A stretch of DNA of 64,000 nt, taken from the IMG/VR virus record IMGVR_UViG_3300042472_000628, positions 1 to 64,000 of that record; one strand, written 5' to 3'. The notes beneath the pieces are model-generated. The model was not told the origin of the DNA. It ran no database searches and saw nothing but the letters and a program-made list of their open reading frames with translations. This document shows, in pieces, positions 1 through 64,000 of the stretch (position 1 is its first letter; each line of letters starts with the position of its first letter). The translations under genes were made by a program, and so were the position numbers. Origin of the DNA: a virus.

Positions 1-2
1 TG

Positions 3-578
3 AAAGATACCAAGCCAAATGATGGTTTATATCCTAATACACCATTTAATCCTTTGGCAATTGCACAAAATGCTATTAGTGATAAAGTAAATGGTATTGC
101 TGGTTCATTAGTAAATAGATTTAATAATTTAAAGAATGGTTTACCAGGTTTTGGTAAAAACCCAATGGGTGCTGTTTATCCAGAAAAATTAACAGGAGCT
201 GCGGCTAGTTTAGCAAATGCTGGAATGGATAAATTAAAATCATTATTATTAGATAATGTACATGGTTTAGGAGGAGGTTTAGGTACCTTAGGTGATATTG
301 ACTCTGCACTTTCTGCGGGTAGTATTAATGGTATAACAAACTTAATTGGTGGAATGCTTAAAAAATCAGATAAAAAATCAACACCTGGTAGTATTTCACC
401 TAAACAAATTTATGACGAAATAAAAGTAGATAGTAGTCCTGATGGAAAACTAAACGAAAAGGTATATGATCCAGTTGCTAAACCTAGCAAATCTATTAGG
501 ATCACGCCTGGAAGAATACATCCTAAAGGCATAGATAGTAGTCAAGATAATTCACTTAATGATAACATATATAAATAA
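3..578 (+). CDS. Tail/baseplate-associated protein, 5'-truncated
   Basis: The frame is open from base 3 with no start in the window, so the gene begins upstream; the TTG at 54 is inside the frame and is not a convincing start. About 191 residues are visible. No family is recognised. The tail contains two related segments (SPK...DSSPDGKLNEKVY and HPKGIDSSQDNSLNDNIY), a small internal repeat, and the middle is Gly/Leu/Asn-rich. Its stop overlaps the next start (TAATG), so it is probably translationally coupled to the gp5-like hub gene. A baseplate or tail role is inferred from position only. Confidence 0.6.
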   Translation, partial: KDTKPNDGLYPNTPFNPLAIAQNAISDKVNGIAGSLVNRFNNLKNGLPGFGKNPMGAVYPEKLTGAAASLANAGMDKLKSLLLDNVHGLGGGLGTLGDIDSALSAGSINGITNLIGGMLKKSDKKSTPGSISPKQIYDEIKVDSSPDGKLNEKVYDPVAKPSKSIRITPGRIHPKGIDSSQDNSLNDNIYK

Positions 579-1291
579 TGGCAGACGAACTTTTTCAAGA
601 TAATTTAAGAGACCAACATTGGTTAGGAGAAGTTGTAGTAAACGAAGATCCTTTACTTAATGGAAGATGTCGCGTTAAAGTATATGGTAAATTTGATAAA
701 CTTACAGATGACGCAATTCCATGGGCAACTCCTATGAATAGAGATGCTGTAGGTTCTCATAATGTACCACGAGTTGGCGACATAGTTGCAGTTAGATTTG
801 ATAATGGTAACTTATATCATCCTGAATACTGGTTTCAAATTGATCAAAATAAAGATTTAAAGTCAGATATTTTAGAAGCTTCTGATAAACCACATGATGT
901 AGTCAGTTTAGTATATGATTCAGTTCGTAATATTAGAATTTATCATTCGCCTGAAGATGGTTTAGTTATCACTCGTGGAACTGGTGCAAAAGAAAGACCT
1001 ATGATTCAAATAGATGAAGAGGGATTTATTAAGATAAGCACAGACGCTAAGATGTTCTTAGACTGTGGTGATATATTCGTCTCAAATACAGGTGAACCCG
1101 GCGCAGATGAGACAGAACCTGCAGTTAGAGGTCAATCTTTACAAGATTGGTTACAAATGTTTTTAGATGATTATAATGCACATATTCATCCAACTGGAGT
1201 CGGTCCATCTGGACCTCCAATGCCACCTACACCAACTACAGTAGGTAAATTATCGAGTACTCACATTAAGTATCAACAAAAAGGTAAATAA
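578..1291 (+). CDS. Baseplate hub/spike protein, gp5-like OB-fold
   Basis: The 237-residue product begins like the OB-fold domain of T4 gp5 and other baseplate V proteins: residues about 13-35 read WLGEVVVNEDPLLNGRCRVK, followed by an IPWATPM segment and a GDIVAVRFDNGN strand. It ends with HIHPTGVGPSGPP (about residues 200-212), a segment common at the end of phage spike OB proteins. The lysozyme domain of T4 gp5 and a long triple beta-helix are absent, so the spike tip or a cell-wall hydrolase must be separate. The role expected from the family is the central tail spike under the tube. It overlaps the previous gene by one base. Confidence 0.8.
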   Translation: MADELFQDNLRDQHWLGEVVVNEDPLLNGRCRVKVYGKFDKLTDDAIPWATPMNRDAVGSHNVPRVGDIVAVRFDNGNLYHPEYWFQIDQNKDLKSDILEASDKPHDVVSLVYDSVRNIRIYHSPEDGLVITRGTGAKERPMIQIDEEGFIKISTDAKMFLDCGDIFVSNTGEPGADETEPAVRGQSLQDWLQMFLDDYNAHIHPTGVGPSGPPMPPTPTTVGKLSSTHIKYQQKGK

Positions 1292-1293
1292 TT

Positions 1294-3126
1294 ATGCCAG
1301 CACTATGGCCATCTTTCATACCAGCATTAGCTAGTGATATAGCAGGACAATCGTTTACAAAAGCGGGCGGTGCTTTAGTGTCTTATGCTTTACCTAAAGT
1401 TGGTAAAGATCAAGTACCTATTTTTCCTCCATCACTTGAGTTAATTGAATCTCTTAAACCAGGAAATCCACTAAATGCTGACTTAAGTATTAATCCATTA
1501 GATTTGGTTAATGCAATAAATTTAAATCCATTAAGCGGTCGATATGATTTTGGTGTAAGAGTAGCTGAACGATATATTGCAGCTGTTAAAGGTAAAGCTA
1601 TGACACCATTTGGTGCAACACATACCAATAATGGAGCTGCAGAATTTTTATTAAAACAAGGTTATGGTTTGGTATTCGAAAGAATATTAAAAGAAGGTGA
1701 TATTCCATTACAAGATCAAAAAGATAAAGATGGGAATATAATTAAGATGGGAAAGGAATCACATCCAGCATATGCTGATTTTTGTCCAGGACCTATCGCT
1801 ATACCAGATCCTGTCGAAGAAGAGAAAAAACAAAATAAGAAATTTAATCAATTTATTGAAAAGTTTAAAACAGATCCAGCAATGGACCTTAAACAATTTA
1901 AATTCTTTCAGTTTCATTGTTTGGATGGTAAAGAAACTCAAAGTGATTTTATACAACTTATAGTAAATAGATTACTACAACAATTTGAAACTTATACGAA
2001 GGCTGATGACAAATGGGATTATTTTTCATGGGTAGATAGTTTAGGTAAGGAGAGATATAAAAATATTACGGGTGTTAATCTTGGTGGAAATGACTTTAAT
2101 AGTTTAAAACCATATCCAAATATTCCGACTAGCGTTAGATCTTCTATCAATAAAGCTGGTTATAAATGGGAAGAAGTAGCAGATGGTATAAGAGATCTTT
2201 TTTTAAAAACATTAGAACCAGTATTTCCTATATTTGAAAAGATAGTTAATAATACAACTACCAAAATTACTGATTGGGAAAAAAGAATTAAGAATGGTGT
2301 AAAAGCTCCTATTGTTAAACCTTGGCCATTTGATCCTGCTGAAAATGCAGAGTGTCCTTTAAATAGATACAAAATTCAAGTTTCTTTTAATAGAGAACAT
2401 AATCCACCTGACAATCCTAGTAAAAGACCAGAAATTTTAACTGATCAATTCATTACTACGTTTTCATATGATAAGTCAACTAAAAAATCATTTATAGATT
2501 CTTTAAAAACTATTGAATGGTATGACAAAGATACTAATTATACAAATATGCAGTATAAGTTAGTTGAATATGATACATGGTGGATGAAAGTACCTGATGC
2601 TATTAATACAGTTAAACAACCTGAAGACATGGTTAAAATTGATCCAAAATTAGGTGGTACAAATTTTAAGTTTCAAAGACAAGAAGTAATAGATGCTATT
2701 GCAGCAGCAAAAGAATGTGATGACGTTGAAGCAGATAGTGGTATAGATTATACTTGGCCAGGTGGAGATCCATATGAAGAAATGGCAGAGATAACTATTG
2801 CATATTGGTATGCATGTATTGTAAAACCATTTGCACCAACACCCGCTGCTTTACCAGCTTTAATACCTGCACCATTAGGTGGAATTTACATACCAATTTA
2901 TTATGGTGGTAAAAAGAGATTAGCTAATAATTTAAGAAAGGCTTGGAATAGTGGTAAAACATTTGCAACTTTACCAATTCCTGCACCTCCAGCATTAGTA
3001 GTTGCTACTGCAGTTGCCGCAGCATATGCTTTACACTTACTAGAATTTAAATTATTATACTTAGGTGGTATACCAACACCAGCAGGCCCAGTGCCAATGG
3101 TAGGTATAGTTCCTGTAGTATTCTAA
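1294..3126 (+). CDS. Large structural protein of unknown family
   Basis: 610 residues starting two bases after the gp5-like stop. I do not recognise the family. The first 100 residues are Pro/Leu/Ala-rich; the middle (about 170-480) is Lys/Asp-rich and looks globular. The last 130 residues are rich in Pro, Ala and Ile with short hydrophobic stretches (PALVVATAVAAAYALHLL and similar) and end PVPMVGIVPVVF. These could be membrane-active or simply buried structural segments. Position between the hub gene and the S1-like gene suggests a baseplate or spike-associated virion protein, but that is inference. A cytoplasmic membrane protein is possible. Confidence 0.55.
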   Translation: MPALWPSFIPALASDIAGQSFTKAGGALVSYALPKVGKDQVPIFPPSLELIESLKPGNPLNADLSINPLDLVNAINLNPLSGRYDFGVRVAERYIAAVKGKAMTPFGATHTNNGAAEFLLKQGYGLVFERILKEGDIPLQDQKDKDGNIIKMGKESHPAYADFCPGPIAIPDPVEEEKKQNKKFNQFIEKFKTDPAMDLKQFKFFQFHCLDGKETQSDFIQLIVNRLLQQFETYTKADDKWDYFSWVDSLGKERYKNITGVNLGGNDFNSLKPYPNIPTSVRSSINKAGYKWEEVADGIRDLFLKTLEPVFPIFEKIVNNTTTKITDWEKRIKNGVKAPIVKPWPFDPAENAECPLNRYKIQVSFNREHNPPDNPSKRPEILTDQFITTFSYDKSTKKSFIDSLKTIEWYDKDTNYTNMQYKLVEYDTWWMKVPDAINTVKQPEDMVKIDPKLGGTNFKFQRQEVIDAIAAAKECDDVEADSGIDYTWPGGDPYEEMAEITIAYWYACIVKPFAPTPAALPALIPAPLGGIYIPIYYGGKKRLANNLRKAWNSGKTFATLPIPAPPALVVATAVAAAYALHLLEFKLLYLGGIPTPAGPVPMVGIVPVVF

Positions 3127-3136
3127 AAAATGATAG

Positions 3137-3146
3137 GATATATAAT
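3137..3146 (+). promoter_or_regulatory. Late-promoter-like box GATATATAAT
   Basis: GATATATAAT lies 26 bases upstream of the S1-like start. The same box, with the consensus GATATATAA(T/C)A, recurs at 18244, 32624, 33763, 38205 and 47606. T4 late promoters are a single TATAAATA box near -10 without a -35 element, so a late promoter is the natural reading, but no transcript data exist here. Confidence 0.45.
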
Positions 3147-3172
3147 ATGTTACACCTTTAATATAAAAATAA

Positions 3173-4477
3173 ATGAACAACGAAAAAAACAAAAGAGTTA
3201 GACTTGGTGAAGTTAAAGCCAACGAAAACGCAAAAGAACAGTCTGATTTGTCGCTAGACTTTCTTAAAAAAATGGCAGGAATTCCAACATCTAAAGAGGA
3301 TTCTCTTGCTACATTTTACGACAAAGACGGAAATTTTATGTGGGATGCTTATGAAGCAGATTGCCCATCTAGACTTAGAAAACCAAACCCTCACATTAAA
3401 ACTCAAAACGGAGACAAAGTTTATTCTAGAGAATCATACGCACAAGAGATGTATGATAAACTTATAGCATTCGATAGTTCTCAAGGTGTAATGGTATCTG
3501 ACTTAACAGTTGGAGAAATTCTTACAGGTAAAATCTATGCAGTTAGTTCTGATTTTATCAGTGTTGATGTTGGTTACAGAGAATTAGTATACGTTAAGTA
3601 TGACAAAGAACCTTCTGAAATTCAATCATTAAAACCAGGTGATGAAACTGCTGTATTGATTACACAATTTGGAAATAATTCACATGTGTTGGGATCTATT
3701 AATGGTGGTATTAAACACAAAGTATTCATGGATCTTAGAGAAGCTGTTGAAACTGGTGGAACTGCATGGGTAGGTAAAGTTACAAATATGATTGAGAATG
3801 GTGGTTACATGGTGACAGTTCAAGGAATTGAATGTTTTATGCCAGGATCACTTGCAGGTATTAATAAGTTACATGATTTTAGTTCTATTATTGGAACAGA
3901 AATGTACGTTGTCCCTGTAAGTTTCTCACCAGAAAGAGGCACATTAGTAGTTTCTCATAGAAAATATTTACAAGCTTTAATTCCAGGTGAAATCGAAGAT
4001 TTAAAAGCTAATCAAGGTGCAACAATTACTGGAAATGTAACAGGTTCTGCTAAATATGGGGTATTCGTTGAATTTAATAACTGTTTAACAGGTATGATTC
4101 ATAGTAATGACTTAGATGAAGAAACTACAATTAAGTTTAAAGCTAGACAAATTTTACCAGGTGATGAAATTGAATTCATCGTTAAAGATATTATTAGTGA
4201 TACTAAAATTACACTTACTCAAAAGGCAAATTCTGTATCCAATCCTTGGCATGACATTGCCTCTAGATACCAGATTCCTTCTGTGATTCAAGCAACTGTA
4301 AAAACTAAAAAAGATTACGGTTTGTTTATTACAATCGAAGAAGGTGTGACTGGACTGTTGCATGTTAGTGAAGTTGGGGAAGATATTATGGATGTATTTA
4401 AAAACGGAGATCCAATCACTGTACAAATTACAAGAATCGATGTTGATTCGATGAAAGTATTTTTGAAAATGCCATAA
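3173..4477 (+). CDS. Ribosomal protein S1-like protein, four S1 domains
   Basis: 434 residues with about four tandem S1 (OB) RNA-binding repeats near residues 108-180, 190-265, 280-350 and 365-434. The clearest are repeat 3 (GNVTGSAKYGVFVEFNNCLT, then GMIHSNDL) and repeat 4 (VKTKKDYGLFITIEEGVTG, then LLHVSEV). The spacing and IHS/HVSE signatures are typical of ribosomal S1. Bacterial S1 has five or six repeats and about 550-600 residues. The first 100 residues are charged and unfamiliar, perhaps a ribosome or RNA-polymerase docking segment. Phage genes here lack Shine-Dalgarno sequences, so an S1-like protein could favour phage mRNA on host ribosomes (inference). A cytoplasmic, non-virion role is likely despite the structural neighbours. 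Confidence 0.8.
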   Translation: MNNEKNKRVRLGEVKANENAKEQSDLSLDFLKKMAGIPTSKEDSLATFYDKDGNFMWDAYEADCPSRLRKPNPHIKTQNGDKVYSRESYAQEMYDKLIAFDSSQGVMVSDLTVGEILTGKIYAVSSDFISVDVGYRELVYVKYDKEPSEIQSLKPGDETAVLITQFGNNSHVLGSINGGIKHKVFMDLREAVETGGTAWVGKVTNMIENGGYMVTVQGIECFMPGSLAGINKLHDFSSIIGTEMYVVPVSFSPERGTLVVSHRKYLQALIPGEIEDLKANQGATITGNVTGSAKYGVFVEFNNCLTGMIHSNDLDEETTIKFKARQILPGDEIEFIVKDIISDTKITLTQKANSVSNPWHDIASRYQIPSVIQATVKTKKDYGLFITIEEGVTGLLHVSEVGEDIMDVFKNGDPITVQITRIDVDSMKVFLKMP

Positions 4478-4534
4478 TAACTATTGCACCGAGAGTGTGA
4501 TATATATTGAAACGATAAATATCATAATCTTAAT

Positions 4535-5842
4535 ATGCAAAAGCTAACTTACGATTCTCCTAGAGAATCAATATTGAACGCAGCACTTATGGGTGTTGAG
4601 TTTGAATTCTATTCTAATCTCGATCTAGAAGAAACCAGAAAATCTTTGGTTAAACTTCTAGATCGAAAAATTAGGTTAGAAGATAAGGCCCACTCTGAAT
4701 TTCAGCCTTCCGCTGAAGAATTCAAAATGGAACCCGATATGTCTGGTGGTAAAGGTTTAATTGAATTGGTTACTGGACCAATACCTTACAGAAATGCCAG
4801 AATTATGGTTATTAAGATGCTTAAATGGATATCGGAAAATGGATATACAACTGATAGAGCATCTATTCACATCAACTTATCGTTCGATAAACAATTTCTA
4901 CAAGATAAAGATCTTCTTTCTAAAATGAATGTTCTTAAATTCATTTTAGAGTTTGATGAAAAACAAGTTTACAAGTTTTTCCCAAACAGAGAAAAATCTG
5001 CTTATGCTAAAAGTATTAAGTGGGTAATGCCAAAATGGGAAGCATTCCATTTTGATGCTAATCAAATTGCTTCAAATAATTTTAAATTTGCTGACACTAA
5101 ATATTATGGGATTAACTTCTCTAAAAAAGAGAAAAACTATCTTGAATTTAGATATTTAGGTGGAGCAGATTATGAAAAGAAGGTAGATGATATTTTATAT
5201 CTAACTGAAAGATTTTTAGCTCAAATGTGGAAGTCATGTAATGACTCTAGATTTACTCCTGAAAATAAAATAGAATTACAAAGAATCTTAAATAAAAATA
5301 AGCCGGTTTCTGATATGCTTAGAGATTATACAAAAGTCTCAGAACATTGGCCTAAAATCAAAATATTAGCTGATCTACAAGATAATCCTATTATCATAAA
5401 GGTACATTGGGACAGATTTAAAATGAGAGTAATGGATTTGTTAGTAAACGGATCTATGACTGAGGGTACTATCAATTATGATTCAGATTATGGTGCAGTT
5501 CAAGTAAAGGACGGTAAATTCCCAACTGTTTATATGCTAGAGAATTTTGAATTTATCGATTGTGAACTTGCCGGTAATTTAACTAATTGTAGTTTTTACA
5601 ATTGTGAAGTTTCAGGTTCTGCAGTTATGTGGGGAAGTTTATATCAAGGTACTAAAATAAAAGACTCTAAGGTTGAGTCTAGTTATACTCACGGAAGTTG
5701 TGAATTAACCAACTGTTATGTTGCTGGAAGGGACACTATGTTTAAAGGCAAAATGATAGGTGGAATATTCAGAGAAGGTTTCATAAGTGATTCAGCTAGA
5801 TTTGAAGAAACCGAAGTAGTAGTAAGTAAAAAAATAAAATAA
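4535..5842 (+). CDS. Amidoligase-like domain fused to beta-helix repeats
   Basis: 435 residues in two parts. The N-terminal 300 residues start with GVEFEFYSN (about 20-28), followed by GKGLIELVTGPIPY and RASIHINLSF. These correspond to the G(V/I)E(I/F)EF, E(L/I)V(S/T)xP and hHhH strands of the Amidoligase_2 / glutamine-synthetase-fold COOH-NH2 ligase family, enzymes that join carboxylates to amines. The last 110 residues are pentapeptide-like or right-handed beta-helix sequence (FEFIDCELAGNLTNCSFYNC). No clear ATP-binding Lys cluster was identified. It lies between the S1-like and neck-like genes. A virion-protein or cell-surface modifying role is possible; the enzymatic assignment is moderate, the substrate unknown. 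Confidence 0.5.
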   Translation: MQKLTYDSPRESILNAALMGVEFEFYSNLDLEETRKSLVKLLDRKIRLEDKAHSEFQPSAEEFKMEPDMSGGKGLIELVTGPIPYRNARIMVIKMLKWISENGYTTDRASIHINLSFDKQFLQDKDLLSKMNVLKFILEFDEKQVYKFFPNREKSAYAKSIKWVMPKWEAFHFDANQIASNNFKFADTKYYGINFSKKEKNYLEFRYLGGADYEKKVDDILYLTERFLAQMWKSCNDSRFTPENKIELQRILNKNKPVSDMLRDYTKVSEHWPKIKILADLQDNPIIIKVHWDRFKMRVMDLLVNGSMTEGTINYDSDYGAVQVKDGKFPTVYMLENFEFIDCELAGNLTNCSFYNCEVSGSAVMWGSLYQGTKIKDSKVESSYTHGSCELTNCYVAGRDTMFKGKMIGGIFREGFISDSARFEETEVVVSKKIK

Positions 5843-5846
5843 TAAA

Positions 5847-6689
5847 ATGGGTCAAATTATAAGCGGTTCAAATGATGATTTATTAACTGGAAGAAGTTTC
5901 AGTAATAATTGTTTAAATGCATTTCTAGATGAAATAGCAGACGAAATTACAGGAGCTTGTATGGTTCCGGTTAACTTACCACAAAAAGAGATTATTAATA
6001 TAATTAAGAGATCTAAAAAATGGTTCTATAAGAAATACGAATACGCTGTAAAAGAAAATCTTTATCATATTCCAAATGATGTATTTTCTTCTGAATATTT
6101 TAAAAATACTAGAACACTTAATTTACCAGGCCCTGGCAATGACGGCGGAGGTGGAGTTTATTCTGTATATGGATTATACGATTTAGCTTCAGGATTCGGT
6201 GGTCAAGGTGGTGGATTGGATCTTAGATTCCAATCTGGTGGTGACTTCTCTATGGAAAGAATGTTATTTAGAGGTATGTATGAAGGTTCTGGTATGGCTG
6301 AGGCTGCAGAAGAATTACAATACTATGTATTGAATGCATCTATGGCAGACCTTTCTAGACAGATCTTAGAGAATCCTATTTCTTATGCATATTCACAATT
6401 AACTGGAGAACTTAAATTTTTAGGTGATACACCTAAAGGTGATGTGATCTTAGAAATTTACGAAACAATTCCAGATTGTGCTTTATATGACGATGAAATT
6501 TTCTTTAGATATGTTAGTGCTAAAATCAAACAATCATTAGGTACTAAGTTAGGTATTTTTAAATTTGCTTTACCAGGTAATGTTGATTTTGATTATGATG
6601 CAATCAAATCTATGGGAGATGATGAACTTACAGCTATTGAAGAAGAAATCAAAGGAGATGAAGGTGTGGACTGGATGATGCATACCTAA
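5847..6689 (+). CDS. gp13-like neck (head completion) protein
   Basis: 280 residues. The order of elements resembles T4 gp13. There is an N-terminal helical part with LPQKEIINIIKRSKKWFYKK followed by a Tyr-rich strand, a Gly-rich middle (about 95-135), then a TGELKFLGDTPKGDVILEIY segment. It finishes with a helix and an acidic tail containing DELTAIEEEIKG, comparable to the end of gp13 family members. No single motif proves it, so the call is by overall pattern. gp13-type proteins seal the filled head and receive the tail. It is followed at 21 bases by gp25, in keeping with a head/tail joining block. Confidence 0.45.
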   Translation: MGQIISGSNDDLLTGRSFSNNCLNAFLDEIADEITGACMVPVNLPQKEIINIIKRSKKWFYKKYEYAVKENLYHIPNDVFSSEYFKNTRTLNLPGPGNDGGGGVYSVYGLYDLASGFGGQGGGLDLRFQSGGDFSMERMLFRGMYEGSGMAEAAEELQYYVLNASMADLSRQILENPISYAYSQLTGELKFLGDTPKGDVILEIYETIPDCALYDDEIFFRYVSAKIKQSLGTKLGIFKFALPGNVDFDYDAIKSMGDDELTAIEEEIKGDEGVDWMMHT

Positions 6690-6710
6690 ATAAAGAAGAT
6701 ACATACATAG

Positions 6711-7067
6711 ATGGAATTATATATAAAATACCCAACTGACCCTAATTACGACGAAAACCAGGTTCAAACTAATAGTGAAATAGAAATGTTAATCACACAG
6801 ATTCAAACTGCTCTATTTACTAATACGAGAGAAGTTATGGGTTCTGAGAATTTTGGATGTAATTTGGAAACACTTATATATGATTTAAATGCAAATGAGC
6901 ATAATATAGTTTCTACCATAACTGATCAAATAAATCAATATTGCCCTCTAGCTAACAAGTACAATTTTGGTGTAAATGTTACATTTATGAGGGGTGAAGT
7001 TAGAGATATTGCATTTATAGATATTACAATAGATAGCAGATATTCTATAAAAATAAGTATGTTATAA
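6711..7067 (+). CDS. Baseplate wedge protein gp25 (GPW/gp25 family)
   Basis: 118 residues, the usual size for gp25 (T4: 132). The family pattern is visible: an early acidic/Asn segment, REVMGSENFGCNLETLIYDL (about residues 39-58), a helix with INQYCP, and final strands with DIAFIDITIDSRYSIKI. In T4, gp25 sits at the inner baseplate next to gp6 and helps trigger sheath assembly. The gp6-like gene follows directly, the order seen in many myoviruses. Confidence 0.85.
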   Translation: MELYIKYPTDPNYDENQVQTNSEIEMLITQIQTALFTNTREVMGSENFGCNLETLIYDLNANEHNIVSTITDQINQYCPLANKYNFGVNVTFMRGEVRDIAFIDITIDSRYSIKISML

Positions 7068-7083
7068 AAAAGTAAATACAATA

Positions 7084-8913
7084 ATGGCTGAATTAAAATT
7101 TTTAAGTAGAATTAGAACAGGTGCAGCTGACATCAGACAAGATGCTCAGACGTATATTTCTAGGGTCTACAGTAGAGCTAATACTCTATTTACGGTGGCT
7201 TCACCGTTTGCCCAAATAATTTCAGTATTATCTGAAATATCTGATTTAATTATGTTCTACATTGAGGATTCAGTGGTAGAACAAAACATATATACTGCAC
7301 AACAGGCAGAATCTATATATGGTATGTCTAGATTAACTGGTCATGATGCTACTAGAGGATTTGCTGCAACTGGTGAGATTGAATTTAGATGGAAACCTGG
7401 AGCAGATATGTCAAAGATTGCTGGAAATACATTGAATATACAATCTAGAGCTCAACTTAAATTTGATGCTAATGGATTAATGTATACCCTTTTAAATTCT
7501 AATGATAGTTTTAAATTAGAAAAAACAAATTATACATCTATTAAAACTGCTATCATTCAAGGTAAGTTTGAATCACAAACGTTAACTTCTAGTGGTGAAA
7601 AATTACAATCATTTAGTATTAATACTGGTGGTATAACGGATCATACTAAAATAAGTGTTAGTGTTAATGGAGAACTTTGGACAAAACATGAATCTTTATA
7701 TGATTTAGGTTCTGAAGAAAAAGCATATTTAATTAAGACTGGAATTAGTGGAGGTTTAGACCTTTATTTTGGTAATGGAAGTTTTGGAATGGTGCCACCA
7801 AATGGTGCTACAATCGAAATCGAATATGTTAAGCATGCTGGAATGACAGGTAATTTAGATGATTCACCTGATTTAACTATTAAATGGGATGCAGTTGGTA
7901 CTGATTCAAATGGTAATGAACATGATCTAAATCAATTTTTAGATGTAACTATTACTTCATCGCCTAAAATGGGTGGTGATAGAGAAGATACTAGGTTTAC
8001 AAAGATTATGACACCAATGGCAAGTAAATCTTTTGTATTGGCAACTCCTGATAATTATGAATACTTCTTATCAAGATATAATATGTTCTCTTATATAGAT
8101 GCATATAACACAACTGATGACCAATATTTGGACGATGATAACGTTATTTATATTTTCGCAGTTCCTGATATTAAAAAGAAACTTGCAAAAAACCAAGATT
8201 ATTTTAATATTCCACAATCTGAAATGTTTTTAGATCAAGGTGAATATGATGCAATGCATAAAGTATTAGAAGATAGCGGACAACAAATGGTAACTACTGA
8301 AGTTGTTTTTGTTAAACCTCAAGTAAGATATTATAGTATGGATATTAACATTAGATATTTTGAAGGTTACACCAGAGATGAGATATACAGCGCTGTTAGA
8401 GCTAAAGTTTCTGAATATTTATTGAATATTACACGAAGAGATAAATTACCTAAATCTGATATAGTTTATATTTTGGAGGAAGTTGCAGGAATTGATGCGG
8501 TGAATGTTAAATTTATTTCTGAAACCGAAGAAACTGCACTAAGAAATGGTTACTTTGAATCGGTTAACGTGAGCGTTGTACCACAAGAACCAGTGACATT
8601 AGAAACTGTGGGTAATGGTAAACAAAAATACGTTTTCTTTAAAAGAATCGAAAATGTACAAACCGTTCCAGTTAAATATTCAATGGATATACCAGATACT
8701 GTAAAAGGTTTGGATCAATGGGGTGATATTATAATGGAGAAAGAAGAAGTTGCTGTATTTAGAGGTGGATGGTTAGACAGAGATGGCGATGTTATCGAAG
8801 ATGATGTATTAATGAATGCTGAAGCTGCAGTTAGTATTAACTTTGAAGCAGAACCTGTACCTAGAACAATTTACACTAGAATACAAGCTGGAAATAGAAA
8901 AGCACTTAAGTAA
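7084..8913 (+). CDS. Baseplate wedge protein gp6-like (baseplate J)
   Basis: 609 residues (T4 gp6: 660). The N-terminus has the helical Baseplate_J pattern, with IEDSVVEQNIYTAQQAESIY around residues 61-80 and ARGF/SRLTGHDATRGFAA after it. Later parts include a YFGNGSFGMVPPNGA loop (about 228-242), typical of gpJ/gp6 proteins, and a C-terminal region with YSMDINIRYFEGYTRDEI and a DKLPKSDIVYILEEVAGIDAV segment. gp6 dimers form the inner ring that ties wedges together. It follows gp25 by 16 bases and overlaps the next start (TAATG). Confidence 0.85.
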   Translation: MAELKFLSRIRTGAADIRQDAQTYISRVYSRANTLFTVASPFAQIISVLSEISDLIMFYIEDSVVEQNIYTAQQAESIYGMSRLTGHDATRGFAATGEIEFRWKPGADMSKIAGNTLNIQSRAQLKFDANGLMYTLLNSNDSFKLEKTNYTSIKTAIIQGKFESQTLTSSGEKLQSFSINTGGITDHTKISVSVNGELWTKHESLYDLGSEEKAYLIKTGISGGLDLYFGNGSFGMVPPNGATIEIEYVKHAGMTGNLDDSPDLTIKWDAVGTDSNGNEHDLNQFLDVTITSSPKMGGDREDTRFTKIMTPMASKSFVLATPDNYEYFLSRYNMFSYIDAYNTTDDQYLDDDNVIYIFAVPDIKKKLAKNQDYFNIPQSEMFLDQGEYDAMHKVLEDSGQQMVTTEVVFVKPQVRYYSMDINIRYFEGYTRDEIYSAVRAKVSEYLLNITRRDKLPKSDIVYILEEVAGIDAVNVKFISETEETALRNGYFESVNVSVVPQEPVTLETVGNGKQKYVFFKRIENVQTVPVKYSMDIPDTVKGLDQWGDIIMEKEEVAVFRGGWLDRDGDVIEDDVLMNAEAAVSINFEAEPVPRTIYTRIQAGNRKALK

Positions 8914-9194
8914 TGGCATTATTTGATAATTTATTTGGATACAGAAGAGTTAGAAGATATGATAGTGTAAAAACTAGAAAAGATTCTAGGTTACACACTG
9001 GATTTGACTATGAAAATTTACCACCGAGTGAATTTATAGGTAGAGCTTTGTCTGGACATATTCAAAGAAATGAAACCATTAGATATTTCTTAATGTTTTT
9101 AGATGACAATTTAAAGACGTTATTAAGAGGTGTAAGATACCTTAAGAACTATAAAAATTATACCGTCAAAGAAGACGATAACCAAACTAGATAA
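8913..9194 (+). CDS. Small basic protein between gp6 and gp7 homologues
   Basis: 93 residues, strongly basic at the N-terminus (FGYRRVRRYDSVKTRKDSRL), with a helix NETIRYFLMFLDDNLKTLLR in the second half. No family recognised. It overlaps both neighbours by one base (TAATG at each end), so it is almost certainly co-translated with the two wedge proteins. A small baseplate wedge or assembly factor is the simplest inference. Confidence 0.6.
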   Translation: MALFDNLFGYRRVRRYDSVKTRKDSRLHTGFDYENLPPSEFIGRALSGHIQRNETIRYFLMFLDDNLKTLLRGVRYLKNYKNYTVKEDDNQTR

Positions 9195-11938
9195 TGTACG
9201 ATAATTTAAGATTTTTTAGAGGATTAGAATATGACTTGAATTTCGAGAAAGACGATTTCGATGTATACGAGGGTACTGTTCATTTGTCCCAAGTTTCTGC
9301 AGGTTTGTATGAAACTGTTAACTTATTCATCGTAGAAGAATGTATCTTCAATGGTGATCCTAATATTAATTTTCCTACGGCAGAAACTTCTAGCCCTACT
9401 AAATTTATATTTGAATGGGAACAAACCAATAAATTTGATAGCACATCAATCATTTTATATGATATTGATAATACTGGAAATATTCCTACTATCAAAGAAT
9501 TAAAGTCACAAACTATTGATTTATTAGATAACTCAAACACCGACTCTATTGTCGATGGTGTTAAATATTTAAACGCTAGTTCTAATGTGGCTATTCAACT
9601 TAATGTTGCATTAAGTTCTACAACTCCAGGCCCACATATTAGAAACTTAAATGTATATGAATACACTGATGGTATTAAAACTCTAATAGCTACTATTGAA
9701 TTTTATGGAGAAGTTGTAGCCGAAGACGAAAGACTTACAGTTCTTTTGTCTAATTTTGGTGCGTCTTTATCAGAATCAGATTTCTTATTATTCAAAGATC
9801 ATGACATTAGTGAAATGTCTCCTGATTATATTTTATTAAATCAAAAAAGAAAGGAACTTCTTTTAGAACTTCATAACATTAAACCATTTGTTGGTACATA
9901 TAAAGCAATTTTAAATGCGATTGACTTCTTTGGTTATGATAAATTAACTCTTAAAGAATATTGGTTGAACATCGATAGTTCTGTTAAGAATTTTGGTAAA
10001 TTATTTGCTGTTCCTGTTCCTCATTCATCAGTAAGAGGCGAATCAATTAGAAAGAAATTAGCTTTTAAATTGCCATCTAATACGATGAAAAAAACCAGTA
10101 AGTTTAGTTTAGTCTATAGATTAAATGAACCTAATGGTACATATGACGAATGGGATATTCCTAATGTAACTGAAACTTTTGATTATACGCCTGAAGAGGT
10201 TTTAATTAAATTATATGGTTTAAAAGCCAAGTTACAAAAAGAGTACTTACCGCTTCAAGCTAAGATTATTGACATAACTGCTGAAGGTGATTATTTTGAT
10301 CAAAGAAATTTAAATGTTTGGAATAATCAAAATGCTATTGATTTCTTTAGTGAAGGTCATAGAATTAAATTTAAAGTTGTTCCAGGTGATAGAGATCTTT
10401 TTATTGAAGATATGTCAATGGTTCTTAAACCGTCGTTAGATCAAAATAATGATGCTGGTAACTATAACTTATTTTTAAATTTAGGAATAGGTAAAGAAGA
10501 TAATTTGACTGCTGCGAATAGAGTAGAATTAAAAGATGTAATTTATAAGTTTTACGAAACGTATCACGATAGAGAATTATATTCTTACAATCCAAATATT
10601 CCAATAGGTTGTCCAATTATATTAGATGGAACTGATTCATTTGATGACGTATGGGACGAAGCTAAGTTTACATGGGAAGATGCTCAAGATCCAAATTCAA
10701 CTTTGTTAATAACATGGAATAATTGGTGGAAAGCATGGGTTTATGAAATCGAATGGGTAGTTACAAGTAAAGAAAGAGGTTTTAACCAGACATATAGGGG
10801 TGCGATCGATGATTACTTAGTACTTCCACTGATATTACCATATGCTGATTCTTACAGTGTGGAAATGAGAACATATGATCTATTTGGACACAGATCACAT
10901 TATAGAATGAATGATGTTATAGATATTAAATTAAAAAATCTAGAACTTTATGGAATTTATAAATGGTTAGAGTATGATAATTGGGACAGCAAGAAACTTC
11001 CTTGGAGTAAAGCTGGAGGTTATTGGAACTCACCTCAAGATAATGAGACATTAGTTGAAGATAATTTAGCTACACTTTATTTGACTTTAGACAGAGCTAA
11101 TTATGTACACATGGAAGATGATCAAGGTTTGAGATTCTCGATTGTTAGAAGATATATGGACATTTATTCTGAAACTGGTTTTAGTGAGACTACTGGACCA
11201 TACACATGGGACGAATCTACATTTAGATTTGAAGACAGTAAACACATCGCATGGAATTTCATGAGAGTTGGACCTGATTTAACTTCAAGTTTTAAAATCA
11301 ATGACATACGACAAGGTGATAAATTAGTTATCAAATACAAACATCCTGTAAATGGCACGGTCAGTTTCGGTGAACATACTATTATAAATGCAACTCCTAC
11401 TACTTTTAATGATGTAAATGGATGGAAACAAATAATGGATGAATTAAATGCTAGCACTGATCCTGTTATTAGTAAATTTAATTATAATGCAATATTCGAA
11501 GATCTAGATGATAATGATACAAATGATGTATTTAGATTTATTTTAGCAGTAGGTTGGGAATATTCAAGTATATATGATTTTGATACTGTTTCTATCGTGA
11601 AAGCAAATCCTGTTTCTAATTCAAATGTAACCGGTGAAACACATGTTGAACATTTTAATCCAACATGGGATGATACTAGAGTATTTACAAATTATGCAGA
11701 AGTTGAAAGATCAACACATGTTACAATATCTACTGATATTTCTAAATTTCCTGGTAGAAAAAATGCTAAATGGACAATCACAAATATAAGTAACCCAAAA
11801 ATCACTGATATATACTATAATAATATGTGGCTGACGTACATCTTTAAAGAACCTGGATACTATTCAATTCAATTAGAGGCTGAAGACACACATGGTAATA
11901 AAAACCTTGTAAAACGAAACATGTTAAAAGTAAAATAA
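9194..11938 (+). CDS. gp7-like baseplate wedge protein
   Basis: 914 residues, near T4 gp7 (1032), and in the gp25-gp6-gp7 order. Sequence similarity to gp7 is not obvious by eye. The N-terminus (MYDNLRFFRGLEYDLNFEKD) and the long helical piece with LLNQKRKELLLELHNIKPFV (about 212-231) are typical of large wedge proteins that run along the wedge. Trp-rich segments (ITWNNWWKAWVYEIEWV, about 508-524) and a final PKD-like fold (EPGYYSIQLEAEDTHGN) suggest added beta domains. A baseplate structural role is well supported by place; identity with gp7 is inferred. Confidence 0.55.
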   Translation: MYDNLRFFRGLEYDLNFEKDDFDVYEGTVHLSQVSAGLYETVNLFIVEECIFNGDPNINFPTAETSSPTKFIFEWEQTNKFDSTSIILYDIDNTGNIPTIKELKSQTIDLLDNSNTDSIVDGVKYLNASSNVAIQLNVALSSTTPGPHIRNLNVYEYTDGIKTLIATIEFYGEVVAEDERLTVLLSNFGASLSESDFLLFKDHDISEMSPDYILLNQKRKELLLELHNIKPFVGTYKAILNAIDFFGYDKLTLKEYWLNIDSSVKNFGKLFAVPVPHSSVRGESIRKKLAFKLPSNTMKKTSKFSLVYRLNEPNGTYDEWDIPNVTETFDYTPEEVLIKLYGLKAKLQKEYLPLQAKIIDITAEGDYFDQRNLNVWNNQNAIDFFSEGHRIKFKVVPGDRDLFIEDMSMVLKPSLDQNNDAGNYNLFLNLGIGKEDNLTAANRVELKDVIYKFYETYHDRELYSYNPNIPIGCPIILDGTDSFDDVWDEAKFTWEDAQDPNSTLLITWNNWWKAWVYEIEWVVTSKERGFNQTYRGAIDDYLVLPLILPYADSYSVEMRTYDLFGHRSHYRMNDVIDIKLKNLELYGIYKWLEYDNWDSKKLPWSKAGGYWNSPQDNETLVEDNLATLYLTLDRANYVHMEDDQGLRFSIVRRYMDIYSETGFSETTGPYTWDESTFRFEDSKHIAWNFMRVGPDLTSSFKINDIRQGDKLVIKYKHPVNGTVSFGEHTIINATPTTFNDVNGWKQIMDELNASTDPVISKFNYNAIFEDLDDNDTNDVFRFILAVGWEYSSIYDFDTVSIVKANPVSNSNVTGETHVEHFNPTWDDTRVFTNYAEVERSTHVTISTDISKFPGRKNAKWTITNISNPKITDIYYNNMWLTYIFKEPGYYSIQLEAEDTHGNKNLVKRNMLKVK

Positions 11939-11952
11939 TAAAACAATAAAAA

Positions 11953-12519
11953 ATGGCAAACATTACTGAAATCTTAGGAACTGACTCAGTTTCTTCATCA
12001 AGACCGATTATTAATAGTAACTTTGAGTTATTAAATGACGAGTTAGCATCTGTTACGGCACTATTAAATCCTGCAACATCATCGCTAAATTTACAAGGAG
12101 GCGTTTCTGCTTCATCTTTAAACGTTGCAATAGGAAATACAAACATATTACGCGTAGACAATTTAGGTGCTATATTCAATATTGCTGCTACATTTGCTGC
12201 AAGTGCTAAATTTGGAGGTACTTTAATTAAAAGCGGAGTGTTAGGTACTGCTGCGGTTCCAACTACACAAGTTACACCAACAACTATCACAGCAATTACG
12301 TATTTTGTTGACACTAACTTTACTTTACCTGATGCAGTAGATGGACAAGAAGTAACTATAATTAATGTTTCTACAGCTTCACAATCAGTGTCAGCTCTTA
12401 TATTGGATAAGTTAGGTGCAAGTTCAATTGCGTTAACAGGTAAAAATTCTACAGTAACATTAAGATGTTTCGCTAATATATGGTATGTTATCGCAGCTCA
12501 CAACACAACAATTGTATAA
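11953..12519 (+). CDS. Small tail-fibre-like protein
   Basis: 188 residues, Ala/Ser/Thr-rich. The first 30 residues (MANITEILGTDSVSSSRPII then NSNFELLND) match in pattern the N-terminus of the collagen-like protein at 25651 (INIQEILHPSDSDSIKFEKI then NYNFDQIL). This is probably a shared baseplate-attachment module. The C-terminal half (about 105-188) is regular beta with TIINVSTASQSVSALILDKL and resembles a trimeric fibre head. Preceded by an A-rich leader. Receptor-binding or short-fibre role inferred. Confidence 0.5.
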   Translation: MANITEILGTDSVSSSRPIINSNFELLNDELASVTALLNPATSSLNLQGGVSASSLNVAIGNTNILRVDNLGAIFNIAATFAASAKFGGTLIKSGVLGTAAVPTTQVTPTTITAITYFVDTNFTLPDAVDGQEVTIINVSTASQSVSALILDKLGASSIALTGKNSTVTLRCFANIWYVIAAHNTTIV

Positions 12520-12538
12520 AACAAAATTTAATTAATAA

Positions 12539-14494
12539 ATGGCAACTCCTCTAGTTAGAATACCGCAGCCCATGGGAGGCACAATGTATGCTTTTGCTTC
12601 TTCAGCAAGAGATATGACTAGAGCTTTTAACAGTTCAGACTTAAATTTTGAATTTAGCAAATATGCTTTGTTAGATCTTCCAGATTTTACTGATTCAGTT
12701 AATGGTTCTAACACTATAGATTTTGAATTAAATCTTAAACAAGCATCGGGTCAAGCATATATTGCTGGCATGCCTAATGTTGATTTTGCACAAACGTTTC
12801 AGAATTATGCATTGAACATGGAAGAGTTATTGTTAAATGACGATGACTACGATCCAATTATTTTACAATCAGACGCTGAAAAAATATTCTTTAAATGGTT
12901 ATCTTCTTTAGGTGCCATTGATTTTATTACAGCAGATTCTAACCAAACTCTTTTAGGTAATTATACAGAGAAAGTTAATGGAAATTTAGCGAGTGATAAT
13001 TACGATAGATTGGTTAAATATTTAGGAACTATTGACGTTGAGAATGATGTTGCATATCAAGGTAACACTTATCATGAAGTTTATATTAATGTTCCTACGT
13101 CAGTTGGTTATACACCGACTGTTTTGTTTAAACCATCAAATTACAACACATCTGCAACTAAATTATATGCTAGTGACTATATAGAAGGTAGAGCAGGACA
13201 AACACATCCTGATCCTAATATTAATGTCAATACAATTGTTGATGATTACGCTCTAAGTAGTGGACCATATTACAATATTCAAACTAATGCAACTAATAGC
13301 GTAGGTATTCAATTCGATGCAAATGCATACGAAGAAATTAACAATGATCCGGATGTAAAGTCTTTATTAGATTTTGCTAAGAAAGGTCAAAAGTTTACTT
13401 TTAATGCCATTTTAGTTTATTATGATATTTATAGTCAATCAGTACCTGCTAATAGAGCAACGAATTTATATGGTATTTTAATACTTGATGATATTCAAGA
13501 TTCTTATGGACCTGGTTCTAAGATCAACGAGCAAATTAAGTATAAGCCAAATGAAATTACAGGTTTAAATGGTAATGCATTCTCATTAAAATTAAATTTA
13601 AAATTCAATTCATCATTAGATAATGTTGGTGTTGAAACGAGTGTAAATGATTTTACAACGTTCTCTATGGATTTATTCATGGATACAACTACTGCTTTAG
13701 AAAATGCTACTGAACTTTTAATTCAAGCAAATAATAGATACGGTGCAGTTGTTGATAGATTAGATGCTATTGAAAATATAGTTGCTGCTAAAGAAAATGC
13801 TACGGCACTTTTAAGTAGAATTGTTTCTTTAGAAGATTCATTCCAAAATGCCTCTATTCAATTAGCAGACTCTAATTCTCTTTTGGAATTAATTACAAAA
13901 GCACACAATAAAATCAATTCATTAATTGACGGAACAATACCTGTAGAATTGCAATACAATACTGATGTTTTATTTGCCGGTAAAGGTACAGAAGTTGATA
14001 AATCTATTCCTAATAAAATTAAAATTAATAGTACAGTTGATGGTTATACTTTAAATAGTGTATACCTTTGGAATATGGTTGCTAACGCAATTGCTACTCA
14101 GTTATCAGATACTGTATGGTTTGATGCAGGAAATGTTGGAAACGGTTCTGGTAAATTTGCAATATGGTCTAGACTAGAAGCTTTTACAAATAGATTAAGT
14201 CTTAAAGGTTTAATTAGAAAACCTAATGGAGATATTTCTGATCCTGAAAGTAATCTTAATATATACATTGATGATAGTCTTACTGCTTGGAAAAGCGGTC
14301 AAACTTTTAAAATCACATTTGACACAATCAATATGTCTGGTAATAATATTAAAATTTGGACTAGTAAAACAACTGGATTTGACAAATTAATAGCAGATAT
14401 AGACGCAACTCAATTAATAACAAACAAACCGTATATTGAATTAGTATGTATAAATCCTACTAATTATCAATTCGAAGCTGATATTTTAAGATAA
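12539..14494 (+). CDS. Structural protein of the baseplate/fibre block
   Basis: 651 residues, family not recognised. The first 370 residues are mixed beta sequence with Asn/Asp-rich loops. Residues about 385-465 are helical and coiled-coil-like (ENATELLIQANNRYGAVVDR and two following heptad-like helices). The last 150 residues return to beta sequence. A beta-domain/coiled-coil/beta-domain order is common in trimeric tail proteins. It lies two bases before the 1242-residue gene, implying a common operon and probably a physical complex. Confidence 0.5.
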   Translation: MATPLVRIPQPMGGTMYAFASSARDMTRAFNSSDLNFEFSKYALLDLPDFTDSVNGSNTIDFELNLKQASGQAYIAGMPNVDFAQTFQNYALNMEELLLNDDDYDPIILQSDAEKIFFKWLSSLGAIDFITADSNQTLLGNYTEKVNGNLASDNYDRLVKYLGTIDVENDVAYQGNTYHEVYINVPTSVGYTPTVLFKPSNYNTSATKLYASDYIEGRAGQTHPDPNINVNTIVDDYALSSGPYYNIQTNATNSVGIQFDANAYEEINNDPDVKSLLDFAKKGQKFTFNAILVYYDIYSQSVPANRATNLYGILILDDIQDSYGPGSKINEQIKYKPNEITGLNGNAFSLKLNLKFNSSLDNVGVETSVNDFTTFSMDLFMDTTTALENATELLIQANNRYGAVVDRLDAIENIVAAKENATALLSRIVSLEDSFQNASIQLADSNSLLELITKAHNKINSLIDGTIPVELQYNTDVLFAGKGTEVDKSIPNKIKINSTVDGYTLNSVYLWNMVANAIATQLSDTVWFDAGNVGNGSGKFAIWSRLEAFTNRLSLKGLIRKPNGDISDPESNLNIYIDDSLTAWKSGQTFKITFDTINMSGNNIKIWTSKTTGFDKLIADIDATQLITNKPYIELVCINPTNYQFEADILR

Positions 14495-14495
14495 T

Positions 14496-17400
14496 ATGAA
14501 TACTAACAACTCTATTTCTAATTCACTCAAGAAATTACTTGAGATCAACGCTAATTCCTTAAAGACTTTTGAGAGAATTAATGAAGCAATCACGACTGAT
14601 CAACAAGATGTACCTCTTGAGATAATAACTACTGATGGAACTAAAACAGTTTATGTGCCGTCATTTGGTTATATGAAAAGAGAATTAGAGCGATTAGACA
14701 CTAATCTAAAATCTTTAGCAGGTTTAGGTAAGGGTAATACTAGAATTAAGTTACCAGATGGTACTTATCAAAATATTATTACATCTACTTTAAAATCTCC
14801 AGCTAATGATATTACAGTGTTTAATAGACCTGTTAATTTTTCAACTAAGCCTAATTATTTCTTTGAAGATTTCTTAAATCCTTTATTGACTACTACTATT
14901 AATGTTGGTGGACAAATACCAACTAGTACTGAAAAGATATTGGTTAAAAGAATTTTATTTGATTCTTCAAATGCAGTTACTGTTGATTATTTTAACACTA
15001 ACTTTAAGAATAAAGAGAATATAGATTATGCTACTGCAATTAGAGATATTGCAATCAATAGTTTAACATATACTTTAGATGAAGATACAAGAGATTTACC
15101 TTATAGAAATGCACAATACACTGGTAAATTTGATGTATTAAAGATTAACAATTCTAAGAGAGAAGAAACAGTTGATGGAGTTACAACTAAAAGAGGTATA
15201 AAATTATATGCTTTAGATAAATTAACATATAGTGATTCTACGAAGGCTTTTGCTGAAACAGAAACATTAAAAGTTGGTGATGAGCTTATGATTCAAGGTG
15301 GTCTTAGAAACACCAGATATAAAATTACTAGAATTGATGGATCTACAAATCAAGTAGAACTATTATTAGTTGAAGGTTATGAATCTATTAAGATTGGTGC
15401 TGATCAATTAGGAATCTATAAAAATGATGATAATAATCTAAACATACAAGTTAATGTTGGTTTTAATGAAAGACTTTTAGTATTTGTTAAAGCAATAGAT
15501 CCTGATTCTAAAATATTAGCAGAAAACTGGTCACCTGGTATTGGTTTTTATTCTAACGAATTAACATTAGTACAAGCTGATGGTTCATCAATAAGATTAG
15601 ACGATTATTACAAGACTGAAGTCGCTGACTTTGGTAGATATATCAATGCACTTAAAGAAGATGCTATTCCACCAGCAACACAGGGTATTACTCCTGATGC
15701 TCCGGCTTTGGATCTTAATAACTTTAAGGTCGTACAAATTAATACACACCTTACAGCTAATGACAGCGCTGATAAGATTAAAAAGTTAGCAGCTGACAAA
15801 GTTTCTGTTGAAGAGAAGATTAAAAAATTAGATGAAATTATAGTTAAGAAAAGAGCTGAGATTTCTACTAAGAAATATGAATCTAATATTCAAAAAGATA
15901 AAGATAAAAACGAATTAAATTCACTTATCACTGAAAGAACCAGTGAAACAAGTTTATATAATAGTATTGTAAACCAAATCCAATCATTGGCTTCGGGTTC
16001 TAATACGACTACAGTTACTCCAAAGTATAGAGTTAGAGGTTTTTGGGCTATTCCAGAACCTAAGAAAGTTGCTGATACAGTTGATCAAAGTGTTGTACAA
16101 TTTATTATACAATATAGATACTTATCTACTAGTGGAAAAGCAAGTGAAGTTTCACAACTTCCATTCACTGAAGGTACAAGACAAAAAACTGCAGTTTTCT
16201 CAAATTGGAATGAAATGACAACTAAAGCTAGAGACAGATATAGAGATACTGTCACTGGTAAATTTGCATGGCAAGATAGTTTGGTTGAAGATGCCCAAGA
16301 AGTAAACTTTAATCAATTAGATATTTCAATTAATGAAGGTGAATTAGTAGAGATTAGAGTTAAATCTGTTTCTGAAGCTGGTTATCCAGCAAATCCAATA
16401 TATTCTGATTGGTCTGAAGCAATTACTATTGATTTCCCAATTGCTGAAATTGACACTACAAACGTAGAAGCATTATTAATGTCTAATGCTGCTGAAACAG
16501 CTGCTGTTAAAATTTCAGAAGAATTAACATCTAAAGGTGTATTTACGCATATAGATGATAGCTTTAGTGCTAATGAAAAATATTATGCACATAGTGCAAC
16601 AAGTATTGCTTCAGGATTCTTATCTGCTGAACAGAAACCTATTTCGGTTTATGATAAAATTGCAGAATTAGAAGCTCAAATAGCATCGCTTAAAGTTACG
16701 GTTGAAGTGGAAATCGGTGAACTTCTTGTTAAGATCATGGACGAAGATGGTACAGTTACTGTTATTAATAATGACACTAAAAACCAAATCTTTGCTGGAT
16801 ATTATACTGACGAAGTTGCAAGTTTAACTATTAAGAAAGGTCACATTGTTACTAAAACATTTAAACTTTTATTAGAAAATACAAAGGCTACTAAATTAGA
16901 ATTAGTTTCAAGATTAGTTGGTGATAGAAATTTGCCAGCATATAGATCTACTTCAGCAGGATCTGCAATTGCAGATAATGGATTTGGTGTAAGATTAAAC
17001 GATAGCGGAAGTCCAGATACTGATAATAAAATTAGTTCAGATAATTATTATACATCTGAAGGTAAATATGATTTAGTACCAATTCAATATCAGAACATTG
17101 ATGCTACTTCAATATCATCTTATGCATTATTGGCTGAAGCACCTTATCAATCTGCACAGAGACGTGGACAATTTGTTTACTCTAGATTTATGGATATTGC
17201 TAATCAAAATCCATTATATGTGACGGAGTCTTTATTACCGGGTGCACTTCCAAATTTAACAAATTATGAATATCCTCTTAGTTATGCAATATTTCAGGCT
17301 TCTAATACGCTTGGAGTTCTATCAATGGTACCTAATGGAAATGGTAATTCTGTTGATTTTATTTGGACAGGAACTTTTGGTAGAGCTGGAATTAGCGGAG

Positions 17401-18224
17401 ATGCAAATTTAACTACTGATTTTAGTAGAGATAAAATAGATGTATGGAGTGTGGCTACTGTAGGTGCAGCTAGTTATAATAATGGTTTGTTTATACATAA
17501 GGATCATCCAGATTTAGGTAATTTATATGTTGATTTACAAACAGAATATAATGCTAATTTAAGTGCTGTTACGTTCGATCAACAAAAAACTAATATTCAG
17601 GATATAGTAAATAATGCTATTTATACAATGCCTATTACGGCAACTTATGCAACTGGAACTTCATTTATATACAGTGGTAATGGTTCAAGCAATTTATTCG
17701 GGAACAACTTTATAACTTCAGCTGTTGATTCAATTCAATCTACAAAACAATTAGCATTCCAAAAAACATCTAGTTTAATTACAGCTGGTGATAGAACGTT
17801 TAAAATGTCTTTCGATGCAAATGATCAATATCTTTTAGGTGGTCGTTCTTGTGGAGCTTTCTTATTTTTATCGCCGATTAATTTAAACACATTAAGAGTA
17901 GAAGGTGATGCTAAACAAAGTAGAAAAGAAATTAAATCTGCTGTTGGTACACTAGACACATCTAAATCGCTTTCAGTTGACATTATGTTCCAATATAGAA
18001 TGACTGATTATTTTGGTAATGATTCATCTAGTGATATTGGTAGAATTGGAGGTCAAGCTAAATTAACATTCCCTAATTTAACATATACTAAGAAAATTGG
18101 ATTAGACATATTTGATAAATACGATCAACAATTCTCATTTGATATTGAGGTATTTGCTAAGTACAGTCCAGCTGGTAAAAATCTAAATTCAATTAGAGCT
18201 GCTAAGTTGACTAGATTTGCCTAA
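14496..18224 (+). CDS. Large tail protein with coiled coil and FN3-like region
   Basis: 1242 residues. Residues about 415-500 form a charged coiled coil (KIKKLAADKVSVEEKIKKLD and following). Residues about 510-650 look like a fibronectin type III domain (RVRGFWAIPEP, then IIQYRYLSTSGKAS, then ELVEIRVKSVSEAGYPANPI and SDWSEAITIDFP). A second coiled-coil segment (YDKIAELEAQIASLKVTVEV) follows near 730. No enzymatic motif seen. Probably a long baseplate or fibre-connecting protein. It is followed by the hairpin region at 18236 and the giant gene at 18291. Confidence 0.5.
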   Translation: MNTNNSISNSLKKLLEINANSLKTFERINEAITTDQQDVPLEIITTDGTKTVYVPSFGYMKRELERLDTNLKSLAGLGKGNTRIKLPDGTYQNIITSTLKSPANDITVFNRPVNFSTKPNYFFEDFLNPLLTTTINVGGQIPTSTEKILVKRILFDSSNAVTVDYFNTNFKNKENIDYATAIRDIAINSLTYTLDEDTRDLPYRNAQYTGKFDVLKINNSKREETVDGVTTKRGIKLYALDKLTYSDSTKAFAETETLKVGDELMIQGGLRNTRYKITRIDGSTNQVELLLVEGYESIKIGADQLGIYKNDDNNLNIQVNVGFNERLLVFVKAIDPDSKILAENWSPGIGFYSNELTLVQADGSSIRLDDYYKTEVADFGRYINALKEDAIPPATQGITPDAPALDLNNFKVVQINTHLTANDSADKIKKLAADKVSVEEKIKKLDEIIVKKRAEISTKKYESNIQKDKDKNELNSLITERTSETSLYNSIVNQIQSLASGSNTTTVTPKYRVRGFWAIPEPKKVADTVDQSVVQFIIQYRYLSTSGKASEVSQLPFTEGTRQKTAVFSNWNEMTTKARDRYRDTVTGKFAWQDSLVEDAQEVNFNQLDISINEGELVEIRVKSVSEAGYPANPIYSDWSEAITIDFPIAEIDTTNVEALLMSNAAETAAVKISEELTSKGVFTHIDDSFSANEKYYAHSATSIASGFLSAEQKPISVYDKIAELEAQIASLKVTVEVEIGELLVKIMDEDGTVTVINNDTKNQIFAGYYTDEVASLTIKKGHIVTKTFKLLLENTKATKLELVSRLVGDRNLPAYRSTSAGSAIADNGFGVRLNDSGSPDTDNKISSDNYYTSEGKYDLVPIQYQNIDATSISSYALLAEAPYQSAQRRGQFVYSRFMDIANQNPLYVTESLLPGALPNLTNYEYPLSYAIFQASNTLGVLSMVPNGNGNSVDFIWTGTFGRAGISGDANLTTDFSRDKIDVWSVATVGAASYNNGLFIHKDHPDLGNLYVDLQTEYNANLSAVTFDQQKTNIQDIVNNAIYTMPITATYATGTSFIYSGNGSSNLFGNNFITSAVDSIQSTKQLAFQKTSSLITAGDRTFKMSFDANDQYLLGGRSCGAFLFLSPINLNTLRVEGDAKQSRKEIKSAVGTLDTSKSLSVDIMFQYRMTDYFGNDSSSDIGRIGGQAKLTFPNLTYTKKIGLDIFDKYDQQFSFDIEVFAKYSPAGKNLNSIRAAKLTRFA

Positions 18225-18235
18225 TGCTAACTAAT

Positions 18236-18284
18236 AAATCTTAGATATATAACAGAGACAGGAACTCTGTTTAATAAAAGATTT
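18236..18284 (+). promoter_or_regulatory. Late-like box inside a nested hairpin
   Basis: An outer stem AAATCTT (18236-18242)/AAGATTT (18278-18284) encloses a perfect 7-base-pair hairpin, AACAGAG (18251-18257)/CTCTGTT (18265-18271), with a 7-base loop. The late-like box GATATATAAC (18244-18253) overlaps the inner stem. If transcription starts just downstream of the box, the RNA would begin within the loop, so DNA- or RNA-level control of the giant downstream gene is possible. There is no U-tract, so it is not a classical terminator. Confidence 0.4.
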
Positions 18285-18290
18285 ATATAA

Positions 18291-21200
18291 ATGGCATCAA
18301 TTTCAATTAAGACAACTCCATACGCAACCAGTGTTTTAGCATGTACTAACGGACCTGCTTCGAGTGGTAATCTAACTTTATTTTATACTAGTACAGCACT
18401 TGCAATAGATGTATTTTTATATACTGATTTTGCTCAATCGTTAGCGTTTAATGGCGCTGATAAATGGTATTATATAGGAGATACTTCAGAGACCATTCAG
18501 ATTGATATTAATGGTAAAGTAACTGATATTGCTGCGTGTGCTAGTCCGACTGCAACACCAGTTGTACCGACTGCAACACCTGCACCGTCTGCAATTCCGC
18601 CAACACCGACACCAACATCAATTCCGCCAACGCCAACACCAACTGCAATTCCACCGACTGCGACGCCAATTCCACCAACTCCAAGTCCTACACCTGATAG
18701 TGTACCGATTGCGATAAGTGCTGCATATAGTGTTGCTTGGAATGGAACGTTGACTATTACATTGACAGGTCTAGATGATCAGACTACTAATTTATTTTAT
18801 ACTATTGTTACTCCGCCTACTAAAGGCACATTGACTAGAGTCGGTGTCGCTGGTTCGGCAATATATTCATATGTGCATACAGCATCTACTGTTGGATCTG
18901 ATTCATTCACATTTACAGTAAGAGATGGATTTAATCAAACTTCTCCATCTGCTACTATAACAATTAATCCTGCAAATGCAGTTCCTGTGATTGTAAATCC
19001 AGGTACAATTAATGTAACACAGAATAGTTTTTCTAATTTTAATGTATCTGTTACCGATTCAGATGGTGACGCTATAACTTTATCTACTATAACTAGTCCT
19101 ATAAAAGGTGCTATAACAATAAATGGTCAAACTGGAAATACAATAAGCGTAAAATATACAACTCTTGTAGGCTTAACGGGTTCTGACAGTTGGACTATTA
19201 GAGCTACTGATTCAAAGGGTGGACAATCTACGCAATTTACAGTTTTATTTAATATTATTCCAACGCCTAGATTTACGATGGATATTGGATCTTTTGGAAA
19301 TGATCCAACATCAATGTGTTTTTCTACGCCGATTACTCTAGCATATGGTTCTACTTCTCAAGCAAATAATGTTTCTGAGTTAGCGATAGGCGATTCTATT
19401 TATTACGATGAAAGTCTAACTAATAAAGTGATTCCACCTAGTTCTATTATAAATTTAGTAAAAGTTTCTGATAGTTATGCATCGGTAATTTTAGGAATAG
19501 ATCTTTCTGGTGAAATTATCAGCAAAACTCCATGTACTATTACATCTACATCATCTTTTACAGATGTTAAGTATTCTACAAATTCTAGAGAGTATTGTTC
19601 AGGCGATTATTCAATCGTAAAATTGTGGTATAATGGTACTGTAGCTAAAACTTTAAGTGAATTAGTTGATGGCAATATACCTCTTTTTAGTAGCGAATAT
19701 TATTCTAATTTAGGAGCTACTCAACTTGGTCAAATAGATAGTGGAATTTATAGTGATATTAATTCGATCAATACTTACTATAAGCGATCTACTACAGACA
19801 CGTGGGGTGCATCAGTACCTGGTTTAGGTCTTTTTGAATGGCAATGTGGTACATTAATTCCTAACGAGACTTTTGAATTAACTTCTATTTATAAAACTAA
19901 TTTATCAGATCCTACTATAAATCAGTTTTGTGCTGGAACATCAAGTTCAACATCTTTATTTTATGTTAGACAAGAAGGTATGCAACCATTTAGTGGTTTA
20001 TTGGCACTAGCCAAATCAAATACACCTATTTATAAATCTAGTATAGGCGCTACAACAGAAGATCCTGATGATTTATTTGAATCTAATATATTTGAAGATA
20101 GTTATGGATATTTAGCTTGGGAAAATATAGGTGATGGAGTTAACTTCAAATGGTACGGCTATGATACCAATAATTTATTAGTATCAGGCGGTGATATATC
20201 TGCATATGGTGATTGTGGAGATTATATCAAACCTGAAATAGTTACAAATGAGTTCGATGCTAATGGAAAAATAAAAAATGTATTTTACGGATTTTATTCT
20301 TGTAATCCTGAAATTGAAGGACCTCAGGCCGGTAGTAATACTGAGACTTTGTTTTGGCCTATATACATCATAGATGGATTGCACACTGATAACGATGGAG
20401 ATCCAGGTAGTTATATAGAAGATTTCATAGATACTATAGAGTTCAAAAACGTCATATCTTCCAGCAGCTTCGATAGCTGTTTAGAATACAGCTTTAAAAT
20501 TATTGCTGAAGACATTGATGAAGCTGTGGCTCTATTAGAAAGTTCAGGATTAGATCCTCAACAAAGACCAGTTGTTTCAAGTGGAACGCAAATTGGTTTA
20601 GGAAGTGAAGCTGTCGTACAAGTATACTCAGATACAAAACCATGTATTTCTAATGTTACTAGTTTAGTATTAGAAACTTATACGTTTCCGTTAATAGCTG
20701 ATTATGAAACTATTAAAGCAGGTCCTAATTTTAAAACTCAAACTAATTATCAATTGGATAACGTTACAAAACCATTATTAAGAACTAATCCGAAATTATC
20801 GGGTAATATTAAAATTGTTACAAGTTCAAATGGTTCTGTTTATTTAGAAAGTATTAATGCTTCTAAAGAATTAGCAGCTATAAAATATAAAAAGAATGTA
20901 GTTAATCCTAATGGTAATTATGCAGCTGATGTTGCAAATTTCTTTAAAAATACTGGAACACCTTCGGATTTGATTTATTTAACAAAAAGATCTGAATCTG
21001 ATTTAACAGTATTAGGTTCTTATGATAAACAAATAGAAGAGGAATACCAATATGGTACAACATATAATTATTCTAAAAACTATGATGAAAATTATAGGAT
21101 TTTTGCACCTATCTGGGTTGACAATAATATGCCAGATAACTTTGTAATTTTCAAAGTTAAAAATCCAACGGGTATTGATGCTGCAACAGTTAGTGCTGAT

Positions 21201-24200
21201 AACGTTTCAAGAATTCAAGAGATATTAAAAAATGCTGAAATAGTTAAAACGTTTGATCTATCGAAAAAATCAGATTTAGGTAAGTATATTAGAAATCATG
21301 TACAACAAGAAACTTTTCCAAAGGCGCCAATTACTGTTTCATTTGGTAAAAACGACATGACAAGTTTTAATGGTATTGACATTAAGTCTGGTGAATTAAC
21401 TAGTAAAGGTGAATACATTTACAAAGATTATGTTGAAGCTGACAAACCTCTTATTGAAGCCAATGATTTTATCACAGATGGTTTTAGAAGAAATGGTATG
21501 TTATGCGCTAACTTGTTAAACTTAGAGTTTTTATTTGACGATGAAAGTTCAAGTGACTATAGTGTTAACAGATACTTTGGATTATATGTTGATGCAATTG
21601 ATTCTGGAATAGGTGAAATAAATTCTATAGATAATAATATTATTAAGTTTAGTAATGTTACGTCTTACGTTGATGCTAATAATCCTATTACTGCAATCCC
21701 ATCACATAAACAAATGTCTACTTCGCCTACATTAGGTTACGTATCAATAAACGATATTTACTATAAGATTTCTAATTCAGGACTTTATGATCCTAAACAA
21801 TTGGAAGTTAAGATAGATGATACTACTGGAAATATACCGAGCGCGATTGGAATATCTCACACTGGAAGATCGGTTGATTTAATCAAGAATGATGAAAGAG
21901 GTTATGACTTTGTTAAAATGTCAATTATAGATGTTCCAGATAGCAGCGATGCAATTGCTGTTGTAAGTTCTAGAGAAGAATCTTATAAGTTTACATTTGT
22001 AAAACACACACCTGGAGAAACGATTAACATCAATATCGAGGATTCAACTGGACCATATCAATTTCAATTTACTACAGCTGCAAACTTTGGTTTAACAGCT
22101 TTAAATATGGCAAATGCTTGGTCTATTTTTGCATTAAAATCTGAATTGAGATTGGACATTGATGCGAATGCAAAAACATTTATTATAACTGAAATTAAAA
22201 CAAACTTGGGCGATCTTAATATGTATGTTTCTGGAGCCATTAGTTCTATTATACGAATTGATCAAATTCAAACAAACATAAATATTCAAAACAGAACATA
22301 TTCTGCTAATTATACTTTACCAAAAGGAACATACAGTGGAAAATTCTTTTCTAATCAAGGTAAATTAGGCGATATTGCTTCTGCTTTAGCAAGTGCTATA
22401 CATGCTGATGATAGTGCATTAGATGCATTCAGTATTGGACAGGATATTTGGATTAAAGCCAGAATTCCTGGTTATAAGTTATTGCAATATACAGTTTTGG
22501 TTAATAAATTAAATGTGATTGATTTTGTAAAAGTTAATAATAGAGATGTAGATAATATTCTAAAATTAAGAGATGGAGCTAGTACAGTATTATCTAAGTG
22601 GGATGCATATTATTTAACTGGTGGTAATTCTACTAGCAAATCTATCTTTATTAATAATACAACTATTAGTGAGATTTCTATAGGAGATTATTTAGAAACT
22701 AAATATACTAATCAATTTAATAGAGTGTTGGATATTGTTGAAGATATAACTGTTCCTAATTCTACTAGATCTAAATTAATAATGCAATCAAAGTCAGATA
22801 CACCCGATGGTGAAGCTAGAGTATTTAATGAAAACATAGTTAAAATTGGACTATTCTCAGCGTATGACATATATGACATGAATTTTGATTTTTACGATAC
22901 TTCTAATTCTGATCTAAAAGAATTAGATTATGAAACTAGAATTAAATTAAATTATGAGCCATATGAAAATGCTATAACAAAGATTGATCCCATTACTGGC
23001 GAATTTAATACTACATTGGAAGCTAATGATATATTTGATGATAGTTTTGCATTAGATCCTATAAACTATTTCTCAAACCTTTCTGAAATATTATCAGAAG
23101 AAACCGTAGGAGAAATAACCAGTCAGAATATTACAAGTGAATTTGATAGGTTAAAAGAAAATGAACTTAAAGAGTTTGCTATAAATTCAAGAGTGGTTCC
23201 TAATATTAACAAATGGGTTTTAAAAGATTCATTGACAGTAAGAGATCAACCTTATTACTTAAATACTAATGAGGCTTTTGGTAGAACTAATTTCTCACCA
23301 GATTTAAGTGCTACTAAACGTAATAGAAATGATATGACTCATGAATGGTTTTATATGGATAAAAAACCAAAGTATTTAAGATATGACGAATTAAATGATA
23401 CGTTTTCATATGTTAATTTTATTGAAGACTTTGAATTAACTGCTGATTTATTTAAGAGTACTAAGAACAATTATTTTGATAAGTTCATGATAACTGAAGG
23501 TTTTGAAAAGAACCTGGATGCAAATGATATAACGAGTATTTATGATAAGTTTGGTGAATTCACTAGAAGATATTTAAATCCAGATGATGTAAACAATACT
23601 TTCTTTAAAACAAATTTAAAGAAAAAATATACATTAATTGATGGTGGAGATACTAGTGCTTTTGCTAGTACTATATTTAAGGGATTAAAAGTTGTTCTTA
23701 AAAACAGAAAAGAATTTACAGAAAAAGTTGCATTAGACTTTGTACCTACAAGTGAATTTAATGGATACAAATTTAGTATTTTATTGAAGACTAATACTGA
23801 TGTGAAAACTAATAGTGTTGATTTTGAAGTAATTCAAAATAAGAAATTTAAATTTGTAATATTCTTTATTAACTTAAACATAAGTGATTATTGGATTAAG
23901 GGAAATATGAATAGAAAACTACTTTATGAATTAAACCATAAAATAGTATACGATCATACAATAGAAGATTATAATTATGCTAACACTTCTTTTAATGGTG
24001 CATTAAGTTGGAATACTGCTAATTTTACTGGAAGTACGCCATATGCGGTTGAAGGTATTAATCATTTTGATGGATCTGTTCCTAATTTTGAGAACGATAT
24101 TTTAATAGGTGAAAATGGATTATTTGGAGAAGTATTAATGGACATTTATCCAGAAACTCCTGGTAATACAATGTATAAGTTTTCAATTTATTCAATTCAA

Positions 24201-25649
24201 GATACTAACACTATGTTTGTTGTTTCAAAACCTGTTAATGTTAATGATCCAAATGATATATTAGATATTACATATTTGCCTAATTATATTCAGAAGAAAA
24301 TTAAGTATTATTACACAAACGGAGGTAGTAATATTCATAAAACGCTTTTAGAGAAAATATCTATAAATAGGGTTGCAGATATGATTAATTTAAATGATGA
24401 TAGTGTTACATATACTACCGTTGAAGAAGATGGAACTGTAAATAATAATAGATTTACTGTTAATTTTGATGATGGTAATGAAATAATTAAATACGCAAAC
24501 ATTTCTATCGAAGAAGATAATGATAAACCTAAAAGTTATAAATTATTTAAAGGTATTATTGGTTATAATCTTGTTAGATCTAATGAGGCTTTATACTATC
24601 CATTCTTAGTTAGACATAATGGTGCATACACTGTTGATTTTACACCAGTGATAACATTTACTGATATGTACACTCATTTTAAATCTAATAGAATTCAAGC
24701 AAGTGCAGATCAAAGAGAAACAGGATTAGAGTCTATATTATATAAGCACTCCTTAACTGACGGATATGAATTAACTACGGCTAAATCATATTATGAAAGA
24801 TATAATAGATGCGGTACTACGTTTAATGTAGGATTTATACAAGATGATGGCACACATGATAAATATTTCGGTGTTATTAAAAACCATTTTTATCATAAAG
24901 TTAATGAAATAAATCCAACAGGTATTACAAAGCTTTCAGAGTCATCTGATAAACTTCCATTGTACCCATTAATTGATGAAGTTGCTATATCAAAAAAAGA
25001 TGTAAACGTATTTAGATCTTCATGGGATGCTGGTTATTATACAAGAGCTTTTTCTGGTGGAAAATCAGAAGACATTCCTGGAACATTAGACAATACTGAA
25101 GAAAGATCTTATCTTGCATCTACAGTAATGAAGGTTAAAAATAATTACGATCTTATTTCGTTTAAATATCAAACTATTGGAAGCAAAGAAAAACTAGATG
25201 AAATACTAAGCAACTCTATAAATGATGCTGAAGTATTGGTGTTCGAAGATGAGAATGAAATCGTTGCTGATTTTTATATTACTGATATTACTACTAGATT
25301 GTTAAAAGAAGACGGAGTATTAACTGGAATTCAAAACTATGTAAGTGTTCAAAATTCAGCAGGTGATAAAACGACATTATCTGATGATGCTGATTTTTAT
25401 ATAAGTAAGAATATCATTGAGCAATTTGTAGTTGATTCTGTTAAATTATACACTAAAAGATTCAAAGGAGCTGCTTCAAGTATAGTTAGTTCTAACGATA
25501 TTAATTTAATAGGTGATGGAGGATTTTCCCCTGATAATAATTTCACTTATAAACCACATAAGCAAACGCCTATGAATTTTAGGTTGATATATAATAAAAG
25601 ATTAGGATATTCTTACGACATTAAACCTATGATAAAAATAAAGTCATAA
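18291..25649 (+). CDS. Giant tail fibre/adhesin, 2452 residues
   Basis: The largest gene in the window. After an 80-residue beta domain comes a Pro-Thr-Ala linker (about 84-138, repeating PTATP/PTPTP). Two Ig/cadherin-like repeats follow (about 140-325; GSDSFTFTVRDG then GSDSWTIRATDSKGG). Then come long Ser/Asn/Asp-rich beta regions with several Cys pairs and, from about 790, a mixed alpha/beta C-terminal two thirds that I do not recognise. No signal peptide. A long fibre or baseplate-anchored adhesin is likely. Asp/Asn-rich loops could bind calcium, but that is a guess. A hairpin-borne promoter-like box precedes it. Confidence 0.55.
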   Translation: MASISIKTTPYATSVLACTNGPASSGNLTLFYTSTALAIDVFLYTDFAQSLAFNGADKWYYIGDTSETIQIDINGKVTDIAACASPTATPVVPTATPAPSAIPPTPTPTSIPPTPTPTAIPPTATPIPPTPSPTPDSVPIAISAAYSVAWNGTLTITLTGLDDQTTNLFYTIVTPPTKGTLTRVGVAGSAIYSYVHTASTVGSDSFTFTVRDGFNQTSPSATITINPANAVPVIVNPGTINVTQNSFSNFNVSVTDSDGDAITLSTITSPIKGAITINGQTGNTISVKYTTLVGLTGSDSWTIRATDSKGGQSTQFTVLFNIIPTPRFTMDIGSFGNDPTSMCFSTPITLAYGSTSQANNVSELAIGDSIYYDESLTNKVIPPSSIINLVKVSDSYASVILGIDLSGEIISKTPCTITSTSSFTDVKYSTNSREYCSGDYSIVKLWYNGTVAKTLSELVDGNIPLFSSEYYSNLGATQLGQIDSGIYSDINSINTYYKRSTTDTWGASVPGLGLFEWQCGTLIPNETFELTSIYKTNLSDPTINQFCAGTSSSTSLFYVRQEGMQPFSGLLALAKSNTPIYKSSIGATTEDPDDLFESNIFEDSYGYLAWENIGDGVNFKWYGYDTNNLLVSGGDISAYGDCGDYIKPEIVTNEFDANGKIKNVFYGFYSCNPEIEGPQAGSNTETLFWPIYIIDGLHTDNDGDPGSYIEDFIDTIEFKNVISSSSFDSCLEYSFKIIAEDIDEAVALLESSGLDPQQRPVVSSGTQIGLGSEAVVQVYSDTKPCISNVTSLVLETYTFPLIADYETIKAGPNFKTQTNYQLDNVTKPLLRTNPKLSGNIKIVTSSNGSVYLESINASKELAAIKYKKNVVNPNGNYAADVANFFKNTGTPSDLIYLTKRSESDLTVLGSYDKQIEEEYQYGTTYNYSKNYDENYRIFAPIWVDNNMPDNFVIFKVKNPTGIDAATVSADNVSRIQEILKNAEIVKTFDLSKKSDLGKYIRNHVQQETFPKAPITVSFGKNDMTSFNGIDIKSGELTSKGEYIYKDYVEADKPLIEANDFITDGFRRNGMLCANLLNLEFLFDDESSSDYSVNRYFGLYVDAIDSGIGEINSIDNNIIKFSNVTSYVDANNPITAIPSHKQMSTSPTLGYVSINDIYYKISNSGLYDPKQLEVKIDDTTGNIPSAIGISHTGRSVDLIKNDERGYDFVKMSIIDVPDSSDAIAVVSSREESYKFTFVKHTPGETININIEDSTGPYQFQFTTAANFGLTALNMANAWSIFALKSELRLDIDANAKTFIITEIKTNLGDLNMYVSGAISSIIRIDQIQTNINIQNRTYSANYTLPKGTYSGKFFSNQGKLGDIASALASAIHADDSALDAFSIGQDIWIKARIPGYKLLQYTVLVNKLNVIDFVKVNNRDVDNILKLRDGASTVLSKWDAYYLTGGNSTSKSIFINNTTISEISIGDYLETKYTNQFNRVLDIVEDITVPNSTRSKLIMQSKSDTPDGEARVFNENIVKIGLFSAYDIYDMNFDFYDTSNSDLKELDYETRIKLNYEPYENAITKIDPITGEFNTTLEANDIFDDSFALDPINYFSNLSEILSEETVGEITSQNITSEFDRLKENELKEFAINSRVVPNINKWVLKDSLTVRDQPYYLNTNEAFGRTNFSPDLSATKRNRNDMTHEWFYMDKKPKYLRYDELNDTFSYVNFIEDFELTADLFKSTKNNYFDKFMITEGFEKNLDANDITSIYDKFGEFTRRYLNPDDVNNTFFKTNLKKKYTLIDGGDTSAFASTIFKGLKVVLKNRKEFTEKVALDFVPTSEFNGYKFSILLKTNTDVKTNSVDFEVIQNKKFKFVIFFINLNISDYWIKGNMNRKLLYELNHKIVYDHTIEDYNYANTSFNGALSWNTANFTGSTPYAVEGINHFDGSVPNFENDILIGENGLFGEVLMDIYPETPGNTMYKFSIYSIQDTNTMFVVSKPVNVNDPNDILDITYLPNYIQKKIKYYYTNGGSNIHKTLLEKISINRVADMINLNDDSVTYTTVEEDGTVNNNRFTVNFDDGNEIIKYANISIEEDNDKPKSYKLFKGIIGYNLVRSNEALYYPFLVRHNGAYTVDFTPVITFTDMYTHFKSNRIQASADQRETGLESILYKHSLTDGYELTTAKSYYERYNRCGTTFNVGFIQDDGTHDKYFGVIKNHFYHKVNEINPTGITKLSESSDKLPLYPLIDEVAISKKDVNVFRSSWDAGYYTRAFSGGKSEDIPGTLDNTEERSYLASTVMKVKNNYDLISFKYQTIGSKEKLDEILSNSINDAEVLVFEDENEIVADFYITDITTRLLKEDGVLTGIQNYVSVQNSAGDKTTLSDDADFYISKNIIEQFVVDSVKLYTKRFKGAASSIVSSNDINLIGDGGFSPDNNFTYKPHKQTPMNFRLIYNKRLGYSYDIKPMIKIKS

Positions 25650-25650
25650 A

Positions 25651-27312
25651 ATGGCAATTAACATTCAAGAGATATTACACCCAAGCGATTCGGACTCTAT
25701 AAAGTTTGAGAAAATCAATTATAACTTTGATCAAATTTTAGCGAATGGCGGTGGGCCAATTGGACCAAAGGGTCAAAAAGGTGATCAAGGTCTACAAGGA
25801 AGTACTGGTCAAAAAGGTCAAAAAGGTGAAACAGGACCTATTGGTTTAAAAGGTGTTTCCGGAGCTACTGATAGTCCATGGTACAAAGTTAATGTCGATA
25901 CAAATAATGATGGTCAAAATGAAGTTAGTATTTTAAAACCTAAAATTGGATCAGATTCAAATATGCCTATTATCTGGTTAGGTGATGATGCATTTCAAGA
26001 AGATGTAACAAATGGTGATATTTCTACTAATGCTAGATTATCAATTGCCAAAGATTCTACCTTTGAAAATTATATTAAATTATATCATGCTATCGATAAA
26101 GCACTAGTAATGACAAGTATTACTAGTACAACGACTGAGGGTATATTTTCTAAATTTAATTGGCAAAATGCATTTGGTAGTTCAAATATAGAATTTGGAG
26201 CTACTACAGATAAAATTACATTCTTTGCAAACAATTATTCATTTTCAGCTAGCGGTGTTGGAATCAATTTAAAGTCAATTGGTAATACAAATATCAAACT
26301 TAGTAGCACTGGTTTTGGAATTTTAGATGTAGACATGAATGCTGAATTTAAGGGTTATTTAAGATTGCCTGCTGGTACTACAGGTCAAAGACCTTCTGTA
26401 CCTCAATTAGGTATGATTAGATTTAATATTGATTTAGATATTGTTGAAGCTTATTATAATAATGGTGGAACTCCTGAGTGGAGAGAATTATGTACTGATT
26501 GTGGAACACCAGTCGGTGATAGTATCGGTATTTCAGGTGGAGATATAAATGCTAATGCTGATGGATCTCCAGCAACTGATACAATTGAAATTATTGGAGG
26601 TGATATTCATGCTAATGTCGATGGTTCACCATATTCTGCAGTAAGCGCAGCATTAAGTGCAGTTGGATCTACTTCACTTACAGCAACTTATAATATTCCA
26701 ACAACACTTTATTTAAATTATACAATTGCACCTACATCATCTGATCCAGGATCTTCTAACGTATTTGTTAATACTCCTGGATTAACTATCACTCCTGAAC
26801 CTTCTAGTAATAGAATAAAAGTTGTGACAAGTGTTGATGTTGTTGGTAAAACTTGGAACGTAACAGTTAAACATCCATTAGATTCGAATGTTATGGTAGT
26901 TTGGAATATATCATTAGTAAGTGCTGCATCACCAACTGCAACACCAGTTACACCAACTGCTACTCCAGTCCCAGCGCCTACTGCAACACCTAGTCCAGTC
27001 GCAACTGCAACAATAACTAATGTATTACATGTTGTTGATGATACAGTAAGTGTTGTTTTCAACTTAAGTGATACTGTTAATTGTTCGGCAGTTACAGTTC
27101 AATACAGTTCTAATCCAACTGGACCATGGAATGGTAATACATCAGGTTGTTCATCACCTCGTGCAGTTGAGATTTATGGTGCATGTGGAACCACATACTA
27201 CTTTAGAGTTGTTGAAACTAGAAGTGGTTTAACAGATGTTATATCTAATGTATATGAATTCACATATCCAGATTGTGACTATGGAGGTGGAGGAACAGGA
27301 TCTATTGTATAA
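25651..27312 (+). CDS. Collagen-like tail fibre protein
   Basis: 553 residues. An N-terminal module (EILHPSDSDSIKFEKINYNF) shared with the 11953 gene leads into a collagen-like Gly-X-Y tract at about 33-72 (GPIGPKGQKGDQGLQGSTGQ and continuing), expected to form a short triple helix. Then come beta-rich trimer-like sequence, a repeat pair near 285-325 (GGDINANADGSP / GGDIHANVDGSP), a PTATP linker (about 430-450) and a C-terminal FN3-like domain with YYFRVVETRSG. It starts one base after the giant gene ends. Host-surface binding role inferred. Confidence 0.65.
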   Translation: MAINIQEILHPSDSDSIKFEKINYNFDQILANGGGPIGPKGQKGDQGLQGSTGQKGQKGETGPIGLKGVSGATDSPWYKVNVDTNNDGQNEVSILKPKIGSDSNMPIIWLGDDAFQEDVTNGDISTNARLSIAKDSTFENYIKLYHAIDKALVMTSITSTTTEGIFSKFNWQNAFGSSNIEFGATTDKITFFANNYSFSASGVGINLKSIGNTNIKLSSTGFGILDVDMNAEFKGYLRLPAGTTGQRPSVPQLGMIRFNIDLDIVEAYYNNGGTPEWRELCTDCGTPVGDSIGISGGDINANADGSPATDTIEIIGGDIHANVDGSPYSAVSAALSAVGSTSLTATYNIPTTLYLNYTIAPTSSDPGSSNVFVNTPGLTITPEPSSNRIKVVTSVDVVGKTWNVTVKHPLDSNVMVVWNISLVSAASPTATPVTPTATPVPAPTATPSPVATATITNVLHVVDDTVSVVFNLSDTVNCSAVTVQYSSNPTGPWNGNTSGCSSPRAVEIYGACGTTYYFRVVETRSGLTDVISNVYEFTYPDCDYGGGGTGSIV

Positions 27313-27337
27313 AATTAAATATAAAATAATAAAATAA

Positions 27338-27907
27338 ATGGCAGCTAACGATTATACAAGAAGTGTGAGTATTACACCACAAAGTTCATCTTATTCATGG
27401 AGTACACCTCCAAGTTGGATCACTATAATACAATTTGGCGCTAGCAACGATTGGGTAATTACTATTGCTGCAAATACAGGTGCTTACAGAAGTGCAACTA
27501 TTTCTGTTACACATAGTAATGGAGTTACAACAGATAGTATAAATATTATCCAAGAAGGCGTTTCTTCTGGTGGTGGAGCAGGTATACCAACTGCAACTCC
27601 AATTGTACCAACTGCAACACCAGCTGCAACTAGTTCAGGTGGAGCAGGTATACCGACTGCTACTCCAATCCCAGCTCCGACTGCAACGCCACCTCCAACT
27701 AGTTCAGGTGGAGCAGGAATAACAGCATATACATATTCTGTTTTCGGTACTGATTTTTATAGTTTCGGTAACGTATCATATATCAATCAAGCCGGTGAAT
27801 ATAGATCATCGTCTGTTGGTTATAATCAAACTATTTCGATTTGTGCTAGGTCAATTATAAGTCAAAGTGGTTGTAATGTAACGAACACATATAGCATGTG
27901 TTTCTAA
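27338..27907 (+). CDS. Short BACON-domain tail adhesin
   Basis: 189 residues. Residues 1-75 form a BACON-type domain: SYSWSTPPSWITI, then DWVITIAANTGAYRSATISV and DSINIIQEG. These are the W..I...N...R.a.i.v...I.Q pattern of this Bacteroidota carbohydrate-associated fold, also known from crAss-like phage tails. Two Gly-Ala-Gly-Ile/PTATP linkers follow (about 77-130), then a 55-residue Ser/Tyr/Cys-rich tip. It is a close paralogue of the first domain of the next gene. Probable accessory fibre tip or glycan-binding decoration (inference). Confidence 0.65.
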   Translation: MAANDYTRSVSITPQSSSYSWSTPPSWITIIQFGASNDWVITIAANTGAYRSATISVTHSNGVTTDSINIIQEGVSSGGGAGIPTATPIVPTATPAATSSGGAGIPTATPIPAPTATPPPTSSGGAGITAYTYSVFGTDFYSFGNVSYINQAGEYRSSSVGYNQTISICARSIISQSGCNVTNTYSMCF

Positions 27908-27948
27908 TCTAATAAAATTAGGATAAATATAAAAAGAAAATAATAACA

Positions 27949-29163
27949 ATGGCAGCTAACGATTACATAAGAACGGTAAATATCACACCATTGAGTACTA
28001 GTTACTCTTGGGATACACCACCGAGTTGGATCACTATTAATAGAATAGGTACATCTGATGATTGGACTATAACTATTGCCGCTAATAGTGGTATAGCTAG
28101 AAATGCTACGTTAACCGTTAGACATGCTAATACAACTACAGTTGATACAATTAATGTTTCTCAAAGTGCTGGAATTGTAGTACCAACTGCAACACCAATC
28201 GTACCAACTGCAACACCAATTCCACCGACACCAACACCAACTTCACCAGCAGGTGCAGGTTACTCTTTATCTTTTGTTGACTCTAGTTTTACTATAGATG
28301 ATTATACTTTTGGTGGAAATACTTATGTAGACTTAAATTATAATATTACTGGTGCTACAACTCCACCGACATTAGTACAAAAATCAGTATATCTGGATTG
28401 GACAAATCGTTCTGGACCAACTGGAGGTGTAGGTACAATTAGATTATATAGTTTATTACCGCCTGCAGAATTACCAGTTAGTATGCAAATGTTGCCTATT
28501 TTTACGCTTGCACATCCATTAGATAGTGGTGTAACTGCTTCTATTCCTGGTTATATAATTCAAGCACAAGATGAATTAATTATTAGAAATCCAGATCCAA
28601 CATCAGTTCCTAGTCCAACAACACCACCATCTACTGGCGGCGGTGGCGGCGGTGGCGGATGTTTAATTGGAGGAACTAAAATTACTTTATCTGATGGTTC
28701 ATTAATAAACATTGAAAATCTTAATGTTGGTCAAAAATTAATGGCGACTGTTTTTGGAAATATGCCAAACACTGATGATGTTACAACGTTAAAATCTTGG
28801 ACAGAAATTAATCCTTCTATATCAAGTACTGAATCTGAATTAGTTTCAATTAAAGCATATGAAGTTTCTAAAACTTATAATTTCAATAACGGTTTAATAG
28901 TATCTTCAGGAGATCATTTACATATAGTTAAAGTTAATGATTCAACATGGACTGTATTAGAGGCTGAAAATATTAAAATTGGTGACAAGTTCATGACAAT
29001 AAAAGGTGAAGTACTTATAGGAACAATAACAGAAGATCATAACATCACAACTGTTTACAAATTAGATGTTGAACCTAATGACACTTATATTGCTAACGGA
29101 GTGGTTACACATAACTTGAAAGATGAAACACTAAATCCAGTCGAGGATGTTAGACAACAATAA
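27949..29163 (+). CDS. BACON adhesin with C-terminal Hint (intein-like) domain
   Basis: 404 residues. The parts in order are: BACON domain (1-75, near-duplicate of the previous gene), a PTATP linker (about 78-100), a beta domain (about 105-220), a PSPTTPPST plus Gly8 linker, and a Hint domain from Cys238 to Asn389. Hint signs are CLIGGTKITLSDGS at the start, LNVGQKLMA, VSSGDHLHIV (block-B-like), a NDTYIANG strand and VVTHN at the end. The residue after Asn389 is Leu, not Cys/Ser/Thr, and only 15 residues follow. This fits a bacterial intein-like (BIL) self-cleaving domain better than a splicing intein. Autocleavage would free or activate the adhesin end. Confidence 0.75.
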   Translation: MAANDYIRTVNITPLSTSYSWDTPPSWITINRIGTSDDWTITIAANSGIARNATLTVRHANTTTVDTINVSQSAGIVVPTATPIVPTATPIPPTPTPTSPAGAGYSLSFVDSSFTIDDYTFGGNTYVDLNYNITGATTPPTLVQKSVYLDWTNRSGPTGGVGTIRLYSLLPPAELPVSMQMLPIFTLAHPLDSGVTASIPGYIIQAQDELIIRNPDPTSVPSPTTPPSTGGGGGGGGCLIGGTKITLSDGSLINIENLNVGQKLMATVFGNMPNTDDVTTLKSWTEINPSISSTESELVSIKAYEVSKTYNFNNGLIVSSGDHLHIVKVNDSTWTVLEAENIKIGDKFMTIKGEVLIGTITEDHNITTVYKLDVEPNDTYIANGVVTHNLKDETLNPVEDVRQQ

Positions 29164-29173
29164 ATTTAAATAA

Positions 29174-29986
29174 ATGGAAATTAAAAACAATTTAAAACAA
29201 TTTTTTTCAAATAAGAGTCTAGTTATTTTTGTAGCTGGTGCTCTTTTTGTTTTGTTGTTTTTAAGACAATGTAATCAGATAGATAATTTAAAAGCTAAAG
29301 TTGAGATGACTGAAAAGGATTCTCAAAGAAACTTTAATAATTATTTAGCTTCTAAAGATTCAGTAAGAATTGTGGTTGCTAAGAATGGTAATTTGATTAG
29401 TGAAAAAAGAAGTTATGAGTTTGATCTTAATGATTTAAAAGGAGATCAAAAAGAATTAATTGAAAAATACAAAGAAGCTTTAAATTTAAATAGAAACTTA
29501 AATAAAGTAAATACTTTATTAACAGCTGACTTAAAAATAAAAGACACATTTGTAGCAGGTACTAGTACTACTAAAATAGACTCGATAAATACTAAAATTA
29601 AGTTTAGTAAATTTGATGATTTTGGAAAAGGTAATTCTAGAGATCTTTCAGGGGAAATGCTAATCACGAAAAACGGTACAGATTTTAAATACAGTGATGC
29701 CACGTTCTCTATTAACCATAAGATTAATTTAATGGCTGCGATAGAAAATATTGATGGAGCTGATCAATTAAAAATTTCAACTTCTTACCCAGGTTTATCG
29801 TTTGACAATATAGAAAATATAAACCTAATTAATACTAAATTAAATCAAAAGCCTGTTAAAAAAGGTGGTTTTGCAATTGGTATTGGTTTAGGATATGGAA
29901 TAAATTTAAATAATAATCAAATAATAAGTACTGGTCCATCAATAGGTCTTGGACTTTACTACTCACCGAAGTGGTTAAGATTTTAA
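29174..29986 (+). CDS. Membrane-anchored coiled-coil protein, possible spanin
   Basis: 270 residues. The N-terminus has a short basic/amide segment, then one membrane span (LVIFVAGALFVLLFL, about 16-30). A long coiled coil follows (about 34-125, with IDNLKAKVEMTEKDSQRNF), then a beta-rich C-terminus ending GGFAIGIGLGYGIN...LGLYYSPKWLRF, with a terminal aromatic residue as in outer-membrane proteins. One span, a periplasmic coil and a beta end would suit a lysis spanin linking inner and outer membranes. A tail-tape or injection-channel protein is an alternative. It sits within the structural block, ten bases after the Hint gene. Confidence 0.45.
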   Translation: MEIKNNLKQFFSNKSLVIFVAGALFVLLFLRQCNQIDNLKAKVEMTEKDSQRNFNNYLASKDSVRIVVAKNGNLISEKRSYEFDLNDLKGDQKELIEKYKEALNLNRNLNKVNTLLTADLKIKDTFVAGTSTTKIDSINTKIKFSKFDDFGKGNSRDLSGEMLITKNGTDFKYSDATFSINHKINLMAAIENIDGADQLKISTSYPGLSFDNIENINLINTKLNQKPVKKGGFAIGIGLGYGINLNNNQIISTGPSIGLGLYYSPKWLRF

Positions 29987-29999
29987 AATAATATAAATA

Positions 30000-32063
30000 A
30001 TGGCACAATCATCAAGATATTTTTACTTAGACTCAGACATTTTATTAGAGTTTATTTACCACGATCAAAGTAATCCTTCTAAATATCAAATAGAGGTTGA
30101 TGAAAATGGTAGCGAGGTAAAATTCTTAGATACAATTAAGGGTGATCCTTTCAGTCAAAGACATTTGATTAGTGAGTTAGGTAGTGCTGTTGTAAACTTT
30201 GATGTTACAGAAACTAGTGGTTATTTGTCAGTTGAGAATTTTGCAGCTAGAACTCTTTTACTACAAAATGGTAAAACATATAAATTTAATTTAAGTGCAT
30301 TAACAAACCCTAGTTTATTTACTATAAGTGGTGCACTTGGAATTTATTCATATTCTAGCACTACTCAAATTGGTCAATTTACTCCTGTACAAAATGGTAC
30401 AGTTGATTATTCATATGAAGGTTTAAAAGGCGGAAAGATAATTGTTGACGCTAGAGCTAATCCTTTATTTGCAAATCCTGATGAAAATACAGGAAATGAT
30501 ATTAATCAAACTATCGGTAGATACCATGCAGTACAAACTGATTCTACTGCAACGAAATACGCTTTATTAGGATATGATTCTACTGGAGATTATGACATGC
30601 ATAATTATATTAATAATAATATAGATTGGGCTGGAGGAAATGAAACAGATCTTTTAAATTACCAAACTAATGCTACTGCTAATATTAATTTTATCAAGTA
30701 TGATAGTATTAGACTTCACTTAAGAAGTGGTTACAGTTTTTCTGCAAGAGGATATGAAGGATTTTTATTTCAAGTTGCTGCTAAAAGAACTGGAGGCGTA
30801 AGAAATTACTTAACACAATTAGTTTACTTAAACACTAGTAACTACGAATATTCAAATCCTAAACCATTTATTTTAGGAGAAACTTTATATAGTAAGTTTA
30901 TTGATATAAAAATACCTACACTAGTAAATCAAAACAGCGAGTTTGATGATTTATTTTATGGAGATGGTACATTAGGATCTAGTGATTTAAATCCTACTGC
31001 AAATTATGAACTTACATTTAAGTTAATAAATAATTTGGAAACTTTTAATGGTTATGATTATTTTACAACTAAAGAGGAAAATAAGTTTACTGTTTCGAGA
31101 GAAGATGAATTTCAAGATTTTACAGTAGTAGTTGAAGATGCAACAGACGGAGATTATTTTAGAATATATGGTGAAAAAGACAATTCAATTGGAGCATTCG
31201 AAGCTTATATTTTAAATCAAATTACAAAAACTTCTGATGATATTATTGTAATGTTTGACGTTGATGTTTTTGAAAGCATAGGAACCTCAGAAGTTAAAAC
31301 TTTCCAAACAACCTATACACAATACGAAGATTTTAATACGCCGATTGTTTTTAGACCTGTTATTATTAATAGTAACATAGCTTCTAGTTTCTCAATTGAT
31401 ATAACTATGAGAATATGGAATCAAACCGATAATACACAAATTGTAAAACGTGCAAGTTTGTCAATTGATCAAGCTGCTAAATATGGTAAAAGATTACAGA
31501 AACTTAAAATTGATTCACCAAATCAATTAACTGAAATTTATAATGTTCTACCACAAATGGCTTCAAATAAAATTGTTGCTGGTATATTTACTGATAATTT
31601 ACCAAGAAGCGTTAAATATGTACCTGCATTTGTAGAGAGACATAATGTAATTGCTACTAGTGCCACTGTTAGATTCGATACTAGTAATGAGAACATAATG
31701 ACACAGAATATTAATGAAGTTGATACCTCTAGTTTTAAAACAGAGGGCGAATTAGTTATTAAAGTTCCTCCATTTACATCTTATTACAAATTTGTTGTTG
31801 CTAAAAGAAAAGAAGACGATATAGAATTTATATCTTTTGCTAATACTGAAAATGTTGTAATGACATTTAGTGATGGAAATCAAAAGCTAAAATTCAATCA
31901 TGTTTCTAATAAAGACATTAATATGGGTGAAGGTGAATTACTATTTAAAATTAGTGAAGCTAATGCAAATACTATAAGAGGTATGAAAAACAATACATTT
32001 TATATTAGTGTTAATAATGGAATAGACGAAAACATGATTTTGTCTGGTAAATTTATGATTTAA
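30000..32063 (+). CDS. Large beta-rich virion structural protein
   Basis: 687 residues, family unknown. It starts MAQSSRYFYLDSDILLEFIY and is rich in short beta strands and Asn/Asp/Thr loops throughout, with no membrane segment, catalytic motif or coiled coil. The gene starts 13 bases after the spanin-like gene and ends two bases before the tube-like gene, so a tail or baseplate component is inferred. Confidence 0.5.
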   Translation: MAQSSRYFYLDSDILLEFIYHDQSNPSKYQIEVDENGSEVKFLDTIKGDPFSQRHLISELGSAVVNFDVTETSGYLSVENFAARTLLLQNGKTYKFNLSALTNPSLFTISGALGIYSYSSTTQIGQFTPVQNGTVDYSYEGLKGGKIIVDARANPLFANPDENTGNDINQTIGRYHAVQTDSTATKYALLGYDSTGDYDMHNYINNNIDWAGGNETDLLNYQTNATANINFIKYDSIRLHLRSGYSFSARGYEGFLFQVAAKRTGGVRNYLTQLVYLNTSNYEYSNPKPFILGETLYSKFIDIKIPTLVNQNSEFDDLFYGDGTLGSSDLNPTANYELTFKLINNLETFNGYDYFTTKEENKFTVSREDEFQDFTVVVEDATDGDYFRIYGEKDNSIGAFEAYILNQITKTSDDIIVMFDVDVFESIGTSEVKTFQTTYTQYEDFNTPIVFRPVIINSNIASSFSIDITMRIWNQTDNTQIVKRASLSIDQAAKYGKRLQKLKIDSPNQLTEIYNVLPQMASNKIVAGIFTDNLPRSVKYVPAFVERHNVIATSATVRFDTSNENIMTQNINEVDTSSFKTEGELVIKVPPFTSYYKFVVAKRKEDDIEFISFANTENVVMTFSDGNQKLKFNHVSNKDINMGEGELLFKISEANANTIRGMKNNTFYISVNNGIDENMILSGKFMI

Positions 32064-32065
32064 TT

Positions 32066-32617
32066 ATGGTTCTTAATAGTAGAAATAATGCATTTGATTT
32101 TAGATTTCCAAGAGGATTTATACCTGCTGAAGTATCTGAAAAATATAAGAAGTATCTTAATAAGGTACCAGGTGGTTTATTATCAGAACCTGTTGATTTT
32201 GTAAATTACAGTATTCAAGGTATTAATATTCCTGGAATTTCATTTGAACCAGTTACACAAGAAGATAATGATGGAACTAAGAGATACCATCGAGGCGCAA
32301 TGCCAATTCAAAATACAATTAATAGAGAATTTACAGTAACCATGCAGTTATTAGATGGATTTATTAATTATTGGATTATGATGGATACTTTATTGTATTA
32401 TTATGCAAGGTCAACTAAACAAGCATATATTGATCCGTTAACTTTGAGAATACTTGATGCTGAAGGTGCATCTGTTGCATACATGGAATTTACTGATTGT
32501 ATTATGAATTCTATTAATGAATTAAGTTTGAATTTTGCAGAGAACGTTGCATCATTTAGTACATTTGAAGTTACGTTCTTCTATAATAAATTAAACCTTA
32601 GATTAGAGGTTGAATAA
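32066..32617 (+). CDS. Tail tube-like protein (gp19/gp54 fold)
   Basis: 183 residues, close in size to T4 gp19 (163). The pattern fits the tube fold: an early strand VNYSIQGINIPGI (about 47-59), REFTVTMQLLDGFINYWIMM (about 88-107), and a last strand FSTFEVTFFYNKLNL matching the F.VTf.Y ending of tube proteins. It could be the main tube subunit or a tube initiator (gp48/gp54-like). The strand order, not a residue-level motif, supports the call. Confidence 0.5.
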   Translation: MVLNSRNNAFDFRFPRGFIPAEVSEKYKKYLNKVPGGLLSEPVDFVNYSIQGINIPGISFEPVTQEDNDGTKRYHRGAMPIQNTINREFTVTMQLLDGFINYWIMMDTLLYYYARSTKQAYIDPLTLRILDAEGASVAYMEFTDCIMNSINELSLNFAENVASFSTFEVTFFYNKLNLRLEVE

Positions 32618-32623
32618 ATATCA

Positions 32624-32633
32624 GATATATAAC
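32624..32633 (+). promoter_or_regulatory. Late-like box GATATATAAC directly before a start codon
   Basis: Same box as at 3137, but ending only two bases before the ATG at 32636. If it works as a -10-type box, the transcript would begin at or just after the ATG, giving a leaderless message for the small tagged protein, or serving only genes further down. Confidence 0.35.
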
Positions 32634-32635
32634 AT

Positions 32636-33004
32636 ATGAAAACATTTAATACTTACTTACTTGAAAACTCGGCTACTGAAAAAGAGTTACAACTTATCAA
32701 TGAGGGTTTACAACAAGAATGGACACCTGAATTAGAAGCTAAGATTGATGCAGCTTTAGAGTCATTTGCTCTAGAGTATCAAAAAGCTGATGGTACTTAT
32801 GATATTGAAAAACTTAATGAAGAGATTACTAATGAAGGTTTCTTTGGTTCTATTATCGGTGGTCTTACTGGATTTGCGTTAGGTAAATCAGTAGGTAAAA
32901 TGATAGCTAAGGTTTTAGGTATCGAAAAAGGTATTTTCTTTGACTTATTAACTTCAAGACTTGTTGGTGCTGCTTTAGGTGCTAGTCTTGGTAATAGAAT
33001 ATAA
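32636..33004 (+). CDS. Small capsid-tagged protein with glycine-zipper tail
   Basis: 122 residues. The N-terminus MKTFNTYLLENS resembles the capsid-targeting sequence of T4 internal proteins (MKTYQEFIAEA). LINEG (about 20-24) fits the T4 prohead protease rule (L/I)xE|(A/G/S), and ITNEG near 66 is a looser match. The remaining C-terminus (FFGSIIGGLTGFALGKSVGK and on) is a hydrophobic glycine-zipper sequence that could insert in membranes. A packaged, processed, membrane-active internal protein is inferred. It is followed immediately (ATG at 33005) by the RuvC-like gene. Confidence 0.55.
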   Translation: MKTFNTYLLENSATEKELQLINEGLQQEWTPELEAKIDAALESFALEYQKADGTYDIEKLNEEITNEGFFGSIIGGLTGFALGKSVGKMIAKVLGIEKGIFFDLLTSRLVGAALGASLGNRI

Positions 33005-33655
33005 ATGAATTTTTTAGCAGTAGACTTTTCTTTGAATTCCCCTGGAATTTGCATATACAATGATAAGAGTAAGAAATATCATTTTATTAGTTACATGAAG
33101 CCTGGTACAGGCACTAAAGCAGAACAAAAACTTCAAGAAGAGTTATCTTTATTAAGTGATGTTACTCTTATTAATCAACCTGATTTTACAAATAACGAAA
33201 CTTTCTCAAGTGCAGAACTTCTTAAGGTTAAACGTTATGATAAAATGGCAGATGACATTATAAACCTTGTTTTACAAAATTCTTTTGATGGTGATGGGTT
33301 TACAATTGCATTTGAAGGAACTTCTTATGGTTCTAATGGTGGAACCAATAATATGATTGACATGGCGGCAGGTGCTGCAATCCTAAAACTAAAACTTTTG
33401 AAGACTCTTAATCCCGATGACATATTAACTGTGGCTCCAACTACTATTAAGAAGTTTGCTGGTAAGGGTAATATGAATAAGCTTCAATTGTTTGATTGCT
33501 TTCAACGAAACGTGAACGAAGACCCAATCTTGGCTAAAAGTCCTTTGTGGAAAATCGTTAAAGACCTTGAAGTTGGAAAGAAGATCCCGAAGCCTTTAGA
33601 TGACCTAGTTGATGCTTATTTTCTCGTTGCGTTCGTTGCAACCCCAAACACCTAA
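33005..33655 (+). CDS. RuvC-like Holliday-junction endonuclease
   Basis: 216 residues with an RNase H/RuvC fold pattern: strand 1 FLAVDFSLNSPGI with Asp7, a central IAFEGTSYG strand with an acidic residue (about 100), TVAPTTIKKFAGKGNMNK, and a C-terminal DDLVDAYFLV helix with two Asp. These would be the four catalytic acids. T4 uses gp49 (a different fold) to resolve recombination and branched packaging DNA, so a RuvC-type enzyme is the likely functional replacement. It starts right after the preceding stop. Confidence 0.7.
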   Translation: MNFLAVDFSLNSPGICIYNDKSKKYHFISYMKPGTGTKAEQKLQEELSLLSDVTLINQPDFTNNETFSSAELLKVKRYDKMADDIINLVLQNSFDGDGFTIAFEGTSYGSNGGTNNMIDMAAGAAILKLKLLKTLNPDDILTVAPTTIKKFAGKGNMNKLQLFDCFQRNVNEDPILAKSPLWKIVKDLEVGKKIPKPLDDLVDAYFLVAFVATPNT

Positions 33656-33743
33656 TCTTTCCTCTGGCGTAAAGACATATTTTATATGCTAGTTGCGTAA
33701 AACTGTTTCATTTTATTTGAAAAAAAATAAAAATAGTTCTCCA

Positions 33744-33772
33744 TGAAACAAAACTAAACTTAGATATATAAT
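33744..33772 (+). promoter_or_regulatory. Middle-type promoter TGAAACAA-N15-TATAAT
   Basis: TGAAACAA (33744-33751), exactly 15 bases, then TATAAT (33767-33772). The same arrangement occurs at 46121, 49919, 60759 and 63159, and loosely at 55417. GAAACAA would centre near -31, as the MotA box does in T4 middle promoters. The -10 region here also reads as the late-like GATATATAAT (33763-33772), so the site may serve both phases. The rest of the 154-base gap (33656-33809) shows only a weak TACTA/TAGTA hairpin near 33777. Confidence 0.6.
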
Positions 33773-33809
33773 AAGTATACTATTAAAGTAGTAACATAAG
33801 GCAAAAGAA

Positions 33810-34007
33810 ATGGCACAATTAGTTACAATCGATTTCATCCGACTAAACACAATCCTATATAAGATGGTTGTAAATGGTCAACTCTCAAATGAAGAGCGTG
33901 AAGCATTACTACACAAGTCAGGGCTACTTAAGCTTACGGATACTTGTTGGATTGAAGACGAAAATTCTACATTAACATTTCCTTTTCCTGAAGTTGAAAC
34001 TTTTTAG
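33810..34007 (+). CDS. Small protein upstream of gp32
   Basis: 65 residues, first gene after the 33744 promoter. One amphipathic helical region (FIRLNTILYKMVVNG, then SNEEREALLHKSG) and a short C-terminal beta part with TCWIEDENSTLTFPFPE. No family recognised. Its place at the head of the gp32/primase operon suggests a replication or regulatory helper, without further evidence. Confidence 0.55.
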   Translation: MAQLVTIDFIRLNTILYKMVVNGQLSNEEREALLHKSGLLKLTDTCWIEDENSTLTFPFPEVETF

Positions 34008-34070
34008 AGTATACGATTATAAGTATTATAAACAATTTAATAATTTAAACAAACTAAACAATTTAAAGGT

Positions 34071-34985
34071 ATGAGTGATTCATTTGACATTTTTAACTTA
34101 GGTGTAGAAGACGTAGAAACACACCAAGTAACAACAAGTACTTCTTCAAACGAAGTGTACAAACCAACCGCAGACGATGGTAAAGATGGAACTTACAAAG
34201 CATTAGTGCGATTTGTTCCAAACCCTGAAAACCCTCGTAATTCCCTAATTCAAAAATATGTGCACTGGATGACAAATTCAAGTGGTGATGGTAAACTAGT
34301 TGATAGTCCATCTACTATTGGTGAAAAGTGTCCTATTGCAGATGTGTTTTGGAAACTACGTAAATCAGATTCAGCTGTTGACCGTAAGGCATCAGAGAAA
34401 TTGAAAAGACGTCAACAGTATTATGCTTTGATTAAGATCATTAAAGATCCACAAAACCCAGAATTAGAAGGACAATACAAAGTCTTCAAATTTGGTTACA
34501 AAATCAAAGAGAAAATAGACGCAGAATTGAAACCAGACTTTGGTGAACCAACACAAGTATTCGACCTTTTTGAAGGTAAGAACTTTGAATTGATCATTAC
34601 ACGTCAAGGTGACTTCAACAACTACGACAAATCTAAATTCTCAGCTAGTAAATCAGCTATCATTATGGGCGATGCACCTGCAGAACGTAATAAAGAGACG
34701 ATGACTACTATCAAAGCAGAATTAGACACAGCACCTTCATTAAAAAGTTACGATTATCAAGCATGGGACGAAGAAACTCGATCATTTGTAAATGATGTAT
34801 TGAGAATGTATTTAAACCCAGGTGATTCAATCGGTGAGATGACTTCAAGTGCTCCTAAGAAAGCTACTAAAAGCACAAGCTCTGTAGCTGAAATGGAAGC
34901 TCCAGCGAAAGCAAAAACAGAATCAACATCAAATGTATCAAATGACGATGACTTAGATTCTTTTTTGAATGACCTCGACATCTAA
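34071..34985 (+). CDS. 32: Single-stranded DNA-binding protein gp32
   Basis: 304 residues (T4 gp32: 301). Recognised by the core with YKALVRFVPNPENPRNSLIQ (about 43-62) and KYVHWM, the KRRQQYYALIKIIKDPQNPE strand (about 109-128) and GQYKVFKFGYKI. An Ala/Ser/Lys linker leads to an acidic tail (DDDLDSFLNDLDI) used in gp32 for protein contacts. T4 gp32 binds zinc through His64, Cys77, Cys87 and Cys90; here only one Cys is present (near residue 84), so the zinc site is missing. It coats replication-fork ssDNA. The end overlaps the primase start by 17 bases. Confidence 0.88.
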   Translation: MSDSFDIFNLGVEDVETHQVTTSTSSNEVYKPTADDGKDGTYKALVRFVPNPENPRNSLIQKYVHWMTNSSGDGKLVDSPSTIGEKCPIADVFWKLRKSDSAVDRKASEKLKRRQQYYALIKIIKDPQNPELEGQYKVFKFGYKIKEKIDAELKPDFGEPTQVFDLFEGKNFELIITRQGDFNNYDKSKFSASKSAIIMGDAPAERNKETMTTIKAELDTAPSLKSYDYQAWDEETRSFVNDVLRMYLNPGDSIGEMTSSAPKKATKSTSSVAEMEAPAKAKTESTSNVSNDDDLDSFLNDLDI

Positions 34986-36045
34986 CATAAACCTATCTGA
35001 AGAGTTAAAGGATAAAATAAGATATTCACTTAAACAAGTAGTATCTCAAAAACATCCTGAACCTAATAAGAAACTACTTAAAGACATGCATGGGCGAATA
35101 ACCCTTGCATGTCCTTATTGTGGTGATTCTCATACCGATGATACCAAAAAAAGAGGTAACATTTTCTGGGATACACTACAATATCACTGTTATAATTGCA
35201 GCCATCACACTAATGTTTATACTTTTCTAAAAGATCACGAAGTAAAGATGGATAATTCAGATGACTCATTCGCAGTTATCGATTATATTCAACAAAACAA
35301 AATACAAGTTAATCCTGAATCAGTTCTAAAACATCAAGCTTTAGAAACTGTTCATAATCTTGCGATTGAGGTTGATGAGTTTAAGAAACATTTTAGGGCA
35401 AAACCAATAGTTCCAGGTGACTGGATTTGGTTTCAATTAAAAGCAAGACTTCTACATAATAGAATAGATGATTTTTTATATTCAGAGAAAGAACATCGTT
35501 TGTGGATTCTAAACTTTAGTACAGATGGTAAAATTATAGGAGCTCAGACTCGTAGAATGAAAGGATATGGTCAAAGATACTTAACGTATGATCTACCTAA
35601 ATTATATGAGGAAATGGGTAAACCGTTAGAAATGACCAATGAAGAGTTAAATGCACTTACAAAAATATCAACTTTGTTTGGTATTATGCAATTAAACTTT
35701 CAAAGAACAATCACATTATTCGAAGGACCATTAGATGCAAAGTTTATGAATAATTCATTAGCTCTTGCAACTGCAGGTAGATCAACAGATGATTTCGATG
35801 AGATACCAACTGTTAGATACATGTTCGATAATGATGCAACAGGTAAAAAGAAAATGGCTGAAAAACTTAAAAGAGGTAGATCCGTATTTATGTGGTCTAA
35901 ATTTCTTAAGGAAAATAAGCTGGATACATATAATATTAAAGATCTAAATGACTTAATATTGAAATGTTTTGAGCTTAAAATCGATGCTCATAAAAAGATC
36001 GATCAATATTTTACATCAAGTCAATTAGATTTATGGTACGTATAG
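34969..36045 (+). CDS. 61: DNA primase, gp61/DnaG-like
   Basis: 358 residues (T4 gp61: 342). An N-terminal zinc-binding motif CPYC...CYNC (Cys48, Cys51, Cys74, Cys77) is followed by a linker and a Toprim domain with LFEGPLDAK (Glu252) and MFDNDATGKK (Asp287, Asp289), the metal-binding acids of DnaG-type primases. It would make RNA primers for lagging-strand synthesis with a gp41 helicase outside this window. Its start lies 17 bases inside gp32, a sign of translational coupling, and it overlaps the following small gene by 13 bases. Confidence 0.88.
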   Translation: MTSTSNINLSEELKDKIRYSLKQVVSQKHPEPNKKLLKDMHGRITLACPYCGDSHTDDTKKRGNIFWDTLQYHCYNCSHHTNVYTFLKDHEVKMDNSDDSFAVIDYIQQNKIQVNPESVLKHQALETVHNLAIEVDEFKKHFRAKPIVPGDWIWFQLKARLLHNRIDDFLYSEKEHRLWILNFSTDGKIIGAQTRRMKGYGQRYLTYDLPKLYEEMGKPLEMTNEELNALTKISTLFGIMQLNFQRTITLFEGPLDAKFMNNSLALATAGRSTDDFDEIPTVRYMFDNDATGKKKMAEKLKRGRSVFMWSKFLKENKLDTYNIKDLNDLILKCFELKIDAHKKIDQYFTSSQLDLWYV

Positions 36046-36254
36046 CAGATATTAGTAGTATGGTTGAAGATAATTTGGATGACTTTCAAAAAGACAGTGA
36101 TAGATTTAAAGGTATGAAACTCTTAATAGATTTCTCACCATTAGATCTTAGTGTCAATTCTCCAGATATTAAAATGCCAGAGCCTAAATTTAAAAAGAAA
36201 CAAGTTATTGCAAAATTTATTAAGCCTAATCCTAACAAAAAATCATTATTTTAA
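36033..36254 (+). CDS. Small basic protein between primase and UvsY
   Basis: 73 residues. The first half is acidic (MVEDNLDDFQKDSDRF), the second half Pro/Lys-rich (PDIKMPEPKFKKKQVIAKFI). No family recognised. It overlaps the primase end by 13 bases and lies two bases before uvsY, so it belongs to the replication/recombination operon. The reading frame and spacing, not similarity, support it as a real gene. Confidence 0.55.
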   Translation: MVRIADISSMVEDNLDDFQKDSDRFKGMKLLIDFSPLDLSVNSPDIKMPEPKFKKKQVIAKFIKPNPNKKSLF

Positions 36255-36256
36255 AT

Positions 36257-36679
36257 ATGAGCAAAGAAGTAATATTAGCGCTTGATAAAAAATTAAGTAG
36301 CCAACGAATAGAATGGACTAACAACATCAAAGAACTTGCACAAAGTCTTAGACGTTTAAACGAATTAGAAGGAACTATTGCAGAGGTACTTTCTTCAAGA
36401 CAATCTTTAGTCGAACAAATATCATATTTAAATATGAAGATTAAAGAACAAAGAAACAAAGTTAATGTCAGATATAGAGAAGCCTATATTAGATATTATG
36501 AATACGATTATAAGCTCGGTGAAAAGCAAAAAGAGAAGTTTATTGAAACTGATCTAGCCGATGAAAATATGATATTGTCTCACTTAGAAAATCAAGTTGA
36601 ATTTTTTAGAGACTCGGTAAAAACTCTAGATAACATGGGATTTGCCATCCGTAATAGACTTGCATTAAAAGATCTATAA
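36257..36679 (+). CDS. uvsY: Recombination mediator UvsY
   Basis: 140 residues (T4 UvsY: 137). The helical, charged sequence has VRYREAYIRYYEYDYKLGEK in the middle and ends NMGFAIRNRLALKDL, matching the GFAIKH...  end of T4 UvsY. A segment ILSHLENQVEFFRDSVKTLD aligns with the T4 helix before it. UvsY loads UvsX recombinase on gp32-covered ssDNA. The next gene is uvsW, the same adjacency as in T4, which strengthens the call. Confidence 0.8.
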   Translation: MSKEVILALDKKLSSQRIEWTNNIKELAQSLRRLNELEGTIAEVLSSRQSLVEQISYLNMKIKEQRNKVNVRYREAYIRYYEYDYKLGEKQKEKFIETDLADENMILSHLENQVEFFRDSVKTLDNMGFAIRNRLALKDL

Positions 36680-36704
36680 CGGTAAACAAAAATGCTCTAA
36701 CAAT

Positions 36705-38213
36705 GTGGAGCTTAGTTTAACTGAAAACAAACAGTTGCTTCGTATTGACGTAGCATCTGAATTAGAATTAGAACAACTCAATATATCTCTTAATAAGAGA
36801 ATTGAGTCTTGGCGTTTCAATCCCCTGGTTAAAAAGGGGCTTTGGGATGGCTACGTTTCATATATAAAAGATGATAAGTGGATTCCTTCTGGACTGTGGA
36901 GGGAAGTCATGGGTATTTGTAAGAGCTATGGGTTTGAATTCAAGCTTAATGGTATTACAGATATTTTCGATACGAATATTAACCAAGAAAAATTTAATGA
37001 ATGGGCTTTAGCATTCTTTGATAAATCTGAGATCACTCCCAGAGATTATCAAATAGAAGCTGCATTCAACATTTTAAAATTTAAAAGATGTTTAAGTGAA
37101 TTAGCAACTTCGGCTGGTAAAACACTTATATCATTCTTAACAGTTGCGTACTTGCTAGAAAAACAAAAGGCACAAAAGATTCTCTTTATAGTACCCAATG
37201 TTTCTTTGGTAGTACAAGCAAGTGAGGATTTCCTAGATTATAATTATAGAAATGCTGTAGATATTAAAGTACAGCAAATTTACGCAGGTCAAAAAGTAAG
37301 ACCAGGTAGAAATGTTATTATAGGAACATATCAATCTCTTGTTAAAAAAGACAAAGCATATTTTGAAGAGTTCGATGCAGTTATTGTAGATGAAACTCAC
37401 AAAGCAAAATCAGCATCTATTAAAACCATATTACAAAAGTGTGCAAATGCTAATTACAAATATGGTTTATCAGGTACTATACCAAAAGAAGGCACTTTAG
37501 ATAGATTGACTCTAATGGCATACACTGGACCTCTAATCACTGAGATCAGTGCAAATTACTTGCAAAATGAAGGTCATATTGCAGGTTGTAAAGTAAAAAT
37601 TATAAAAATGGACTACGCTCCGCAATCTACCAAAGATGCGTTTAGAGAGATGTCACAAAACAGGTATGAAAGCAAAGATGTTTTTAAATTTGAACAGAAT
37701 TATGTTATTAATTCACCAGGCCGCCTTAACTTCATTACTAGCATTATTTCCAGAGTTCGCGGTAATAGCTTGGTCTTATTCCATCGTATCGAGCACGGCA
37801 AAAAGATATATGATAAATTACGCAGAGAAAGTGATAAAACAGTTTACTATGTTGATGGAGGAATTGACCAAGATATTCGAGAGGAACACAAAAAGAAAAT
37901 GGAAGCCGGAGAAGAAGTCGTTATTGTTGCATCGTACGGTACATTTTCAACAGGTATCTCGATTAAGAAGATTCACAACATCTTCTTTACGGAATCTTTT
38001 AAATCGGAAGTCATAATTAGACAATCTATTGGTCGTGGTTTAAGACAACATAGTTCAAAAGAGTCTGTTAATATTATTGATTTTGTAGATGATCTTTCAT
38101 CACCGGATTGGGATAATTATTTAATGAGACATTCCAAAGAGAGACAACGTATCTATAAAGAACAGAAGTTTAAATTCGATATTAAAAATGTAGATTTTGA
38201 AGGAGATATATAA
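36705..38213 (+). CDS. uvsW: Recombination helicase UvsW
   Basis: 502 residues (T4 UvsW: 503), superfamily 2. The unusual N-terminal domain aligns with T4 (SWRFNPLVKKGLWDGYVSYI). Walker A is TSAGKT (135-140), the DExH box is DETH (229-232), motif III is GLSGTI, motif V VASYGTFSTGISIK, and motif VI RQSIGRGLRQH. The start is GTG at 36705; no ATG exists in frame between the upstream stop (36666) and this codon, and the alignment to T4 begins here. UvsW unwinds branched DNA and R-loops and helps switch from origin to recombination-dependent replication. Confidence 0.9.
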   Translation: MELSLTENKQLLRIDVASELELEQLNISLNKRIESWRFNPLVKKGLWDGYVSYIKDDKWIPSGLWREVMGICKSYGFEFKLNGITDIFDTNINQEKFNEWALAFFDKSEITPRDYQIEAAFNILKFKRCLSELATSAGKTLISFLTVAYLLEKQKAQKILFIVPNVSLVVQASEDFLDYNYRNAVDIKVQQIYAGQKVRPGRNVIIGTYQSLVKKDKAYFEEFDAVIVDETHKAKSASIKTILQKCANANYKYGLSGTIPKEGTLDRLTLMAYTGPLITEISANYLQNEGHIAGCKVKIIKMDYAPQSTKDAFREMSQNRYESKDVFKFEQNYVINSPGRLNFITSIISRVRGNSLVLFHRIEHGKKIYDKLRRESDKTVYYVDGGIDQDIREEHKKKMEAGEEVVIVASYGTFSTGISIKKIHNIFFTESFKSEVIIRQSIGRGLRQHSSKESVNIIDFVDDLSSPDWDNYLMRHSKERQRIYKEQKFKFDIKNVDFEGDI

Positions 38214-38214
38214 T
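38205..38214 (+). promoter_or_regulatory. Late-like box at the uvsW stop
   Basis: GATATATAAT overlaps the last codons and stop of uvsW and lies 35 bases before the start of the tagged-protein gene at 38250. It would separate early/middle recombination genes from the packaged-protein block, consistent with a late promoter. Confidence 0.45.
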
Positions 38215-38249
38215 AAAATAATAACACACAAAATATAAAAAAAGATATT

Positions 38250-40013
38250 ATGCAAAAATTAAAATCATTTGATCAGTTTTCGACTGAGACAAAAATTTCT
38301 CAGACTAGACAACTAGAAGAAGACAAGACTATCAAAAGACAAAATGAAGCTGAAACATTCAAAACATTACTAGCTGAATTTAATGTAACTTCTATCAAAG
38401 AGTTAACACAAGAGCAGAGAGTAACATTTTTTACTAAACTAAGAGGTGCTGAAGTTAATGAATCAGTTTCGTTAATCGAAGAAGGTACAAGAGGTCAAAT
38501 CGGTAAAATTGATAAAAAAGGTAATATCACTTCAGTATATATGCAGTATGATTCATATCCTGAAAATATTTTACCACATCTTAATAAAGGATTTAAAAAC
38601 GGTAAAAATGTTGATGAGTTAATTAAAAAAGGTAGCTTTTCAGGTTTAGAAGCTTCTATCGATAAAATTAGTTTTTATGGAAAACCAGGTCATATGACTG
38701 GATCAGCTACCACAGATGCAGATATTAAGAAATACCTTACAAAAACATCAAACGAAGAATCAGCAGAATATGTTTATTTATGGGATGAAAATGCCAAACA
38801 ATGGTTGATGGCTGATACTTATGCAAATACTGGTTTAGTTCCAGCATTTGAATCACTTTCAGTTTCAGTAAATGAAGCAATTCAAGTACAGTATAAAAGA
38901 GATGCTAAAAAAGTACTTACAGTTTACAACAACTTATTCGGTAAAAAATTAACTGATTTTGGTGCAATGAACATTGACAGTAAATTAGGTTGTATTAAAT
39001 ACTTGTTAGAAGAAGCTATGATAGATGCTAACTTTCATAAAGAAGGACCAGTTGCATCAGCTGCTATTAAAGGTAACATTGGAACTTTTCAAGTTAAAAT
39101 GGCAGGATTAGGAAATTATTTTATTAAAATCGGAGCAACGACAGTTAAAAGAATTTTAGATCAATACGTGACTGATATTTCAGGAGCATCTGGATGGTCT
39201 GGAGTTGGAATAGCTGAAGGTACTGCACTATACTTAGAACAAATTGGACAAGAGACTGCAGGTCAGTCTATGTTAAATGCATTTAATGGAATGTTTAATG
39301 AATCTTTTATTAATGAAGCTGAAAAGTTTAAATCAACGAAAGACTTTGAAGAATTCTGTGAAGAAATCGACAGTATGCCAGAACAAAGGATTAAGAAAAT
39401 AATGGGTAAAGATTACATTGATACTCCAGGTGGTTATAGAGACGAAGCTGAAGATTATGACAATGACATAACTGAATATATGATTTCTAATATGGGTCGT
39501 AAAGACTTTGAAGAACTTAAATCATGGTGGGAAAATAATGTAGCTGAATCTTTCATCAATGAAGCTGAAATTAATTCAGATGAAGAATTTAATGAATATG
39601 CAATGACTGTTTTGAAAAAAGCATTTGGTGCTGAATTCGATGAAGCTAAAGCTAAAAAAGTTGCAGATGGTATTCTAGCAAAATCAAAGGGTGATTATGG
39701 TACTGCCGTTGGTATGTTAACCAGTTCTTTAGGAGAATCAGTTACTAATGAAGCAATCGATACCAAATATTGGGCAGATTATAATACTGACACTTCAGGA
39801 CAAGGAAATAAAGAATTTGCAGAAAAATCTAAAGATTTCGAAGATACATTTTCATTAGCAGTTTCTGAGTGGAACGCTGAGGCAGACGGTGCTGAAAACA
39901 GAATTAAAGGTTCGCAAATTGATAAAGTTAAAAAATTAGCTCAGGAATTCTTCAAAAAAGAAGGTTACATTTCAGTTAACATTGCACAAGCAATGATAGC
40001 ACAAGAATCATAA
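38250..40013 (+). CDS. Capsid-tagged multi-site protein, function unknown
   Basis: 587 residues. The start MQKLKSFDQFSTET resembles a T4 capsid-targeting tag. Prohead-protease-like sites recur: LIEEG, NESFINEAE and AESFINEAE (near 350 and 430), with looser VNEA and VTNEA, so the protein may be cut into several pieces inside the head. The stretch between about 75 and 200 looks globular (GQIGKIDKKGNITSVYMQYD), with a second one about 215-340. No catalytic motif recognised. First gene after the late-like box at 38205. Packaged internal/ejected protein is inferred from the tags. Confidence 0.55.
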   Translation: MQKLKSFDQFSTETKISQTRQLEEDKTIKRQNEAETFKTLLAEFNVTSIKELTQEQRVTFFTKLRGAEVNESVSLIEEGTRGQIGKIDKKGNITSVYMQYDSYPENILPHLNKGFKNGKNVDELIKKGSFSGLEASIDKISFYGKPGHMTGSATTDADIKKYLTKTSNEESAEYVYLWDENAKQWLMADTYANTGLVPAFESLSVSVNEAIQVQYKRDAKKVLTVYNNLFGKKLTDFGAMNIDSKLGCIKYLLEEAMIDANFHKEGPVASAAIKGNIGTFQVKMAGLGNYFIKIGATTVKRILDQYVTDISGASGWSGVGIAEGTALYLEQIGQETAGQSMLNAFNGMFNESFINEAEKFKSTKDFEEFCEEIDSMPEQRIKKIMGKDYIDTPGGYRDEAEDYDNDITEYMISNMGRKDFEELKSWWENNVAESFINEAEINSDEEFNEYAMTVLKKAFGAEFDEAKAKKVADGILAKSKGDYGTAVGMLTSSLGESVTNEAIDTKYWADYNTDTSGQGNKEFAEKSKDFEDTFSLAVSEWNAEADGAENRIKGSQIDKVKKLAQEFFKKEGYISVNIAQAMIAQES

Positions 40014-40037
40014 CAATTTAAACAAGATACATATCTT

Positions 40038-41327
40038 ATGAAGATTTATAATACATTTGAACATTTTTTAACAGAGAGTTTGCACGACAATCATGACTAT
40101 ACACCAATCTTAGAAGGTGGTGCAGCAGGTCATATGTCACACCCATTTGATAATAATGAATTGACGTTTGGTGATTTCAAAGAAATGATTCAAGCCGGTC
40201 TTAGTGGATCTCTTAATTTCGAAGAAGAACCTACTGAAAAAACAGACGGTCAAAATGTATTTGCAACCATTCAAAATGGTGAAGTAAAATTCGCAAGAAA
40301 TAAAGGTGATATGAAAACGCCTATGTCTTTGTCTGATTTTAAGACAAAGTTCGAAGGACATCCTAGTAAATTAGTACAAGACACTTTTCAATTTGCAGCA
40401 GATGATTTAGCATCATCTCTTATTAAACTACCAACCAAAACTCAAGAAGAAATATTTGCAAATGGATTAAACTTCATGAATATGGAATTAATTTATTCTC
40501 TTAATCCTAATGTTATTCATTATGATGTTGATGTTATTCAATTCCATGGTGTAAAAATAACAGACGGTGAAGGTAATATTACAGGAGAAGATAATTCAGC
40601 GGCAAAGAAAATTGCTGGTTTATTAAAAGATGTTGATGCTCATATTCAAAAGACATTCTCTATAATTCCACCACAAGTTATTAAGATAGCTAAAGATATT
40701 AACTTTGATGAAAATAAATCAAAGTTCATAGCTAAAGTTGATGCTCTTAGAGACACATTTGGTTTAACAGATGCAGATGCAGTTGCAAGATACCATGAAA
40801 TGTGGTGGAGAGATCAAATTAATTCAATTTTCCCAGATGCACCACAAGATATTAAAGAAGGTTTACTATTAAGATGGGCATATGATGATAAGAAAACTCT
40901 TAACATCAGAGATCTTGAAAAAATGGGTTTATCAAAAACACAAGCAGATGCTGTAAAGAAATTTGACAAAGAAGATGTTAAAAAGAAATATAAAGAAAAC
41001 ATTAGACCATTCGAAGATTTATTCTTGGAACTTGGATCTATTATTTTAAAGAACGCAAGTAACTTTGTTGCTGCAAACCCTACAGCAGAGATGCAAAGAT
41101 TACACAACGAACTTAGATCAGAATCGGATAAAATTAAAGCAAACGGAGACCTTTCTCAAATTGCAAAAGTTGAAGCAGAACTAGCAAGACTAGACAGGAT
41201 TGGCGGTATTGAATCAATCATACCAACAGAAGGTTTAGTATTTGTTTATAAAGGTCATACTTATAAATTAACAGGAACATTTGCTGCAGTAAATCAGCTT
41301 ATGGGATTTATTAAATACGGTAGATAA
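40038..41327 (+). CDS. Ligase-like nucleotidyltransferase with capsid tag
   Basis: 429 residues. An N-terminal tag MKIYNTFEHFLTES carries LTES and ILEGG cleavage-like sites. EKTDGQN (Lys68-x-Asp70-Gly71) is the KxDG adenylation motif of DNA/RNA ligases and capping enzymes, followed by FATIQNGEVKFARNKGD as motif III-like sequence. EGLVF (398-402) and YKLTG (409-413) fit motifs IV and V. The gap between motifs I and IV (about 330 residues) is much longer than usual, with a helical insertion of about 150-380. It could adenylate RNA, DNA or a protein. Its stop overlaps the next ligase-like gene (TAATG), suggesting a joint task. Confidence 0.6.
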   Translation: MKIYNTFEHFLTESLHDNHDYTPILEGGAAGHMSHPFDNNELTFGDFKEMIQAGLSGSLNFEEEPTEKTDGQNVFATIQNGEVKFARNKGDMKTPMSLSDFKTKFEGHPSKLVQDTFQFAADDLASSLIKLPTKTQEEIFANGLNFMNMELIYSLNPNVIHYDVDVIQFHGVKITDGEGNITGEDNSAAKKIAGLLKDVDAHIQKTFSIIPPQVIKIAKDINFDENKSKFIAKVDALRDTFGLTDADAVARYHEMWWRDQINSIFPDAPQDIKEGLLLRWAYDDKKTLNIRDLEKMGLSKTQADAVKKFDKEDVKKKYKENIRPFEDLFLELGSIILKNASNFVAANPTAEMQRLHNELRSESDKIKANGDLSQIAKVEAELARLDRIGGIESIIPTEGLVFVYKGHTYKLTGTFAAVNQLMGFIKYGR

Positions 41328-43174
41328 TGGCATTACAAAACTTAAGAACATACTTTGAATCCTCTAACATTAATGACTTCTTGTCAATGATAGAGTTACC
41401 ATGCGTTGTATCAGAAAAAATACAAGCATCTTCATTTCACGTTAGAAAAACCAATACAGGATTTGAATATTTTAAAAGTGGTTCTAAATCAGCAATGGAC
41501 AGAATAGACAGAACCATGGTTAAATACTATGAAAATGGTATTAATTATTTTAAAACTATTTTACCAGAAGTTACTGAAGAAATGCCAGTAGATTGGAAAT
41601 TTGGATTTGATTACATGATCGACAACAAGACTGTAGATATTGAGTATGATATTTTACCAAAAAATCACTTAATTTTAACACACATTCAAATATTAAATCC
41701 TACTGATCCAACTCAAATTAAAAAAGTAATTAGAGATCCACAGGTACTAAACAAATGGGCTGATAAATTAGGAGTTAACAGAGCGCCAGTTATTTTTGAA
41801 GGTAAATTACAATCAAATCAAAAAGATGATCTAGTTAGACTTTTAGAAATATCAGATGCTGATTTCGCAATTAAATTTAAAGATCACTCTTTCACAAGAA
41901 CAATATACAATATATTCAATAATGGACTTACAAATCCAGCATTGAACTATTCATTAGATAATGAAATCGATGGACTTATCATTAACTTTTATGAAGGTAA
42001 AACAATTAAAAGTTTTAAATTAGAGAGATTTGATCGTAAACCACAAGAAGACAGATCACCGTCTGATATGTACCAAATTTCAATTTTAGATTTGGTAGAG
42101 TACATTACTAACTACGATCTTGACAGTATTCAATTAACCGAAGAGTCAGCTGACTTAAGATATATTGAATTAATCTCAGAACTATATAACGGTTACGTTT
42201 GGACAAATGCATCTAAATACATTGGTGCTAATTTTGATTCAGCAGATTTTTCAGATAATCCTGGATTTGAACTTAATACAGATTTTATTAAAAACGAAAA
42301 AACTTTAGCACATGTGCAAAATAAGGTTTTAGCAGAATTATATAAAATTGCATTAGGAAGCTTTAGAAAGAGAAGAAATAAAGAGACAGATATTATTAAC
42401 AAAGATTTGATGATTCAGATCAATGACATCGTAGACCATATAGAAACTTTAGTTATGGCTAAAACAAATGAAAACGACGTTATGACATTCAAGTCATATC
42501 TTATTAATCAAAAACTTCAATATACAGATAGTCCAGTTTTAGAAGGACTTTCAGTTAAATATCCAGATCAAGGCAAAATGCCAGTAAATATGTTTGTTGG
42601 TAGATTCCAACCATTTACACTAGGTCATGTTAAAGTTATTGAAACTATTTATAAACAAAATGGATTTCCAGTAGTTATATTTTTAGTTAAATCAAAAACT
42701 AAGAAAAAAGAGGATGCATTCTCAAGACCATATGACGAAGACACTCAACTTAAGATGTTAGAAAAACTTAAAGGAAAATATCCTATTCAAGAAGTTTTTA
42801 TAATTGATAGAGGTGCGATCGATTTAATGTTCAATACAATGAGACCTAAATACGAACCAGTATTATGGGGAACAGGATCAGACAGATTACAAACATATTC
42901 ATATCAAGTTGATAAACCAGAATATAGAGAAGATTTAGGTTGTAGACCAGATTTCGGTTTGTTTGAAATACCAAGAACTGGCAAAAACATATCAGCAACT
43001 CAAGTTAGAGAAGCTATGTTGGCTGATGACGAGAAGACTTTTAAGAAGCTAACTCCAGCACCGATACATGATATGTACAATGAATTAAAGACAAAACTAG
43101 AAGCATCTATGGGTGTTACAGCAGAGTCTAACGAGACTACATTAACATTTGATCAGTTTATTAAGAATATATAA
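41327..43174 (+). CDS. RNA ligase-like domain fused to NMN adenylyltransferase
   Basis: 615 residues. N-terminal domain: VVSEKIQASSFHV (Lys31) resembles motif I of T4 Rnl2-type RNA ligases (EKIHGTNF), and EIDGLIINFYEGK plus FKLER serve as motifs IV and V (about 222-248). After a helical linker (about 300-410), the C-terminal domain begins MFVGRFQPFTLGH (Gly425-His434), the (H/T)xGH nucleotide-binding motif, and has ISATQVR near 566. These are the two signatures of NadM/NadR-type NMN adenylyltransferases that make NAD+. It ends LTFDQFIKNI, a tag-like sequence at the C-terminus. An RNA end-joining or NAD-linked RNA reaction is possible (inference). Confidence 0.7.
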   Translation: MALQNLRTYFESSNINDFLSMIELPCVVSEKIQASSFHVRKTNTGFEYFKSGSKSAMDRIDRTMVKYYENGINYFKTILPEVTEEMPVDWKFGFDYMIDNKTVDIEYDILPKNHLILTHIQILNPTDPTQIKKVIRDPQVLNKWADKLGVNRAPVIFEGKLQSNQKDDLVRLLEISDADFAIKFKDHSFTRTIYNIFNNGLTNPALNYSLDNEIDGLIINFYEGKTIKSFKLERFDRKPQEDRSPSDMYQISILDLVEYITNYDLDSIQLTEESADLRYIELISELYNGYVWTNASKYIGANFDSADFSDNPGFELNTDFIKNEKTLAHVQNKVLAELYKIALGSFRKRRNKETDIINKDLMIQINDIVDHIETLVMAKTNENDVMTFKSYLINQKLQYTDSPVLEGLSVKYPDQGKMPVNMFVGRFQPFTLGHVKVIETIYKQNGFPVVIFLVKSKTKKKEDAFSRPYDEDTQLKMLEKLKGKYPIQEVFIIDRGAIDLMFNTMRPKYEPVLWGTGSDRLQTYSYQVDKPEYREDLGCRPDFGLFEIPRTGKNISATQVREAMLADDEKTFKKLTPAPIHDMYNELKTKLEASMGVTAESNETTLTFDQFIKNI

Positions 43175-43182
43175 TATAAAAC

Positions 43183-44748
43183 ATGGAAACAGAAATGTCA
43201 TTTAACGAATTCATTAACGAAAGAAATATTACTATTAAAAGGCAATATACTCAAAATCATCCAGCGAAAACCGTAGGTAAAGCTGCTAAGATTAGAAATA
43301 AAGTATTAGAAGCTATTAAAGACGGTAAACTTACTAAAGAAGAATTTGATACAATTTTAAGAGAAATGACAACTGATTCTACAAGATGGATGAGAAGAAA
43401 TTCAGGATATATCACAATGAATGAGGAAGGTATTTCACTTTCTAAAATGGGTAAAAGAATCTTAAGTCAAATTTTGGTTAACGATGAGATCAATGAGAAA
43501 GCTACTCCATTTAAAATTGCAAATGCAAAAGCAGAAGAAATATTTGGAGAATTTGGCATTGCTACATTAAGCTATGATCAAATTGAAAGAATCATCGATA
43601 TTAAAAAAGCTGATGCGCTGGCAAAAAAATATGGTGAAAGTAGTTTTATGTCATTATCAGAATTAGATATGGAAGAACTTCTTAATAAGAATAAAAACTT
43701 AATAAAAGAAAATAAAACAAATAATATGAAAACAAATTTTATTCATGAGTCATTCAAAGGATTCGTTAATGCTTTAAATGAATCAGATATTAATGAAGCA
43801 TTTGCATCGATGCAGTTGGCAAATTTATTCACTAGAGATGGTGGTAAACTTGATCAAGCTTTAGCTAAAGGATTCTATAACGCTACTAAAATCAAATTAG
43901 ATTTAGTACAAGATGAAGATCTATTAACAATGGATGCTAATTCAGCTTACAAAAACAAACAATCAGACACTATTATATTTTATATCTCTGACACACCTAA
44001 AGAAAATCCTTATGCACCTTCAGATGCATATAGTTCTGCAAAGAATATTCCAGGCGAAGGTTATTTATTAGCTGTAGCTTCAGGTGATAATAAATTCTAT
44101 GATAACGCATGGTCTAAATATGCTAAAGATAGAAGTCTTAAGCAGGTAGATAATAATCCAACAGACTCAATCGGTATTGGTAAAAGATATTCTGGATGGG
44201 ATGCTACTGGATTATATAATGTAAAAAGAATTTCAGAAGTTGCTGACAGAGCAGTTGTAATTAACGTTGCATTACTTAAACAAAAGTATTCATCAGAAAA
44301 CCAAAGAAGAGAAAGATCTGCGGCTAGATCAGGTGCAACAGCATTTAAATCTGATAAAGATTTTAAAACTGAGAATATGAATAGATACCACCAAATCTTA
44401 GCTCAAAAAGCAGCATCAATGCCATTAGATACACTTGTAGCTGAAGCTATTGATACTTTAAGCAACCAAATCAAAGATGCTTTATTGAAAGGCGAAAAAG
44501 GAAAATACGGAGATATTATCATCGGTACTAGTTCAAAAGGAAGAGAATGTAAAATGTCAGATGCAGCATACCATATGAAAAATATCTTAGATGAATATCA
44601 AAGATATGTTGGTTATGTTAAACAAGAAGAAGATAGTATTGCTAGATATGGTCAAGCAGAATCATGGTATAAAAAAGAAATGCAAAACTACGCAAAAAGT
44701 GTTAAAGACAAAGTTGATCAAATTGGATCAATGTCTTATGCATGGTAA
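43183..44748 (+). CDS. Capsid-tagged protein with a second internal tag
   Basis: 521 residues that read like two proteins in one frame. Residues 1-170: tag SFNEFINERN, then helical sequence. Residues 171-185 are translated A-rich sequence (NKNKNLIKENKTNN). At Met182 (ATG 43726) a new tag begins, MKTNFIHESFKGFVNALNES, with LNES and INEA protease-like sites. The following 300 residues are globular (TIIFYISDTPKENPYAPSDA) with an RxRxSAARSG basic part. The A-rich run before Met182 looks exactly like the intergenic leaders elsewhere in this genome, so a separate shorter product from 43726 is plausible. No catalytic function recognised. Confidence 0.55.
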   Translation: METEMSFNEFINERNITIKRQYTQNHPAKTVGKAAKIRNKVLEAIKDGKLTKEEFDTILREMTTDSTRWMRRNSGYITMNEEGISLSKMGKRILSQILVNDEINEKATPFKIANAKAEEIFGEFGIATLSYDQIERIIDIKKADALAKKYGESSFMSLSELDMEELLNKNKNLIKENKTNNMKTNFIHESFKGFVNALNESDINEAFASMQLANLFTRDGGKLDQALAKGFYNATKIKLDLVQDEDLLTMDANSAYKNKQSDTIIFYISDTPKENPYAPSDAYSSAKNIPGEGYLLAVASGDNKFYDNAWSKYAKDRSLKQVDNNPTDSIGIGKRYSGWDATGLYNVKRISEVADRAVVINVALLKQKYSSENQRRERSAARSGATAFKSDKDFKTENMNRYHQILAQKAASMPLDTLVAEAIDTLSNQIKDALLKGEKGKYGDIIIGTSSKGRECKMSDAAYHMKNILDEYQRYVGYVKQEEDSIARYGQAESWYKKEMQNYAKSVKDKVDQIGSMSYAW

Positions 44749-44763
44749 TAAAAAGATATAAAG

Positions 44764-45402
44764 ATGCCAAGTAAATCAGTTGCACAACAACACTTAATGG
44801 GAATGGCTTACGCTTATAAAAAAGGTGAGTTAAAGTCAGATGAAGTAAGCGGAGAAGTTAAAGACTTGGCTGATTCAATGACTATGCAACAACTTAAAGA
44901 TTTTGCAAGTACAAAACATAAAGGTTTACCCCAATATGTTGAAGAGAATATAACAACTGCTGCAATGGCAGGTATGGGACCAGTAGTTTTACCAATGAAT
45001 GGTGTTAATGGTTCTGGTGATGTACCAGCAGGAAAAGGCGATGCTAAGAAAGCATATAAGAAAAAGAAAAAGAAAACAGTGGTACATTTAACATTTGAAA
45101 ATTTTGTAAACGAAGCATATGAGAACGACGACATCAATATGATGTATGGTTATTTTGGAAGCATGGAACAAGAATACGATGAAGCTAAAGCACATAAAGA
45201 GTTTGATCAAGCAGTAAAAGATTTAATTAAAGAATTTAAGTTTAAAGAACAAGACGCACTGAACTTATTAAATTCAAAGGTAGGAAGGCAAGCAGCAGAT
45301 GCTATCATTGCCAGAGAATGTGAAGAAGGTGCAGTTAACGGAGTTTATTGGTATTTAGGTAAAGATAAAAATAAAGTTTTATCATACACTAAGAAATTGT
45401 AA
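44764..45402 (+). CDS. DUF3008-like domain joined to an internal capsid tag
   Basis: 212 residues. Residues 1-56 (MPSKSVAQQHLMGMAYAYKK, then MTMQQLKDFASTKHKGLP) match the small DUF3008 family pattern (AQQ.LMGMA...KG, ...L.DFA.TKHKGLP). A Gly/Lys linker with KKAYKKKKKK (about 96-105) then leads to a tag-like VVHLTFENFVNEAYEN and a helical C-terminal part. A packaged DNA-associated basic protein is possible; function unknown. A strong terminator follows, closing the tagged-protein block. Confidence 0.55.
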   Translation: MPSKSVAQQHLMGMAYAYKKGELKSDEVSGEVKDLADSMTMQQLKDFASTKHKGLPQYVEENITTAAMAGMGPVVLPMNGVNGSGDVPAGKGDAKKAYKKKKKKTVVHLTFENFVNEAYENDDINMMYGYFGSMEQEYDEAKAHKEFDQAVKDLIKEFKFKEQDALNLLNSKVGRQAADAIIARECEEGAVNGVYWYLGKDKNKVLSYTKKL

Positions 45403-45422
45403 TAATTAATATAGATATTTTT

Positions 45423-45452
45423 AAAGCCCAAGCGTAAGTTTGGGCTTTTTTT
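45423..45452 (+). terminator. Intrinsic terminator after the tagged-protein block
   Basis: Perfect nine-base-pair stem AAAGCCCAA (45423-45431)/TTGGGCTTT (45440-45448), eight-base loop, then a T-run to 45452. Confidence 0.85.
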
Positions 45453-45459
45453 ATGAATT

Positions 45460-45540
45460 GTTCGTAACTTTTATGAAAATAAATGCAAAAAAGTTTTGGG
45501 TTGTCAAATATTAGTAGTATATTAGCCTTATAATTAAAAC
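45460..45540 (+). promoter_or_regulatory. TATATTAG promoter with GTTnnnAAC operator, copy A
   Basis: GTTCGTAAC (45460-45468), 49 bases, then TATATTAG (45518-45525), followed by an AT-rich start region shared with copies B (47976) and C (49444). TTTTG lies 19 bases upstream of TATATTAG. This spacing and the box are close to the Bacteroidota promoter (TTTG/TAnnTTTG), so host-type sigma factor use is likely. The start codon is 25 bases beyond. Confidence 0.55.
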
Positions 45541-45550
45541 ACTAACAGAT

Positions 45551-45817
45551 ATGACAGTTACAACTTATACAAACTTTGACAGACATGAAAACATGGATTC
45601 TGAAACTAGAACAGAAATCATGTCAATCATTAGAGAACTTATGGACTTTGATAATACTCGTCGCTTAGAAAATTTTATGTATGGTTTATTTGATGGGTAT
45701 TTATATGCAGATCTTCAAATTGAAGCTTTACAGTTACCTACAGAAATTGCCTCAAGAATTATGAGAGTATTCGATATCTGTAACCGTTACCCAAAATTAC
45801 AAACTCAAAACAATTAA
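45551..45817 (+). CDS. Small acidic protein, unknown
   Basis: 88 residues, mostly helical (TRTEIMSIIRELMDFDNTRR). No family recognised. First gene after promoter copy A and directly followed (three bases) by another small gene, so the two form a short operon. Early, host-directed function would fit the promoter type but is not shown. Confidence 0.6.
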   Translation: MTVTTYTNFDRHENMDSETRTEIMSIIRELMDFDNTRRLENFMYGLFDGYLYADLQIEALQLPTEIASRIMRVFDICNRYPKLQTQNN

Positions 45818-45820
45818 TAT

Positions 45821-46114
45821 ATGAACACTTTAGAACAAATTGAAAAAGTAAAAGAATTAGTGTCAAACTATTTTGACAAAAATGCAGAATGGTGTGGAGT
45901 AGCATCTCTATCAGAATCTGAAGCACAACATGTGATCCAAATCGGTGCATCAATTTTATGTACTAAATGGGAAGTTGGTTATGCTGGTGGAGGTTTTGTA
46001 CAATCATTCGTTAAAAATGATTTAATGGGTGCTTTAGGTAGTGCAGACTCAACAAGTCTTAAAGGATTTAAATTCTTTGCAGCCTTAATGTATAATATTG
46101 GAAAACCTTTCTAA
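45821..46114 (+). CDS. Small protein, unknown
   Basis: 97 residues. N-terminal helix LEQIEKVKELVSNYF, then EWCGVASLSESEAQHVIQIG and a Gly-rich segment VGYAGGGFVQSF. Not recognised. Lies three bases after the previous gene, in the same operon, and ends just before a middle-type promoter. Confidence 0.55.
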   Translation: MNTLEQIEKVKELVSNYFDKNAEWCGVASLSESEAQHVIQIGASILCTKWEVGYAGGGFVQSFVKNDLMGALGSADSTSLKGFKFFAALMYNIGKPF

Positions 46115-46120
46115 TATTTT

Positions 46121-46149
46121 TGAAACAATAAAAAACTTAGTAGTATAAT
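46121..46149 (+). promoter_or_regulatory. Middle-type promoter of the Ro60-like gene
   Basis: TGAAACAA (46121-46128), 15 bases, TATAAT (46144-46149); it is preceded by TTTT, giving TTTTG at the host-type -33 position too. It also shares the TATAATw(t/a)TCAAAT sequence with the clamp promoter at 60759. Confidence 0.6.
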
Positions 46150-46178
46150 TATCAAATTAGCAATTTAACATAGACGTT

Positions 46179-53840: not shown

Positions 53841-54512
53841 ATGAAAAATAAAGCAGAAGATGCATGGCAAATCCTAAGAATTCAAGGAGAATTTACAAAA
53901 GGATTTGATACATTTAGCGAACTGGGCCCATGTATTTCCGTATTCGGAAGTGCAAGAACCAAAGTTGCAACTAAATGGTATGAAGAGGCAAAATTATTCG
54001 GCAAACTAATTGCATGTGAAGGTTTTGGTGTAATTACAGGAGGTGGTCCTGGTATTATGGCAGCAGCTAATCATGGCGCAAAAGAAGTTGGTGGTAAATC
54101 TATTGGAATTGGAATTGAATTGCCATTTGAAGCAGGAATGAACAAGTATGTTGACCTTGGAGTTGAGTGTAGGTATTTCTTTACACGTAAAGTTATGTTC
54201 TTAAAATACTCACAAGCGTTTGCAGTATTTCCTGGAGGTCTTGGTACAATGGATGAATTATTTGAAGCTATTACATTAGCACAATGTGGACATAATGTAA
54301 AATACCCAATAGTTTTAGTTGGTAAAGAATACTGGACAGGATTAGTAGATTGGCTTAGAAACGTTGTACTTGAAAATGGTAAAATGAGTGATAAAGATTT
54401 TGATCTATTTAGAATCGTAGACAGTGCAGAAGAAGCAAGAGATAAAATCATGGAATATCATAACAAATATATGACAGATCCAGAATATTTAGGAAGTAAA
54501 ACAAATTTTTAA
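53841..54512 (+). CDS. LOG-family nucleotide phosphoribohydrolase
   Basis: 223 residues, the usual LOG size. Clear motifs are ISVFGSART at the N-terminus, GVITGGGPGIMAAANHGAKE (about 56-75), and FPGGLGTMDELFEAITLAQ (about 133-151); the last is the PGGxGTxxE catalytic signature with its Glu. These enzymes cleave nucleoside 5'-monophosphates to free base and ribose 5-phosphate. In this cluster it may remove or recycle a base during synthesis of a modified nucleotide, or drain host pools (inference). It starts 11 bases after the previous gene. Confidence 0.85.
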   Translation: MKNKAEDAWQILRIQGEFTKGFDTFSELGPCISVFGSARTKVATKWYEEAKLFGKLIACEGFGVITGGGPGIMAAANHGAKEVGGKSIGIGIELPFEAGMNKYVDLGVECRYFFTRKVMFLKYSQAFAVFPGGLGTMDELFEAITLAQCGHNVKYPIVLVGKEYWTGLVDWLRNVVLENGKMSDKDFDLFRIVDSAEEARDKIMEYHNKYMTDPEYLGSKTNF

Positions 54513-54514
54513 TT

Positions 54515-55411
54515 ATGTCACACGATAAACACACAAATAGTAATAGAAATCAGGATCTAAATCTAATGATGCCAAATAGACAGGCTTGGTTAGATTTAGC
54601 AGGTGATTGGAAAGATCCATTCGATTCTCCTAAAATTGTAGAACATGATGGATTTAACGTAGTTCGAGAAGATTTAATGGGCTTTGGATCTAAATGTAGA
54701 TTTGGTGACATCTTAGTTAGTAAATGTCAAACAGATACATTAGTATACGTTCAACCTCGTTTTGGTTTTGCTGGAATTTCATTGGCATATTTAGCTGAAA
54801 AGTACAATAAGAAATTGGTCTTATTTAGTCCATCTCAAAAAGAGATTTCAGATCATCAAGCTATTTGTATTGAGAATGGCGCTGAAATGAAATTTAAAAG
54901 AATCGCAGCAATGCCAAATCTGAATGCACATGCAAAAAGATGGGCTGAAGAAAACAATGCAACTTTTATTCCATTAGGTTTAAAACATGAATTAGTTACA
55001 GCGGCTGCAGTTAAAGTAGCTTATGATCTTGCAGAGGAACATGGATACCCGAAAGAAGTTTGGTCTGCTATTTCAACAGGAGTTTTACAAAGAGCTTTAC
55101 AAATCGCATGGCCAGATGCAGACTTTAATGCAGTGGCAGTTGCACGTAATATCAAAGATGGTGAATTAGGAAGAGCAAATGTATGGTCACATCCTAAACA
55201 ATTTAATCAAGATGTAGATGCTGCATATATGCCACCGTTTCCTTCAGCTACTAACTATGATGCAAAAGCATGGGAATTTATGAAAAAACATGGAAATCCA
55301 GGTGCATGGTTTTGGAATGTAGGTGGAGATCCTAAACCAAAACAAATGACTACTAAAGAAACTGTTAATTCTCAAAGAGGATGGGGAGAAGTTTTGGAAA
55401 TGGATCAATAA
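54515..55411 (+). CDS. PLP enzyme, ACC deaminase/D-cysteine desulfhydrase-like
   Basis: 298 residues, fold type II PLP pattern: VVREDLMGFGSKCRFGD (50-65) matches the (K/R)(D/E)DL.G...GNKxRKLE segment of this family, making Lys60 the likely PLP lysine. Downstream, the strand and helix with VQPRFGFAGISLAYLAEKYN and VLFSPSQKEI fit the cofactor-binding half. It is shorter than cellular homologues (about 330-340). Known members deaminate or eliminate from small amino acids; the substrate here is unknown. Placed two bases after LOG, so the two probably act in one pathway. Confidence 0.7.
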   Translation: MSHDKHTNSNRNQDLNLMMPNRQAWLDLAGDWKDPFDSPKIVEHDGFNVVREDLMGFGSKCRFGDILVSKCQTDTLVYVQPRFGFAGISLAYLAEKYNKKLVLFSPSQKEISDHQAICIENGAEMKFKRIAAMPNLNAHAKRWAEENNATFIPLGLKHELVTAAAVKVAYDLAEEHGYPKEVWSAISTGVLQRALQIAWPDADFNAVAVARNIKDGELGRANVWSHPKQFNQDVDAAYMPPFPSATNYDAKAWEFMKKHGNPGAWFWNVGGDPKPKQMTTKETVNSQRGWGEVLEMDQ

Positions 55412-55416
55412 AAACC

Positions 55417-55446
55417 TGAAACTAAATTAAAAATATTCATATTAAT
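55417..55446 (+). promoter_or_regulatory. Variant middle-type promoter before dUTPase
   Basis: TGAAACTA (55417-55424), 15 bases, TATTAAT (55440-55446). It has one change in the upstream box and a weaker -10 than the other copies, but the same 15-base spacing. Confidence 0.4.
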
Positions 55447-55464
55447 ACTATAACAAAATAAAAA

Positions 55465-55932
55465 ATGGCAAACATAGACAACGAATGTAAAGATCTAGAA
55501 GTACAAGACTTTTACGACCAATCGACAACACACTTAGAAGATATTATGTCGCATCAAAAAGAGATGCAAGAAAAAACTTATGGAATTAAGTTTGACGAAA
55601 TGTCAATTAGAGAAGTAATGAATTTTTGGCATGTTAATACTCACGCAGTTATTGATGAGTTACATGAAATGACAGATGCTCTTGGTGGTATTAAAGATGG
55701 CTCTGGAAATGCAGTATGGAAATACTGGAAAAAAGACTTCTCAAAATATGAAACTATGAAAGTTTCAGATCTATCAGAAGATGATCGTAAAGAGTTGTTC
55801 ATGGAATGGATCGATGTATTACATTTCTTTATTAATTATGCAGCATCAATTGGCCTAGATGCAAAAACAGCATATAATTATTATTTCGCAAAAGCAGAAG
55901 AGAATAAAAACCGTCAAAAACGAGGCTATTAA
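55465..55932 (+). CDS. Dimeric dUTPase/MazG-like pyrophosphatase
   Basis: 155 residues, all helical. Acidic metal-binding segments are DELHEMTDALGG (about 64-75) and FMEWIDVLHFFINYAASIG (about 112-130); the end reads FAKAEENKNRQKRGY, the (K)xEEN..RQ..GY tail of the dimeric dUTPase family. These enzymes hydrolyse dUTP (some dCTP) to monophosphate. The role would be keeping uracil out of phage DNA or supplying dUMP for thymidylate or modified pyrimidine. It overlaps the DNA polymerase start (TAATG). Confidence 0.75.
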   Translation: MANIDNECKDLEVQDFYDQSTTHLEDIMSHQKEMQEKTYGIKFDEMSIREVMNFWHVNTHAVIDELHEMTDALGGIKDGSGNAVWKYWKKDFSKYETMKVSDLSEDDRKELFMEWIDVLHFFINYAASIGLDAKTAYNYYFAKAEENKNRQKRGY

Positions 55933-57344
55933 TGTTATTAGATATAGAACAAACCGAAAAGGAACTAATAGTTTCATATTACGACAAAGAAGGAAAGGTT
56001 TCCTTCAAGAGATATTCTGTAAACCAATTCCAAAATTGGGTAGTCACAGAAGAAAAAGATAAGCATAAAGATAGTACCTATAGAAATTGGGACAATAGAC
56101 CACTTAAAAGAGGTATTGCAAAATCTTTTAATAAATTTAGTTTGTTATATTTCATGGACTCTTTGCCTGAAAAAGACAAAGAAGAGATCTATGAATTTAA
56201 TATGCCACGAACATACTTCGTCGATATTGAAACCGAGATCGTTGATGGTTTCCCAAAACCAGAAGAGGCTAAGTCTCGTATCTTAACATTTTCAATTATT
56301 ACGCCTGAACGTAAAGCAATTGTATTAGGTCTTGAAGATTTAACATCAGAACAAATTGCTAAAATTGAAAAGGATACTAATGCACACTTAAAAAACTACG
56401 ACACTGATTGGGACTTTTCATATCATAAGTTTGATGATGAGTACAATATGTTGTATACATTCTTACATAAGTTTTTGCCTAAGTTCCCAATGATGACAGG
56501 GTGGAACTTCATTAACTATGACTGGCAGTATATAGTCAATAGATGTAAACGATTACAGATTGACCTGACTGAAGTGGCAATCACTGGTAGCTTAGACAAG
56601 ACAGATCAGCGACCAATGCACATGGGAATTTTGGATTATATGCAATTGTATGATAAATATGACAGATCAGTTGCTGTAAAAGAATCAAATTCATTAGACT
56701 TTGTTTCTGGTGCAGTATTAGATGTTAATAAAATCAAATACAGCGGATCATTAACAGATCTTTATAATAATGATTTTACAAAGTATGTTTTTTATAACGT
56801 AATTGACTCGTGTCTTGTATATTATATAGATCGACAATTAAGATCAATGGAAGTACTTTTAACATTAGCAACTATTACAAGAATGCCTTTATATAAAGCT
56901 TCGTCACCTGTGGCAATCACAGAAGCTTTGTTAGCAAGAAAACTAGCAGAAACAAATAAAAAGATTGGTATAGAATACGGCAAAGCAGATTCTCTTAAAG
57001 AAGGTAAATTTGAAGGAGCATTTGTAAAGCAACCTATTGTTGGTTATTATAGTGGAGTAAGTGCATTTGACTTTGCATCACTATATCCTTCAATCATGAG
57101 ACAGTTTAATATTTCTCCCGAGTCATTCGTTGAACAAGTTCCTGAATCTGAAATTATCGAAAGACGAAAAGATACAGCTGTAATTGTTTGTGAAAATGGT
57201 GTAGTATTTAAGAAAGAAGACTCAATTCTTAAAAAGATTCTAAGTGATTTATATGCTCAGCGTAAAGATTACAAAGCTACTTCATATAAATATTATGAAA
57301 AAGCACATGAGCTAGAAAAAAAACTAAAAAAAATTAAAAATTAA
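55932..57344 (+). CDS. 43A: DNA polymerase gp43, N-terminal half
   Basis: 470 residues covering the N-terminal domain, 3'-5' exonuclease and first palm segment of a family B polymerase. Exo I is YFVDIETEI (Asp98, Glu100), Exo II GWNFINYDWQYI, Exo III-like YNVIDSCLVYY, and motif A FDFASLYPSIMRQFNISPES with catalytic Asp380. It stops in the fingers after the helix KYYEKAHELEKKLKKI. Motifs B and C are missing and are found 4.2 kb downstream in the 61566 gene. The frame is clean to its stop, so this is a genuine split gene. Confidence 0.92.
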   Translation: MLLDIEQTEKELIVSYYDKEGKVSFKRYSVNQFQNWVVTEEKDKHKDSTYRNWDNRPLKRGIAKSFNKFSLLYFMDSLPEKDKEEIYEFNMPRTYFVDIETEIVDGFPKPEEAKSRILTFSIITPERKAIVLGLEDLTSEQIAKIEKDTNAHLKNYDTDWDFSYHKFDDEYNMLYTFLHKFLPKFPMMTGWNFINYDWQYIVNRCKRLQIDLTEVAITGSLDKTDQRPMHMGILDYMQLYDKYDRSVAVKESNSLDFVSGAVLDVNKIKYSGSLTDLYNNDFTKYVFYNVIDSCLVYYIDRQLRSMEVLLTLATITRMPLYKASSPVAITEALLARKLAETNKKIGIEYGKADSLKEGKFEGAFVKQPIVGYYSGVSAFDFASLYPSIMRQFNISPESFVEQVPESEIIERRKDTAVIVCENGVVFKKEDSILKKILSDLYAQRKDYKATSYKYYEKAHELEKKLKKIKN

Positions 57345-57370
57345 TTTTCGAAGGTAACGCCAATACACTT

Positions 57371-57380
57371 GATATATAAA
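57371..57380 (+). promoter_or_regulatory. Late-like box before nrdB
   Basis: GATATATAAA, 21 bases before the nrdB ATG. One base off the usual consensus, and no GAAACAA box 15 bases upstream. Confidence 0.3.
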
Positions 57381-57401
57381 TTACAAAAAAATACAACTAC
57401 A

Positions 57402-58382
57402 ATGAACAATAATATCTTCGAAAAAAGAGTAAACATTTTACCATACGAATACCCTTCATTATTAGCATACAAAGATGCAATCCGACACTCTTATTGGATT
57501 CATACGGAATTTAACTTTACTACAGACATTGATGACTTTATGACTAAAGTATCTGATTCTGAGCGTGAAGTAATTAAAAGATCAATGTTAGCAATTGCAC
57601 AAATTGAGGTTAATGTTAAAACTTTTTGGGCTGATCTTTATAAGAGAATGCCAATCACAGAAATTGGAGATGTCGGTATGACATTTGCAGAATCAGAAGT
57701 GCGACACAAAGATGCATACGCACAATTATTAAGAATCTTAGGATTAGAAGACGAATTCCAACATGTAGTAGAGATTCCAGCAATTAAAGATAGAATTGCA
57801 TACTTAACAAAGTATTTGGATGGTACAAGAAGTAAGGACAATAAAATGTATACAAAATCTGTATTATTATTTTCATTGTTTATTGAGCATGTTAGTTTAT
57901 TTAGTCAATTCTTTATTATGATGAGTTTCAACAAGGAGAAAAACTTATTTAAAGGTATTTCAAATGTAGTTGAAGCAACTTCAAAAGAAGAGGAAATTCA
58001 TGGAAACTTTGGATCTGAATTGATCAATATTATTAAGAGAGAAAATCCAGAATGGTTTGATGAGGAATTTGAACAACTTATAGATTCTGCTTGTAAAAAA
58101 GCTTATTTAGCAGAGGTTAAAATTCTTGATTGGATTTTTGAAAAGGGTGAACTTGATTTCCTATCAAAAGAAACTATCAAACAATTTATTCAAAATCGTT
58201 TCAATAATTCACTACAAAGAATTGGAATGAAACCAGTATTTGATGTTGATTTTCAAGAAGTAGAAAAATCTTTATGGTTTGACGTTGAAATTCTTTCAAC
58301 AAAAGAGGGTGATTTCTTCTATAAAAAATCAATCGATTACAACAAAAAGTCTAAGGCAATTACCGAAGACGATCTATTTTAA
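57402..58382 (+). CDS. nrdB: Ribonucleotide reductase small subunit NrdB
   Basis: 326 residues from ATG 57402. The longer TTG frame from 57369 would translate the promoter-like box and was rejected. Class I R2 ligands are in order: Glu in AIAQIEVNV (first metal ligand position), AESEVRHKDAY (ExxH plus the radical Tyr four residues later), IEHVSLFSQF, and KEEEIHGNFG (ExxH). The tyrosyl-radical site is therefore intact. It works with NrdA, 21 bases downstream. Order nrdB-nrdA is the reverse of the common bacterial order. Confidence 0.9.
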   Translation: MNNNIFEKRVNILPYEYPSLLAYKDAIRHSYWIHTEFNFTTDIDDFMTKVSDSEREVIKRSMLAIAQIEVNVKTFWADLYKRMPITEIGDVGMTFAESEVRHKDAYAQLLRILGLEDEFQHVVEIPAIKDRIAYLTKYLDGTRSKDNKMYTKSVLLFSLFIEHVSLFSQFFIMMSFNKEKNLFKGISNVVEATSKEEEIHGNFGSELINIIKRENPEWFDEEFEQLIDSACKKAYLAEVKILDWIFEKGELDFLSKETIKQFIQNRFNNSLQRIGMKPVFDVDFQEVEKSLWFDVEILSTKEGDFFYKKSIDYNKKSKAITEDDLF

Positions 58383-58403
58383 AATAAAAAACAAAAGAAC
58401 TAA

Positions 58404-60029
58404 ATGGAATATCAAAAAAATTACTGGCTTAATGAAGACAGTAGAACATTTTTATCTAGAGGTTATATTACAGAATCTCCAGAGCAGCGAATTAAAGATG
58501 TTGCAAACACTGCAGAAAAACAATTAAAAATTGAAGGGTTTGCAAAAAAGTTTGAGGACTATATGACAAGAGGTTTTTATAGTTTTTCAACACCAGTTTG
58601 GATTAACTATGGAAAAGACAAAGGACTTCCAGTTAGTTGCTACGGATCAAACGTTGACGATACTTTAGATAGTATCTTAAACGGTTCTAGAGAAATTGGA
58701 ATGATGTCAAAATATGGAGGTGGTACTTCAGTATTTTTAGGAAACATCAGAGCAAGAGGAACTAAAATCTCAACAGGTGGAACAGCAGATGGACCTGTCC
58801 ACTATGCTAGAATGTACGATACAACAGTTGATGTATGTAAACAATCAGAAGCAAGAAGAGGTGCATGTGCAGCATGGTTACCAATCGAACACAATGATAT
58901 TTTAGAATTCTTAGATATTGGAACTGATGGTAATCCAATTCAAAACCTACAATACGGTGTTACAGTTACTGATGCTTGGATTGCTGAAATGAAAGCTGGA
59001 GATCCAGATAAACGTAAAGTTTGGGCTAAAGTTATTCAAAGACGTAATGAGTTTGGTTTTCCTTACATTATGTTTAAAGACAACTCAAATAATAATTCAC
59101 CATATAAAGAATTAGGACTTGATATTACAGCAAGTAATTTATGTTCAGAAATTCAGTTACCAACAGACAGTTTTAATTCATTTGTATGTTGTTTAGGTTC
59201 TATTAACCTATTACACTGGGATGAAATTAAAGAAACTGATGCAATTGAAGTTTACACAATGTTCTTAAATGCAGTTATGGACGAATTTATTTTAAAGTCT
59301 TATAATATGCCAGGAATGAAAAGAGCATGGAGATTTGCAAACGATCACAGAGCATTAGGACTCGGAGTTTTAGGTTATCACTCACTATTCCAATCTAAAT
59401 TAATTACATTTGATTCTCTTCAAGCAAAACAATTAAATCACGAAATCTTCTCAACAATGAAAGAGCGTAGTGAAATAGCTTCAAGATGGTTACACGATGA
59501 AAAAGGTTACAGATCTATCCGACCAGGATATGCAAATACTACATTAATTGCAATTGCTCCAACAAAAAGTAGTTCATTTATTTTAGGTCAAGTAAGTATG
59601 GGAATTGAGCCAATTAAATCTAATTATTTTATTAAAGATTTGGCAAAGTCAAAGACCATTTATAAAAACCCAATGTTAATTGAGGAACTTGAGAAATATG
59701 GTTTAAATACACCAGACGTTTGGGAAGGTATTTTAAAAAGAGATGGATCAGTACAACATTTAGATTTCCCAACTAAAGAAGTTTTTAAATCTTTTGTGGA
59801 AATAAGTCCAAAAGAAATTGTATTACAAGCAGCACAAAGACAACATTTTATTGATCAATCACAATCGTTAAATTTAATGATTCACCCTTCAGTTTCAGCC
59901 AAAGATATTAATACATTATATCTATATGCACACGAAGAAGGAGTTAAAACATTATACTATCAATTTAGTCAAAGTTCGGCACAGTCATTCGCAAGAGATA
60001 TTCTTGAATGTTCAAGCTGCGAAGGTTAA
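58404..60029 (+). CDS. nrdA: Ribonucleotide reductase large subunit NrdA
   Basis: 541 residues, much shorter than E. coli NrdA (761). It begins at the start of the alpha/beta barrel with no N-terminal ATP-cone, so the usual dATP shut-off is probably absent. Catalytic residues are present: first active Cys in PVSCYGSNVDDT, SNLCSEIQLPT (Asn, Cys, Glu), second Cys in FVCCLGSIN, the Tyr pair TLYYQ for radical transfer, and a redox tail ECSSCEG. It makes dNDPs for phage DNA. The 3' end runs into hairpins and a terminator. Confidence 0.92.
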   Translation: MEYQKNYWLNEDSRTFLSRGYITESPEQRIKDVANTAEKQLKIEGFAKKFEDYMTRGFYSFSTPVWINYGKDKGLPVSCYGSNVDDTLDSILNGSREIGMMSKYGGGTSVFLGNIRARGTKISTGGTADGPVHYARMYDTTVDVCKQSEARRGACAAWLPIEHNDILEFLDIGTDGNPIQNLQYGVTVTDAWIAEMKAGDPDKRKVWAKVIQRRNEFGFPYIMFKDNSNNNSPYKELGLDITASNLCSEIQLPTDSFNSFVCCLGSINLLHWDEIKETDAIEVYTMFLNAVMDEFILKSYNMPGMKRAWRFANDHRALGLGVLGYHSLFQSKLITFDSLQAKQLNHEIFSTMKERSEIASRWLHDEKGYRSIRPGYANTTLIAIAPTKSSSFILGQVSMGIEPIKSNYFIKDLAKSKTIYKNPMLIEELEKYGLNTPDVWEGILKRDGSVQHLDFPTKEVFKSFVEISPKEIVLQAAQRQHFIDQSQSLNLMIHPSVSAKDINTLYLYAHEEGVKTLYYQFSQSSAQSFARDILECSSCEG

Positions 60030-60036
60030 AATATCC

Positions 60037-60082
60037 GGTGGTATGAAATAGGACCACATTTTAGGACCGTTATAGTTAACGG
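60037..60082 (+). promoter_or_regulatory. Tandem hairpins downstream of nrdA
   Basis: Two short stems before the terminator: GTGGT (60038-60042)/ACCAC (60053-60057), and CCGTTA (60067-60072)/TAACGG (60077-60082) with loop TAGT. They could protect the mRNA 3' end or bind a regulator; no known riboswitch is recognised. Confidence 0.4.
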
Positions 60083-60085
60083 GTT

Positions 60086-60124
60086 GGGCAGAGAAAAGTT
60101 CGCTACTATCTCTGCCCTTTTTTT
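60086..60124 (+). terminator. Intrinsic terminator after nrdA
   Basis: Perfect nine-base-pair stem GGGCAGAGA (60086-60094)/TCTCTGCCC (60109-60117), 14-base loop, then seven T. Confidence 0.9.
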
Positions 60125-60138
60125 GTTTAATAAATTCA

Positions 60139-60148
60139 GATATATAGA
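60139..60148 (+). promoter_or_regulatory. Late-like box before the ferritin-like gene
   Basis: GATATATAGA, 21 bases before the ATG at 60170; imperfect copy of the GATATATAA(T/C)A box, placed directly after a terminator where a new promoter is needed. Confidence 0.3.
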
Positions 60149-60169
60149 ATATAATAAAATATTAAAATT

Positions 60170-60679
60170 ATGAAAACACCCATTAAACCAAAAACATTAA
60201 ATCCAGAAGTAGTTAAAATTATTAACATCAGTATTGGTTTTGAATATACTTCACATATGTTCTGGAATGCAGCATCAAATTGGTGTGCAAATAAAGGTTA
60301 TAATAAAGCAGCTGCTTATTATGCTAAGGAATCAATGCATGAATTAGAACACGTTAAAGATTTACAAAACTTTTTATTAGGATGGAATGTAGTACCTACC
60401 GTTCCTCAAGTGGAAACAGTTTATGAATTTGATAGTTTAGTAGACACTGTTAATCAGTCATATAGTTTAATGGTAGAAGTCTTTGACAACTATGTAAACG
60501 CATCACATGATATTTTTGCAATTGATCTATCTACATTTGATTTCTTACAACATCTTAGAATTGGTCAAATAGGTGCATTAGCAAACTATTCAAACCTATT
60601 AAGTGGATTAGAATTAATTGACACAAACAATAAACTAGATATTTTATTCTTCGAAGACGAATATTTTACAGAAAACTAA
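60170..60679 (+). CDS. Ferritin-like protein
   Basis: 169 residues, as in bacterial ferritin FtnA (165). Helix A carries Glu25 in IGFEYTSHMFWNAASNWCAN; GYNKAAAYYAKESMHELEH aligns with the A-B region and contains the ExxH ligand pair Glu58/His61. Helix D reads FDFLQHLRIGQIGALANYSN. The acidic residues expected in the second metal site of helices C and D (E. coli Glu94, Glu130 region) appear replaced by Ser/Leu/Ala, so only part of the ferroxidase centre remains. Possible roles are iron buffering for NrdB's diiron site next door, or a structural cage; both are inference. Confidence 0.7.
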   Translation: MKTPIKPKTLNPEVVKIINISIGFEYTSHMFWNAASNWCANKGYNKAAAYYAKESMHELEHVKDLQNFLLGWNVVPTVPQVETVYEFDSLVDTVNQSYSLMVEVFDNYVNASHDIFAIDLSTFDFLQHLRIGQIGALANYSNLLSGLELIDTNNKLDILFFEDEYFTEN

Positions 60680-60730
60680 TTTGAGTATCATCGAATTGTA
60701 CCCCTCCTCCGATAGTATCGTTGGATCGAA

Positions 60731-60755
60731 GGCTTAGAGAAATCTAAGCCTTTTC
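60731..60755 (+). terminator. Intrinsic terminator after the ferritin-like gene
   Basis: Eight-base-pair stem GGCTTAGA (60731-60738)/TCTAAGCC (60743-60750) with four-base loop, then TTTTC. A small CGAT/ATCG hairpin lies just upstream. Confidence 0.8.
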
Positions 60756-60758
60756 TTT

Positions 60759-60787
60759 TGAAACAAACCCAAGTATATCGGTATAAT
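60759..60787 (+). promoter_or_regulatory. Middle-type promoter of the clamp gene
   Basis: TGAAACAA (60759-60766), 15 bases, TATAAT (60782-60787), directly downstream of a terminator and 31 bases before the clamp ATG. Preceded by TTT, giving the TTTTG of a host-type -33 box as well. Confidence 0.65.
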
Positions 60788-60818
60788 ATTCAAATATCAT
60801 TATCTAATAAACAAATTT

Positions 60819-61562
60819 ATGAAATTAAAAATTGATCGCATTGACCAACATGCACTAACAGAGTTTATCAATCGTGTTAAACTTATTGACTCTTTCATCT
60901 ACATGAAAATTAAAGATGGACAAATTAATTCAACAGTTTATCTTCCACAAAGAGATGCTGTAAAACACCACTCAATTCCGGCAGATAAAATCTTCCAAGT
61001 AAGTGAATGGCCTGATACCGAAAAAGAAATGAAAATTGCATTCTTTGAAGGTAACAAAGTTATCGAAGCTATTAAACACTTCGAACATGACGCAATTAAA
61101 GGTGAGTTTGAATTCATCGAAAACGATGAAGAATTCGTTGCATCTACATTACGTATTTTCAATGACGAATTGGAAATCACATTATCTTGCTCAGAACCAT
61201 CTTTAGGATTTAAAGATCTTTCACAAGAACAACGCGATGCTATCTTTGCAAGAGCAGATTCTAAATTTGATTTTAGATTGGACACTCACTCGATCGGTAA
61301 AGTTAAAAACTTGTTTACATTAGACAAAGACGAAACATTTGGTATCAAATCTGATGTTGCAGGAATCAATGTAAATGGTAAATCATTTAATGTGGTACTT
61401 ACACCAGACACAAACGGTAATGGTAAAGTTACAGTTTACAAAAAGTATTTAAATCTATTAGACAAAGAGGAACAAACAGTTTATGTGTCAGATTCCAAAG
61501 TAGTATTCGAATCAAATGATTCACACACTTTATTGACAATTTCAACCTGCCAAACTGCCTAA
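60819..61562 (+). CDS. Sliding clamp, gp45-like
   Basis: 247 residues (T4 gp45: 228). Beta/alpha sequence of clamp type with two similar halves, each a run of strands and one helix. Examples are HALTEFINRVKLIDSFIYMK at the start and FDFRLDTHSIGKVKNLFTLD near the middle, the place where domain 2 begins. Residue-level similarity to T4 gp45 is weak, so the call leans on size, layout and its place three bases upstream of the polymerase C-half. It would tether the split polymerase to DNA and may also act in late transcription as gp45 does. Confidence 0.6.
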   Translation: MKLKIDRIDQHALTEFINRVKLIDSFIYMKIKDGQINSTVYLPQRDAVKHHSIPADKIFQVSEWPDTEKEMKIAFFEGNKVIEAIKHFEHDAIKGEFEFIENDEEFVASTLRIFNDELEITLSCSEPSLGFKDLSQEQRDAIFARADSKFDFRLDTHSIGKVKNLFTLDKDETFGIKSDVAGINVNGKSFNVVLTPDTNGNGKVTVYKKYLNLLDKEEQTVYVSDSKVVFESNDSHTLLTISTCQTA

Positions 61563-61565
61563 TAC

Positions 61566-62774
61566 ATGACAATCGAAGAGTTAGAAAATAAATCAATTGA
61601 CCAACTAACAGATGATGAGGCGAAGTTGCTTATAGACCACTATAAGCAACTTTCTGCCAAATTCACTGCGTATGAACAAGCAGTTAAGTTAACTCTAAAC
61701 TCTATCTATGGAGCCTTTGGTAACAAATGGTTCCACTTTTTTAATCTAGATATCGCAGAATCAATTACCAAACAAGGTAAAAATGCAATCCTTTATTCAG
61801 AAACAATACTTAACAAATATGTTAATGATTTCTGGCATAAGGACACTGCGGTTCATGAACAATTTGGAATTAAGGTTAAAGGTAAAGTTGAAAAACCAGC
61901 AGTAATCTATATTGACACCGATTCATGTTATGTGCAGTTTCAAGATTTATACGAATCAATTATATGGTTAGATGAATCTAAGAAATTGACAATTGATGAA
62001 TTCGTTCTAGCATTTTATGCATATCGTCTTAAAGACTATATCATGAAATGTATGGAGAAATATGCTGAAAAGAGAAATACTGATAACTTCTTAGTGTTCG
62101 AATTAGAATCACTTGCATACAATGGTATTTGGATGAGTAAAAAGAAATACATTCAAAATATTGCATGGGATGATAAGTTAGAAGTAACTGATCGTCACCC
62201 ATCATTAAAGAAAGTAAAAACTATTGGATTCGATACGATCCAATCTTCAACTCCAAAATTTGCAAGAGAGAAATTAGTAGAATGTCTTAGAATTCTTTTT
62301 ACTTCTAGAGTAACACCAACTGCAAATGAATTGCAACAATTGGTTGAATTCATGAAAAAATGTAAGAAGGAATTTAAGTTAGCAAATATTGATGACATCT
62401 CTTTTAATAAGAGAACCAACAATATTGATCAGTACATTATTGACGATCAAAAAGAATTGCAAATTGGACTAAAATGTCCAGCCAACGTAAAAGCTGCAGG
62501 ATACTACAACTATATTTTAAATAACAATAAGAAATATAAGAACAAGTATAAACATATCCAAAATGGTGAGAAGCTTAAGATCTACAATTGTATAGGAACT
62601 ATTAGTGAAGTCTATGCATTTATGCCAAACGAATATCCTTATGAAATTGCACCACAAGTTGATTACGATACTCAATTTGAGAAAGCAATGATTGATCCGC
62701 TAAATAGAGTACTTACTGCAATTGGTTTACAAACATTGGACACAAACTTAATTTATGCTTCGGCACTATTTTAA
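61566..62774 (+). CDS. 43B: DNA polymerase gp43, C-terminal half
   Basis: 402 residues. It completes the polymerase: fingers/motif B KLTLNSIYGAFGN (Asn45 in NSIYG), motif C YIDTDSCYV (Asp117, Asp119), a thumb-side GIWMSKKKYIQNIAWDDKLE, and QSSTPKFAREKL as in T4 gp43. The first 35 residues (MTIEELENKSIDQLTDDEAK) look like an added helical extension at the break, perhaps for re-joining with 43A. No intein sequence borders the split. The last residues (LIYASALF) resemble the clamp-binding tail of gp43 (SLDFLFG). Confidence 0.92.
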   Translation: MTIEELENKSIDQLTDDEAKLLIDHYKQLSAKFTAYEQAVKLTLNSIYGAFGNKWFHFFNLDIAESITKQGKNAILYSETILNKYVNDFWHKDTAVHEQFGIKVKGKVEKPAVIYIDTDSCYVQFQDLYESIIWLDESKKLTIDEFVLAFYAYRLKDYIMKCMEKYAEKRNTDNFLVFELESLAYNGIWMSKKKYIQNIAWDDKLEVTDRHPSLKKVKTIGFDTIQSSTPKFAREKLVECLRILFTSRVTPTANELQQLVEFMKKCKKEFKLANIDDISFNKRTNNIDQYIIDDQKELQIGLKCPANVKAAGYYNYILNNNKKYKNKYKHIQNGEKLKIYNCIGTISEVYAFMPNEYPYEIAPQVDYDTQFEKAMIDPLNRVLTAIGLQTLDTNLIYASALF

Positions 62775-62775
62775 T

Positions 62776-62961
62776 ATGGAACTAAAAGACATTTTATACT
62801 TACTAGAAAAAGAAAATCCAAACGATCAAGAATTTGGTAAGAAAGTTAGGCTATTGATTTGGGAAATGAAAAAAACTCAAAGTGCAGAACTAGCCAAAGA
62901 ACAATTACCTGGACAAATAGACATGTTTGGACCTGAATTTAAGTATCCGTATAATGAATAA
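62776..62961 (+). CDS. Tiny acidic protein after the polymerase
   Basis: 61 residues from ATG 62776, one base after the polymerase stop; a frame start at 62755 inside the polymerase is less likely. Helical first half (MELKDILYLLEKENPNDQEF), then EQLPGQIDMFGPEFKYPYNE. QIDMF is a possible clamp-binding (PIP-like, QxxhF) motif, making a replisome accessory role conceivable. No family recognised. Confidence 0.5.
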   Translation: MELKDILYLLEKENPNDQEFGKKVRLLIWEMKKTQSAELAKEQLPGQIDMFGPEFKYPYNE

Positions 62962-62976
62962 TCTTAAAAATAAACC

Positions 62977-63159
62977 ATGGAAGTTAATTTAACAAAAGAA
63001 CAAAAAGAATACGTAGACGCTTATAACCATATTTTAAATAAGTTATCAGGTATTCAAGAAAGAATTGATGGGTTAAAAATTGAAGCTAATGAAGCTTTAC
63101 AAGAATTAAACGCATTAAGATCTAGGGAACGTGATGCCTTTCCAGAACAACTAGATTAA
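62977..63159 (+). CDS. Tiny coiled-coil protein upstream of uvsX
   Basis: 60 residues, almost entirely a charged amphipathic helix (DAYNHILNKLSGIQERIDGL). It lies 15 bases after the preceding gene and ends where the uvsX promoter begins (shared bases with the GAAACAA box). Function unknown; an oligomeric helper is plausible. Confidence 0.5.
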   Translation: MEVNLTKEQKEYVDAYNHILNKLSGIQERIDGLKIEANEALQELNALRSRERDAFPEQLD

Positions 63160-63187
63160 GAAACAATTTGGCATTTAACGATATAAT
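63159..63187 (+). promoter_or_regulatory. Middle-type promoter of uvsX
   Basis: AGAAACAA (63159-63166), 15 bases, TATAAT (63182-63187), 18 bases before the uvsX ATG. Same architecture as the clamp and Ro60-like gene promoters. Confidence 0.6.
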
Positions 63188-63205
63188 ATAAAAAATACAA
63201 CAAAT

Positions 63206-64000
63206 ATGGCAAAGAAAGATTTCAGTTTTGACGATATTAACAGTGAATTAAAAACTCTAAATCCAATGGGATCTGTTATGGAATTCTCAACATTTAGTGA
63301 AGTTACAGAATGGATCGATAGTGGTAACTACCACTTAAACGCATGTATCAGTGGTTCACTTTTCGGTGGATGGCCTAATAGCAGAACATGTTCAATCGCT
63401 GGACCTTCTGGTACTGGTAAAACTTACTTAATCCTAAACTCTGTTAAAAGAGCAATTGATATGGGATACAATGTAGTGTTTTATGATTCAGAAGCTGCAG
63501 TAGATAAAGATCTTATGGTTAAGTTCGGTATTGATATAAGCAAAGTAAATTATCAACCTATTAATACTGTACAAGATTTTAGAACATCAGTTACTACGAT
63601 TACTAGTAAAATGCAAGATGCAAAAGCAGCAGGTGGAAATGTACCAAAAATCATGATTATTCTTGATTCTGCAGGTAACTTAGCAACTGCAAAGGAAATC
63701 GAAGATGCAAAATCAGGTTCTGATAAAGCTGATATGACTCGTTCTAAAGTACTTAAGTCGATCTTCCGTATTATCATGACTCCAATGGCAGATCTTAAGA
63801 TACCTTTCTTATTTACCAACCATACTTATCAAACGCAAGATTTTATCTCACGACAAGTAGCTGGCGGTGGAACTGGACCAGAATATGCAGCATCTATTGT
63901 ATTATTCTTGAATAAGGCACAACTTAAAGATTCAGCTGGAGAAAAAGCAGGTATTATTGTTACAGCGAAACCAAACAAGAATCGTTTTGCAAAACCAACA
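63206..64000 (+). CDS. uvsX: RecA-like recombinase UvsX, 3'-truncated by the window
   Basis: Open from ATG 63206 to the window end, 265 codons. Walker A is GPSGTGKT (66-73, Lys72), followed by VVFYDSEAAVDKDLM, whose Glu is the catalytic residue of RecA-type enzymes. Walker B is IMIILDSAGNLAT, and FLFTNHTYQTQDFISRQVAG is the motif region before DNA-binding loop 2. T4 UvsX has 391 residues, so about two thirds is visible. It forms filaments on ssDNA for strand exchange and recombination-primed replication, with UvsY, UvsW and gp32 encoded in this window. Confidence 0.92.
   Translation, partial: MAKKDFSFDDINSELKTLNPMGSVMEFSTFSEVTEWIDSGNYHLNACISGSLFGGWPNSRTCSIAGPSGTGKTYLILNSVKRAIDMGYNVVFYDSEAAVDKDLMVKFGIDISKVNYQPINTVQDFRTSVTTITSKMQDAKAAGGNVPKIMIILDSAGNLATAKEIEDAKSGSDKADMTRSKVLKSIFRIIMTPMADLKIPFLFTNHTYQTQDFISRQVAGGGTGPEYAASIVLFLNKAQLKDSAGEKAGIIVTAKPNKNRFAKPT

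Follow-up and report, generated by a model that had tools for sequence, protein, structure and literature searches.

A Hint domain of predicted A-type BIL class at the end of a probable phage tail adhesin, and a near-constant lysine in the short tails behind such domains

A tail gene of an IMG/VR virus encodes a protein that ends in a Hint domain and a short tail with one lysine, and nearly every tail behind related C-terminal Hint domains was found to contain a lysine as well. We propose that the protein, probably an adhesin, is made as a precursor, in which a thioester at Gly237 would be resolved by Lys391 and the Hint domain would be removed via Asn389. From the sequence, a predicted fold and the analogy with a ciliate protein, we put the probability of this reading at about one half. 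Unless a locus is named, positions refer to the window, i.e., the 64,000-nucleotide stretch that was analysed (positions 1 to 64,000 of record IMGVR_UViG_3300042472_000628).

The adhesin gene and its surroundings

The gene is located at 27949-29163 on the + strand, as are all of its features given below, and encodes 404 amino acids with a calculated mass of 43.0 kDa. The limits of the open reading frame, the Gly8-Cys238 junction, the 152-residue Hint domain, the THN at residues 387-389 and the Leu that follows, all named in the preliminary description, were verified in the sequence. From the N-terminus, the protein consists of a BACON-like module (residues 1-75, 27949-28173; Pfam BACON 19.2 bits, cut-off 25), a low-complexity PTATP/PTPTP linker with predicted disorder (residues 76-103, 28174-28257), a middle beta domain (residues about 104-206, 28258-28566), a Gly8 linker (residues 230-237, 28636-28659), the Hint domain (residues 238-389, 28660-29115) and the C-extein tail LKDETLNPVEDVRQQ of 15 amino acids, which starts at Leu390 and is predicted to be disordered (29116-29160). 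The full-chain model (pLDDT 68.5) contained a BACON-like beta module (1-70, low confidence), a disordered linker, a beta domain, a disordered Gly8 linker, the Hint domain and a disordered tail. Since this full-length model was poor in the BACON-like part, we make no claim about the fold there. The pLDDT of the middle beta domain was about 70-82 with a single dip near 46, and this domain would likely be the receptor-facing part.

In a blastp comparison with 172 ORFs that have a full-length Hint, from loci L167-L332, the BACON-like module recurred, at 67-81% over stretches of 72-75 aa, in Hint-carrying ORFs of other phages; of the 28 rows obtained, five are duplicates of L162-L166. An upstream paralogue (27338-27907, + strand, 189 aa) has the BACON-like module and the PTATP linker without a Hint domain; it matches the adhesin at 64% over residues 1-101, and its Pfam BACON score of 21.8 bits is also below the cut-off. 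L165 likewise has a Hint-less paralogue of the adhesin head and linker (5269-5964), and no such paralogue ORF of at least 100 aa was found at the corresponding place in L162 and L166.

The adhesin gene lies within the tail gene block of a 165,454-base virus record, together with genes for a baseplate wedge protein (7084-8913), a collagen-like tail fibre (25651-27312) and a tail tube (32066-32617). The term adhesin is our inference from the domain make-up and this gene position. One Hint domain of this kind was found in the entire record. The baseplate wedge protein is nearest to those of phages of Bacteroidota and of huge phages, and Hint relatives occur on contigs binned with Crocinitomicaceae and Flavobacterium; the host is therefore likely to belong to the Bacteroidota, as judged from these similarities.

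Fold and class of the Hint domain

The domain matched PHROG 38766 (virion structural protein) over residues 236-390 with E=1.4e-7 and exceeded the cut-off of NCBIfam intein_Cterm (16.6 bits, cut-off 15.6), and a profile of 30 relatives matched solved BIL and intein chains at E values down to 2e-18. In a Pfam search with the single sequence, every match was below the cut-off. The domain was modelled by AlphaFold2 with 30 relatives, giving a pLDDT of 91.4 and a pTM of 0.84. The PHROG match, the intein_Cterm match, the profile of relatives and this model agree on the Hint domain put forward in the preliminary description. Foldseek with the model returned 52 chains at E<=0.001, and the best 50 of the 52 were all BIL, intein or hedgehog chains. 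The top VIA match was 6y75_B, BUBL BIL2 of Tetrahymena (Z 20.6, rmsd 1.6, 137 residues). Further matches were the Ssp DnaB inteins (Z 18.5), the Clostridium thermocellum BIL 2lwy (Z 18.1) and hedgehog 1at0 (Z 17.4), a ranking which means little among the lower rows because rows within about 1 Z are tied. As modelled, the domain firmly adopts the horseshoe Hint fold.

By sequence and predicted fold, the domain would be an A-type BIL domain rather than a mobile intein. Directly after the extein stands Cys238 (28660-28662), invariant in A4 and A8 and the expected nucleophile of the N-S acyl shift, and Gly237 is the expected thioester carbonyl. The domain ends in His388-Asn389 (29110-29115), where C-terminal cleavage via Asn cyclisation is expected, and the +1 residue Leu390 is not Cys, Ser or Thr. 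The block B motif Thr-x-x-His is present as a Ser variant, Ser320-Gly-Asp-His323 (28906-28917), the relatives having mostly Thr. Asp373 (29065-29067), whose position was read from the sequence, is presumably the acidic residue of block F known from the intein literature. A-type BILs occur in hypervariable parts of non-conserved proteins according to PMC7765530, and here two Hint types were found at one site on near-identical backbones. A mobile intein would be expected at a conserved site of a conserved protein with Cys, Ser or Thr at +1; this domain stands at the C-terminus after a 5-9-residue Gly linker, with unrelated tails and Leu390 at +1. A BUBL BIL2-like ligase would be expected to have a lysine in the C-extein, as provided by Lys391. 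No ubiquitin-like domain was found on either side of the Hint domain by Pfam up to E=1, and the C-extein is 15 residues long.

Loss of the key Hint residues in relatives had been named in the preliminary description as the sign that would speak against it. Over 50 clusters at 60% identity, with the L009 inteins left out, the block B His was present in 50 of 50, Thr or Ser three positions earlier in 49 and the terminal His-Asn in 48; Cys1 was also present in all 50, but it had been selected for. The expectation of BIL-type chemistry, resting on Cys1, the block B His, His-Asn, the Gly at -1 and the following Leu, thus stands as a prediction from the sequence. The accompanying statement that splicing is unlikely was too strong, because, according to PMC4031507, a +1 nucleophile is not required for splicing by A-type BILs, and because the nearly constant C-extein lysine offers another acceptor. 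PMC7765530 states that A-type BILs cannot ligate, contrary to PMC4031507. The +1 residues of the C-terminal Hint domains are highly varied; ordinary splicing is conceivable for some members, as Cys, Ser or Thr was found there in 11 of the 63 clusters.

Like known A-type BILs, e.g., the C. thermocellum BIL, the phage domain combines the Hint fold with Cys1, a block B His, a terminal His-Asn and no +1 nucleophile, and forms a variable module in a non-conserved surface-type protein. Unlike them, it sits at the extreme C-terminus of tail proteins behind a poly-Gly linker, with a C-extein of 1-25 residues and a near-invariant lysine.

Exchange of the Hint module

The same adhesin was found on five contigs, three of which carry one protein; all five bear a Hint domain, and an empty site was found in none. 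Identity between the window and L162 is 97% for the tail tube, 96% for g687, 97% for g270 and 94% for the fibre. In the adhesin, the N-terminal parts are 77% and the Hint domains 25% identical. One Hint type is shared by the window and L165 (63%) and the other by L162 and L166 (81%), with dN/dS values of 0.39 and 0.19 within the two types. Cys1, Ser/Thr-x-x-His and His-Asn are intact in all four, while the Gly linker varies from 5 to 9 residues and the tail sequences are unrelated. Since the backbones are near-identical, the Hint domains differ this much and the replacement is again a Hint domain with intact residues, the module has been exchanged as a unit, under purifying selection, and apparently kept functional. 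Replacement by another catalytically intact Hint domain would hardly be expected of a dead one.

Spread among phage tail proteins

A search of viral_contigs with the single Hint sequence gave no relative, so profiles were required. With profiles and patterns, Hint relatives were found in many unrelated phages of IMG/VR. At least 120 contigs have a Gly4-Cys followed by a block A pattern; of the 120 loci listed, a Hint profile derived in part from these loci recognised 109 and missed 11, and a profile made without them recognised 74. The Hint domain was C-terminal in 56 of the 120, near the N-terminus in 36, elsewhere in 10 and truncated in 7, with 11 unmatched. In a sample of carriers (a Pfam scan of 10 proteins and a PHROG scan of 7, not every one giving a tail match) we found a tail fibre J protein (phrog_31, E=1e-286, Hint near the N-terminus), a tail assembly protein (phrog_32), a tail protein (phrog_2048), and proteins with Phage_Tail_Tip, PASTA and FnIII matches. 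In L043, L044, L090, L097 and others, tail fibre J-like proteins carry the Hint domain close to their N-terminus, with Gly-rich stretches on both sides and a lysine in the Gly-rich part after His-Asn; the PHROG match was run for L097. In L062 and L081 the domain lies at about residue 80-123, inside the Gly-rich middle of the ORF, and L062 matches phrog_32.

Collagen-like and giant tail proteins of Erwinia/Dickeya jumbo phages and of phage NCTB end in the same Hint subfamily. The collagen-like tail proteins of PHROG 38766 (Yoloswag gp102, AD1 gp108, Y3 gp110) have the tail TDIVA(Q/K)AEK(T), with lysine as in the window protein, whereas their N-terminal part is a different one and Thr is at +1. 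BN7874_132 and BN7874_136 of phage NCTB resemble the window protein in GGGGGGC or GGGGC, Hint domain, His-Asn and a lysine tail of 7 residues; they differ in their giant or collagen-like N-terminal parts, and the Hint domain is about 30% identical. The architecture is thus widespread, with Hint domains in phage tail fibres, tail tip J, tail assembly proteins and collagen-like proteins, and the "new twist" of the preliminary description undersold an arrangement common in phage tail proteins. Since some database records bear "intein domain" or "Hint" notes, annotators had noticed the domain already. The open-access full-text literature that was searched gave neither a description of Hint or BIL domains in phage tail proteins nor a lysine rule for such tails.

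Two other Hint types, compared by tblastn with the phage collection, matched mostly true inteins in enzymes. The inteins of phage terminases, RecA/UvsX-like proteins and helicases share the fold and blocks of the phage Hint domain; unlike it, they sit inside conserved enzymes and have a +1 nucleophile as a rule.

Lysine in the C-extein tails

Lys391 (29119-29121) is the sole lysine of the adhesin tail. In all sets together, a lysine was found in 61 of 63 tail clusters, whereas C-termini of the same lengths from 283 other ORFs would give 25.7, the tails being clustered at 60% identity; the rule had been noticed by eye in sets that are included in this total. At the level of unique tails (from 197 C-terminal domains), 97 of 97 contained a lysine, and 80 contained exactly one. 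In 2000 runs in which the residues were permuted among the tails, 65.6 tails on average and at most 74 had a lysine, compared with the 97 observed. All 30 tails of six residues or fewer had one (8.6 expected), and the four one-residue tails were all K. Arginine was present in 12 of the 63 tails, in none of the 63 without a lysine, and was not enriched. The distance from the Asn to the first lysine ranged from 1 to 14. Because of this variable distance, and because arginine never replaces lysine, a primary amine fits better than a charge or a binding motif.

The discovery set (30/30, 9.6 expected) and the next set (17/17, 9.1 expected) were both seen before the rule was written. In a preset block-G scan, lysine was found in 6 of 7 usable clusters (4.2 expected, P=0.1). 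In a set from bacterial genomes it was found in 8 of 9 (about 2.5 expected, more exactly 2.46; P=1.5e-4), where a small bias toward such tails is possible as profile A4, with which this set was collected, contained up to eight tail columns. The two tails without lysine are that of L447 in the preset scan (QLHQHDYN, Gln at +1), a true exception, and that of L500 in the bacterial set (CNPMTTDLGL, Cys at +1). Left out of the counts were L001-L003 (copies of the window), L009 (true inteins), Hint domains in truncated ORFs or without Cys1 or His-Asn, tails of more than 25 residues, and clusters within 60% of earlier ones.

An earlier form of the rule, K or R in the last two residues (26/30 compared with 45/201 in the discovery set), failed a preset test on new clusters (8/17 compared with 14/54, P=0.09) and was dropped, and "lysine anywhere" was used afterwards. 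For internal and N-terminal Hint domains, a lysine was present within the first 25 C-extein residues in 18 of 18, which weighs little over so long a span; J proteins have lysines in such stretches anyway. A very divergent C-terminal class missed by the profile (L056, L064, L071, L098 and L131; CVALES...HHN) has lysine in five of five tails, which were not counted, and appears by eye to have lost the block B His.

Taken from the tail sequences, the near-constant lysine suggests that the Hint domain joins the tail protein to a lysine rather than merely releasing it. The lysine could also serve something else, such as docking.

Proposed reaction and alternative explanations

BUBL BIL2 splices via an isopeptide bond to a C-extein lysine, according to its authors, and is able to pass ubl4 to other substrates (PMC8616854). 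This protein of Tetrahymena (BUBL1 BIL2; 6tmm, 6y75) is the best fold match of the phage domain, and the lysine acceptor reported there has its counterpart in the conserved lysine of the phage tails. The residue before Cys1 is Gly in the phage protein, and BUBL has an RGG motif (PMC9200820). While BUBL joins ubiquitin-like domains in a ciliate, the phage partner would be a short disordered tail. Because the phage protein has the same elements, i.e., a Gly before Cys1, a Hint domain with His-Asn and a C-extein lysine, we propose that the A-type BIL domain forms a thioester at Gly237-Cys238. The amine that would attack this thioester is most likely that of the Lys391 side chain (the epsilon-amine), as reported for BUBL BIL2. 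The Hint domain would be set free by cyclisation of Asn389, leaving a mature adhesin (residues 1-237, 24.7 kDa) that would bear the tail peptide on its C-terminal glycine, 26.4 kDa in all. In-chain attack with Asn cyclisation afterwards would give this product, and attack within or between fibre chains would both be allowed; if water won instead, the mature adhesin would end in a bare Gly8. We infer the activity, the order of steps, the lysine as acceptor and the fate of the released Hint domain. Against the lysine mechanism, the benefit of trading a 152-aa domain for a tail of 15 aa or 1 aa is not evident, and block B of the window protein has Ser for Thr.

In plain BIL autocleavage, the thioester would be hydrolysed, Asn389 would cyclise, and the adhesin and the Hint domain would separate, with the tail lysine otherwise employed. 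Cleavage products dominate for A-type BILs according to PMC4031507, and a Gly-rich linker would make a flexible, exposed scissile bond. Since this course leaves unexplained a near-invariant lysine, the lack of an arginine substitute and one-residue tails that are always K, we consider it doubtful. The same source proposes for A-type BIL splicing that the alpha-amine attacks: the tail N-terminus freed by Asn cyclisation would resolve the thioester, forming an ordinary Gly237-Leu390 peptide bond. Each tail does have at least one residue (the minimum was 2 in the first set and 1 later), but no lysine is predicted by this route and the +1 residues vary widely, so that it appears improbable.

It has also to be considered that the Hint domain is inert, i.e., a C-terminal folding or trimerisation domain, similar to an intramolecular chaperone, that stays on the fibre. 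Its C-terminal place on collagen-like and other fibre proteins would suit such a role, as would the Hint-only ORFs without Cys1 that adjoin collagen-Hint genes in NCTB-like phages. Catalytic residues that survive replacement of the whole domain and are near-invariant over the 50 clusters make this quite improbable. If the domain were a selfish mini-intein, or what remains of one, lodged in Gly-rich linkers in which an insertion is harmless, this would account for like domains that are flanked by Gly-rich stretches in tail protein J and in tail assembly proteins. Such an origin is highly improbable, as there is no endonuclease, no conserved insertion site and, in most members, no +1 nucleophile, the domain is C-terminal with few residues behind it, the tails follow the lysine rule, and none of the five close relatives (three being one protein) has an empty site.

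The lysine mechanism may extend beyond the window protein. Phage tails might possess a self-contained isopeptide ligase that needs no ATP, in which the Hint domain activates the C-terminal Gly of an adhesin as a thioester for transfer to a lysine. This lysine could belong to the protein's own tail, to a neighbouring fibre subunit, or to a different protein of the virion or the host, and the transfer would join tail parts covalently at assembly or adsorption; the module would be swapped among adhesins and also occur on bacterial surface proteins. We put this extension forward tentatively, as a possibility. Other amines, including the host amines proposed in the preliminary description, are possible but unsupported acceptors.

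The natural role of BIL domains has been a standing question since their first description, and many phages have such domains in their tail machinery. What should surprise a specialist is the lysine rule, together with what it probably means. One lysine in a stub of down to one residue leads to a definite chemical prediction. If it is true, phage tails contain built-in ligases, tail fibres are maturing proteins whose real C-terminus differs from the gene-encoded one, and protein ligation would gain useful tools in these compact natural Hint modules, for which a single residue serves as acceptor. If the prediction fails, the tail lysine still needs an explanation.

Further Hint-like sequences

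In NCTB-like phages the collagen-Hint gene is immediately followed by a stand-alone Hint-like ORF (L004 2723-3184, L010 767-1231, L022 751-1215) that measures about 155 aa and has no Cys1. By eye these ORFs lack the block B His, and they end in HN plus 2-3 residues (RV, KIS, KVD); possibly they are inactive partners in a mixed fibre. C-terminal Gly-Cys Hint-like domains without a terminal His-Asn (B-type-like) were seen in L061, L089, L101 and L110. A Hint relative around 6001-6474 of L031 / L038 contains in-frame TAG stops, possibly from a phage with a reassigned stop codon. The bacterial proteins of L480, L483, L485, L492 and L496 end in a Hint domain followed by stubs of the HN-K or HN-KG type, and several have FecR-like or secreted-protein features by eye. 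Two adjoining genes on the - strand of L138 (4102-5124 and 5280-5924) each end in a different Hint domain, with the tails GFGK and KF.

Follow-up and report, generated by a model that had tools for sequence, protein, structure and literature searches.

An RNA-ligase-like domain fused to an NMN adenylyltransferase-like domain in uncultured T4-like phages, with tags suggestive of virion delivery

We describe here a phage protein, ORF C, in which an RNA-ligase-like domain and an NMN adenylyltransferase (NMNAT)-like domain are joined in a single intact chain of 615 aa with an ATG start (41327-43174, + strand). The window, that is the whole stretch of DNA analysed, comprised 64,000 nucleotides (positions 1 to 64,000 of the IMG/VR record IMGVR_UViG_3300042472_000628). 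Our computational analysis showed that the fused ORF is intact, contains both folds, keeps its motifs and is under purifying selection; it also revealed a constant pairing with the adjacent ORF B, a recurring association of NMNAT and ligase-like domains, an enrichment of short terminal tags and the presence of gp21-type and gp23-type genes. The fusion was kept in 98 of the 111 distinct complete relatives, and the family is widespread in uncultured, mostly marine T4-like phages. Against two relatives, dN/dS was 0.05-0.07 over residues 1-250 and 0.09-0.15 over residues 417-595; these low values and the 98 distinct complete fusions ruled out a chance ORF or an assembly artefact. The search for a cellular origin or host link yielded none: one scan of genome contigs gave 42 pattern matches with zero relatives among them, and plasmids gave zero matches. 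Our literature search of open-licence papers found no published account of an RNA-ligase-NMNAT fusion or of DUF6267, a domain considered below.

The initial annotation had proposed that both domains lie in one chain, and this is borne out by the fold and the conserved motifs. The motif positions it quoted were right: EKIQASSF occupies residues 30-37 (with Lys31), GRFQPFTLGH residues 425-434 and ISATQVR residues 555-561. The adjacent ORF B, the tags, the other NMNAT/ligase arrangements and the distant relatives without K31 were absent from it.

The two halves of ORF C

The features of ORF C are as follows.

41327-43174, + strand: ORF C, 615 aa, with an Rnl2-like nucleotidyltransferase domain, a helical domain, a linker, an NMNAT domain and a C-terminal tag
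41327-42076, + strand: ligase-like nucleotidyltransferase domain, residues 1-250 (Foldseek PDB match to T4 RNA ligase 2; invariant residues)
41414-41437, + strand: motif I EKIQASSF, residues 30-37, with the candidate nucleophile Lys31 at 41417-41419
41609-41611, + strand: Asp95, motif III-like acid (GFDY); D in 70, E in 30, Q in 12 and N in 1 of 113
41969-42019, + strand: motif IV-like Asp215 (D/E in 107/113) to motif V-like Lys231 (K in 94/113)
42077-42451, + strand: helical domain after the ligase core, residues 251-375 (DSSP of the AlphaFold model)
42575-43111, + strand: NMN adenylyltransferase-like domain, residues 417-595 (PF01467; VIA to 1f9a)
42599-42628, + strand: GRFQPFTLGH, the (T/H)xGH motif of the NMNAT domain (98/98 distinct fusions)
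42989-43009, + strand: ISATQVR motif of the NMNAT domain
43142-43165, + strand: C-terminal tag LTFDQFIK (LTFxxF-type motif)

The AlphaFold model of ORF C had a mean pLDDT of 83.5, with values of 83-96 across most blocks of residues 1-300 and low confidence for the inter-domain linker (about 45-51). In the Foldseek search of the PDB, T4 Rnl2 occupied ranks 1-4 (6.8e-8 for 2hvr to 1.5e-5 for 1s68, probability 1.00, TMt 0.42-0.53). The initial annotation would have been contradicted by a predicted structure with residues 1-250 outside the nucleotidyltransferase fold; the model did not show this, T4 RNA ligase 2 being its top match. The VIA rows for ORF C were filled by the NMNAT domain only, and the ligases missing there carry no weight. 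E30 was present in all 113 distinct N-domains and K31 in 105 of them, the other 8 having N, Q or D instead. Motif I reads K-I-Q-A rather than KxxG, with a G at that place in 26/113. The motif residues were invariant in 37/37 close relatives, and the huge-phage forms L002-L005 lack both the NMNAT domain and K31.

Profile methods did not recover this assignment. The Pfam RNA_ligase model PF09414 gave no match to ORF C at E 1 and did not reach its gathering cut-off; it matched only 1 of the 21 family members (0.006), a variant (L214) without the lysine. ORF C is accordingly not placed in that Pfam family. The PDB profile search for the ligase family returned nothing with one profile (A5) and unrelated weak matches only with another (A2), and the NCBIfam search yielded chance-level matches only. 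The hhalign comparisons between the profiles of ORF C, ORF B and DUF6267 (A1-A2, A4-A3, A5-A4 and A5-A3) were not significant, with the motif I columns aligned in two of them. We consider that the modelled structure supports the placement of the N-terminal half of ORF C in the Rnl2-like, covalent nucleotidyltransferase fold.

The C-terminal half was recognised by the Pfam CTP_transf_like model PF01467 (32 bits, cut-off 21, residues 422-562), the PHROG matches 3041 and 395 span this part of ORF C only, and GRFQPFTxGH was found in all 98 distinct complete fusions. Residues 419-595 superimposed on 1f9a with a VIA Z of 14.2 (rmsd 2.6, 154 aligned). PPAT chains score no more than 1 Z lower, and the substrate of the NMNAT domain is thus not fixed by its fold alone. 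All scores against the NCBIfam equivalogs were below the cut-offs, including TIGR01527 (26.3 bits against 181.2).

A second ligase-like gene and related arrangements

ORF C lies in a cluster of genes on the + strand, the neighbouring features of which are listed below.

32636-33004, + strand: 122-aa ORF with the tag-like start MKTFNTYLLEN
36705-38213, + strand: gene for a UvsW-like DNA helicase, immediately before the cluster (phrog_16, 274.5 bits)
38250-40013, + strand: ORF A, 587 aa, with the tag LKSFDQFSTE and internal SFINEAE repeats
40038-41327, + strand: ORF B, 429 aa, second ligase-like nucleotidyltransferase, with a one-base overlap with ORF C
40038-40076, + strand: ORF B, N-terminal tag MKIYNTFEHFLTE, with F10 and E13 the same in 37/37 aligned
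40236-40253, + strand: motif I EKTDGQ of ORF B, with Lys68 (invariant in 37/37)
40485-40487, + strand: Glu150, motif III acid of ORF B (invariant)
41229-41267, + strand: motifs IV (Glu398 Gly399) and V (Lys410) of ORF B (invariant)
43183-44748, + strand: ORF D, 521 aa, with the tag MSFNEFINE
44764-45402, + strand: ORF E, 212 aa, DUF3008 (PF11450, 50.8 bits), with the internal tag-like LTFENFVNEA

The order of the UvsW gene followed by the cluster is common to the cyanophages S-CREM1 and S-CREM2. ORF A matches phrog_1987 (5.2e-16), a family of unknown function, and a stretch like the N terminus of ORF D precedes the split-off NMNATs in L205, L206 and L215. Relatives of the 122-aa ORF account for the majority of the most frequent tagged ORFs upstream of the cluster. 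The sequence TATAAATA precedes 7 plus-strand genes at a distance of up to 80 bases, versus 1 gene on the other strand; an argument for late promoters built on it was dropped, as no copy lies near ORF B or ORF C.

ORF B residues 26-422 matched the Naegleria RNA ligase 6vt9 (VIA Z 8.9), and the E, K, D and G residues of its motif I were kept in 17/17 members of a wider set. The ligase domain of ORF C was found at all 80 loci fetched with ORF B. Other combinations of the two domain types were also detected. The Microcystis phage Mel-JY01 protein WWT39297.1 ('cytidylyltransferase like protein', 639 aa) and a 915-aa ORF of the huge phage LR756508 each carry an NMNAT domain and a B-type ligase-like domain, in the same order, and in some phages the ligase-like and NMNAT domains are separate proteins. 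DUF6267 matched 468 of 50,697 phage records. Of the 7 records common to both listings, 5 have it a few bases away from the NMNAT gene, and it lies directly upstream of that gene in the cyanophages P-HM2, S-SZBM1 and S-PRM1. From its K-x-D-G, EG and K residues and its position, we infer that DUF6267 is a ligase-type domain. The NMNAT/ligase-like association recurs in differently built forms, which supports the functional coupling put forward in the initial annotation.

Tags, virion delivery and alternative roles

The tags of the cluster resemble the T4 capsid-targeting sequence, and this likeness suggests virion delivery. T4 ipII and ipIII start with MKTYQEFIAEA, and the cytidylyltransferase gp154 of S-CREM2 starts with MKNFSSFLTEA. 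An LTFxxF-type motif was present in the last 22 aa of 85/98 distinct fusions versus 2/2452 control windows. Among the 647 distinct cluster ORFs, 222 had the tag at the N terminus, versus 10/647 at residues 31-52 of the same ORFs and 54/556 upstream ORFs, the definition of the pattern varying slightly between counts. The N-terminal tag was found on 8/8 distinct split-off NMNATs and the pattern in 91/108 distinct relatives of ORF B. No T4-type, seven-residue [YF]xxF[IL]xE sequence was found at the N terminus of ORF C; ORF B has one. In the genome as a whole, the N-terminal pattern occurs in 5 of 184 ORFs (0.8 expected), and the genome encodes a gp21-type prohead protease (PF03420, 43.4 bits) and a gp23-type capsid protein (PF07068, 152.3 bits).

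According to PMC3012670, the internal proteins of T4 are diverse defence proteins with the targeting sequence as their sole common trait. The S-CREM2 gp154 is listed among the virion proteins in PMC10665884, the authors of which note that contamination is possible. In that phage, 4 of the 6 tagged ORFs were detected in virions versus 41/189 ORFs overall (p 0.02), in a small test that covers the genome without the stretches 42001-57474 and 107401-117999 and in which 2 of the 6 matches are doubtful genes or starts.

Our preferred explanation, to which we assign a probability of roughly 45%, is that ORF C is a repair and counter-defence enzyme packaged in the head, sealing RNA (or nucleic acid with nicks) and regenerating NAD+. 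The protein would be packed into the T4-like capsid and ejected into the cell with the phage DNA, ready at the start of infection. Its N-terminal half would act in the manner of T4 Rnl2, loading AMP onto Lys31 and transferring it to a 5'-phosphate, such that broken or nicked RNA (or another nucleic acid) could be sealed, and its C-terminal half would convert NMN and ATP into NAD+. ORF B may be a second ligase-like enzyme carried alongside, and with both proteins the phage would be equipped from the outset for the defences that the host raises first, namely the cutting of tRNA and the depletion of NAD+. In line with such a role, the genome also encodes NadV, Thg1, NADAR and a polyA-polymerase/CCA-type head domain. 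Counted against this explanation were the absence of K31 from 8/113 relatives, the lack of PF09414 in ORF C and the non-significant profile comparisons; the absence of NadV from 22/24 related records; the position of the ORF C tag, at the opposite end and without Glu, and the small number of tagged ORFs in the genome (5/184); and the fact that the S-CREM2 virion NMNAT has no ligase domain and may be a contaminant.

It is unlikely, in our estimation, that both enzymes are made and used unpackaged in the infected cell, with the NMNAT serving in NadV salvage (NARP2-like) and the ligase in RNA repair, the fusion allowing co-expression only and the tags marking another interaction. NadV is indeed encoded in the same genome, PMC9503650 describes phage salvage by NadV with NadM/NadR, and the ORF C tag lacks the cleavage Glu. 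However, NadV was identified in only 2 of the 24 related virus records, and many of those 24 could be fragments; it was set aside as a constant partner of ORF C, and a local supply of NMN does not appear to be a general feature. The enrichment of the tag in the cluster, its retention on split-off NMNATs and the detection of a tagged cyanophage NMNAT in virions (PMC10665884) also argue against an unpackaged role.

The replacement of K31 by N, Q or D and the huge-phage forms devoid of both NMNAT and K31 could indicate that domains which were once enzymes now serve the head as structural core or scaffold proteins, with catalysis lost or irrelevant. We consider this quite improbable, however, given the invariance of the motif residues in 37/37 close relatives, for both C and B, and the low dN/dS of ORF C.

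There is also a slim chance that both domains work in succession on the same RNA 5' end: the NMNAT would add nicotinamide mononucleotide to, or remove it from, RNA that starts with A, thereby capping it with NAD or decapping it, and the ligase would adenylylate or seal the end. The two types of domain are found joined in different arrangements, and a 2021 review (PMC8131947) names the post-transcriptional NAD-capping enzyme as an open question, proposing NMNATs as candidates, none being known, and RNA ligases as makers of A-pp-RNA. Nevertheless, E. coli NadR and NadD were inactive on RNA in the tests of the review authors (PMC8131947), and the domains are connected by a low-confidence linker and are separate proteins in some phages.

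LigA has a domain that binds NMN. An equally slim chance attaches to a self-recycling NAD+-dependent ligase, in which NAD+ would be the AMP donor and the attached NMNAT would remake NAD+ from the released NMN with ATP. NMN is a by-product of NAD+-dependent ligases (PMC8131947) and also a substrate of NMNATs, and such an enzyme would have no need of NadV, which fits its detection in 2/24 records. However, the fold matches were ATP-dependent RNA ligases, with zero NAD+-dependent ligases among the best 50 matches listed. We regard as highly improbable the combined proposal that ORF C is injected with the genome, works before phage gene expression and applies its two fused domains successively to one RNA 5' end, which would make it the first enzyme for post-transcriptional NAD-capping, for decapping or for NAD-RNA repair.

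Phage defence and counter-defence hinge on two currencies, intact tRNA and NAD+, and a widely distributed protein combining a ligase-type domain with an NAD+ maker and bearing signs of virion delivery would link them. If the tag pattern is a capsid-targeting signal, head-packaged proteins could be read from the genomes of uncultured T4-like phages. A role as ligase-type nucleotidyltransferases would be predicted for ORF B and DUF6267.

Comparison with known systems

T4 Rnl2 (gp24.1; 2hvr, 2hvq and 1s68) is the top fold match of ORF C and shares with it a helical domain after the core, the motif I Lys, acids in motifs III and IV and the Lys of motif V. However, the two are only about 11% identical, and ORF C has EKIQAS rather than KxxG, is fused to an NMNAT, is tagged and has no Pfam match in this half. 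ORF C resembles the NadM/NadR-type NMNATs (1f9a and 2qjo) in fold and in the GRFQPxTxGH and ISATxVR motifs, but its partner is a ligase-like domain rather than a Nudix or kinase domain, and it scores far below the equivalog cut-offs. Like T4 IPI-III and Alt, unrelated proteins of the cluster carry [YF]xxF[IL]xE near their N termini, and the genome has gp21-type and gp23-type genes, whereas the tag of ORF C is C-terminal and has no cleavable Glu.

The S-CREM2 gp154 and the S-CREM1 'NadR-like' protein have an NMNAT-type domain, an N-terminal tag and a place after the UvsW gene, but the ligase domain is missing from the chain; in related cyanophages, DUF6267 may be a separate neighbour of the NMNAT-type protein. 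WWT39297.1 of Mel-JY01 and the LR756508 protein also unite the two domains in one chain, but in reversed order and with a ligase domain of the B type rather than the C type. Finally, both components of NAD+ reconstitution pathway 2 (NadV and NMNAT) are encoded in this genome, whereas NadV was identified in only 2 of the 24 related records.

Ligase-like and NMNAT domains of ORFs B and C

Two adjoining genes of the cluster carry ligase-like motifs:

40038-41327: ORF B, with its own ligase-like motif set
41327-43174 (+): ORF C, 615 codons with an ATG start, a ligase-like domain and an NMN adenylyltransferase (NMNAT) domain

The C-terminal domain of ORF C matched Pfam CTP_transf_like above the cut-off (residues 422-562), and its model (residues 419-595) aligned with the archaeal NMN adenylyltransferase 1f9a (Z 14.2, rmsd 2.6, 154 residues aligned). 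The fold does not fix the substrate, since pantetheine-phosphate adenylyltransferases fell within one Z unit of this match. The best specific NCBIfam models were NMN adenylyltransferases, every one below the cut-off, and the motifs GRFQPxTxGH and ISATxVR resemble those of the NadM/NadR class.

The N-terminal domain had no curated family match in the Pfam and NCBIfam search of the window protein. Its predicted model was confident, and Foldseek with the ORF C model placed T4 RNA ligase 2 at ranks 1-4, followed at lower ranks by fungal tRNA ligase, archaeal RNA ligase and T4 Rnl1. Residues E30, K31, K50, R62, D215 and K231 were invariant in 37 aligned relatives, and the spacing of K31/D95/D215/K231 is similar to that of the T4 Rnl2 catalytic residues. 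In the wider set, K31 was kept in 105/113 distinct ligase-domain sequences; the eight lacking it were from the related loci L174, L214 and L228 and five huge-phage forms (L001-L005). The L214 (9236-12589) and L228 (9236-12580) versions, of 1114-1117 aa, have about 500 additional residues after the NMNAT domain and a Q replacing the motif I lysine.

In ORF B, EKTDGQ, R87, E150, EG398-399 and K410 were invariant in 37 relatives, and the set was near-fully invariant in a wider set (n = 17). With its model (pLDDT 87.9, pTM 0.81), Foldseek matches were weak (best 5.8e-3), the top 20 all being RNA or DNA ligases, and the structure comparison VIA yielded a Naegleria RNA ligase at Z 8.9 and ligases in the top 45 rows.

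Joining and separation of the domains

Many loci overlap among the three scans, and fusions and fissions were therefore counted on distinct sequences. Among 111 distinct complete ORFs with the ORF C ligase domain, 98 also had the NMNAT domain and 13 did not. In L082, L083 and L085, NMNAT is a separate gene of 198-199 aa between B and C; in L205, L206, L215, L235 and L238 it follows C, joined to a stretch resembling the start of ORF D. All 80 loci fetched with ORF B had the ORF C ligase domain, and 72/80 had the NMNAT domain. Between B and C, L082 (10561-11445) and L085 (9109-9993) have a tagged gene of 294 aa that, by eye, resembles polymerase-beta-type nucleotidyltransferases; the L085 copy had no Pfam match.

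In two other architectures, NMNAT and a B-type ligase domain share a single chain: a 639-aa protein of Microcystis phage Mel-JY01 and a 915-aa protein of LR756508. In cyanophages, a DUF6267 gene precedes an NMNAT gene, an order also found in P-HM2, S-SZBM1 and S-PRM1. The two matches lay at most 25 bases apart in 5/7 records common to both search listings; in the other two, the gap was 644 bases (DLP_6) or the matches were far apart, one being partial (ACG-2014f). In metaG-MbCM1 both read as a single 728-aa ORF, and S-CRM01 had DUF6267 with no NMNAT within the 6 kb fetched. The invariant DUF6267 residues (K-x-D-G-A-P, E-G, K) form a ligase-like pattern; profile comparisons with the ligase-like domains were not significant.

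Genome setting

Judged from its gene content, the whole virus record (G000, 165,454 bases, of which the window is one part) is T4-like, since it encodes a UvsW-like helicase as well as capsid, prohead protease and portal proteins of the gp23, gp21 and gp20 types, respectively. Window GC is about 31% throughout, and no tRNA genes were found within it. Other window genes include one for an RNA-binding protein that resembles Ro60/TROVE and has a vWA domain (46179-47606; phrog_850 5.4e-155; DUF2828, DUF7788), whose homologue was absent from most related loci scanned. By eye, a family B DNA polymerase appears split in two ORFs (55932-57344 and 61566-62774) with ribonucleotide-reductase-like genes between them, and a tail-region ORF (27949-29163) has a C-terminal Hint/intein-like stretch, CLIGGTKITLSDG ... 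VVTHN.

Further genes were found as follows:

48056-48790: PolyA-polymerase/CCA-adding-type head domain (PF01743, 67.5 bits)
G000 130893-131405 and 129435-129998: NADAR domain (166 bits) and, below the cut-off, a weak Macro match, respectively
G000 132479-133324: Thg1-like gene, adjoining NadV
G000 133858-135438 (L249:9858-11438): NadV, nicotinamide phosphoribosyltransferase (NF006629, 530 bits)
G000 158049-158537: tagged Nudix hydrolase, MKHLKKYDQFINE (PF00293, 48 bits)
G000 159120-159719: tagged HAD-like protein, starting MKHLKNYTEYLNE

Together with a metallophosphoesterase also encoded in G000, this predicted set fits an NAD and RNA-repair theme, as described for large phages (PMC9503650).

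The tag and the proposed role of ORF C

The tag pattern [YF]xxF[IL]xE stands at the start of ORFs A, B and D and, in relatives, of small inserted genes that separate B from C (e.g. MKNIKLFEDFINEG, MKKAKLYEQFLNEG); it resembles the start of T4 ipII and ipIII, MKTYQEFIAEA (T4 record). In the stretch that starts at the helicase and ends 4 kb beyond C, 222/647 distinct ORFs had it within their first 22 residues, compared with 10/647 at residues 31-52 of the same ORFs. Upstream of the cluster it occurred in 54/556 distinct ORFs, the commonest of which are related to the 122-aa ORF at 32636. The ORF C version is C-terminal: LTFxxF was found in 85/98 fusions versus 2/2452 control windows, and the short forms of L082, L083 and L085, all three with the ligase domain only, retain it. 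The split-off NMNATs carry the N-terminal tag (8/8 distinct sequences).

The T4 sequence directs proteins into the head, is then cleaved, and is described as the only feature common to diverse injected defence proteins (PMC3012670, PMC5694885). In cyanophage S-CREM2, a tagged cytidylyltransferase (gp154) was detected in virions by three unique peptides, with the authors' caution that contamination is a possible source of such detections (PMC10665884). Four of the six S-CREM2 tag matches were virion-detected proteins. In the same phage (L258/L259; gp6, gp12, gp13, gp14), a virion-detected SAM hydrolase, kinase and small protein start with this tag, which a Cas9-like protein nearly matches.

ORF C is probably explained most economically as an injected enzyme with two predicted repair functions. 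The protein would enter the host cell at infection, where its ligase-like half may seal RNA (or nicks) and its NMNAT half may rebuild NAD+, both being useful against defences acting in the first minutes. The repeated ligase-NMNAT joining would be better explained by coupled chemistry on one RNA end, which we consider improbable, or by a putative NAD+-dependent ligase whose NMN is recycled by the attached NMNAT, a reading that we hold to be just as unlikely. A strict NadV-NMNAT pathway would draw on the NadV encoded in the same genome, but NadV was found in only 2/24 related records.

Our search of open-licence papers found no report of a ligase-like-NMNAT fusion, nor any on DUF6267. In the viral-protein structure library, full-length ORF C matched the unannotated A0A6J5NWC5 ('Cytidyltransferase-like', 1.2e-47). 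The individual domains belong to known kinds; what is new is their combination, together with the tag and the pairing with a second ligase-like gene.
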